Origin: Granulosicoccus sp.
GTDB taxonomy: Bacteria > Pseudomonadota > Gammaproteobacteria > Granulosicoccales > Granulosicoccaceae
DNA: 38,741 nucleotides
Direction of reading: 5' to 3'
Assembly (NCBI GenBank): GCA_023300375.1
Contig: JALZWO010000170.1
Coordinates: 1-38,741, forward strand
Numbering within the stretch: position 1 is the first letter of the stretch; each line of letters starts with the position of its first letter. The notes beneath the pieces were generated by a model, which saw only the letters and a program-made list of their open reading frames with translations, was not told the origin of the DNA and searched no databases. The translations under genes were made by a program, and so were the position numbers. This document shows, piece by piece, positions 1-38,741 of this stretch.

Positions 1-99
1 AATCTGAATCTGAATCTGAATCTGAATCTGAATCTGAATCTGAATCTGAATCTGAATCTGAATCTGAATCTGAATCTGAATCTGAATCTGAATCTGAAT
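1..99. repeat. Perfect AATCTG hexanucleotide tandem array (16 copies visible)
   Basis: Sixteen perfect copies of AATCTG fill positions 1-96, followed by AAT, and the array touches the left edge, so its full length is unknown. Read on the minus strand it encodes alternating Ser and Asp in the lipoprotein gene. Because the unit is six bases, copy-number change would lengthen or shorten the stalk by two residues without breaking the frame. Confidence 0.95.
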
Positions 100-283
100 T
101 TACGATGACATCTGGAACGTTCGGCGTATCGTCGGATTCAATAGGCACTGCAATGCCATTATTTGTATTGAGTTGAGTACCGTCAGAGGAAGGTGCGCTG
201 GAACCTGAACAACTGGAAATCAGTAGCACTGTTAGAAGTGATAGGGATTTTACAGGTATAGCCGTGGATCCAAACAGATTCAT
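1..283 (-). CDS. Ser-Asp repeat lipoprotein, partial (3' end outside window)
   Basis: Reading the minus strand from ATG at 283 gives a lipoprotein signal peptide: basic K12, a hydrophobic stretch, then lipobox ISSC with the lipidated cysteine at residue 25. A short Ser/Thr/Asn/Pro-rich stretch follows, then an uninterrupted Ser-Asp dipeptide run that continues past the left edge. The start is supported by a strong Shine-Dalgarno GGAGGA just upstream of the ATG. The protein should be exported by Sec, lipidated and anchored in a membrane, with the SD run acting as a flexible acidic stalk for whatever domain lies beyond the window. SD-repeat stalks are best known from Gram-positive surface adhesins; here the stalk follows a lipobox. 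The function of the missing C-terminal part cannot be judged. Nothing in the window shows an operon partner. Confidence 0.85.
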   Translation of the reverse strand, partial: MNLFGSTAIPVKSLSLLTVLLISSCSGSSAPSSDGTQLNTNNGIAVPIESDDTPNVPDVIVNSDSDSDSDSDSDSDSDSDSDSDSDSDSDSDSD

Positions 284-634
284 AGTTCCTCCGTGAAAGC
301 TCAGCAATTGGTTGACGAACCGAGTAAAGGTGTAGTTTAGGCCCAACGCTAGTCAGCATGCTGGTATTACTACCGCACGCACCAGTTTAAGAGCTGATAC
401 TCCCACTAATTCACACTTCAGATGTTAATTGAAGGTGTCATTAGGAACGAGGGGCGGATTTGAGGCTATTCGGTCGGTGTCAGCTAACTTGCCAGGCCTG
501 ACAAGTTAATTGTTGCCGAACAGCTATTTGGCTCAACCTCTGTTTTTAGCATAGGCTTTGCAGCGTAATATGATCCGCGACGATCACCTCCGACATTCTC
601 CCCGCTTTCCATCCTCCTCCGGTAACCCAGTTAC
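284..634. other. Intergenic region between divergent genes
   Basis: This 351-base stretch separates the minus-strand lipoprotein from the plus-strand small membrane protein, so it should hold both promoters. I see no convincing ORF in it and no clear -35/-10 pair. The only marked structure is the palindrome at 485-508. Confidence 0.6.
485..508. promoter_or_regulatory. 24-bp near-perfect palindrome, possible operator
   Basis: The two 12-base halves TAACTTGCCAGG and CCTGACAAGTTA are inverted copies with one mismatch. The central CAGGCCTG is itself palindromic. It lies between divergent genes, about 200 bases from the lipoprotein start and about 125 bases from the start at 635. The symmetry fits a dimeric regulator site better than a terminator, because no T-run follows on either strand. 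The regulator is unknown. Confidence 0.4.
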
Positions 635-976
635 ATGAAAAAGTCGACAAGAGCTATCTACCTTTCCGCATTTGTCGTTCCAGGGGCGGGGCAGTGGTAT
701 CTGGGCAAACGTTGGCAGGCGTTAGCTCTTATGTTGGTATCGGCCGTTGCGACCTATGTGGTGATGTCCAACGTGTGGGAAAAGACAAATCTGATTGCCA
801 AACAAATTGCGAGTGGAGAAATACAACCTGAACTCAGCGTGCTGATGGATATTCTTGCCGAGCACTCCAGTGCTGCGGGTTCCAGCAGTATGAGTACAGC
901 TACCCTGGTTCTGGCTGTGGTTTGGGTGCTGGGTGTTGTTGGTGCCTGGATGAGTGGTAGAGCAATACCATCGTAA
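635..976 (+). CDS. Small membrane protein with PGAGQ motif
   Basis: This 113-residue protein has three hydrophobic stretches: roughly residues 7-24, containing PGAGQWYLG, then 27-46, and 89-107. A more polar, Ser-rich region of about 40 residues lies between the second and third. A PGAGQ/F-Y motif just after the first hydrophobic turn is shared by several families of small uncharacterised inner-membrane proteins of the TM2/DUF5683 type, so it probably sits in the cytoplasmic membrane. The ATG start has only a weak ribosome site. It stands alone, more than 200 bases before the next gene. I do not recognise a function. Confidence 0.6.
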   Translation: MKKSTRAIYLSAFVVPGAGQWYLGKRWQALALMLVSAVATYVVMSNVWEKTNLIAKQIASGEIQPELSVLMDILAEHSSAAGSSSMSTATLVLAVVWVLGVVGAWMSGRAIPS

Positions 977-1183
977 AGACGGAAGATGTGTCAGATATTA
1001 ATTTCTGGAATCTGCACTAAATCCGCGGTTGGTTAGCGTATAAAATTTAATCACTTTGGTGAGGTGATTACGAAGTGGCCAGAGCCGCGTAGTCTTTTCG
1101 AGCAAAGCCGAAGTTAGATGAAGTGATATCCCAGTGCACTAGCAAATGATAATATGCTTTAAAGCAGGCTAACTGACAAAAAT

Positions 1184-2218
1184 ATGACGACTTCAGACAC
1201 CCAGCAGTCCACCGACTTTGATCCTCACGCCAAAGAGCAAGCGTTGCGCAATGAATCTGAACAGTGGGATACATCGGCACCTGAAGAAGCCTTAGCTGAC
1301 GATATCCCACTCATTGATTTAGGTGAGTATTTTGCCGAGGGATCCGAAGGGGAGTTAAATAGAGTTGCAGAGCAGTTACGGGTGGCGTGCGAAGAGACTG
1401 GCTTTTTTTCAATTGTTGGTCATGGCATAAGCAGTACTGACCTAGAAGAGACGTTTGACCAGGTACGTCAATTCCATGCGCTACCTATCGACGTCAAAAA
1501 TCAGATACTGATGGACCGAGCAGATTGGCCTGTGGGTGGTATGGGCTATTTGCCTTTGAACAATCGAAAGTTGCCTGCGCGCCAAACAGGTAACGTGAAT
1601 GAAGCGTTTATTGTTAAGTGCGATGATCAACTAGGAATGAATGACAATCAATGGCCTGACTCTGAACACGTGCCTGATTTTCGGCCTCTTGTTGAACGCT
1701 ACGCGCTGCAGATGGAGCAATTAGGAAAGCGTATGTTACCTATTTACGCCAAAGCGCTTAGTGCGCCGATTGATTTTTTTCATGATGCTTTTGTCAACCC
1801 GCTGTATCGTTTGCGCATGACTCATTACCCCAGCGTGGCTGCTGATGCAGGCAGCGCTTTTGGTATTGCTCCGCATGTGGATACGTCATTTTTTACCATT
1901 CTGGCACAAGACCAACCTGGATTAACTGTTTTCAGTGAGCGCCGAAAAGTGTGGGTGAAGGCGCCAGTAGTGAACAACGCGTTTATTGTTAATACGGGTG
2001 AGCTGCTAAAGCAGTGGACTAACGATAAGTTCTTGAGTACGCGCCATTTCGCTAATAATAATACGGGTAGCCAATCGCGCTATTCGATTCCGTTTTTCTT
2101 TAACGCGAATCCGCATTACGTAATGAGTTGTGTTCCGAGTTGTGCTGACGACAACAACCCACCAAAGTATCCACCCATATCTTATGCGCAAAGCCAAGGT
2201 GTAGTGCAAGGTGAATAA
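1184..2218 (+). CDS. 2-oxoglutarate/Fe(II)-dependent dioxygenase, isopenicillin N synthase family
   Basis: The 344-residue protein shows the two-part layout of this family: an N-terminal DIOX_N-like region (about residues 40-165, beginning IPLIDLGEYF and containing GFFSIVGHGI) and a C-terminal 2OG-FeII_Oxy fold. The iron facial triad is visible as H231 and D233 (in PHVDTSF) and H288 (in STRHFA). R299 and S301 (RYSIPFFF) form the usual 2-oxoglutarate-binding Arg-x-Ser. It should therefore be an active cytoplasmic oxygenase coupling substrate oxidation to decarboxylation of 2-oxoglutarate. The substrate cannot be told from sequence; close families range from beta-lactam and ethylene-forming enzymes to amino-acid hydroxylases. 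The gene stands alone, with a short gap before the adaptor operon, so a link to that operon is unproven. Confidence 0.88.
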   Translation: MTTSDTQQSTDFDPHAKEQALRNESEQWDTSAPEEALADDIPLIDLGEYFAEGSEGELNRVAEQLRVACEETGFFSIVGHGISSTDLEETFDQVRQFHALPIDVKNQILMDRADWPVGGMGYLPLNNRKLPARQTGNVNEAFIVKCDDQLGMNDNQWPDSEHVPDFRPLVERYALQMEQLGKRMLPIYAKALSAPIDFFHDAFVNPLYRLRMTHYPSVAADAGSAFGIAPHVDTSFFTILAQDQPGLTVFSERRKVWVKAPVVNNAFIVNTGELLKQWTNDKFLSTRHFANNNTGSQSRYSIPFFFNANPHYVMSCVPSCADDNNPPKYPPISYAQSQGVVQGE

Positions 2219-2347
2219 ATAGTTGTTATCAAAAGCTAAGTATTGTCAAAAGTGACCTCACAAAGGTGCGCCGTGGTTATCAAGCGCTTAAGTACGTGTT
2301 ACCTGATTTGCTAAAGTCTTCACGTTTAAAATCGCTAACTGGGTACT

Positions 2348-3841
2348 GTGGTCAAAAAAGAACTGTCTTTCAGGATGAGGAATTTAGCACGGGTCCCTGA
2401 ATCTTCAAACGATTTTGTTGAGCCAACAGCGCGAAACAATGATGCTGATGTGCAAGCTGAACAAGCAGGCCTTTTGGCGCTTGTGTCAGACGTATTAGAA
2501 GCACATTCGCAAGAGAGCGCTCTTGATGCCTTGGTTGGGGCAGTGCAGCATCATTTTGAATGTGAACAAGTAGCTTTAGCGCTTGCAGAAAAAGATTCTC
2601 TGCACTTGCGTGCCGTATCGAAAAAAGCTTTCATCGATGTATCATCCAGTGATTCAAAACTGATTGTGGATGCTATGCAGGAGGCCTGTGATCGTGAAGT
2701 TGTGATTCGTTGGCCATTAATCTCTGTTAGTAAAAACCGTGAATTCGGTGTGCTCTTAGCGCATCGAGCTTTGTCTGAAAAACGCAGTTCCATGGTGTAC
2801 TGTAGCGTCCCTCTTTATCACGAAAACCAGTTACTGGGTGCAATGCTTCTTGAGCGCCGTGACGGGTTTGTTTTTACCGAAAATCAAGGTGTTTTCCTGG
2901 AGAAGGTGGCAGCTGTCGCTGCACCATTGCTGATGCTGCATCGTCAAGCAGATAGAGGCATTCGATCTGTTATTCGGCATAAATTTGATACTGCCATGGC
3001 GTCACGGATGGGGATTGAACATCCAGGGCGGCGTCTGCTTGCAGGTTTGATTTCATTGATTCTATTAGCGATTTTCATAGTGCCTGCACAGTCGCGTATT
3101 AATGCAAGTGCTGAACTAGTTCCTCAGGAGCGACGACTCATCACTGCCCCTCGAGCAGGATTTGTGCAATCAGTGGATGTTGTTGCTGGTGAGCAGGTTG
3201 ATGAGGGACAACTGCTCGCCACTTTAGATTCTCGCGATCTAGAGTTAGAGGCATCACGGAGCGCGAGTGAAATCGCCACGGCAGAAGTCGAATTTCGCGC
3301 AGCTATGGCAAGCTTCGATCGGCAAGCTTCAGTGGTGGCCCGTGCTCGCTTGGCGCAAGTTAGAGCCCAACAACTACTTATTGAGCGGCAACTCGATCAG
3401 AACTCGCTCCTAGCATCGATCTCTGGGATAGTCTTAAACTCAGATCCAGGTAACACTTTGGGCGCGCCAGTGTCGCGTGGTGATACGCTTTTCGAAATTG
3501 CACCTGCAGATGGGTATGAGGTACATTTATTAGTCGATGAGTCAGATATTCGTAACGTGCAGGTAGGACAAGCAGGTGAACTGACATTACGTGCAAGACC
3601 CGATGATGTATTAGCGTTTTCCGTGCAATACGTACATCCAATTGCCGAAGTTGGCAATGGTGCCAGCAGGTTTCGGGTGCGGGCCCAAGTGAGCACAAAC
3701 ACGGCAACTTCTAAGTCGATTTTACGTCCTGGCGAGAGCGGACAGGCAAGACTAGAAGGCGATTTAAAGAGTGTAGGTTGGATCTTATTTGAGCCATTGT
3801 GGAAGCGCATATCTGCGTTAAAGTGGCGTCTTCTCGGATGA
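2348..3841 (+). CDS. GAF-domain/HlyD-type membrane adaptor fusion
   Basis: First gene of the giant-protein cassette, 497 residues. Residues about 40-200 resemble a GAF sensor domain. A single membrane helix follows at about 229-247. Beyond it come a biotinyl-lipoyl-like half-motif (APRAGFVQSVDVVAGEQVDEGQ, about 265-286), a short coiled-coil hairpin (about 300-350), a second lipoyl half and a beta-barrel, as in HlyD-type adaptors. GAF should face the cytoplasm and the HlyD arm the periplasm, so the protein could pass a cytoplasmic signal to an export complex. The GTG at 2348 is used here; an ATG at 2375 (residue 10) is an alternative, and neither has a strong ribosome site. Its stop overlaps the next start as ATGA (3838-3841), implying translational coupling. 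Domain calls are by pattern; the GAF call is the less certain. Confidence 0.8.
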   Translation: MVKKELSFRMRNLARVPESSNDFVEPTARNNDADVQAEQAGLLALVSDVLEAHSQESALDALVGAVQHHFECEQVALALAEKDSLHLRAVSKKAFIDVSSSDSKLIVDAMQEACDREVVIRWPLISVSKNREFGVLLAHRALSEKRSSMVYCSVPLYHENQLLGAMLLERRDGFVFTENQGVFLEKVAAVAAPLLMLHRQADRGIRSVIRHKFDTAMASRMGIEHPGRRLLAGLISLILLAIFIVPAQSRINASAELVPQERRLITAPRAGFVQSVDVVAGEQVDEGQLLATLDSRDLELEASRSASEIATAEVEFRAAMASFDRQASVVARARLAQVRAQQLLIERQLDQNSLLASISGIVLNSDPGNTLGAPVSRGDTLFEIAPADGYEVHLLVDESDIRNVQVGQAGELTLRARPDDVLAFSVQYVHPIAEVGNGASRFRVRAQVSTNTATSKSILRPGESGQARLEGDLKSVGWILFEPLWKRISALKWRLLG

Positions 3842-5985
3842 GTGCGGGCCCCTTATTCAGTAGCCATTGGCATCGGGTGAGAGATGTACGCGCGCGTCTT
3901 GCTGATGATGTGCTGATATCACGTCATGTCTATCGCAAGAGGATCTCTTGGGTTCTACACCGACAAGCAACCGGCACTATTCATCGACTTGATGCACAGA
4001 GTTTTGAGCTGATTGACCGATTGGATGGCGCCATGAGCGTTGGGGAAATCTGGGAGCAGGCACTAGAACAGCGAAATCATGAAGCGCCTACCCAGGATGC
4101 CTGGATGCATCTACTTGCCGATTTACACGCTGCCGATCTGTTAATAGTTGATTCACGGGTCCCTGTTGAGAGTCTGTTTGAGCGACGTGAGAAAAAAAGA
4201 ACGCGTGAGCAAAGTCAACGTTACTTTAATCCATTGTATTTACGCTTTGCACTGATTGATCCTGATGAATGGCTGAATAGATTGCAGCCATTGGCAAACG
4301 CGTTGTTCTCGCGAATAGCCTTTATCTTGTGGGCAACATTGATGGTAGTGGGTTGCTTGGTCTTGTTCACTAACACTGAGCGGCTAGTTTACGACGCAGC
4401 CAATGCAGCTCAATTTAGACCGTATATGGCAACACTGTTTCTGTTGGCCTTTCCCCCTTTGAAATTAATCCATGAGCTTGGACATGGGTTGGCGATAAAG
4501 CGCTGTGGTGGAGAGGTACACGAGATGGGTATTGCACTGTTAGTGGTGTTCCCAATACCGTACGTCGATGCCAGCGTTAGCTCATTGTTCAAGAACAAGA
4601 ATGATCGCATGTTGGTCAGTGCCGCGGGCATTCTAGTTGAGCTAAGTGTAGCGGCAGTTGGTGTATTACTTTGGGCTAGCAGCACAAGCCTGGTCGGTGA
4701 CATAGGCCTGGTGTTGTTGCTAACTGCTGGATTGTCCACACTGCTGATCAATGGAAATCCTTTGTTGAAATTTGATGGTTATTATCTACTGGCAGATTGG
4801 TTGGAAATCCCAAACCTACAAGCACGTTCAAAGCATGCGGTCGGGCGATTACTGCGTCGTGGCCTTTCGGGTAAACACGATGAAGCACCTCGGCCCGAAG
4901 ATCCAGTCGAGCGCCAATGGCTCCTGAGTTACGGCGTTATGTCTGGCATTTATCGTACAGCTCTAATGTTGTCCATCGCCTGGATGCTCAGTGAGCGATG
5001 GTTTGTGCTAGGCGTTGCACTGGCGCTATTTGCTCTCTACCAAGGGCTAGTAATCCCTTTGTGGCGTGGGACAAAAGCGCTGTTTAACGATACAACATTA
5101 CGAGGAGCCCGGTCGAAGGTCTTAGCCTTGAGTTTACCGCTTCTGGCTTTAGCGATTCTTATGCTATTGCCGTTACCACATGCCAGTGTAACGAGAGGTG
5201 TTGTGTGGATGCCTGAGCAAGCAGTTATTCGGGCAGCGAGTGTATGTCAGGTTAGCGAAGTGATGGCAGAGCCTGGAGCTCAAGTACAAGCGGGTGATGC
5301 TCTGTTTCGTTGTGTGGATGACCAACTAGATGCAGAGAAGCAGTATCTCGAAGCACGCGTAGTAGAGATTGAGGCAGAATTATCAGGAGTTGCACGCACT
5401 GATAAGGTGAGTTATTCAAAGCAACTTCCTGAACTCGCCATAACACAAGAGATGCTTGATGACGTGCAACACCGTCTAGACGCCGAGCAGCATCGGGCAA
5501 CTGTTGCGGGTCGGTTTGACGTGAATGGAACCAGTATGTTGTTAGGCCGTGCATTTGCACGGGGAGAAGTAATTGGATATACCATTGCGCCTGCTGGTCG
5601 CACCATTCGCTTAGCGTTTGGAGAGCGCAAGTTTGCAGATGTGGATGACCATATAGAACGTATCGAAGTGCGTATTCAGAGATCAGGCCTGAATGCTGAG
5701 GTGTTTTCTACATCAATGCTAAGTCGTTCTCCTCGCGTCTCCCAGGACGTACCTAGCGCCGCATTGAGTTCATTGGGAGGTGGCCCACACGCAGCAGATC
5801 CTGAGGGCGATGGGCGACGACTTCTTAGTTCTGTAGTAGACATTGAATTAAATTGGCCTGAAACGGTTGTACCTGCATCCATTGGAAAACATGTGAGTGT
5901 GCGTTTTGTGCATCTACCAAAACCGCTGGCAGGAAGACTGATAGACACAGTAAAACGTGCATTTATGAATAGGAAGCCAGTGTGA
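3838..5985 (+). CDS. PqqD-like / M50 metalloprotease / HlyD-like fusion membrane protein
   Basis: I start this at ATG 3838, which overlaps the previous stop, giving 715 residues; a GTG at 3799 would add 13. Residues about 25-105 resemble a PqqD-type winged-helix peptide-binding domain. A multi-spanning M50 (site-2-protease-like) core follows, with zinc motif HELGHG (H212, E213, H216) and the distal aspartate D313 in the FDGYYLLADW segment. The C-terminal third holds two further membrane helices and a periplasmic lipoyl/barrel arm (about 450-700) like HlyD. All expected catalytic residues are present. This layout is known from peptide zinc metalloprotease/adaptor proteins near peptide export systems. 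In context it may bind the leader of the giant protein and cleave it at the membrane; that substrate is inferred. It couples to the next gene by a GTGA overlap. Confidence 0.85.
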   Translation: MSAGPLFSSHWHRVRDVRARLADDVLISRHVYRKRISWVLHRQATGTIHRLDAQSFELIDRLDGAMSVGEIWEQALEQRNHEAPTQDAWMHLLADLHAADLLIVDSRVPVESLFERREKKRTREQSQRYFNPLYLRFALIDPDEWLNRLQPLANALFSRIAFILWATLMVVGCLVLFTNTERLVYDAANAAQFRPYMATLFLLAFPPLKLIHELGHGLAIKRCGGEVHEMGIALLVVFPIPYVDASVSSLFKNKNDRMLVSAAGILVELSVAAVGVLLWASSTSLVGDIGLVLLLTAGLSTLLINGNPLLKFDGYYLLADWLEIPNLQARSKHAVGRLLRRGLSGKHDEAPRPEDPVERQWLLSYGVMSGIYRTALMLSIAWMLSERWFVLGVALALFALYQGLVIPLWRGTKALFNDTTLRGARSKVLALSLPLLALAILMLLPLPHASVTRGVVWMPEQAVIRAASVCQVSEVMAEPGAQVQAGDALFRCVDDQLDAEKQYLEARVVEIEAELSGVARTDKVSYSKQLPELAITQEMLDDVQHRLDAEQHRATVAGRFDVNGTSMLLGRAFARGEVIGYTIAPAGRTIRLAFGERKFADVDDHIERIEVRIQRSGLNAEVFSTSMLSRSPRVSQDVPSAALSSLGGGPHAADPEGDGRRLLSSVVDIELNWPETVVPASIGKHVSVRFVHLPKPLAGRLIDTVKRAFMNRKPV

Positions 5986-8135
5986 ACGTCACCTTACCGG
6001 AGCGAAAAAAGGCAGCGTTAGAATTTTCGGCTGTTCGACCAGGCTTGCGCTATGGTCAATCACCCCATCGCAAACGTATTTCGGCTCAGCAAACCTACCT
6101 TGATCGATGGATATTGCGAAGTCGATCGGCATTTGTACGTGGGCGTTACGCGAACTCTGAATCATGGTTACATGATGTCAGAGCGCGCATAGTGAACCTG
6201 TCGTCCCTGCCTGCTGATTCGTTGAATAATAACTTAAAACATTCAAAAAAATCATGGCATAGTAGGGGGCATATTGCTAGCAGCGTGGATGAGATGCTTG
6301 CAAAGTCAGCTTGCGTGGCTAAACAGACACTCGGACTTGATCCACATGATGTCCAACTTATAGCAGCCAGAGAATTGTTGCGTGGGCGATTTGTCGAGAT
6401 GGGTACCGGAGAGGGAAAAACGCTGACAATGGCGTTGGCTGCGGCGGTCTCGGCGCATGATGGAACTCCCGTACATGTATTGACCGCCAGTGATTATCTG
6501 GCCCAGCGCGATGCGCAATGGTTAACCTCTTTTTATCATGAATTGGGTTTGTCAGTGGCGTTCGTTTTGCCAAGTATGAGTGATCAAGAAAGGCGGATTG
6601 CTTATCGTTCTGATGTGGTACATGTAACAGGCAAGCAAGTAGCATTTGACTGGTTGCGAGATAATCTTGCAAACATTGAACAAAGCCATAGCCTCACAGC
6701 ACGTTTAGGCAATTTGGCTGAAGTCAATAAAGATCTGCGTAATACCCAATATGAACCATTGTTACGTGGTCTGTGCTTGGCGATTATTGACGAGGCGGAC
6801 AGCCTGTTGATTGATGAAGCCCGAACGCCTCTAGTACTTGCTGCACCGACGGCTCACAACATGACCCAGCGAAAAGAATGTGTAGTTGCCTTGACGCTTG
6901 CGAGGATGTTGCGTGAAGGTGTTGATTTCATCGTATCGACAGGAGAACGTATCGTGTACCTGACACCCGAGGGTGAGGTGACATTAGATTCACTGTCTTC
7001 TCGTATTGATGGTCTATGGCGCGCTAGCCGATACCGCGACGAGAAAGTTCGTAACGCCCTATCTGCACTGCATTGCTGGCACTGTAATCGCGACTATGTG
7101 GTGCGTGACTACAGTATTAAATTAGTCGATGCCCATACGGGGCGAACCTTGCCGGATCGTCGACTACAGCACGGATTGCACATGTTGCTTGAACTCAAGG
7201 AGCGATGTGAAGTTACGCCAGAAAATGATGTAGTCGCGTCGCTACCATTTCAAAGTTTTTTCCTCAACTACGTGAAGCTTTGCGGTATGAGTGGAACGCT
7301 TCATGAGGTTCGATCTGAGCTTGCCTGCGTCTATGGTGTTGATGTAATTCATGTATCACCAGAGCGGCCATCGCAGCTACAACAGTTGCCACCAAAGGTT
7401 TTTCCTAACGAGGAAAAACAACTAACAGCGTTAATTAATGATGTACAACGGTGCCTTTCTCGAGGTCGCCCTGTACTAATAGGAACTCAGACTGTTGAGC
7501 AATCGGATAAGGTCAGTGATGCATTAAGGTTACATGCGATAAAACATAACATGCTAAACGCATCACAGGATGCTCACGAAGCGGAAGTAGTAGCGCAAGC
7601 TGGCATTGCAGAGCAAGTTACTGTTGCTACCAATATGGCAGGACGTGGTACGGATATTCACCTTGGACCGGGAGTTCGCGATAGCGGTGGTTTGCATGTT
7701 ATATCGCTGGCATTTAACGACTCCAACCGATTAGACCGACAGTTGGCAGGGCGTGCCGCTCGTCAAGGAGATCCAGGAAGTTTTGTCCAGATGCATAATA
7801 TTGACGATCTATCACTTGCTAAAGAGTTACCCCCTTGGGCCATTGACGGTATGAAGCGCTTAGTTTTGAATCGTCGCACAACGCCATTGAAAAAGGATGT
7901 GTTACCCGAAAGTCCAAACATAAAATACGAGTCTCGATCTAATTCTCGTCAACCTGTCTCCAATGAGCTAGGTGTAATAAATGCGTCAGTTGGTACAGGC
8001 CTTGCTCACAAGGTTGTGTTGGTCTTACTGAAAATAATACAACGCAAGATTGAGGCACGCCACGCTGCAGAACGACAACGCTCTCTAGATGCGTCAGTAA
8101 AGCTAATCCATCACATTGCTATTGGTGTTTCTTGA
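5982..8135 (+). CDS. SecA-like preprotein translocase ATPase, shortened
   Basis: At 717 residues this is clearly SecA-related but shorter than housekeeping SecA (about 900 in E. coli). Walker A is MGTGEGKT (140-147). Walker B is DEADSLLIDEARTPL, starting at D270. The VDAHTGR, GMSGT, TNMAGRGTDIHLG and GRAARQGDPGS motifs keep the order seen in SecA, including both arginines of the last one. The preprotein cross-linking region (about 285-440) is present. The protein stops soon after the start of the long scaffold helix (QRKIEARHAAERQRS), so the helical wing, two-helix finger and C-terminal zinc-binding tail are missing. GTG start 5982 overlaps the previous stop, and its own stop overlaps a TTG start. 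It is probably an accessory SecA serving the cassette, not the essential SecA. Confidence 0.9.
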   Translation: MNVTLPERKKAALEFSAVRPGLRYGQSPHRKRISAQQTYLDRWILRSRSAFVRGRYANSESWLHDVRARIVNLSSLPADSLNNNLKHSKKSWHSRGHIASSVDEMLAKSACVAKQTLGLDPHDVQLIAARELLRGRFVEMGTGEGKTLTMALAAAVSAHDGTPVHVLTASDYLAQRDAQWLTSFYHELGLSVAFVLPSMSDQERRIAYRSDVVHVTGKQVAFDWLRDNLANIEQSHSLTARLGNLAEVNKDLRNTQYEPLLRGLCLAIIDEADSLLIDEARTPLVLAAPTAHNMTQRKECVVALTLARMLREGVDFIVSTGERIVYLTPEGEVTLDSLSSRIDGLWRASRYRDEKVRNALSALHCWHCNRDYVVRDYSIKLVDAHTGRTLPDRRLQHGLHMLLELKERCEVTPENDVVASLPFQSFFLNYVKLCGMSGTLHEVRSELACVYGVDVIHVSPERPSQLQQLPPKVFPNEEKQLTALINDVQRCLSRGRPVLIGTQTVEQSDKVSDALRLHAIKHNMLNASQDAHEAEVVAQAGIAEQVTVATNMAGRGTDIHLGPGVRDSGGLHVISLAFNDSNRLDRQLAGRAARQGDPGSFVQMHNIDDLSLAKELPPWAIDGMKRLVLNRRTTPLKKDVLPESPNIKYESRSNSRQPVSNELGVINASVGTGLAHKVVLVLLKIIQRKIEARHAAERQRSLDASVKLIHHIAIGVS

Positions 8136-9055
8136 AATTATTTACTATGAACCGGTACTATATCGTAACTATATTATTTTTCGTATCCTCTGCCTTGCAA
8201 GCTCAGCAGACGCTGCCCGAAAATGAGCATGATTGCTTCATAGTGCCTAGCGTTATGGCTGATGTGGGTAGCCCAGTGCGCGGGGTAGTTGCGCGTCTGC
8301 TGGTTGATCGAGGTGACTCTGTAAGTCAGGGTCAACCGATCGCTGAGCTTGAATCGGACATGGAGCAAATCATGTTATCTCATGCCCAGGCTCGAGTTGA
8401 TATGACCAGTGAGCTTGCGGCAAGAGATGCGGATCTTAAGCTTGCCACGCAGGAGCTGACTAGAGTAGAGGATATGCACGCCCAGCTTCTGGCTCCGTCC
8501 CAGCAACGCGATGAATCTAGGGCTAGAAAACAGATTGCCAAGGCAGGTCTGGCGCAGGCATTAGAAAATCGGGAGCTCATTAAAATTGAGCTGAAACGAG
8601 CAAAACATGAACTCGAACAACGCACTTTACGCAGTCCGACTAACGGTGTAGTCGTTGAGCAGTTCATCGTTCCTGGCGAGTTTATCAATGATGAGCCGAT
8701 AATGAACATTGCAATGTTAGATCCACTTCGAGTTGAAGTGGTACTTCCGGCTAATTTATTTGGCTCGGTGCGGGTGGGGGGTAGAGCTTCGATCACACCA
8801 GAATTAGAAACCGATATTCCTCTGACGGCCACTATTGATGCTGTTGATGGATTGCTCGATACTCGAAGCGGTACGTTTGGTGTGCGCCTTAAGCTACCGA
8901 ACGCGAATATGGCGATTCCCTCTGGTCAGAAATGCATTGCAGATTTTCTTGAATACAAGGTGGACAACGCATACAACTCGTACACTGCGGATGCGCTAGA
9001 TGCTGCGGACGCTTCAGACAACACTGTTATCGAGTTGGCGGAAGAGGCGGAGTAG
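8132..9055 (+). CDS. Periplasmic HlyD/RND-type membrane fusion protein
   Basis: The protein has 307 residues from TTG 8132 (TTGA overlap with the SecA-like stop) or 302 from ATG 8147. Either start leads into an export signal, with a hydrophobic core around YYIVTILFFVSSALQAQ. The mature part has a lipoyl half (SPVRGVVARLLVDRGDSVSQ), a long coiled-coil hairpin (about 85-165, Glu/Lys/Ala/Gln-rich), the second lipoyl half (LRSPTNGVVVEQFIVPGEF) and a barrel domain. The end is acidic and Ala/Asp-rich. It should be a periplasmic adaptor bridging inner and outer membrane parts. No partner pump or TolC-like channel lies nearby, so the outer-membrane component must be encoded elsewhere or not be needed. 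Only six bases separate it from the giant gene, which suggests cotranscription. Confidence 0.85.
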   Translation: MKLFTMNRYYIVTILFFVSSALQAQQTLPENEHDCFIVPSVMADVGSPVRGVVARLLVDRGDSVSQGQPIAELESDMEQIMLSHAQARVDMTSELAARDADLKLATQELTRVEDMHAQLLAPSQQRDESRARKQIAKAGLAQALENRELIKIELKRAKHELEQRTLRSPTNGVVVEQFIVPGEFINDEPIMNIAMLDPLRVEVVLPANLFGSVRVGGRASITPELETDIPLTATIDAVDGLLDTRSGTFGVRLKLPNANMAIPSGQKCIADFLEYKVDNAYNSYTADALDAADASDNTVIELAEEAE

Positions 9056-9061
9056 TCAGGG

Positions 9062-12000
9062 ATGGCTGATGTGTCAGGCAGACAACGAAACAGGCAAACG
9101 TCTGAATTTCAATTAGAGGAGCTTGAGCCACGCGTCTTGTTCTCCGCTGATCTGCCTATGGCTGTGTTGGGAAGTGTGTCATTAGATGCCGTTACGCAGG
9201 CGTCTGTTGTTGGTGAACACACACAAGTTTCCACAAGCACTAATGACAACATTCACGCAGGCAATACTGCGCTGACGTCTGTTACTGAATTAGTAATAAT
9301 CGATAGTGGTGTCAGCGATGTTGATGCTATGTTGGTTGATCTTGGCTTGCGTAGCAATGTGAATCAGCATGTAATGATACTTGAGGATAGCGCACGTGAC
9401 GCAACGGCGGCACTGACACAACTCAGTGATGTGCTAGCAAATTTTCATGGGCTGCAAGCTGTTCACTTGATCTCCCATGGAGGCGCTGGTGAATTAGTAT
9501 TGGGTGGTGAGCGTGTGGACACCGTTGATCTGTTGGCGAATGCAGCAATAATTGACAACTGGCGTAGTGCGCTTGCCCCCGGTGCCGATTTACTCGTCTA
9601 TGGCTGTGATGTGGCATCAGGATCAAGTGGTCAGGCATTTGTTGAAACGCTATCGCTACTGAGTGGAGCCGATGTGGCAGCTTCCAACAATTTAACCGGT
9701 GGTGAGCAAGCGGGTGGCGATTGGACATTCGAAGTGCAACACGGAAATATTCAGCATAGTGTTGCGTTCAGCGATAGCTTGCAGCAAGACTATCAAGCGA
9801 GCTTCGCATCTTACGCTGTCACAAATCTTAACGACAATGGCATCGGTAGTTTTCGTTTTGGTATTAATCAAGCCAATGCCTCTGGCGATGATTACGTAAT
9901 CAGTTTCGATGTGTCAGGTACTATCCTGTTAGATAGTCACCTGCCGGCAATCACAGACGCAATAACCATTGATGGAGGAACAGCTGCGGCGTTTGACGTT
10001 CCGCTTGTGATTCTTGATGGACGCAACATTAGTGCGGCGGGCTCTGGAGGTGATGGGGGAATCCAGCTTTTGGCGGGTAGTGATGGCAGTGTTGTACGTG
10101 GCCTCGCCATTGTCAATTTTCCACAACACGGTATTGATATTTTGGATTCTGGTGGGCACACCATTGAATCAAATTTCGTTGGTACTGATGACACAAATGC
10201 ACTGGGGAACCAGTTCATGGGCATCAATCTTCAAAACAGCGCGAATAATGTTATCGGCGGTACAGGCAAGGGCAATGTTATCTCCGGTAATCTGATGTCT
10301 GGTATCTCGATTTCTGGTGTTAACTCGACAGGCAACACGATTGAGGGGAATTACGTAGGCACAGATAGTAGTGGCCTTGTGCCAATGGGCAACGGTCACC
10401 ATGGCATAGAGTTTGATTCTGTAGCGAGCAACAATACGGTGGGTGGTTTATTGCCATCAGGTGCTAACACGATACGATTTAACGAAGGAGCAGGTATTGC
10501 GTTGTCCGACCGCGATTCCGCCAACAATACACACCAGTTCAATACGATTAGCGACAACGGTGGGTTAGAAAGTGAGTTGAACTCTGAGGGTTTTATCCTC
10601 AATGATAGTAATGCTGTAGGAGCAATACCCAATGACTTGATAGCTACTTCTACCAAGGGTGGCGGTTTGAGTATCAATTCCGATGGAGGTAATGATACCT
10701 ATGTCTTAGCAGAGGATGGTGTATCAATTCTTGGCTCATTGAATACTCTATCGGTAGAAATAGATGTAGCGCTTCGCGGCGGAACTGGTTCGAATTTGTT
10801 TTACTATGATTCTCCCGGAACAATCAATGACTTCAGGATTCTTGTCAGTTCGCAAGGGCGGGTGTTTGCCCAAATTGACAATAATGTTAATTTCTTTGCG
10901 ACAACCGCAGACGCAATACTGGTAAATGACGGTGTCCGCCGAACCATCGCCCTAACATGGGATGGTGTTACTGGCGATCTCTCTTTGTACATAAATGGAA
11001 AATTTCAACAGCAGTTCACGGATGCTGACAACATTTATACACTAGCCAATGATGGAACTCTAGTCTTGGGTAATGATCAACCCACGCATCAGGGAGGTGC
11101 TAGGCCGGCTCTAGCCGCTGATATTGAGCTGTATCAGGTTCGTGTTTTCAACGAGGTTAGAACTGAAAATCAATTGGCCGCGAGCTATGGTAGCGAATTG
11201 CCTTTTAACGAAGATGGGATGGTCGCACAGTGGACGTTTGACAACCTGTCCAGTGAGGGTGTGATTACCGATTCGGTGGCGGGTAACAACCTGACGGTGG
11301 GGCATATTCTTCAACCGGGCTTTACACCCAGTGAGGCGTCTTTAACCTTTGAACTTGATGAAAATGTACTTGATGGAACGCTCGTTGGTGAAGTGTCTGG
11401 CATCGATGCTGAACGCAATGCTCTGATAGCTTCGTTGTTGGCTGATGATCCAGATCTAAAATACAATGCAGAAACTGACAAGTTCTATAAAGTCAACGAT
11501 AATTCGTTTACGGCAGCCGGCGCTAGCGCAAGTGCACAGAGTTTGATACTTAATGATGTGAATGGGCAGTTGGTGACGATTCGCGATGCGGCCGAAAACA
11601 ATTTTATCACTCATCTTGTTGCATCATTGGGAGGCAGCGTCTGGATTGGTGCTACAGACACAGCAGTTGAAGGTGAGTGGCGATGGGGTGAATCGGGAAT
11701 CGAAGCAGATTTGTTCTGGTCTGGTACCGAGGATGGATATGCAGTTGATGGTGCTTACAATAATTGGCATGTCGGTTCACAGCCTAATCAATTGGGTGAA
11801 GAAGACGCGGCACGACTAGACACCACCACTGGGCGATGGTTTGATGCAAGGGCTAATGATTTTTTTCATTACATCGCTGAGTGGAATGCAGATGATGTGC
11901 TCGATACATCGCAAGCGCTAAGTTATGCAATTGCCTCACAAACTGTAGCCGGTGCATTTTCAATTGATTCGAACAGAGGTAAAATCACAGTTGCTGATGG

Positions 12001-15000
12001 GGCTCTGCTGGACTTTGAATCCAACTCCACACACACGCTCAGCGTACATACCACCGATGTCGATAACAATACCTTTGAGGAAAGCTTTTTAGTCTCGCTC
12101 AACGATCAGACGGAAAGCACTAACGGGCCCACTGACATCTCGAGTGGTATTGAACTTAACATGGATGGTGGGAATGATTCCTACTTGCGTACTGACAATG
12201 GCTCAGCAATTTTTGGTGGTTTAACGCAACTCACATTGGAATCTCGGTTTGCCATTACGCCATCGAATGTGGTCTATACATCTCTATTTTCATATGAGGC
12301 GTCTGGAAATACAAATGAAGTTCGGCTTGGAATTCTGTCAGATGGACGACTAAGCTTTCAAATTGATGGGCAATCTGCAATTGCAAGTAATTCTATGGTA
12401 GGGCTCTTAGATGGTGAGCTACACCATATATCGCTCTCGTGGGACAACACCAATGGTGATGTCGCAATATACGTTGACGGGAAACTGTTTGACAGTCTAA
12501 CGGGTATTGCAGTCGGTAGTGAGTTAACTCAATTTCCAGGGACATTAATACTGGGTCAAGATCAAACCTCTGCGAATTTTGACTTTTCCGCTAATCGAGC
12601 ATTTTCTAGCACCTTGTACGACGTGCGCATCTGGGACACTGTGCGCAGCCAAGCTGACATACAACTTAATTTTCAAAATAAGTTCGACAGCAGTAGCTTG
12701 CCCACTGGATTGATCGCCAACTGGCAAATGGATGGCTTTAACTCCGCTGGTGATGTCGTCGATATTGTCTCTGGCAACAATTTGAGTGTCGGTCATGCAA
12801 CAGGTACTGGTTTCATTGCCAGCACGCCAGTTGGTGAGCTCCACATTAGTGAATCTGCGTTGAGCCAAGATAGTGTTGGTTTTGTCGTGCCAACTTATCC
12901 ACCCATCATTAGCAATGTGGTCAGTGACGGTCAATTCCTTGAAGTTGCCGACCCTGGTGGAGCTCAGGCTATCCCTGATGGTGGGAGTATTGGAGACTGG
13001 CTTGTTAGTGGCGACGGTGTCAAGCTAATAGGTTCGGAGTTCGAGTCGCCAGACGGAGGTGGACGATCTGTTTCACTATCTGACAGTGATGGCTCGATTT
13101 CGCAAACTCTGACCACCGTAGCAGGTCAACAGTATCAAGTCGTATTTGAAGTGGCAGGTGATTTTAGTGGTGGTGACACAGTCAAGAACTTACGGGTTTC
13201 CGCCAGTGGTCAATCAAGTGACATTACCTTTGTGGAAGGTGACAACTGGTCATTAGCCAACATGGGTTGGGAAAACCGTTCGCTGACCTTTACTGCAACG
13301 AATAGCACTACGCAGATTTCATTCTCAACGATGGATATTAATGGTACAAGCTTCGGTCCGGCTGTTGGCAATATTCGTGTTTCTGAAGTTCCACAAGCAA
13401 TATCAGTCATTTTAAATAACGATTCAACCTTATCTTACGACGCGGCCACCAACAAATTCTACCGCTTTGTGAATACGCCCTCGCATTTTGATGTTGCTCT
13501 AAGTGCTGCAACCACAAGCGCTTTGAATGGCGTGTCTGGTCAATTAGTCACAATTGATTCAAGCCACGAAAATGAAATCATTCGCCAATTTGCCAGAGAC
13601 AGTGGTAATCAAATCTGGCTAGGTGCCAGCGATGAGACGACCGATAGTGAATGGCACTGGTTGGATGGAACAGTTGAATCGGATGAGATTTTCTGGGTAG
13701 GCGGAAGGGATGGCGGTGCCGTTAATGGGCTGTACGCTGTATCTCTGGGGCTTTCGGACAACGCTGAAGAGTTTTACTTGCGTTTGGGCAGTACTGGAGG
13801 TTGGTTTGATGCCCCAGGTAATATAAATTATGCGTACGTTGTTGAGTGGGATGCTAGCGACGTACTTTCCGGCTCTACTTACAGTCTAGTCGATGCATCT
13901 GGAAATTTTGAAATTTCCAGCCACAGTGGTGAGATAACTGTGGCGTCTTCCAACACACTAGACTTCGAAACGGCAAGGTTTCACGATGTTGATGTGACTG
14001 TCACTGATGCGGCAGGCAATAGTTTTGTAGAAGTGCTATCGATTGCTGTTGATAACGTGATAGACCAAGGATTTAGCCTGCCTGGTGCTCAGAGCATCGA
14101 TGAAGATCTGCCTCTGGAATTTAGCAGTGGCAATATGAATGCGGTAACAGTGACAAACAACTCAGGAACAAGCGACACTCAGTTGCAAGTCGTGCTCTTG
14201 GTTAACGATGGCGCTTTGATGCTGTCACAGACAACAGAATTGTCGATTTCAGAAGGTTCCAATGGAAGTTCATCGTTGACCATTCAAGGCACTGAGTCAG
14301 CTCTAAATGCTGCATTGGAAGGCATGGTGTTTACGCCAGATGAAAACTTTAATGGCGCGGTCACATTGAATGTCACTACATCATCGACGTCTGGTGAAGA
14401 GCAAACCAGCGGCAGTGTTGACATCTCAGTTACCTCGGTTAATGACGCGCCAGATGATGTGGCTCTGGCAGACCCAACCGGAACTAATCTGTTAAGCAAT
14501 GGCAGCTTTGAAACAAACAGTGGTAACGCCAATACGTCAACCGGGGGTACTGGAGTAACCGTTAGCCAATGGACTCCGCTTGGCGGTGAAGGTCTTTTAG
14601 TGTGGAACAATTTTGACGCAGGGGGGCCAGGTGCTGCCAGTGAGGGACTGGCGAATTTGGTATTGAACGTACAAACGGGTATCAATGGCTTAGCTCAAAG
14701 CGTTGCAACTGTGGCTAACCAAGCCTACGTTGTTAGCGTCGATTTTTCAAATATCAACACTGATCCAAGCTCTGAAGTTGAAGTGTATTGGCGTGGTGAT
14801 CTTATTGGTACGATTACTCAGAGCGCTGTTGCATGGCAGACACATAGTTTCGTCGTGACAGGCTCTGGCGGGTCAGATGAGCTACGTTTTGTAGAAACAG
14901 AAAACAACAACTCCATAGGATCAGCGTTGCTGGATAACGTTCGTCTAGTTGCAGAAAACACCCCCACAGTCACCGTTGATGAAAATGCCGCTACAGGTAC

Positions 15001-18000
15001 CGTTGTGGCCTTTGCCGGGGCTAGTGATGTTGATACCTCACCTGTAGACACCCGAACGTTTACGTTGACCGAGGATGCTGGCAATCGATTTGAGATAGAT
15101 CCGATAACTGGTGTTATCAGTGTAGCTGGCGGTTCGCCGCTCGACTTCGAAGCGGAAACCTCACACAGCATTAGCGTACGAGTGTCAGATTTGGCCGCAG
15201 AATTTCACGAAGAAAACTTTGTTATTGATGTTGTCGATGTAGACGAAGCACCAAGGGATATTTTGGTTCTTGCAGGTTCAAACCTCATTAGTAATTCGTC
15301 GTTCGAATCCAATACCGTTGGCTGGACTCTCTCTGGTGCTGTAGAAAGAACAGATATCGACTCAACGCCTTCTGATGGTGTTTTCTCGCTGACCTTTAAT
15401 AATCAAGAACAGGCCAATATGGGCCTTGCGACCACAGCAATCGCGACTGAGATTGGTAAGACCTACACGGTTGTTTTCGAAGCAGGATCATTCGGGGGGT
15501 TTAGAGAGTCGATGTCGCTACAGTTCATAGCGACTGGATCAACCGTACTCATAGATCAAACTGTGACAGATATCGGAAGTAATCCTGGAACAAACGCCAG
15601 TTATCAATATACTTTTGTTGCTGATAGCAGTACCACGGTAATTAGTCTCACTGACACGTCAGTCAACACCATAAATGTCGATATCAACTTTGACAATATT
15701 CGTGCGTTTGAAGTAGACCCTACGCGTACAATGAGCGTTGCAGAAAATGCAGCTAGTTCAACGTTTGTGGCTCAAGTGTTCAGCACCGCTCAGGATGAAA
15801 GCGAGACCATTACCTATTCGTTGATTGATGATGCTTCCGGTCGTTTTTCTATCGATGCTACTACGGGTGAGATTTCTGTAGCTAATGGATTGTTGCTGGA
15901 TCATGAGGCTGACAGTTCACACGATATAATTGTTGGGAGTACGGATGCAGGTGGCAGCCTAACCACGAGCGACACGTTTACAGTTAACGTAATCGACATT
16001 AACGATGCGCTAGTATTTTCAACCAATGTGCACATTGAAAACCACAGTTTCGAAGCGCAGCTTCTGAACAATGGACAACCGGTTGGTTTTACAACCGATT
16101 GGACAACCACAGGTGCGTCAACAGGTACATGGAACCCCGCTAGCAGTGTCTATTCTGGAGAAGCACCTGATGGTCAGAACGTTGGCTTTATTGATGAGGT
16201 TGGAGCGTTTTCTCAAACAACGATGGCACTGTTCACCCCGGACACTGACTATCAATTAACCGTTGCCATTGGAGATGCGATTTCGCCAGTCGAAACTAAT
16301 GCTTGGCAGATTCGACTATACGCCGGTGATCAACTGCTGGGCGCTGCGTCTAACGATGATGTAAATCCTGCCGATGACACATTTACTGATGTGTCGCTTA
16401 CTTTAACATCTGCACAATTAGCGATGTTTTCATTGAATTATGGCGAAAATCTGCGTGTAGAAATTTTCGATGCTGGTACCTCTGATAATTTGCATTTTGA
16501 CAATGTACGTCTCACGCAAACATCGGGAGGCATTACAACCCCCACAGTAACTTACATTGAGGACGGCGCAGCAGTTAACTTGGATGAGAACTTACGGGTA
16601 TTTGATGAAGAGCTGAGCACTGTTGATGGCTTCGACGGTGTAACGTTAAATCTTGTTCGTAATGGGGGCGCTAATAACGATGACGTGTTCAGTGCAACAG
16701 GTAATCTTCTGTTGAACGCTGGCAGCTTAGAGCTGTCATCGACTGTTGTTGGGAGCTACAGCAATACACAGGGTGAATTGACACTGAGCTTTGTCGCGGG
16801 TGTTTCTAACGCACAGGTAAACGAGGTAATGCAGTCGATTGCCTACAGTAACAACAACGATGTTCCACCTCTAAACGTACAAATTGACTGGACGTTTAGA
16901 GAGGCAACTACTGGAGCACAGAGTAGTGGTGGGGTTGAGCAAGCAGTGGCCAGTACGATGGTAGACATCATAGCCACTAATGATGCGGCAACAGCCAGCA
17001 ATCTCAACGCAGCAGAAACCTACACAGAGGGCACGGTTCTTGACCTAACGGACATCATTGTCACTGATGTCGATAGCGCAACAGTGACTGCAAGTTTAAC
17101 GCTGAGTGATGTTGCTGCAGGTACGTTGAATACAGGTACATCGGGCTCTGTGAGTTCGACATTTGTTAACGGAGTGTGGAGTGCTAGTGGTGCAATAGCA
17201 GATGTAAATGTGTTGTTGGCTGGTGTTAGCTTTACTCCCGCAGCAAATTACAACAGTAATTTTACTGTAGTTACAAATGTTGATGATGGCGTTGCAACAG
17301 CGTTGACGGGTAGCAAGCTCTTCACAGGCATCGCGGTAAACGATGCTCCCACCGCAGCAAACAACACAGTGGCTACTAATGAGGATACCGAGTATAACTT
17401 CGCTGTTGCAGACTTTGCCTTTAGTGATATTGACGGCGACTCGTTGACTAGTGTGCGGATTACCACACTGGAAACTGTCGGCACGTTGCAATTGTACGGT
17501 ACGGATGTAATTTTGAATCAGGTTATCAGCGCGACTGATATTGATGCAGGCGGACTGAGTTTTGTCCCAAATTTAAATCAAAGTGGTATTAGTTACGATA
17601 GCTTTGCTTTTTTGGTAAATGATGGTCTAAGCGATTCGATGACGAGTTACACGATGATGCTTGATGTGTTGGAAGTCAGTGACGCTCCCTCATTGTTGGT
17701 TATTAGCAATAGCACTGTACAAGAAAACACAAACACCCAAGACGGCTTTAGCATCGGTACATTGAGTAGTAGTGATGCAGATACGGCTGACACGTTTATC
17801 TACAGCGTGCTGAGTGGCTTAGATGCAGCGGTATTTAGTATTGGCGGTGTGAATTCAAATGAGTTGATTCTTACGAACGGTGTAGTTAATTTTGAATCAA
17901 AATCACTTTATTCAGTAACGATAAGAGTTACAGATTCCGCTGGTCTGACACATGATCAGGTTCTGGAAATCAATGTGATCAACGTGAATGAGGTTCCAGT

Positions 18001-19306
18001 AATTACCTCTCAGGCTACTGTGAACACAGACGAAAATCAGACATCAGTGTCCACAGTACAAAGTTCAGATGTGGATGGTGGATCACTGACTTACAGTATC
18101 AGCGGCGGCATCGATGCTGAACTATTTTCAATCAACGCATCAAGTGGTGAATTAAATTTCATTGTTGCCCCAGACCACGAGACGAAAGATCTATTTCAGG
18201 TGCAAGTCACGGTCACTGACGCCGGTGGGCTAACAGGTGAGCAGGTTCTGTCGGTTCGTGTGAATGATGTCAATGAAGCGCCAACTATCCTCGATTCAGA
18301 GTTTAAAATTACGGACAGATTTGTAGGCGTTATAGGGCAACTTGAAGCTACGGATCCTGATTCAGGTGAACAACTAGTTTTCCAGCTTGTGACTGAAAGT
18401 GTTGTTTCTACATTGGATACGGTCGTACTAAGTGATGAGGGTGAATTGAGTATCAGGGGCGCTCACGATGGCACCTATCAGTTTGAAGTTAAGGTTGTAG
18501 ATTCGATGGGGCTTGAAGATAGAGCCACTTTGACGCTACGTATTGTTGCTGAACTGGAAGTCAACGTAGTTGAATTTATAGAACTCACTCCAACCGAGAG
18601 TGAGGAACCTAATCCAGAACCTGAACAGCTTGTTACTCCGTCCATAGCTAAGGCGGAACCGGAACCGGAACCGGAATCCACGGTCAGTGTCAGTTCTCAA
18701 GTAGACAAGGTACAAGAACCTCAAATCGATGGGGCTCAAACAGCAGATAGCGACACTATCGCTGCGACAGTGAATATCCCTGTGTTTGATCCGTTTTTTG
18801 AAACTATAGATGATGATAGAAACGAGGTAGGTACTGATGTGTCTAGCGAGTTGTCAAGATCATACAAGGTAAGCTCGCGTGTTATTGTCGAGCTGTTGAC
18901 TGACACACAGAGCAATGACCAACCTGACCTTTTAGGCTCAATGATGTCAATGTTTAGTGGTTCTACGGCTCCGCTGACTTTCTCCTTTGATCTAATCGAC
19001 AAGCTTGACAAAATTCGGACAGACGCTGAGATATTGGAAAAAGAGGATACGCTGAAACAAAGCCTTGTTTTTGCTTCGGGCACAGTGGTGACAGCGACAT
19101 TAAGTGTCGGCTTTGCTACGTGGCTTATTCAGTCAGGACTTTTGGTGGCATCGGCCATGTCTACCACTCCACTGTGGCGTGGCATGGATCCAATGCCAAT
19201 CCTGATGGCAGGTAGTGACGTGGACGTTGAAGGTTTTAACGCGTCATCAGATAGTGTTAAAAATGTTGATTCTCATGAGCGCACTCCTCGCGTGCCTAGG
19301 AATTAA
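9062..19306 (+). CDS. Giant LEPR-XLL / DUF4347 / cadherin-like surface protein
   Basis: A 3414-residue protein, the likely cargo of the cassette. There is no classical signal peptide; the N-terminus carries the LEPR-XLL motif LEPRVLFSAD (21-30). Then come DUF4347 (about 76-240, SHGG with H139, YGCD with C182) and a right-handed beta-helix (about 250-505). The first LamG-like (about 533-757) and C-type-lectin-like (about 800-948) pair is repeated as LamG (about 1028-1257) and lectin (about 1457-1600), with a DUF642-like insert between. From about 1603 to 3165, cadherin-like repeats (typical ends VNDAP, VNEAP) alternate with three more DUF642-like modules. A Glu-Pro linker (about 3177-3214) leads to a membrane-spanning stretch (about 3334-3362) and LWRGMDPMPI (3371-3380). 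GGAG nine bases before the ATG fits the start. It is probably a surface adhesin or matrix protein binding glycans; domain borders are approximate. Confidence 0.93.
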   Translation: MADVSGRQRNRQTSEFQLEELEPRVLFSADLPMAVLGSVSLDAVTQASVVGEHTQVSTSTNDNIHAGNTALTSVTELVIIDSGVSDVDAMLVDLGLRSNVNQHVMILEDSARDATAALTQLSDVLANFHGLQAVHLISHGGAGELVLGGERVDTVDLLANAAIIDNWRSALAPGADLLVYGCDVASGSSGQAFVETLSLLSGADVAASNNLTGGEQAGGDWTFEVQHGNIQHSVAFSDSLQQDYQASFASYAVTNLNDNGIGSFRFGINQANASGDDYVISFDVSGTILLDSHLPAITDAITIDGGTAAAFDVPLVILDGRNISAAGSGGDGGIQLLAGSDGSVVRGLAIVNFPQHGIDILDSGGHTIESNFVGTDDTNALGNQFMGINLQNSANNVIGGTGKGNVISGNLMSGISISGVNSTGNTIEGNYVGTDSSGLVPMGNGHHGIEFDSVASNNTVGGLLPSGANTIRFNEGAGIALSDRDSANNTHQFNTISDNGGLESELNSEGFILNDSNAVGAIPNDLIATSTKGGGLSINSDGGNDTYVLAEDGVSILGSLNTLSVEIDVALRGGTGSNLFYYDSPGTINDFRILVSSQGRVFAQIDNNVNFFATTADAILVNDGVRRTIALTWDGVTGDLSLYINGKFQQQFTDADNIYTLANDGTLVLGNDQPTHQGGARPALAADIELYQVRVFNEVRTENQLAASYGSELPFNEDGMVAQWTFDNLSSEGVITDSVAGNNLTVGHILQPGFTPSEASLTFELDENVLDGTLVGEVSGIDAERNALIASLLADDPDLKYNAETDKFYKVNDNSFTAAGASASAQSLILNDVNGQLVTIRDAAENNFITHLVASLGGSVWIGATDTAVEGEWRWGESGIEADLFWSGTEDGYAVDGAYNNWHVGSQPNQLGEEDAARLDTTTGRWFDARANDFFHYIAEWNADDVLDTSQALSYAIASQTVAGAFSIDSNRGKITVADGALLDFESNSTHTLSVHTTDVDNNTFEESFLVSLNDQTESTNGPTDISSGIELNMDGGNDSYLRTDNGSAIFGGLTQLTLESRFAITPSNVVYTSLFSYEASGNTNEVRLGILSDGRLSFQIDGQSAIASNSMVGLLDGELHHISLSWDNTNGDVAIYVDGKLFDSLTGIAVGSELTQFPGTLILGQDQTSANFDFSANRAFSSTLYDVRIWDTVRSQADIQLNFQNKFDSSSLPTGLIANWQMDGFNSAGDVVDIVSGNNLSVGHATGTGFIASTPVGELHISESALSQDSVGFVVPTYPPIISNVVSDGQFLEVADPGGAQAIPDGGSIGDWLVSGDGVKLIGSEFESPDGGGRSVSLSDSDGSISQTLTTVAGQQYQVVFEVAGDFSGGDTVKNLRVSASGQSSDITFVEGDNWSLANMGWENRSLTFTATNSTTQISFSTMDINGTSFGPAVGNIRVSEVPQAISVILNNDSTLSYDAATNKFYRFVNTPSHFDVALSAATTSALNGVSGQLVTIDSSHENEIIRQFARDSGNQIWLGASDETTDSEWHWLDGTVESDEIFWVGGRDGGAVNGLYAVSLGLSDNAEEFYLRLGSTGGWFDAPGNINYAYVVEWDASDVLSGSTYSLVDASGNFEISSHSGEITVASSNTLDFETARFHDVDVTVTDAAGNSFVEVLSIAVDNVIDQGFSLPGAQSIDEDLPLEFSSGNMNAVTVTNNSGTSDTQLQVVLLVNDGALMLSQTTELSISEGSNGSSSLTIQGTESALNAALEGMVFTPDENFNGAVTLNVTTSSTSGEEQTSGSVDISVTSVNDAPDDVALADPTGTNLLSNGSFETNSGNANTSTGGTGVTVSQWTPLGGEGLLVWNNFDAGGPGAASEGLANLVLNVQTGINGLAQSVATVANQAYVVSVDFSNINTDPSSEVEVYWRGDLIGTITQSAVAWQTHSFVVTGSGGSDELRFVETENNNSIGSALLDNVRLVAENTPTVTVDENAATGTVVAFAGASDVDTSPVDTRTFTLTEDAGNRFEIDPITGVISVAGGSPLDFEAETSHSISVRVSDLAAEFHEENFVIDVVDVDEAPRDILVLAGSNLISNSSFESNTVGWTLSGAVERTDIDSTPSDGVFSLTFNNQEQANMGLATTAIATEIGKTYTVVFEAGSFGGFRESMSLQFIATGSTVLIDQTVTDIGSNPGTNASYQYTFVADSSTTVISLTDTSVNTINVDINFDNIRAFEVDPTRTMSVAENAASSTFVAQVFSTAQDESETITYSLIDDASGRFSIDATTGEISVANGLLLDHEADSSHDIIVGSTDAGGSLTTSDTFTVNVIDINDALVFSTNVHIENHSFEAQLLNNGQPVGFTTDWTTTGASTGTWNPASSVYSGEAPDGQNVGFIDEVGAFSQTTMALFTPDTDYQLTVAIGDAISPVETNAWQIRLYAGDQLLGAASNDDVNPADDTFTDVSLTLTSAQLAMFSLNYGENLRVEIFDAGTSDNLHFDNVRLTQTSGGITTPTVTYIEDGAAVNLDENLRVFDEELSTVDGFDGVTLNLVRNGGANNDDVFSATGNLLLNAGSLELSSTVVGSYSNTQGELTLSFVAGVSNAQVNEVMQSIAYSNNNDVPPLNVQIDWTFREATTGAQSSGGVEQAVASTMVDIIATNDAATASNLNAAETYTEGTVLDLTDIIVTDVDSATVTASLTLSDVAAGTLNTGTSGSVSSTFVNGVWSASGAIADVNVLLAGVSFTPAANYNSNFTVVTNVDDGVATALTGSKLFTGIAVNDAPTAANNTVATNEDTEYNFAVADFAFSDIDGDSLTSVRITTLETVGTLQLYGTDVILNQVISATDIDAGGLSFVPNLNQSGISYDSFAFLVNDGLSDSMTSYTMMLDVLEVSDAPSLLVISNSTVQENTNTQDGFSIGTLSSSDADTADTFIYSVLSGLDAAVFSIGGVNSNELILTNGVVNFESKSLYSVTIRVTDSAGLTHDQVLEINVINVNEVPVITSQATVNTDENQTSVSTVQSSDVDGGSLTYSISGGIDAELFSINASSGELNFIVAPDHETKDLFQVQVTVTDAGGLTGEQVLSVRVNDVNEAPTILDSEFKITDRFVGVIGQLEATDPDSGEQLVFQLVTESVVSTLDTVVLSDEGELSIRGAHDGTYQFEVKVVDSMGLEDRATLTLRIVAELEVNVVEFIELTPTESEEPNPEPEQLVTPSIAKAEPEPEPESTVSVSSQVDKVQEPQIDGAQTADSDTIAATVNIPVFDPFFETIDDDRNEVGTDVSSELSRSYKVSSRVIVELLTDTQSNDQPDLLGSMMSMFSGSTAPLTFSFDLIDKLDKIRTDAEILEKEDTLKQSLVFASGTVVTATLSVGFATWLIQSGLLVASAMSTTPLWRGMDPMPILMAGSDVDVEGFNASSDSVKNVDSHERTPRVPRN

Positions 19307-19310
19307 TACG

Positions 19311-21551
19311 ATGCAAACGTCGATACTGCAAAAAATTAAATACCTTGTTCGTCCTTTGCACATTGGCGCCAGTCTTGTTTTATTGAGTTTGTGTTCGTTG
19401 TTTCTGACAGATTTACTGGGTTTTCGCGATGATGGTCGCGCTAGTGTCAGCGAATCCAGAAAAATGCTGGCCGAATCAACAGCGATGCAGTTGTCTACGC
19501 TTGCCAGCATAGAAGATGAGGGTGCTATTGACTATGTGGTTGCAACTCTGGTTACGCGCAGCACAGATATTCAGGCAGTGTCTTTAGTTTTAGCCAATGG
19601 TGTGGAACAGGCTCAGTATGGCGAAGAAAGTCTTGTGCAACGCCTTGCCTCTATTTCAACCTTGTCTCGGATTTCAGTACCTATTTTTAAAGATAGAGAA
19701 GTATGGGGTGAACTTCGGCTGGTATTTGCACCAGTTGGTAGTCTAATGAAGTCTATGCTAGGAGTTCTGTTTTTTGTAGGTAGTTCGCTTCTGGGATACA
19801 CTTTGCTGCTGAATAAGGCATTTATCCAGCTCGATCCAAATCGAGCTGTGCCAAGCCGAGTTGACACAGCGTTTAATTTGTTCGCAGCAGGTGTGATTAT
19901 TCTGGATGATCAATTGCGCGTGATTATGGCTAACCAGGCTGCATGTGATATGGGGTCTTGCGAACGAGATTTTCTTCTGGGAACCTCTTTGGCGGATTGG
20001 CCGTGGCAAGCAAATTCCGATTGGGAAGAGCCTTGGGCAGCTACCTTGAACTCAGGAATTACTATATCTGATCAACCAGTCAGATTGGTGCAGTCAGCAG
20101 ATGTCACTCGATTGATCATGGTGAGTTGTGCCCCAGTGGGCGATGAGACGCAAGGGGCGCGTGGTGTCATGGTGACTCTAGATGATGTGTCATCGATCGA
20201 GAGAAAGAACAATGAATTGGGCGCAACACTAAAAGAGCTACGAGCCTCACAAGTTGTGATCAGTGCAAAGAATAAGGAACTGGAGCGACTGGCGACAACA
20301 GATGCCTTAACGGGAATCAGCAATCGTAGAGTTTTGATGGAGTCTTTAGTAAGGGAATTTGAACGAGCAAAAGCTGATCAAACACAATTGGCGTGCATTA
20401 TGACTGACATCGATCATTTCAAGAATGTTAACGACACTTACGGGCACGGTGTGGGTGATGATGTCATTCGTGCGGTGGCGGAAACTCTGTCGGCGGCGTG
20501 CAGTGAACAACAAGTCGTAGGGCGCTATGGAGGGGAGGAATTCGTTTTGATCCTGCCCGGGCTAGATGCTGAGCAAGCAGCAGAGCTTGGCGAGCAGGTA
20601 CGTGCAGCAATCGTCTTATTGGCGGCTAGTAGTCAGCTAGCTGTAACGACGTTGTCATCAAGCTTTGGGGTGGCTGATATGAGCAGCGGTGCCTTAGATG
20701 CAAATTCTTTGGTTGATCTGGCTGATCAGGCGTTGTATGTCGCTAAGCAGGGCGGACGAAATCGTGTTTGCATCTATGATGAAACTCAGTCGGCAGCGAA
20801 TGCTGACGCCACACCACATGTCATTGAGCCGGTGCTAATCGATTCCCCTGAGGGGCGTCTAGAACAATTGGATACTCTGTTAAAGCTGAGAGATTGGGAA
20901 ATACAAACTTTGCATGAATATGACGACTTAATGGGTACGCCGATGAGAACGTTGTTTCTGCACACGTTACAAGCAGAGCTGGTGAGAGCGACGCATGCGA
21001 CAGAACACGTAGGGGTGTTGTCGTTTGAACTGCGAAATATTGATCAACTCGTTTTACGCTTTGGCTACATTGCTACAGATCGGCTGTTGGTTTCGGTCGT
21101 TGATCGACTACAACAAGGGTTGCGTAAAACTGATCTGATAACAAACATCAGTGCTGAGCACAACCTGTCTCGTATCACTTCAAACGAATTTGGAATATTG
21201 CTCTCCGAAATTAAAGAGGTGTCAGAGGTAATGGTTATAGTTTCTCGGCTCAAGCTGCTTATTTTACAGCCATTTGTATTGGCTGACGAGAAAGTGGATG
21301 TGGGTGTGAACATTGGTATTTCACTATCATTGCAGGGGGCTGGGACAGCGTCGGATCTGCTACTGCAAGCCAATGAAGCTCGTATACGAGCATCAGCTAA
21401 AGCAGACAATGTATCACATGCATTTTCAATAGCAGAATATGATGATAAGCCATTGGATTACAACGCCCTTGATGCGGATCTGCATGCTCCTAGCCAGGTC
21501 GATACAGATCACCGTGTGCCCGATGAAGTCAATAGTCGATTGAACAGGTAA
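19311..21551 (+). CDS. Membrane diguanylate cyclase with PAS and tandem GGDEF domains
   Basis: Started at ATG 19311, with AGGA nine bases upstream and four bases after the giant gene's stop; 746 residues. Two membrane helices (about 17-36 and 145-167) bracket an extracytoplasmic sensor loop. A PAS-like domain (about 185-295) and a short coiled coil lead to a first GGDEF domain with an intact GGEEF (407-411), so cyclase activity is expected. The RxxD inhibitory site normally five residues before it reads SEQQ, so product inhibition by that site is likely lost. A second GGDEF-like domain (about 545-710) has SNEF at the signature and is probably inactive. Its position directly behind the giant gene suggests that c-di-GMP output is linked to production or display of the adhesin. 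Confidence 0.88.
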   Translation: MQTSILQKIKYLVRPLHIGASLVLLSLCSLFLTDLLGFRDDGRASVSESRKMLAESTAMQLSTLASIEDEGAIDYVVATLVTRSTDIQAVSLVLANGVEQAQYGEESLVQRLASISTLSRISVPIFKDREVWGELRLVFAPVGSLMKSMLGVLFFVGSSLLGYTLLLNKAFIQLDPNRAVPSRVDTAFNLFAAGVIILDDQLRVIMANQAACDMGSCERDFLLGTSLADWPWQANSDWEEPWAATLNSGITISDQPVRLVQSADVTRLIMVSCAPVGDETQGARGVMVTLDDVSSIERKNNELGATLKELRASQVVISAKNKELERLATTDALTGISNRRVLMESLVREFERAKADQTQLACIMTDIDHFKNVNDTYGHGVGDDVIRAVAETLSAACSEQQVVGRYGGEEFVLILPGLDAEQAAELGEQVRAAIVLLAASSQLAVTTLSSSFGVADMSSGALDANSLVDLADQALYVAKQGGRNRVCIYDETQSAANADATPHVIEPVLIDSPEGRLEQLDTLLKLRDWEIQTLHEYDDLMGTPMRTLFLHTLQAELVRATHATEHVGVLSFELRNIDQLVLRFGYIATDRLLVSVVDRLQQGLRKTDLITNISAEHNLSRITSNEFGILLSEIKEVSEVMVIVSRLKLLILQPFVLADEKVDVGVNIGISLSLQGAGTASDLLLQANEARIRASAKADNVSHAFSIAEYDDKPLDYNALDADLHAPSQVDTDHRVPDEVNSRLNR

Positions 21552-21661
21552 AAGGTATCTGTTTGGGAATAAAAGTGACTGACTACTTAGACCTTTAAAC
21601 CTCTACCAACGACTGACGATGGCCCAAAAATGACGTTTAATGAAAAACGTGAGTGAACTGA

Positions 21662-23020
21662 CTAGTTCGTTCGAGCTGCAGCAAGTATAAATTCGAAACG
21701 CGCGCCATCCTTATAATTTTTATCTAACCATACCTCACCACCGTGCGATTCGATAACAGATTTTACAAGAGACAAGCCGATACCATTGCCCTCGAAGTGA
21801 CTCTCTGAATTATGTAGTCGCTGTAATGGCAAAAATATACGCGCGGCATACTGTGGTTCAATACCGATACCATTGTCACTAATGCTGAAGTGTATAGTTT
21901 CGTTTACTTGTTTGGCAGTGATATTGATGAGGGGTGCAACGTTCGATTTTTTGTACTTTAAGCTGTTAGTGATTAGGTTGTGTAATACTCGATTGAGAAG
22001 TTCAAGGTCCGCTGATACATACCCTTGTACTTGCAGGCTGACACTTGCTGACGTGGCGTCTATCGTGGGTTGAAGCTCTTTAACTATAGTAGAGCAAAGT
22101 TCTAAGACATTGATAGGGCTGAAATTGGGTTTGGCAAATCCTGCACGTGTAAATTCAAGCAGGCTAGCTATCATTTTGTCCATTCGTTTTGATGCTTCAC
22201 GCATTTTATTCACATGGTCTTGGACACTCTCTTTGTCTTCATAGTCCTCCATGATCAAATCATTGAACATGCTGAAATGACGAAGAGGTGTTTTTAGATC
22301 ATGTGAGACGATACCAGCAAATTGTTGAAGCGAGGTATTGGCTCGTGATAGCTCATGGTTTCCAGTTTCAAGTTTTTTGTTCATGTCCTCAACGACCATT
22401 AAGTGCTTACGCCGCTGGCTTTGATTCAAGATGAGAGCGAGAGTCAACGCACTTAGAAAGATCGTTCCAGAAATAGTTACTGTGGACAAGACTTTACCGC
22501 GCGTGTCAAGCTGCGCTAATGTCTTATCTACAGCGTTTGACAGGCTAGTAACCAATGTTTGCACTTCTTTAATAGCAGAGGCATCGTTGTATCGAACGAT
22601 TTGATCGATTTCCTCAGCAGACACACCCTCTGAATGTAATTTTTGTACTTGTGCCAGTCTTGATTGGTAACTGGAAATCATCTCTTTTGTGCTTTGCAGG
22701 GAAGCATTAATGTTAACCTCTGCTGCATTGTTTTCTAGAGTTGTAACCAGCTCCAAGGCCAATGTGGCAGAATTGGCTGCTCTAGTTGCGTATTGTTGTT
22801 CATCTGTTCGTAGAATGAAATTTTTGAAGTTGTGTATCAAACCGCCATACCCCAGAACACGCATGAGTTCTAGAGATTGACTTTGGGTAGAGGTCAAAAG
22901 TTTGCGAAGTTGTTCAGATTGATGCTTGTTCTTTTGTACTGTTGTAATCTGCAATGTGCTCAACAATACAACACCAGCTAGTGTCAGTATCCACCAGCGT
23001 TTTTTGAGTATATTTTTCAA
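21662..23020 (-). CDS. Membrane sensor histidine kinase (orphan)
   Basis: The protein has 452 residues. A first membrane helix (about 9-26) and a second (about 180-200) bracket a mostly helical periplasmic sensor of about 150 residues, resembling a four-helix bundle. A short coiled coil leads to the dimerisation/phosphoacceptor domain with SHDLKTPLRHF, phosphoacceptor H240. The HATPase domain shows LITNSLKYK (N box), DNGIGIEP (G1) and GNGIGLSL (G2), so it should be catalytically intact; the H-box style is like bacteriophytochrome-type kinases. No response regulator lies beside it. It converges on the diguanylate cyclase gene across a gap of about 110 bases. The signal sensed is unknown. Confidence 0.92.
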   Translation of the reverse strand: MKNILKKRWWILTLAGVVLLSTLQITTVQKNKHQSEQLRKLLTSTQSQSLELMRVLGYGGLIHNFKNFILRTDEQQYATRAANSATLALELVTTLENNAAEVNINASLQSTKEMISSYQSRLAQVQKLHSEGVSAEEIDQIVRYNDASAIKEVQTLVTSLSNAVDKTLAQLDTRGKVLSTVTISGTIFLSALTLALILNQSQRRKHLMVVEDMNKKLETGNHELSRANTSLQQFAGIVSHDLKTPLRHFSMFNDLIMEDYEDKESVQDHVNKMREASKRMDKMIASLLEFTRAGFAKPNFSPINVLELCSTIVKELQPTIDATSASVSLQVQGYVSADLELLNRVLHNLITNSLKYKKSNVAPLINITAKQVNETIHFSISDNGIGIEPQYAARIFLPLQRLHNSESHFEGNGIGLSLVKSVIESHGGEVWLDKNYKDGARFEFILAAARTN

Positions 23021-23351
23021 TTTTTCGAGATCTACTGGTTATACAGCTAGGTTATAAAAACCGGTGGTGTTGATTGCATGTCATGATCTCAAAAATGTGT
23101 GTAAATAATTGATAGATCTATATAAACAGCTCGGATCGGGATACTGGTGTTTTTTTACTTTTGAGTTGATTGCAGTATTTATTAGAGTGGGGCATTGCGC
23201 ATTCAGAGCAGTGAACAGTGAACAGTGAACAGCAAACGGTAATCAGTGTACAGGTTTCTAAGATGAGGCAGTTTCTAAAAATAATTAAAAAACTTGGAAC
23301 TTGTCAAAAGTATTGAGGTACAAAGCAACATAGATGAAGCCCATGCATGGC
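23021..23351. other. Intergenic region upstream of the histidine kinase
   Basis: This 331-base, AT-rich stretch lies upstream of the histidine kinase and downstream of rluF, both on the minus strand. It should contain the kinase promoter, but I cannot place one with confidence. I see no gene, only a short heptamer repeat at 23211-23231. Confidence 0.5.
23211..23231. repeat. Three tandem copies of GTGAACA
   Basis: Three perfect adjacent heptamers GTGAACA are flanked by partial copies on both sides. They sit between rluF and the histidine kinase. They could be simple slippage, or direct repeats for a regulator, since the spacing is below one helical turn. Confidence 0.8.
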
Positions 23352-24143
23352 CTAAATTTTATGTGATGCCGGGTTATTGTCTGCCACGGTCTCCAACGCC
23401 TTATACAGTTTCAACCTTTCTTCATTGGTGAAATCTCTAGACTGACCAACAGGCAGTTCGCCCAATGTGATATTTAAGATCCGGACGCGTTCTAATTTAT
23501 TGACCGAATAGTTAAAATGTTTACACATACGGCGAATTTGCCGGTTAAGGCCTTGAGTGAGTATGATTCTGAAAACGTACTGAGATTCCTTGGCAACTTT
23601 GCAATTTTTTGTGACAACCCCTAAAACAGGAACCCCCGCGCTCATACCTGAAATAAACGCGTCGCTTATTTTCTTGTCAACGGTGACTACATATTCTTTT
23701 TCGTGGTGGTTGTCAGAGCAAAGTATCTTGTTTACCAGATCTGATTTATTGGTTAGGAATATCAGACCTTGAGAGTCCTTGTCCAATCTGCCGATGGGAT
23801 AAATTCGGGAATTTCTACCTACAAAATCAACTATATTTCGGTTGTCTGATGCGGCAGCTGTACATACAACGCCAACTGGTTTGTTCAGTGCGATAAAGAT
23901 GACATCCTTTTCAGCTAACGGTTTTACTAGCTGACCATTAACTGAGACCTTATCTCCGGATAGCACCTGATCGCCCGGTAGCGCCTGCCTTCCGTTAATC
24001 AGCACCACACCCAGTGCTACATGAGCATCTGCAGATTTTCTGGAGCAAATGCCACTTTGACAAATGTATCGATTAATACGTATTGATGAATCAGAGGAGA
24101 TGGTTTTCTCGGTTTGTCTTGGATGGCTAAATCTTACACCCAC
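23352..24143 (-). CDS. rluF: 23S rRNA pseudouridine synthase RluF
   Basis: The 263-residue protein has an S4 RNA-binding domain (about 21-75, [18 protein letters not shown]) followed by a RsuA/RluF-type catalytic domain. Catalytic aspartate D121 is in [26 protein letters not shown] and [18 protein letters not shown] match the RluF subfamily closely. RluF makes pseudouridine 2604 in 23S rRNA (and a tRNA-Tyr site in E. coli). The only usable start is GTG at 24143, which adds about 16 poorly conserved residues before the S4 domain compared with E. coli RluF. The basic C-terminal tail of the E. coli enzyme is absent. Stand-alone gene. Confidence 0.92.
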
Positions 24144-24216
24144 TTAGTAATGCAGGATATTAAGTTTGTATTTGTACTCTAGAACAAGCGGTTGCACCGA
24201 TAGCGTTCTTTTGAAT

Positions 24217-25179
24217 TCACTGCAATCTAAACTCGTCAAAATACAACACAATTTCTCCTTGAGTTTCCACATCAGCACCTAGTAGAAACACCATGAATCC
24301 CGTCATTTGCATAAAATTCATTGAGTGTAATTGCCCTTGCCGCACCGCGTCGGCTTTGAAAATATCAAATCCAAGTGCTACCGTAAACTCACCTGGCGGT
24401 ATGACTTGACGCACGGTCATGTGGTTGATTTCAGTAGAGTTTGGTCTACGTTCATCGATCCTAACCCTAATTGTGATTTCGGCGTCGTGAGGGTTGTAGC
24501 CTGAAAACGAGAGGCTAGAGTATTGGCCCCAGTTCTCAATGGGCTCACGAAAGGCAATATTTGGCCATTGGCTTTGTTGGAAATTGACTTTCACCGAGTG
24601 GGTCAAGTTTTCCGACCATTCTTCATGTATCCGTACTGATTGCGTGGAACCCGTGCCAGAGACAAACAGCTGCGCTCCCACGTTTTCAAAATCGGCTAGT
24701 ACGGGCAGAGATGGGCGGTGGGCTTCAGCTATCTGGTAGGCAACGGGCCATCGAATACACCAAGCCATTGCTACAGTGCCCAGAACCAATAGGGCAATAG
24801 CTCGTATTAAGGCAGTGTTGCGCCTCCTGAAATAATGAACTGCACCATACAGGCAACCACCACTCGCTATACCGACGCTATTCATCACCATATCGTTGAG
24901 GGCTGCGCCACGTCCGGTGGCGTATTGGGCCAGTTCAATGGTTGTGCCAAGCAGAAACAATGTAGCGAATGAAATCGCCAGTGCATTTGGCATAGTTTTT
25001 TTGAGTCGACGATGCACAACTGCCAAAAATACAGCACCTAATGCAGCGAATACTATACCGTGTCCGCTGTTTTGTAGGGAGTTCCAGAAAAGTGAATTGC
25101 CCGGTAGTCGTAAAAATGTAAAGCCCAGTATGACTGTTGACGCAGTAGCAAAGAGCAATAGGCCTAGGCGTGCAGTCAT
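24217..25179 (-). CDS. VanZ-like membrane protein with C-terminal beta-rich domain
   Basis: The protein has 320 residues. The N-terminal half has about four membrane helices with VanZ-family features: a GHGIVFAALG segment (about residue 39), TTIELAQYATGRGAALNDMVMNSVG with its conserved Glu, Gln and Asn-Asp, and a following helix. A fifth helix (about 125-145) leads to a C-terminal domain of about 165 residues predicted to be extracytoplasmic and beta-rich (FENVGAQLF, SSLSFSGYNPHDAEITIRV, YFDEFRL). That domain is reminiscent of CIA30/carbohydrate-binding jelly-roll folds. VanZ proteins have been linked to glycopeptide resistance and envelope polysaccharide, but most, including this one, have no known role. 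Stand-alone gene. Confidence 0.82.
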   Translation of the reverse strand: MTARLGLLLFATASTVILGFTFLRLPGNSLFWNSLQNSGHGIVFAALGAVFLAVVHRRLKKTMPNALAISFATLFLLGTTIELAQYATGRGAALNDMVMNSVGIASGGCLYGAVHYFRRRNTALIRAIALLVLGTVAMAWCIRWPVAYQIAEAHRPSLPVLADFENVGAQLFVSGTGSTQSVRIHEEWSENLTHSVKVNFQQSQWPNIAFREPIENWGQYSSLSFSGYNPHDAEITIRVRIDERRPNSTEINHMTVRQVIPPGEFTVALGFDIFKADAVRQGQLHSMNFMQMTGFMVFLLGADVETQGEIVLYFDEFRLQ

Positions 25180-25455
25180 AGCGCTATACGCAGCGGATTA
25201 ATTGGCAATGTGCTATACAGCCAGAGGTGAACCTGTGTCTTTAAGCATGCGCGAAAACACGGGGAGAGTAATGCTTGTATTGATTTCATAAAGAGGTTGC
25301 TCTGCTTACGAGTACATCGTTAGTTTTGTGTTGAACTTAGCCTATCTGGGAAGCAAGGAATTGGCCCAGTAATTTTACTAGCGTGAGCTGAGCCTGTGGA
25401 TAATTCGAACAAGCACCGTCTACTGACATTTTAAACCGAACGCTCAGAGGATCAT

Positions 25456-25974
25456 ATGAGAACGCTAGTACTTGGAGGCATTAAATCAGGTAAAAGTCGT
25501 CTGGCTGAAAAGCTCGCTATTGATTCATTAAAGCGTGTGGTTTACGTGGCGACAGCCACTGGCAACGATGATGAGATGAAATTACGTATTGCACATCATA
25601 AAAGCAACCGGCCAAAGCACTGGCAGGTGATTGAAGAGCCGCTTAAACTTGCTGAGGCAATAACAAATCATTCAACTTTAGAGACCTGCGTGTTAGTTGA
25701 TTGTTTGACTTTATGGCTCACCAATGTGCTGCTGTCTGAAAGCACCGTTACTGTGGAGCAAGAGAGAGATGAGCTTTTACAGGCTTGTCGGTATGCTGCG
25801 GGCCCAATTGTGATGGTGTCCAATGAAACCAACATGGGTATAATTCCGCTGGGTGAATTAACTCGACAATACTGTGACGAAACTGGACTGCTGCATCAGC
25901 AGTTAGCGGCTAGTTTCGACAATGTGATTTTAACGGTGGCTGGGCTACCGCACTATTTAAAAGGCAAGCCTTAA
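25456..25974 (+). CDS. cobU: Bifunctional adenosylcobinamide kinase / guanylyltransferase
   Basis: The 172-residue length is normal for CobU/CobP. The P-loop GGIKSGKS (8-15) is at the N-terminus. The HHKSNRPKHW segment (about 50-59) corresponds to the region carrying the guanylylated histidine in CobU. DCLTLWLTN and VSNETNMGIIP match the family closely. The enzyme phosphorylates adenosylcobinamide and then forms adenosylcobinamide-GDP during nucleotide-loop assembly of vitamin B12. ATG 25456 is preceded by an AGAGG ribosome site. The stop overlaps the next start by one base (TAATG), so cobU and cobO are coupled. No cobalamin riboswitch is recognisable upstream, and cobS, cobT and cobC are not in the window. 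Confidence 0.95.
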   Translation: MRTLVLGGIKSGKSRLAEKLAIDSLKRVVYVATATGNDDEMKLRIAHHKSNRPKHWQVIEEPLKLAEAITNHSTLETCVLVDCLTLWLTNVLLSESTVTVEQERDELLQACRYAAGPIVMVSNETNMGIIPLGELTRQYCDETGLLHQQLAASFDNVILTVAGLPHYLKGKP

Positions 25975-26606
25975 TGAGCGATAGCAACAAAAGTGGCGAG
26001 ACAGCAGCCGAGCACAATGCTCGTATGCAAGAGATGCAAAAGAAACAGAAAAAGCGCGTCGCCAAAGCAAATATCGAGCGCGGCATAGTAATAGTCAATA
26101 CAGGGAATGGCAAAGGCAAATCATCTTCAGCGTTTGGGACTGCCATTCGTGCCGCAGGTCATGGGCAGAATGTTGGCATTATGCAGTTTATTAAAGGAAC
26201 TTGGAAAACAGGTGAGGCTGAAGCGTTTAAGCGTTTTCCAGAGATAGACCATAAGGTCAGTGGAGACGGCTTTACTTGGAATACACAAGACCTGAATGAA
26301 GATACTGCGAGCGCACAACATGGCTGGAATAAAACAGTTGAGATGATCGAAAGCTGCCGTTGTGATAAGCCCACCTATGATCTGATCATATTGGATGAAT
26401 TGAACATCGCCTTGCGATATGACTATCTAAATATAAACGATGTAGTACAGGTCTTACTGGACAAGCCTTTGATGCTAAATATCATTGTTACTGGCCGCGA
26501 TGCAAAGCCCGAGCTTATTGAAATTGCTGATACAGTCACTGATATGGTCATGGTCAAGCATGCCTTTGAAGCAGGTATCCGTGCGCAAAAGGGTGTGGAA
26601 TTTTAA
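25974..26606 (+). CDS. cobO: Cob(I)yrinic acid a,c-diamide adenosyltransferase
   Basis: The 210-residue protein belongs to the CobO/BtuR/CobA family. After a basic N-terminal region come P-loop GNGKGKSSSAFG (about 43-54), QFIKGTWKTGE, an FTWNTQD segment typical of the active site, and LIILDELNIALRYDY. It transfers the adenosyl group of ATP to cob(I)yrinate or cobinamide to make the Co-C bond and works just before CobU in the pathway. It starts on the last base of the cobU stop. The gene is followed by a palindromic hairpin before the convergent VF530-type gene. Confidence 0.95.
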   Translation: MSDSNKSGETAAEHNARMQEMQKKQKKRVAKANIERGIVIVNTGNGKGKSSSAFGTAIRAAGHGQNVGIMQFIKGTWKTGEAEAFKRFPEIDHKVSGDGFTWNTQDLNEDTASAQHGWNKTVEMIESCRCDKPTYDLIILDELNIALRYDYLNINDVVQVLLDKPLMLNIIVTGRDAKPELIEIADTVTDMVMVKHAFEAGIRAQKGVEF

Positions 26607-26639
26607 CGTTTTTTTGCTGCTAGAGGCTGCGAACTTTGC

Positions 26640-26669
26640 TGACTCGAGTTTTTGTAACTCCTCGAGTCA
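26640..26669. terminator. Hairpin between convergent genes, possible bidirectional terminator
   Basis: TGACTCGAG at 26640-26648 pairs perfectly with CTCGAGTCA at 26661-26669 around a 12-base loop. It lies between the convergent cobO and VF530-type genes. Neither side has a strong T-run, so the terminator call rests on the 9-bp stem and the position. Confidence 0.45.
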
Positions 26670-26703
26670 TTGTTGCATGATGCTACTTATGTGTAAAAAT
26701 GTC

Positions 26704-27234
26704 TTATGTTTTGACAATTCCCCAAGGGTTGTTCGCGGTGCTTGCAGTGCGTTTGGGCGATGCGGACGACGTCTTGTTCTGTTCAATGGTGCCGCTGCCG
26801 TTAGAGCTGTTGGAATGCTGATTGATTTCGTGATTATGATTGTTCGTACTACTACCTGAATCAAATTCTGCTGCTTTTTTCTCGCGCTCTACCCGCAACA
26901 GTTCTGCATCGTCATGGCTCAGTTCTGCTGGTTCGCCTACTGTTTGATCATCAGGAATGATACGATCTCTGGGGGGCAGTTTTGATTCTTGGTAAGAGGC
27001 TTTTGGAAGGTTTTTGAAGGTATACAAATAAAATCCTTCAACTTTTTCACGGGCCCAATCTGTTTTTTTCAAAAATTTTACGCTTGACGCAACGCTTGGG
27101 TTGTTTTTAAAGCAATTGATATTCAAATAGGCAAAGAGAATGTCAAACCCGTAGTGGTCTGTCAGCTCTGTTAACATTTTTTTCAAGCCTACGCCGTTAA
27201 GGGGATTGTTTTTGTAATTAATCTCTTCGTTCAT
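26704..27234 (-). CDS. VF530/DUF2132 family protein with long low-complexity tail
   Basis: Starting at ATG 27234 gives 176 residues. Residues about 8-75 match the VF530 family: [39 protein letters not shown] and [20 protein letters not shown]530 from Vibrio fischeri has a known small fold and has been proposed to bind DNA, but its role is not established. Family members are usually little longer than this domain. Here about 100 further residues, charged and then rich in Ser, Asn, Thr and Gly, end in [13 protein letters not shown] at 27288 would add 18 residues not seen in the family. Convergent with cobO. Confidence 0.85.
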
Positions 27235-27660
27235 TATGGGGTTTATTCTCGGTGGATTAGTCTTTTGTAAATGACATTCAATCCGCACGTTATTGTGGAC
27301 TTCACTGGAGCTGACTGATCAGCGGGTGGACAGACGTAGTTTAAGATAGTGCATGGGGATGAGACCACTGGTCGGCATCCCGTATAGGGTGTTCTAGCGT
27401 TATGGGCAGGGTGATTCTGCACTCTAACGGCAGTATTTTAACAGATGCTGATAGATGAAAAAGCTCTGATTTGACCGTATGCAAGCGGTGTAGCAAATGT
27501 ACTGCTATCCGACTTAATAAAAGCATCTAGTAATTTTAGCGTGTGTGGCCTAGGCTGAATGAGCGCCCTCAAACTGCCTGATTCACGAATGAGTGATTAC
27601 GCGCTTCGTTGTAGTTAACATCAATTAATTACATAACAACTGACATTTACACAACACAAG
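27235..27660. other. Intergenic region
   Basis: This 426-base stretch lies upstream of the VF530-type gene and downstream of the globin gene, both on the minus strand. I see no credible gene and no clear terminator for the globin operon. The VF530 promoter should be here but is not recognisable. Confidence 0.5.
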
Positions 27661-28152
27661 TCACTGCCCGACAACATCAGGTTGGAACACGGCTAGTCTT
27701 TCGAGAAGTTGATTTTGCGTGGTTATTGGTAACACCAGTGAGTCCATCGCTCGCATCAGAGCTTGAACCATCGCGTTGAATTCACCAGAACGGATATTCA
27801 TCCCGCCGTGTATTGTTTTTACACTGTCGCCACTGTATTCGCACGGCCCATCGGTAAGCTCGCACATATGCTCTTGCATCACACGGTGAAACCTGCTTAT
27901 GTCTGTTTTGACAAATCGCGGACGTATTCGATCGTCGCTAGCAATCTCTTTAATAAATTGTTCCGAGAGTGCACTCAGGCCATCCTTGCCACCCAATTGA
28001 TCATAAAGTGTTAGTGCAGTGTCTAAATTTTCATGAGAGGCTACAGATGCTGTACGCTCAGACGGGACTGGCTTGCTAGTGGTTGAGCAAGCACTTATAA
28101 CAAGACAAAGCACAGCAAGCTTAAATATCATTGGATAGTTAACAGTATTCAT
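27661..28152 (-). CDS. Truncated haemoglobin (group 1) with lipoprotein signal
   Basis: Starting at ATG 28152, which overlaps the previous stop as ATGA, gives 163 residues. The N-terminus is a lipoprotein signal (core MIFKLAVLCLVISAC) with lipobox ISAC and lipidated C22. The remainder is a group 1 truncated globin: LYDQLGGKDGLSALSEQF (helix A/B with the Gly-Gly motif), a helix E region around RFHRVMQEHMCEL, and H115 in KTIHGGMNI as the expected proximal haem ligand. Most truncated haemoglobins are cytoplasmic, so a membrane-anchored, extracytoplasmic one is unusual. It is the last gene of the operon with the cupredoxin-like, GGDEF/EAL and DUF3034 proteins. A role in gas or haem chemistry in the envelope is inferred. 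Confidence 0.87.
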   Translation of the reverse strand: MNTVNYPMIFKLAVLCLVISACSTTSKPVPSERTASVASHENLDTALTLYDQLGGKDGLSALSEQFIKEIASDDRIRPRFVKTDISRFHRVMQEHMCELTDGPCEYSGDSVKTIHGGMNIRSGEFNAMVQALMRAMDSLVLPITTQNQLLERLAVFQPDVVGQ

Positions 28153-29024
28153 TGACTTATCTGCACCGAAAGGTAGTAGCCATTTTGATTGTTGATCCCC
28201 GAAATTGAACCAAGGCCCACCCAAGCCAACATAACATTCACTCGCTTGTTCGGAAACCATCCAACAAATACGTCTTGCCAGGAATCTTCCTCGAAAGCGC
28301 TTAAGTTATCAGGTTTTTGTCGATAGTCCGCACCCACGACCCAATGACGATTGAAAAACAAGCCAGCGCTGAGTTCAAACACTAGTTCGTGATCTCCGTT
28401 CTTATCGCCTCCGAAACCTAGTAGACCTAGTTGATTGGCGCGGGTGGCACGAACGGTACCGTTGACAAACGCTGAACGGTTGAATGGTCCGTTTAGCCAT
28501 AATTTTGTGGCTGCAAGGTACACATCGATACCGCTATCTTCATTGGCGCCGACAGCATTTGGAATGGAGAAACTGATATTTTTTTTGTATTGAAATCCCA
28601 GTGCAATCTGTGGGAGTGTGGGATAGATAAGGTCGCCTGTCAGTCTAAATTTAACGCCCAGAATATTTTGTTGCAGGTGTTCACCCGCCGCTACGTTGTT
28701 GATGTCAAAGCGTTGTCTGGCGAAGGAGAGCTCAACGCGATTGTGCCAGTTCACAGCAACCGACGCTACGTCCATACTGAAGTCTTTAGACTCCGTGTGG
28801 CTTAATCCTAAGGCTCCACCCAATTCATCTTCGTCGGCATACCCGCTCAATACCGCCCATGGCACAATGCCGCTGCCGGCACTACCTTCAATTGAGGTAC
28901 CGCCGCCGGTTGCTACGATACGGGAGTTGTTGTTGGCATGAACATCAGAAATTCCGAGTATTGAGCAGACCAACCATGAGATGAAAGTGAGTCGTGTAGC
29001 TGTTGCATCCAGATTCCTAAACAT
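28149..29024 (-). CDS. DUF3034 family outer-membrane-like protein
   Basis: ATG 29024, preceded by AAGG seven bases upstream, gives 291 residues with an export signal (core LTFISWLVCSILGISDVHA). The mature part opens RIVATGGGTSIEGSAGSGIVPW, the signature start of DUF3034. It then alternates short amphipathic beta strands with Gly/Asn turns and ends in an aromatic strand (YYLSVQISQ), as expected of a small beta-barrel. DUF3034 proteins have no known function. Here the gene lies between the GGDEF/EAL gene and the globin gene, and its stop overlaps the globin start. An upstream TTG at 29072 would spoil the signal peptide. A role as a porin or scaffold for the periplasmic copper and haem partners is only a guess. 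Confidence 0.85.
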   Translation of the reverse strand: MFRNLDATATRLTFISWLVCSILGISDVHANNNSRIVATGGGTSIEGSAGSGIVPWAVLSGYADEDELGGALGLSHTESKDFSMDVASVAVNWHNRVELSFARQRFDINNVAAGEHLQQNILGVKFRLTGDLIYPTLPQIALGFQYKKNISFSIPNAVGANEDSGIDVYLAATKLWLNGPFNRSAFVNGTVRATRANQLGLLGFGGDKNGDHELVFELSAGLFFNRHWVVGADYRQKPDNLSAFEEDSWQDVFVGWFPNKRVNVMLAWVGLGSISGINNQNGYYLSVQISQ

Positions 29025-29072
29025 AGTGTGCCTTACATGGCTTAGACTGGAATAATTGACACTGCTATCCAA

Positions 29073-31424
29073 TCACGCAGCGTTATTGATTTGATCTGGA
29101 TACCTCGCTATCCACCACTGAATGAAATCAGCGGGTGGTAGTGGACGGGAAATCAAATAACCTTGAACAACATCATTACCTAAGGTTGCCAGCAAATTCC
29201 ATTCCTCTTGAGTTTCAACACCTTCAGAAATAACGGTAAGACCAATACTATGTCCTAAATCGATAATGGCCTTGATTATTTTAGCTTTGGGTGTGTCCGG
29301 TTCAATATCGGTGACAAATGCTCGATCAATTTTAAGTTCATCAATAGGTAAATCCTTAAGTTTCGCTAACGAGGAATACCCTGTTCCGAAGTCATCGATT
29401 GATATCGTCAACCCACGTTCTTGCATTCGCCTCAGCGTGTTGAGAGCCTGATGCGTATCTCGGAGCATGGCACTTTCGGTTACTTCGATGATGAGTTGTG
29501 AGGCGGGGATATTGTGTTTAATCAGTAGTGCTTCTATACGATTGAACAGCGATTCATCCTGCAAATCCAACGCAGACAGGTTTACCGCAGCCTTAAGTGT
29601 TATTCCCATATCATTCCATTGACGTAACTGGGAAATAGCTGAATCAACAACCCATTGCGTCAACATGCCAATATTTCCGGACTGTTCGGCTAGGCCAATG
29701 AATTCATCCGGTGGCAAGAATCCGTGTGTTGGGTGAATCCATCTGACTAATGCCTCGACGCTTGTAGTTGCGCCTGTTTCCATATTTATTTTTGGTTGAA
29801 AATGCAGAGTCAGCTGATCTTGTTCAACAGCTCGTTTTAAGTCTGCAACTATCGATAAGCGCCTGATGTGATTTTCTTCGCGTCCATTCTCGTATCTTCG
29901 TGCAATAAGATTTTTTTCACGAGCGTCGGCCAGTGCAATACTTGCACGTCTCATTGTGTCAGCAGCGTTGTCTGCATCGTCTGGAACAATGACAATTCCA
30001 GCGGTTAGATCAGGTACCAACTCAGCGAGTTCAAAATGAACAGGATGTGTCAATGAGGGAATCAGAGTCTCCGCATAAGATATAGGATCACTGTTCTTTG
30101 CAGGTGTCAACAATAGTAGAAATTCATCGGTAGAAACACGCGCAATAAGCTTTGCGTCAATAACAGTAGCTGTGAGTCGTTCAGATACCGCTTTAACAAC
30201 AGATTCGCTGACAGCATGTCCGAGAGTTTCAACAATTTGCTGGGTACGATCCAACCCGAACAGTATTACGATTCCTGTCTCGGTGGAGTCGTCAGTAATG
30301 TGTTGTTCAAGTCGATCTTGCGCTTGGCGGCGATTGGGAAGCCCGGTTAAGTCATCAAAAAGCGCCTGATGCAAAATGGTGGCTTCGCGTTCAGCGATAC
30401 CGCTCTGCATTTCCCCAAAAAGATTTATGAGCTTACCGAATTCATCGCTTCTTCGCGCATCTGGAGAATTTTCAATCAAAGTTTTATAGTCACCATTACG
30501 AATTCGCAGCGCGGCTTCTGCTAACGATTTTACAGGGCGGGTAACACCGCGTGCGAACCAGAAACCCAAAGCCATGACGATAATCAGGCCTAACGCCATG
30601 TAGATAAGCAGACGTTTACGTACCGCGTAGTAGCTCAACATCGCTTCATCAAGTGATGAATGTAGCACTATTAAAACCGGATTAATGTGATCTCCAAGCT
30701 CGACTATTTCAGTGAGAAATTTCATTTCTCTTAACGTGCTTACCTGTCCGTGATCAGATTCTTGTAATGTGCTCATAGCTGCTGGTAGTGCAGATTGTTG
30801 GGACTGAGGTAGCGTGGATCCGAAAGACCGATAGGATGACTCTTCATGGGTGAACGTTACGTGCATGCCAACTTGATCTGAAAATTTCTTGGCGATCTTG
30901 TTATCCAAAGCAAATCCCAAAATAAGCCAACCAATGGGCAATGGAGCCTTGATGGGAACGGCCACGATCTGTTCTGCGATTCCAGAAAGCACTAGCGTAT
31001 CGACAATGACGTTAGTATCGCTAATGATTTTCTCGAATAACACGTTGTAGGTTGCAGCATCCTGTTCGGTCTGATTTTCTGCACCGTATTGAGTGCCATC
31101 AAGGGCGAAGAAAGTAGCTAGATCTGCATCGATGCGATTCAGATTATTGTGCAGTGCTGATGCGATAGTGACGGGGTCGCGGCTCGCGATAGCCGAACGA
31201 AATCCAAAGTCGGCAGCCAGCACTTCTGCGCTGGTTTTCAAAAGGTCAGAACGCCGTTGTGCAAGTTGAGAAACGAGCTCGACGCCCGACTTCAATTGAT
31301 CACGCAGTTGCTGGCGAACATCCTCTCCAATAGTTGTAAGTACAACCGACAGATTACCCAGTTGAACTAGTAGCAGCAAAGCACAGAGTAGAAGTAATAC
31401 GCGTTGATAAAACGATATTTTCAT
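29073..31424 (-). CDS. Sensor GGDEF/EAL c-di-GMP phosphodiesterase
   Basis: From ATG 31424 the protein has 783 residues. A membrane helix (about 8-28), a periplasmic sensor of about 230 residues resembling a double CACHE fold, and a second helix (about 270-290) are followed by HAMP. The GGDEF domain (about 350-510) has STDEF (431-435) in place of GG[DE]EF, so it should not make c-di-GMP. The EAL domain (about 525-775) has E557-A-L, EVTES, DDFGTGYSSL, KIDRAFV and EGVE, so phosphodiesterase activity is expected. It is the second gene of the cupredoxin-DUF3034-globin operon, whose other products are all exported, so its sensor probably reports on that periplasmic chemistry. A TTG at 31430 is a less likely start. 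Confidence 0.92.
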   Translation of the reverse strand: MKISFYQRVLLLLCALLLLVQLGNLSVVLTTIGEDVRQQLRDQLKSGVELVSQLAQRRSDLLKTSAEVLAADFGFRSAIASRDPVTIASALHNNLNRIDADLATFFALDGTQYGAENQTEQDAATYNVLFEKIISDTNVIVDTLVLSGIAEQIVAVPIKAPLPIGWLILGFALDNKIAKKFSDQVGMHVTFTHEESSYRSFGSTLPQSQQSALPAAMSTLQESDHGQVSTLREMKFLTEIVELGDHINPVLIVLHSSLDEAMLSYYAVRKRLLIYMALGLIIVMALGFWFARGVTRPVKSLAEAALRIRNGDYKTLIENSPDARRSDEFGKLINLFGEMQSGIAEREATILHQALFDDLTGLPNRRQAQDRLEQHITDDSTETGIVILFGLDRTQQIVETLGHAVSESVVKAVSERLTATVIDAKLIARVSTDEFLLLLTPAKNSDPISYAETLIPSLTHPVHFELAELVPDLTAGIVIVPDDADNAADTMRRASIALADAREKNLIARRYENGREENHIRRLSIVADLKRAVEQDQLTLHFQPKINMETGATTSVEALVRWIHPTHGFLPPDEFIGLAEQSGNIGMLTQWVVDSAISQLRQWNDMGITLKAAVNLSALDLQDESLFNRIEALLIKHNIPASQLIIEVTESAMLRDTHQALNTLRRMQERGLTISIDDFGTGYSSLAKLKDLPIDELKIDRAFVTDIEPDTPKAKIIKAIIDLGHSIGLTVISEGVETQEEWNLLATLGNDVVQGYLISRPLPPADFIQWWIARYPDQINNAA

Positions 31425-31439
31425 CGGCAACGTGAATCA

Positions 31440-32162
31440 CTAATCCCTGAATAAAGATTGCAGATGGTGTGCATCTCTAGGAGCCGGAGATATTTCAGAA
31501 CCTTCCACCGCTACCTTCATTTCTAGATGATTTTTACCAGGCTTAACAGTGATCGATTTACGCACTAGCTTCATGCCAATATCAGGATGCCAAATCTGTA
31601 GCTCGTATTCGCCTGATGGAATGTTTTCTATAGATAATTCTCCAGCCTGACTTGAGGTGGAAAAATAGGGGCTGTCTACAACTCGCAGATAGCCCACCAT
31701 GCCATCATGGATGTTACAACCCAATACAACGACACCCGTGTGCTCAAAGGTGTGAGTTGCTCCATTCTCGCCGTGGTAGAGCTTCAATTCGAATGCATTA
31801 GGGTGAGAGAACGAGTAAACGTGATGACGAACATCATCTTCATTTGGGAATTTGACTGTTGTACCTGTCTGTAAAGCCAACACAGAAGGGGCAAACTGCA
31901 AATAGCGCTGATCCATGATGCTGATCGTTGTTGCAGGACCTTTCGTGCCAGCTTCGCCCAGTGGATGAAGGGATACAACGACGTGTTGAAGCGGCTCTCC
32001 GTGTATATCAGTAGTCACAAACTCCATGTGTGCTAGCCCGCTGCTGGCTTGAGCAAATGTGTTGAAGGCCATCAATCCAAGAAAGTAGATGCTGGCTTTC
32101 AGCCTTGGTAATTTACGCGGAGACCGATAGCAGGGCATAGATGTATGGTGTTCGTTGCTCAT
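31440..32162 (-). CDS. Exported cupredoxin-like (methylamine-utilisation-type) protein
   Basis: ATG 32162 gives 240 residues; an internal ATG (residue 9) before a cleaner signal peptide is possible. The export signal core is around IYFLGLMAFNTFAQA. The mature protein has a cupredoxin fold (about 45-165) with likely type-1 copper ligands: H113 or H114 (DVRHHVYSF), C149, H152 and M155 (GCNIHDGM). A carboxypeptidase-regulatory-like beta domain (about 170-220, GEYELQIWHPDIGMK) follows. Proteins of this type are often annotated as methylamine utilisation proteins, but no methylamine dehydrogenase genes lie here. It is the first gene of the four-gene operon. A role in periplasmic copper electron transfer or copper sensing is inferred. 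Confidence 0.82.
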   Translation of the reverse strand: MSNEHHTSMPCYRSPRKLPRLKASIYFLGLMAFNTFAQASSGLAHMEFVTTDIHGEPLQHVVVSLHPLGEAGTKGPATTISIMDQRYLQFAPSVLALQTGTTVKFPNEDDVRHHVYSFSHPNAFELKLYHGENGATHTFEHTGVVVLGCNIHDGMVGYLRVVDSPYFSTSSQAGELSIENIPSGEYELQIWHPDIGMKLVRKSITVKPGKNHLEMKVAVEGSEISPAPRDAHHLQSLFRD

Positions 32163-32586
32163 ACTGACTGTATCGACCAAATGTTGAAGCGCTTAACATA
32201 TATAGGCGTAACGCTTTATATGTCATTGTGCACCGCCAATTGACTGGCTCTTGTTTAACGGTAGAGGAGGCTAAAGCCGAATGGCATATGATCTTTAGTG
32301 CAGGGCGGTTTAAGCTGTCTAATTTCACAATTTGCGTATTCTTGGTGTGTCAAGCATTGGACAGGTGCTGACCAAGCTGTCGTCTTATCAATGAAGGCCA
32401 CGCAAACAGCTGATGTGAAAGTAAAATTGTGTGTGGCATCTTGTTAGAGATACGTGTTTAATAAAAGTCTAGCTCTAGTCGGTTCAATTGGACACCACGT
32501 AGAACAGCCTCAGGAATATGTAGAGACAGGTCAGCTAGTTATTCGATGTAGAGAATACTAACCTTTCGAACCAAGAGGAAAAAACG
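32163..32586. other. Divergent intergenic region
   Basis: This 424-base stretch should hold the promoter of the minus-strand cupredoxin operon and of the plus-strand Usp gene. A perfect 8-bp palindrome AAGCGCTT at 32187-32194, close to the cupredoxin start, could be an operator but is too short to call. I see no gene here. Confidence 0.5.
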
Positions 32587-33016
32587 ATGACGACTAAGCT
32601 AGTTGTCGGTCTTGACGGACACGGGTCTGGAGATCGAGCACTTGCCTATGCGAAAAGCATGGCTAGGTTGATCGGTGATTGCGGATTGTGTATGTAATTG
32701 AATGGTCTCCGTACTCTTTCCAAACAGCTGAGGAGAACGCGGTAAGGAAAAACGTCGAGACGAAGAGATAAGCACAGCTACAGAGCGGGTTATAGATCCG
32801 GCTGTCACTTCATTAAGTTCTGATGGTGCAAAAGCTAGAGGTATTGTTCGTCATGGGAATGTCGCAGACATTCTCAACGCGATCTCTCTAGAAGAGAAAG
32901 CTACTCAGATTATCGTCAGTCGTTCCTCTGGAGGTGGTTTCGCAAAACGCCTGTTTGGTGGTTCCACTGCAAACCTCGTGATGAGCGCCAGTGTGCCTGT
33001 CACCGTCGTAGGATGA
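32587..33016 (+). pseudogene. Universal stress protein (UspA family), two frameshifts
   Basis: ATG 32587 has a good AGAGGA ribosome site and begins MTTKLVVGLDGHGSGDRALA, a normal Usp start, but stops at 32695. Near 32680-32685 the homology moves to another frame (IVYVIEWSPYSFQTAEEN). Near 32748-32753, in an A-run, it moves again and continues to TGA 33014-33016 with GIVRHGNVADILNAI, IIVSRSSGGGFAKRLFG and TANLVMSASVPVTVVG, the typical Usp nucleotide-binding end. Joined, the three pieces make a complete Usp of about 140 residues. Each shift fits loss of a single base. Functional Usps of this kind often sit beside transporters, and the next element is a transporter remnant, so the pair probably decayed together. 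Sequencing error is the alternative. Confidence 0.85.
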
Positions 33017-33026
33017 GGAATAACGC

Positions 33027-33190
33027 ATGACAATACAATCTCGATTTCTTTTAATACTGATTTAGTCTACTGCATTCACATCGACCGCATTCGCTCAAGA
33101 CGTCATTTCACTTGACCAGAAGGTCAATGAAGCCTTTGCCTCTTTCACAGGTCCTTTTGTCAGTTTGATATTTGCACCTATGCCAGGGAC
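33027..33190 (+). pseudogene. Remnant of sodium:alanine-type (AGCS) symporter, N-terminus only
   Basis: An ATG ten bases after the Usp stop opens an export-like N-terminus that hits TAG at 33063-33065. The same frame then continues STAFTSTAFAQDVISLDQKV, VNEAFASFTGPFVSLIFAP and MPGTSFP, which resembles the start of alanine/glycine:cation symporters. After about 33190 the similarity fades; a possible continuation in another frame (AAVLFQYLLFRF) suggests a further frameshift. The rest of the roughly 450-residue transporter is missing before the minus-strand iorB-like gene. Bases 33191-33422 hold no gene I can support. The family call rests on about 35 residues. Confidence 0.45.
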
Positions 33191-33422
33191 CAGCTTTCCA
33201 TGTTCTGATAAAAGTTTGCTCGCTCACAACTACTGTGGGCGGCAGTTCTATTCCAGTATTTGCTATTTCGTTTTCTCTGAAGGGGAGAGTTGTCTTATTG
33301 GATTTACTCTTAAGATATCTGTATGAGCACTCAGATTGCACAGTCTTTGAAGGCGTTGTGTACTGCTGTGCTAATTTGACGAGATGTACCACTTAATTAA
33401 ATGAGCGGAAATTGTCTGAATA

Positions 33423-35696
33423 TCAGACAAATTCGACATGTTTGTTCATTGGTAATTCACGAATTCTTTGGCCGGTGAGTGCGAAAATGGCATTCGCTAA
33501 AGCAGGGATTGATGGTGGTGTACCGGGTTCGCCAACACCTGTTATCTGGGGGTTATTTTCTAGTATGGTCACCTCTATCTCAGGAACTTGATGTATTCGC
33601 ATCGCGGGATAATCATGATAATTGGACTGTACGACTTTTCCATCGGCAAAGGTAATCTCGCCTGTCATCGCCGAGCTTAGTCCATAGATGATGCCCGACT
33701 GAATTTGTGCCTCTATATTGCGAGGGTCTATGGCTACGCCTACATCTACAGCACAGTATATTTTGTCAATTTTTATACCTTGCTTGGTCATGCTGACATC
33801 AATAATCTGTGCAGTATGTGCACCAAATGACAAAGTGTAAGCAAAGCCGCGGCCTCGATCGTTGTCAGTGCCGTTAATGCCTTCACGACCATTCCACTGA
33901 GCCATTTGCGCGACCTTTTCAACGACCTTATTGCCTGGGGGCGCCAAGTCGCCAAACATTTCCAGACGCATGGCAATAGGATCAATGTTTTTGCTGGCCG
34001 CCAGTTCGTCCATAAAACTTTCGTGCAAAAAGCCATTAAAAGAGGCGCCTACGGAACGCCAAAACCCCACGGGGATATCCAGCTTAGGTGCGAACGTTTG
34101 TATGCGCATATGATCGATGTCATCTGGTTGCCCAGCGGTTCCCTCAGCGATCAGTTTATCCGGACCAATGGCAGGAATCGGACCTCGCTTAGACATCGAT
34201 AGCATGATTGAGGGGCTTGCAATTTGAACATCTATAGCTGCAGGTTTTTTCTCACCCATCACGCCCTTGAAGCGAGCTATCGCAGCAGGACGATAAAAAT
34301 CATGCTGTATGTCTTCTTCACGTGACCACGTGACTTTGACAGGTCTGCCATCTGTTTGAGCGGCAATATTGTAAGCAGCCAGCGTAAAGTCTGATTCAGC
34401 TCGACGCCCAAAGCCACCGCCCAGGAAAGTGGTGTGAATATGTACATCACTGGCCTTGTAGTCTCCTATTTTCATAATGGCATCTCGGATTACGACCGGT
34501 GCCTGATTACCAGCCCATATGTCCACTCGTCCATCTTTGACCTGAGCGACCGCTGTCATCGGTTCCATGGTGGAGTGAGCCAGATGAGGCACACGGTATT
34601 CTGCTTCAATAAAGTCGCCTACGTCAGCGAAGTAAAGATCAATATCACCCTTTACATCAAACTTACCATTGGGTTCTGAGTTAAAACTGGCTTCGTAGGC
34701 CTTCATAATTCCTGCCTGCTCTGCAGGGTAGGAGGCGGTCTCCCATTCAACGCTGATGGCATTGGCTGCCTTGAAGGCGCGCCATGTATTGTTGGCGATA
34801 ACCGCGAAGCCTTCGTTCTTAAGCGTAATTATTTTCTCGACTCCTGGCATGGCAGCAGCTTTGCTGGTGTCTGAAGACTTGATGCCAGCGCCAAACCTAG
34901 GACTCATTTTTATAGTCGCATGCAGCATGCCTTCTAGCTTTACATCGATAGCGAATTCGGCTGTACCATCCACCTTGGCGGGTATGTCGACGCGTGGCAC
35001 TGATTTTCCAATGTAGCGCCAACGCGAGGGATCACGCAGTGGTGGGTGAGATGGGGCATCAATCTCTGCAGCTTTTACCGCCAGCGCTGTGTAAGCAAGC
35101 TTTTCGTTATTGACGGGGTTGATAACAAATCCGTCCTCCGTTGTCAGGCTGTCTGGATCAACGCTCCACTCAATAGCCGCAGCTTGTATGAGCACAAGCC
35201 TTGCACTTGCGCCTGCACTGCGCATTTTGACAAAACCATCAGGTGTTGACATCGATCCACCGGTCATCTGAATGCCAAGAAATTTGGCTGGGATGTGGGT
35301 GAGCCTGCGCTTGAACTGAGTGCTGGTACTGTAATCGTATTGATGACCAACCATGGCCTCTATCATGATGCTCATGTAGTAGCTATTGCTTGCAGGACCG
35401 TGTTCTGTCTTAATTGTCCTCCAATCAAGGTCCAACTCCTCAGCAACCATCATTGCCAACGTGCTATGGACGCCTTGGCCCATTTCGGCTCGTGGTGTTA
35501 TCACCGTAACGCCATCCTTATCGATCTTTATGTACGGGTTCGGGCTAGCGAAATCTGGATCAATGGCATCATCGCCGTCTAATAAGGGATTAGGCACCGG
35601 TTGCTTGTATTTATAGGTACCAAACAACGCGCCACCTACAACAGCTGTTGAGGTGACAAAAAATGTTCTGCGCGTAATGGTTCCCAGCTTGCTCAC
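33423..35696 (-). CDS. Molybdopterin-binding aldehyde/xanthine-dehydrogenase-type subunit, IorB-like
   Basis: This 757-residue large subunit is of the isoquinoline 1-oxidoreductase beta type. The N-terminus has a twin-arginine signal ([20 protein letters not shown]), so the folded enzyme is probably exported by Tat. Molybdenum-cofactor features include [12 protein letters not shown] (about 425-435), the [12 protein letters not shown] segment near residue 70 and a C-terminal [20 protein letters not shown] motif containing the conserved catalytic-region Gly-Glu. It starts with GTG overlapping the TGA of the small-subunit gene, so the two are coupled. The enzyme would hydroxylate an N-heterocycle or aldehyde using water. 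The substrate is unknown; no cytochrome c partner or maturation gene is present here. Confidence 0.92.
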
Positions 35697-36157
35697 GCCC
35701 CAGTCTCCTTCATTGCTTTTGCGGCCGCATGAATAGATGCACGTATTCGGGGGTAAGAGCCACAGCGACAGATGTTACCTTTCATGGCGCGGTCGATATC
35801 ATCGTCGGTAGGGCTTGGGTTATTGCTGAGTAACGCCGTGGCTGACATGATCTGGCCAGATTGACAGTAACCGCATTGTGGTGTTTGATTATCTATCCAA
35901 GCTTCTTGCACCTTGCTTAACACTCCAGGAGAGCCCAGGCCCTCTATCGTGGTGACCTTTCCCTTTACTTGTCCAACGGGGTAGGAGCAGGAGCGAACGG
36001 GTTGACCGTCAATATGCACGGTGCAAGCACCACATTGTGCAATACCACAGCCGAATTTTGTGCCAGTGAGACCAATTTCATCACGTAAGACCCACAGCAG
36101 TGGCATCTCAGTCTCTACATTGATCTCGTGATCGTCGCCATTGATATTGAGATTCAT
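35693..36157 (-). CDS. (2Fe-2S)-binding subunit of molybdenum hydroxylase, IorA-like
   Basis: The 154-residue length is normal for the family. The N-terminal plant-ferredoxin-type cluster is bound by C37, C42, C45 and C57 ([11 protein letters not shown] and RSC), and the C-terminal helical cluster by C95, C98, C130 and C132 (QCGYCQSGQ and NICRCG). All eight cysteines are present. It passes electrons from the molybdenum centre of the IorB-like partner. It has no signal of its own and would travel with the Tat-exported large subunit. ATG 36157 has AGG six bases upstream. The 177-base gap before 36335 contains no gene I can support but should carry the promoter of this pair. Confidence 0.94.
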
Positions 36158-36334
36158 ATAACCTAGCCTCTTGAATTTAATCTGATAGATGAGGTAGGCC
36201 TCTCCATGAAGTGTTTTTCAAGAATTAAGTGGGGAGGCATTACCGCGCCATAGCTAATGTGGTTTAGCTATTCATGTCGCTTAATAAATTAGTATACCGC
36301 TACATTTCCTAAAACAGATCAACCACCGACTAGT

Positions 36335-36643
36335 GTGTTGCTAATCCATTGGCTATCGAAAACGGGTAAATCGTTAGAGAGCGGGATACAGGTATTTATA
36401 GCGTCTGGTGTCCAAGCTGATTCTTTTGGACGCTTTGGCACCTGTTTGTATGATATTCATGGCCAGTTTGTAGCCACCAGCTGCGATGGAGTTCAACTCA
36501 ACATCACTAGAAATCTTTCGCCCGGTATTATTGATGTCAAGTTGGCCATGGCCAGGTACGCACCTGCGGGCAATGGCGTGCTCAGTATCTCAGAGGCCTA
36601 TCAAACAGCGATAGTGCTGTGGTTTGGCAATAGTATGAGATGA
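36335..36643 (+). CDS. Doubtful small ORF, possibly a gene remnant
   Basis: A 102-codon open frame from GTG, with no ribosome site that I can see. The middle part, TCLYDIHGQFVATSCDGVQLN, loosely recalls the end of acyl-CoA thioesterases (Tyr/Phe-Asp, Gly, Val-Ala-Ser/Thr, Gly), but the rest does not follow that family. It may be a decayed fragment or a chance frame. It lies between two minus-strand genes. Confidence 0.22.
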   Translation: MLLIHWLSKTGKSLESGIQVFIASGVQADSFGRFGTCLYDIHGQFVATSCDGVQLNITRNLSPGIIDVKLAMARYAPAGNGVLSISEAYQTAIVLWFGNSMR

Positions 36644-36667
36644 GACAGAAAATGTTAATCAGATATT

Positions 36668-36698
36668 AAAAGAGCGCAGAGGTGATATTCCTCTGCGC
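36668..36698 (-). terminator. Rho-independent terminator of the carbohydrate-active gene
   Basis: GCGCAGAGG (36674-36682) and CCTCTGCGC (36690-36698) form a perfect 9-bp GC-rich stem with a 7-base loop. Read on the minus strand it is followed by TCTTTT. It lies about 170 bases after the stop at 36871, so it probably ends that transcript. The plus-strand side has a weaker ATTCTTT tail. Confidence 0.75.
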
Positions 36699-36870
36699 CA
36701 TTCTTTACATAACGGTGGTCTTGACACCAGCCGTTTGGCATTCTCAACAATTAACACCCCGAATGCTAAGAATATGTTCACTTGTGTAGCAAAGTATACA
36801 AACTTAGCGATATGACAATCGATCTTTTATCGCAGTGTTACATCGGTAAGAATGTACTAACAGCGAGCAA

Positions 36871-38741
36871 CTAGTTGCCCCGAACTTCAACTTCAGACAG
36901 TGATAAAGGTTCATTCAAATTTTGAGTAATTCTGACAAAGCGGCCTGTTACGCCACCTGCATTTAACGTGGTACTCGGATTTGGAGCAGATGTTACATTT
37001 CTAGACCAAACAGCCGATCCGTTGGCCGAATTTGAAATTGACACGGTGAAATTGCCTAAACGAGAAATGCAGCAATTGTCTGTTCGATTGAAAATTCTGA
37101 TGTCGTTAATGGTGGCATTTCTACCCAAATCAACAGACCACCAATCACCAACCGCACCGGATGTATGAGTCACTGAACGATTAGTAAATATTCCGTTCCT
37201 GTCACCGTCCACAGCTCTGCTTGAGGAACCACTATTGGTGGTGGAAGATTGGCTGGTTTGTGCGCCTCGAGCCAAATTACTAGTTATGTTAGAACTAGCG
37301 CTGCCACTTCCTGTAATGTTGAGGGTGGGCGGTTGATCTGTTTGAAGGCTACCGAAACTATGGCTAGATGCGTTCGGGGTTGCTACATCGAACGCAATAG
37401 CGATTTCCGAACCCAAATTGTCGTTCACGTAGTCTGTGATATTCCAGTCATAGAAGCTTTCATCGTCTTGTATGTACGTGGTTGTAATGGGTGCACCAAG
37501 AGAAGGTGCATTATCATCAGTTATGCCGCCCTCGCTCCAGTTGCTTGATGTTCTATAGGCCGTTACTGGCCCTGTGCTTGAACTTCTTGCATACAACCTT
37601 ACTGACGCATGTTGCACACTGGAGACGTTTGAAAGGTCGAACCTGATATAAGCGGTTCGGTTTTCCTCTGAACTGTTGCTTGATGAAGTTCTCAGATTGC
37701 TCAAAGATCCAAAATTTCGTGTGGAGCCTTGTCTCGTGTGAGCATCTCCGACAGCCACCAAGCTTAGATTTGTGGTGGGTGTTTCGTATAATCGTGCAAT
37801 GCCTAAACCGCCTTCGCCGTTACCGGAATATACCAAGTAGAGCTGGCCATCGTTATCTTCGAATACATCTGGATCTCTTAGTTGATTGACATTTACTGCG
37901 TCACTCGTTTCAGAGTTTGCTAACGTTCGTTGGCCACCTTCCCAACCGGGGTTAGGCGTTAATATGTCTATTGGTGGGTACGAGGGATCCCAGTTTCTCC
38001 AGCTTGCCGCGGCCATATCAATAGTAGATAGCCGTATGCGCTCTTGGAATTCGCCGCGTCGTGAGTAGAATACGTACAGGTCGTCGCCTTCGGTATGCAC
38101 TCCGGTATGACGCACACGCAATTCTGAGCGTGGTACTTGAATATCATCTCCAAATGCATTGTTCGAATTTATATCCCATAGAGCGTCAGTGAGATCGTGT
38201 TGAGATGGTATTGCCCACGGGGTGTTAGCGTTTAGAGCTCTGTTTAAGTTTCCTCCATTACCAAAGGAGTAGAGTTCTCCATCGTAGGGAAAAACACGGA
38301 AATATGAATTGCCCAAATGGACAGGCTCAATGTTGTCGTTGAAATTCAAACCGTTTTGAGAGGTAGAAGCCCAAGTTACTTGGCGGTTTTGCCTTTGACC
38401 ATCGACAAAAAATGAAGAACCGCTATGGAAGTAGAGGATGATACGTTGGTTTTCGTTGTCGACAATAACATCGGGAGAGGCAAGGTGATTCTCTTCAATC
38501 CTGGTATTGTTAAGCAAAATAATGTCAGAGTTATTGTTGTCTAAGACGCCTCTATTACCCGGCGACGTAAAATTGTTATACAGAGTGTAGGGGCCTTCGA
38601 TATTGGCAGCCCAAGCCATGCGAATGTAGTCGCCAACGTGACTCCCAAAGTAAAGGTAGTACCTTGCACTTGCATTGGCTCGCTGAGATGTTGGTATCCA
38701 GCTTGGTATGCGGATAAGTGAGGGGCCATTGATGCTCTGAC
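36871..38741 (-). CDS. Beta-propeller / DNRLRE / discoidin carbohydrate-active protein, 5' partial
   Basis: The minus-strand frame stays open to the right edge; the ATG at 38619 is internal, because the 40 codons before it (GPSLIRIPSW, YYLYFGSHVGDYIRMAW) fit the start of a GH43/GH117-like five-bladed propeller. That domain runs to about 37790 and contains RDPDVFEDNDGQLYLVYSG. A DNRLRE (CBM96-like) domain follows (about 37760-37330, from AVGDAHTRQGSTRNFGS), then a Ser-rich linker and an F5/8 type C (discoidin, CBM32/47-like) domain (about 37280-36875; NLARGAQTSQSST, DWWSVDLG, GRFVRIT, LSLSEVEVRG). The visible part is 622 residues without its N-terminus, where an export signal would be expected. 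It probably binds or hydrolyses marine polysaccharide; the catalytic residues and substrate cannot be assigned. Confidence 0.85.
   Translation of the reverse strand, partial: QSINGPSLIRIPSWIPTSQRANASARYYLYFGSHVGDYIRMAWAANIEGPYTLYNNFTSPGNRGVLDNNNSDIILLNNTRIEENHLASPDVIVDNENQRIILYFHSGSSFFVDGQRQNRQVTWASTSQNGLNFNDNIEPVHLGNSYFRVFPYDGELYSFGNGGNLNRALNANTPWAIPSQHDLTDALWDINSNNAFGDDIQVPRSELRVRHTGVHTEGDDLYVFYSRRGEFQERIRLSTIDMAAASWRNWDPSYPPIDILTPNPGWEGGQRTLANSETSDAVNVNQLRDPDVFEDNDGQLYLVYSGNGEGGLGIARLYETPTTNLSLVAVGDAHTRQGSTRNFGSLSNLRTSSSNSSEENRTAYIRFDLSNVSSVQHASVRLYARSSSTGPVTAYRTSSNWSEGGITDDNAPSLGAPITTTYIQDDESFYDWNITDYVNDNLGSEIAIAFDVATPNASSHSFGSLQTDQPPTLNITGSGSASSNITSNLARGAQTSQSSTTNSGSSSRAVDGDRNGIFTNRSVTHTSGAVGDWWSVDLGRNATINDIRIFNRTDNCCISRLGNFTVSISNSANGSAVWSRNVTSAPNPSTTLNAGGVTGRFVRITQNLNEPLSLSEVEVRGN

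Follow-up and report, generated by a model that had tools for sequence, protein, structure and literature searches.

A conserved set of neighbouring genes, which includes a shortened relative of the SecA protein-export motor and a membrane protease fused to a predicted peptide-reading domain, is found across many bacteria together with giant surface-type proteins that carry one short N-terminal tag, LEPR-XLL, and it looks like a so far undescribed machinery for the export and maturation of these proteins. The set was studied in a stretch of 38,741 nucleotides from Granulosicoccus sp. (assembly GCA_023300375.1, contig JALZWO010000170.1, positions 1 to 38,741), here referred to as the window. 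A preliminary description, made from the sequence alone, had reported four coupled genes (GAF-HlyD, PqqD-M50-HlyD, a short SecA-like ATPase, and a periplasmic HlyD) leading into a gene for a 3414-residue protein without a signal peptide, and this observation was confirmed. The accompanying interpretation, in which the SecA-like motor drives the cargo, the PqqD part recognizes its leader, the M50 part cleaves it, and the HlyD arms span the periplasm, outside type I and accessory Sec systems, was only partly supported. In this study, domain searches, structure prediction, comparison of gene neighbourhoods, and co-occurrence across genomes were used to assess both. Genomes, contigs, and loci used for comparison are numbered with the prefixes G, C, and L, respectively.

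Gene organization of the cassette

All five open reading frames (ORFs) lie on the forward strand at the positions given in the preliminary description, and they are followed by a sixth gene, encoding a PAS-GGDEF protein, which that description had missed (Table 1). The four genes are translationally coupled to the gene for the giant protein and to the PAS-GGDEF gene; they overlap by ATGA at 3838, GTGA at 5982, and TTGA at 8132, and a gap of 6 bases (9056-9061) precedes the gene for the giant protein. The M50-HlyD protein most likely starts at 3838 rather than at the mechanical ORF start at 3799, since the overlap lies there and its relatives also begin with MSxxxLFSxHWxRV. Likewise, the PAS-GGDEF gene probably starts at ATG 19311, 4 bases after the stop codon of the giant, because the orthologue in the sister genome starts with the same MQTSxLQK sequence. 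Consensus scans for a conserved promoter or terminator around the operon gave no more hits than shuffled sequences.

Table 1. Features of the window, with positions on the forward strand of the contig
Positions	Strand	Feature	Supporting observations
2348-3841	+	GAF-HlyD: cytosolic GAF (aa 55-192), one TM (230-248), periplasmic HlyD/adaptor part	Pfam/NCBIfam GAF and HlyD_3/HlyD_D23; same gene directly upstream of M50-HlyD in nearly all related loci
3838-5985	+	RRE(PqqD-like)-M50-HlyD fusion; HExxH at H225/E226/H229 and NxNPLLKFDG at 318-327 (728-aa numbering of the ORF from 3799)	M50 with weak PqqD and HlyD matches; predicted RRE fold
5982-8135	+	Short SecA-like ATPase, 717 aa (NBD1, PPXD, NBD2, first half of the scaffold helix; no HWD, two-helix finger, or C-linker)	SecA_DEAD, SecA_PP_bind, and P-loop_SecA; no SecA C-terminal domain hit
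8132-9055	+	Periplasmic HlyD-type adaptor with N-terminal signal-peptide-like segment	HlyD match
9062-19306	+	3414-aa LEPR-XLL giant surface-type protein (cargo), 1 Cys, acidic	NF012209 (LEPR-XLL), DUF4347, cadherin, pentaxin, lectin, and choice-of-anchor C domains
9107-9169	+	N-terminal LEPR-XLL tag (FQLEELEPRVLFSADLPMA region)	NF012209; tag variants compared with M50 clades
9290-9799	+	DUF4347 domain of the giant (aa 77-246)	Domain search
19037-19225	+	Conserved C-terminal module of the giant: hydrophobic segment + PLWRGMDPMPIL	Profile of Granulosicoccaceae cargo ends
19311-21551	+	PAS-GGDEF membrane protein (mechanical ORF starts at 19215), same transcription unit	Orthologues follow the cassette or cargo in relatives
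29073-31430		dCache-HAMP-GGDEF-EAL protein	
36871-38619		CBM96/F5_F8 carbohydrate-binding protein	

The giant scores 19.7 bits with the LEPR-XLL model NF012209 as a protein and 26.7 bits in the genome search, against a cut-off of 17 bits. It contains 0 RTX nonapeptides, and it has no classical hydrophobic signal peptide: the best 19-residue hydropathy in its first 80 aa is 1.39, inside the tag region. No ABC ATPase was found among the window genes scanned, and none was seen in an annotated plasmid cassette; the inner-membrane protein of the cassette is instead RRE-M50-HlyD. Three HlyD-type parts are encoded. No outer-membrane channel gene lies in the cassette of the window, while two TolC-type (OEP) genes are present elsewhere in the genome. 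The genome, which is 97.5% complete, encodes a single SecY and a full-length canonical SecA.

Occurrence of the cassette and pairing with LEPR-XLL proteins

The genus and family relatives match Granulosicoccaceae. Among 95 relatives, the LEPR tag was found in 40 genomes and M50-HlyD in 49. In the gene maps the short SecA lies between M50-HlyD and HlyD wherever it is found, and never elsewhere. A lack of enrichment of these neighbours around LEPR-XLL proteins in other genomes had been named beforehand as grounds for rejection, and the comparison gave the opposite result. Starting from M50-HlyD alone, 80 named loci were retrieved from Alpha-, Beta-, Gamma-, and Deltaproteobacteria, Nitrospira, and Rokubacteria. 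The order GAF-HlyD/M50/SecA-like/(HlyD) recurs in 79 of them, with the SecA-like gene directly following M50-HlyD and GAF-HlyD preceding it except where the contig ends, although this set is biased toward SecA-containing loci because the query came from such loci. Of 50 of these genomes, 46 encode a LEPR-tag protein (63 in all, usually 1-2 per genome), with frames up to 15,161 aa. In 37 of the 50 the LEPR gene lies within 12 kb of the M50 gene, of which 19 were checked by the size of the contig and the other 18 by coordinate only. The cargo may lie on either side of the cassette; it is often upstream with a DUF3467 gene of ~100 aa between the giant and GAF-HlyD, as annotated on plasmid NZ_CP049813.1 in RefSeq, where the same gene order is seen (in locus L251 the DUF3467 gene, of about 93 aa, lies at 17860-18141). 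A search of plasmids gave annotated examples only. The longest LEPR-tag frame seen, 19,427 residues without a stop, was found at G203:C115:112865-112924.

In an unbiased sample of 299 evenly drawn Pseudomonadota genomes, 36 encode a LEPR protein and 72 encode M50-HlyD, and all 36 LEPR genomes have M50-HlyD (P=1e-26); for the high-scoring M50 clade alone the odds ratio is about 359. Of 48 LEPR genes, 26 lie within 15 kb of an M50-HlyD gene, which is a lower bound because many contigs are short and only three M50 candidates per genome were scored. Several cassettes sit beside GGDEF genes with no LEPR gene nearby (L092-L095, L097). In addition, L099, L102, L116, and L120 hold SecA-less GAF-HlyD/M50-HlyD pairs without a LEPR gene, followed by a hybrid histidine kinase and a response-regulator GGDEF-EAL gene, and in L102 preceded by a CheB gene.

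In the sister genome G008, the giant gene at the cassette is cut to 75 codons with its tag kept and is followed directly by the GGDEF gene, while an intact orthologue (251 of 300 N-terminal residues identical) lies on another contig and the four-gene cassette stays intact (L081:7056-7291 and G008:C69:27445). This indicates that the cassette can evidently serve cargo in trans. In genome G023 (loci L089 and L254; contig C1, about 550-569 kb), the LEPR giant of the second SecA cassette appears to be split by a frameshift into two long frames.

Two classes of cassette and two tag variants

From the evenly drawn sample, 40 high-scoring and 20 low-scoring M50 loci were retrieved without regard to their neighbours. 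The SecA-like gene is adjacent in 37 of 40 loci of the high-scoring clade and in 0 of 20 of the low-scoring clade, in which cassettes often hold a TolC-type gene and two adaptors instead. The cargo tags of the low-scoring class read LEPRxMFDGA or LEPRxMLDAA, whereas those of the high-scoring class read LExRxLxSAD or close variants, whether or not SecA-like is present. The tag variant follows the M50 clade in 60 of 60 cases, i.e., 48 of 48 S[AG]x tags with one clade and 12 of 12 D[GA]A tags with the other, and both pairings occur inside single genomes such as G023 and G149. Relatedness inflates such counts, but the within-genome cases argue for true matching, and the simplest reading is that the M50-HlyD protein, not SecA, reads the tag.

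The SecA-like ATPase, to which the preliminary description gave the driving role, is not the common denominator. It is absent from the MFDGA-tag/TolC subtype and from many functional-looking Granulosicoccaceae cassettes with the same LxSAD tag class, while M50-HlyD is the invariant partner (36 of 36). Furthermore, at least five loci (L153, L158, L162, L176, and L213) hold SecA-like proteins that have lost Walker A and DEAD motifs but keep their place in the cassette, and three of these five genomes also carry an intact copy.

Predicted structures and conserved motifs

In the model of M50-HlyD (pLDDT 83), residues 30-117 have the predicted fold of RiPP recognition elements (RREs) solved with bound leader peptides, matching the leader-bound lasso-peptide RRE 6jx3_B (Z 10.4, rmsd 2.7, 84 of 85 residues) and TbiB1 5v1u/5v1v (Z 10.1 on aa 30-120), although Pfam PqqD matched only weakly, in 12 of 29 proteins. 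Residues 458-711 match a MexA/MacA-type adaptor (Z 12-13). The M50 part was not listed among the PDB matches because the HlyD domain filled the list, which is not evidence about the M50 fold. The M50-HlyD and GAF-HlyD proteins span the membrane, with HlyD parts that resemble MexA/MacA; a basic stretch before the first TM of M50-HlyD and the HlyD part after the last would place the RRE in the cytosol and HlyD in the periplasm, as inferred from sequence. HExxH is kept in 177 of 177 M50 proteins and the second, NPxxxFDG-type motif was matched by regular expression in 164 of 177, while the Pfam M50 score of the window member is just under the gathering threshold (25.8 of 27.2).

The model of the SecA-like protein (pLDDT 75) aligns to SecA (6itc_A and 5eul_A, Z 33-34) only up to residue about 605 of B. 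subtilis SecA, and the profile ends at residue 606 of 841. About 83 residues follow NBD2 in nearly all copies, where canonical SecA has some 230 more than the profile covers, and the helical wing domain, two-helix finger, and C-linker are missing. NBD1, PPXD, and NBD2 are retained with their ATPase motifs, as [TPSG]GEGKT is present in 83 of 86 and DExDS in 86 of 86 full-length copies. The short proteins separate from canonical SecA with support 1.0 over a branch of 0.90 substitutions per site.

C-terminal module of the cargo

Nearly all full-length Granulosicoccaceae LEPR proteins examined end in a hydrophobic segment with a G..G..PxW..DP core, in which G, G, P, W, and D are invariant; this module was also missed by the preliminary description. 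A profile of it hits 79 places in 33 of 57 relatives, only in this family and in G056, which also has LEPR and the cassette, and where the N- and C-terminus lie on one contig they fall in the same frame. A second protein in the genome of the window carries the module as well (G000:C20:62694-62876, locus L253; frame of 1813 aa, N-terminus cut off by the contig end), as do the Desulfofustis loci L183 and L201. Cargos in Alphaproteobacteria and many others lack a clear C-terminal hydrophobic segment, so a C-terminal membrane anchor on all cargos was rejected outside Granulosicoccaceae and some Desulfobacterota.

Interpretation

The best explanation, to which a probability of roughly 0.6 is given, is a dedicated export and maturation system for LEPR-tagged giant proteins. 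The analysis itself demonstrates genetic coupling, conserved gene order, cargo pairing, the matching of tag and M50 clade, (predicted) folds, and active-site conservation, whereas the binding, translocation, cleavage, and regulatory steps of the following scheme are inferred. In this view, I) the cytosolic RRE domain would bind the N-terminal LEPR-x-L-x-SAD tag, as inferred from fold and tag/M50 co-variation; II) the short SecA-like ATPase, which keeps both nucleotide-binding domains and the preprotein clamp, would hold or thread the unfolded chain at the membrane, as an add-on used by one large clade and not as the core; III) the chain would cross the inner membrane at the M50-HlyD complex or at the single SecYEG of the cell, the use of which is not excluded, and would be led across the periplasm by the GAF-HlyD, M50-HlyD, and HlyD arms to a TolC-type channel encoded elsewhere (TolC is encoded in the cassette in a SecA-less subtype); IV) the M50 intramembrane protease would cleave the cargo, either at the tag or, in Granulosicoccaceae and some Desulfobacterota, at the C-terminal hydrophobic module that may otherwise hold the giant in the inner membrane; and V) the GGDEF protein and the GAF domain would couple export or release to signals such as c-di-GMP, as inferred from linkage. 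The SecA-less cassettes, the SecA-like copies without ATPase motifs, and the cassettes without a nearby LEPR gene weigh against this scheme, as do the lack of a channel gene in the window's cassette and the loss of the two-helix finger, which argues against SecA-style pushing through SecY.

A further-reaching version, which remains tentative and is considered less likely than not, is a secretion pathway of Gram-negative bacteria separate from SecYEG and ABC exporters, in which an RRE reads an N-terminal tag, an M50 membrane protein fused to HlyD forms or gates the inner-membrane passage, and a finger-less SecA feeds in chains of up to about 15,000-19,000 residues.

Alternatively, though this is unlikely, the giant may cross the inner membrane through the housekeeping SecYEG, with the short SecA-like protein acting as a cargo-specific chaperone, unfoldase, or scaffold that hands it to canonical SecA, and with the M50-HlyD complex processing it afterwards, which would be an accessory branch of Sec. 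This is in line with the single SecY and full-length SecA, the missing two-helix finger and C-linker, the SecA-like paralogues without ATPase motifs, and the SecA-less cassettes with the same tag class, but not with the absence of a classical signal peptide on the cargo or with the fixed adjacency to an RRE-M50-HlyD membrane protein rather than to sec genes. Still less likely, the cassette may only anchor and release the giant, the C-terminal module holding it in the inner membrane until the M50 protease cuts it there under c-di-GMP/GGDEF control, in function like LapD/LapG release of LapA. The conserved module, the linkage of GGDEF genes to cassettes and cargos, and the fact that M50 proteases cut within membranes favour this, but cargos without the segment keep the cassette, and SecA-like, the RRE, and the N-terminal tag pairing are not explained. 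Lastly, neighbourhood by descent or shared mobility without functional dependence is very improbable, since, although neighbourhood data alone cannot show function and some cassettes lack a nearby LEPR gene, co-occurrence is 36 of 36, tag and M50 match even within genomes, and the order is conserved across classes with the cargo on either side.

How Gram-negative bacteria move proteins of 3,000 to more than 15,000 residues without a signal peptide or an ABC exporter is an open question. The cassette is tied to the tag by which NCBI names such giants, across several classes of Pseudomonadota and beyond. If the proposed reading is correct, it would give the LEPR tag a function, put RRE leader recognition to work on a giant protein, and show a SecA motor stripped of the element that contacts SecY. 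No description of the system was found in the open-access papers searched, which did not include preprints or most subscription journals, so that a prior description cannot be excluded; the two papers naming LEPR-XLL mention it only in passing.

Comparison with known systems

By the features tested, the cassette is neither a type I nor an accessory Sec system, as the preliminary description had proposed. With type I secretion systems (HlyB/HlyD/TolC; LapBCE-LapA) it shares HlyD-type adaptors, a giant, low-Cys, acidic, multidomain cargo encoded next to the machinery, and, in a related subtype, a TolC-type gene; it differs in having no ABC transporter in the cassette, an N-terminal LEPR tag in place of a C-terminal/RTX signal (which is not universal in type I cargos), an RRE-M50 membrane protein, and a SecA-like ATPase. 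As in the accessory Sec system (SecA2-SecY2-Asp) of Gram-positive bacteria, there is an extra SecA-type ATPase that would be dedicated to large surface proteins. However, the SecA-like protein lacks about 230 C-terminal residues and scores far below the SecA2 cut-offs (TIGR03714, 387.8 of 930 bits; TIGR04221, 370.7 of 725; TIGR04397, 405.8 of 1085), there is no SecY2 and there are no Asp proteins, and the gene is coupled to M50-HlyD. With LapD/LapG control of giant adhesin release by c-di-GMP, it shares a giant surface-type protein, a linked GGDEF/EAL protein, and a protease, but the protease is an M50 membrane protease instead of LapG, and no LapG or LapD match was found in the cassette. The tag itself belongs to the LEPR-XLL domain proteins (NF012209), possibly related to the planctomycete extracellular N-terminal motif; no export route was found described for these proteins, and the present data link the tag to a cassette. 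Lastly, the RRE fold, of a kind that binds leaders, and the HExxH M50 intramembrane protease resemble RiPP maturation/export with RRE and M50 (daptide HExxH NF041824, YydH/LiaK) and HlyD; the best NCBIfam match of the M50 protein is NF041824, at 166.1 bits and thus below the curated cut-off of 300, but here the protease is fused to HlyD and the cargo is a protein of thousands of residues rather than a small peptide.
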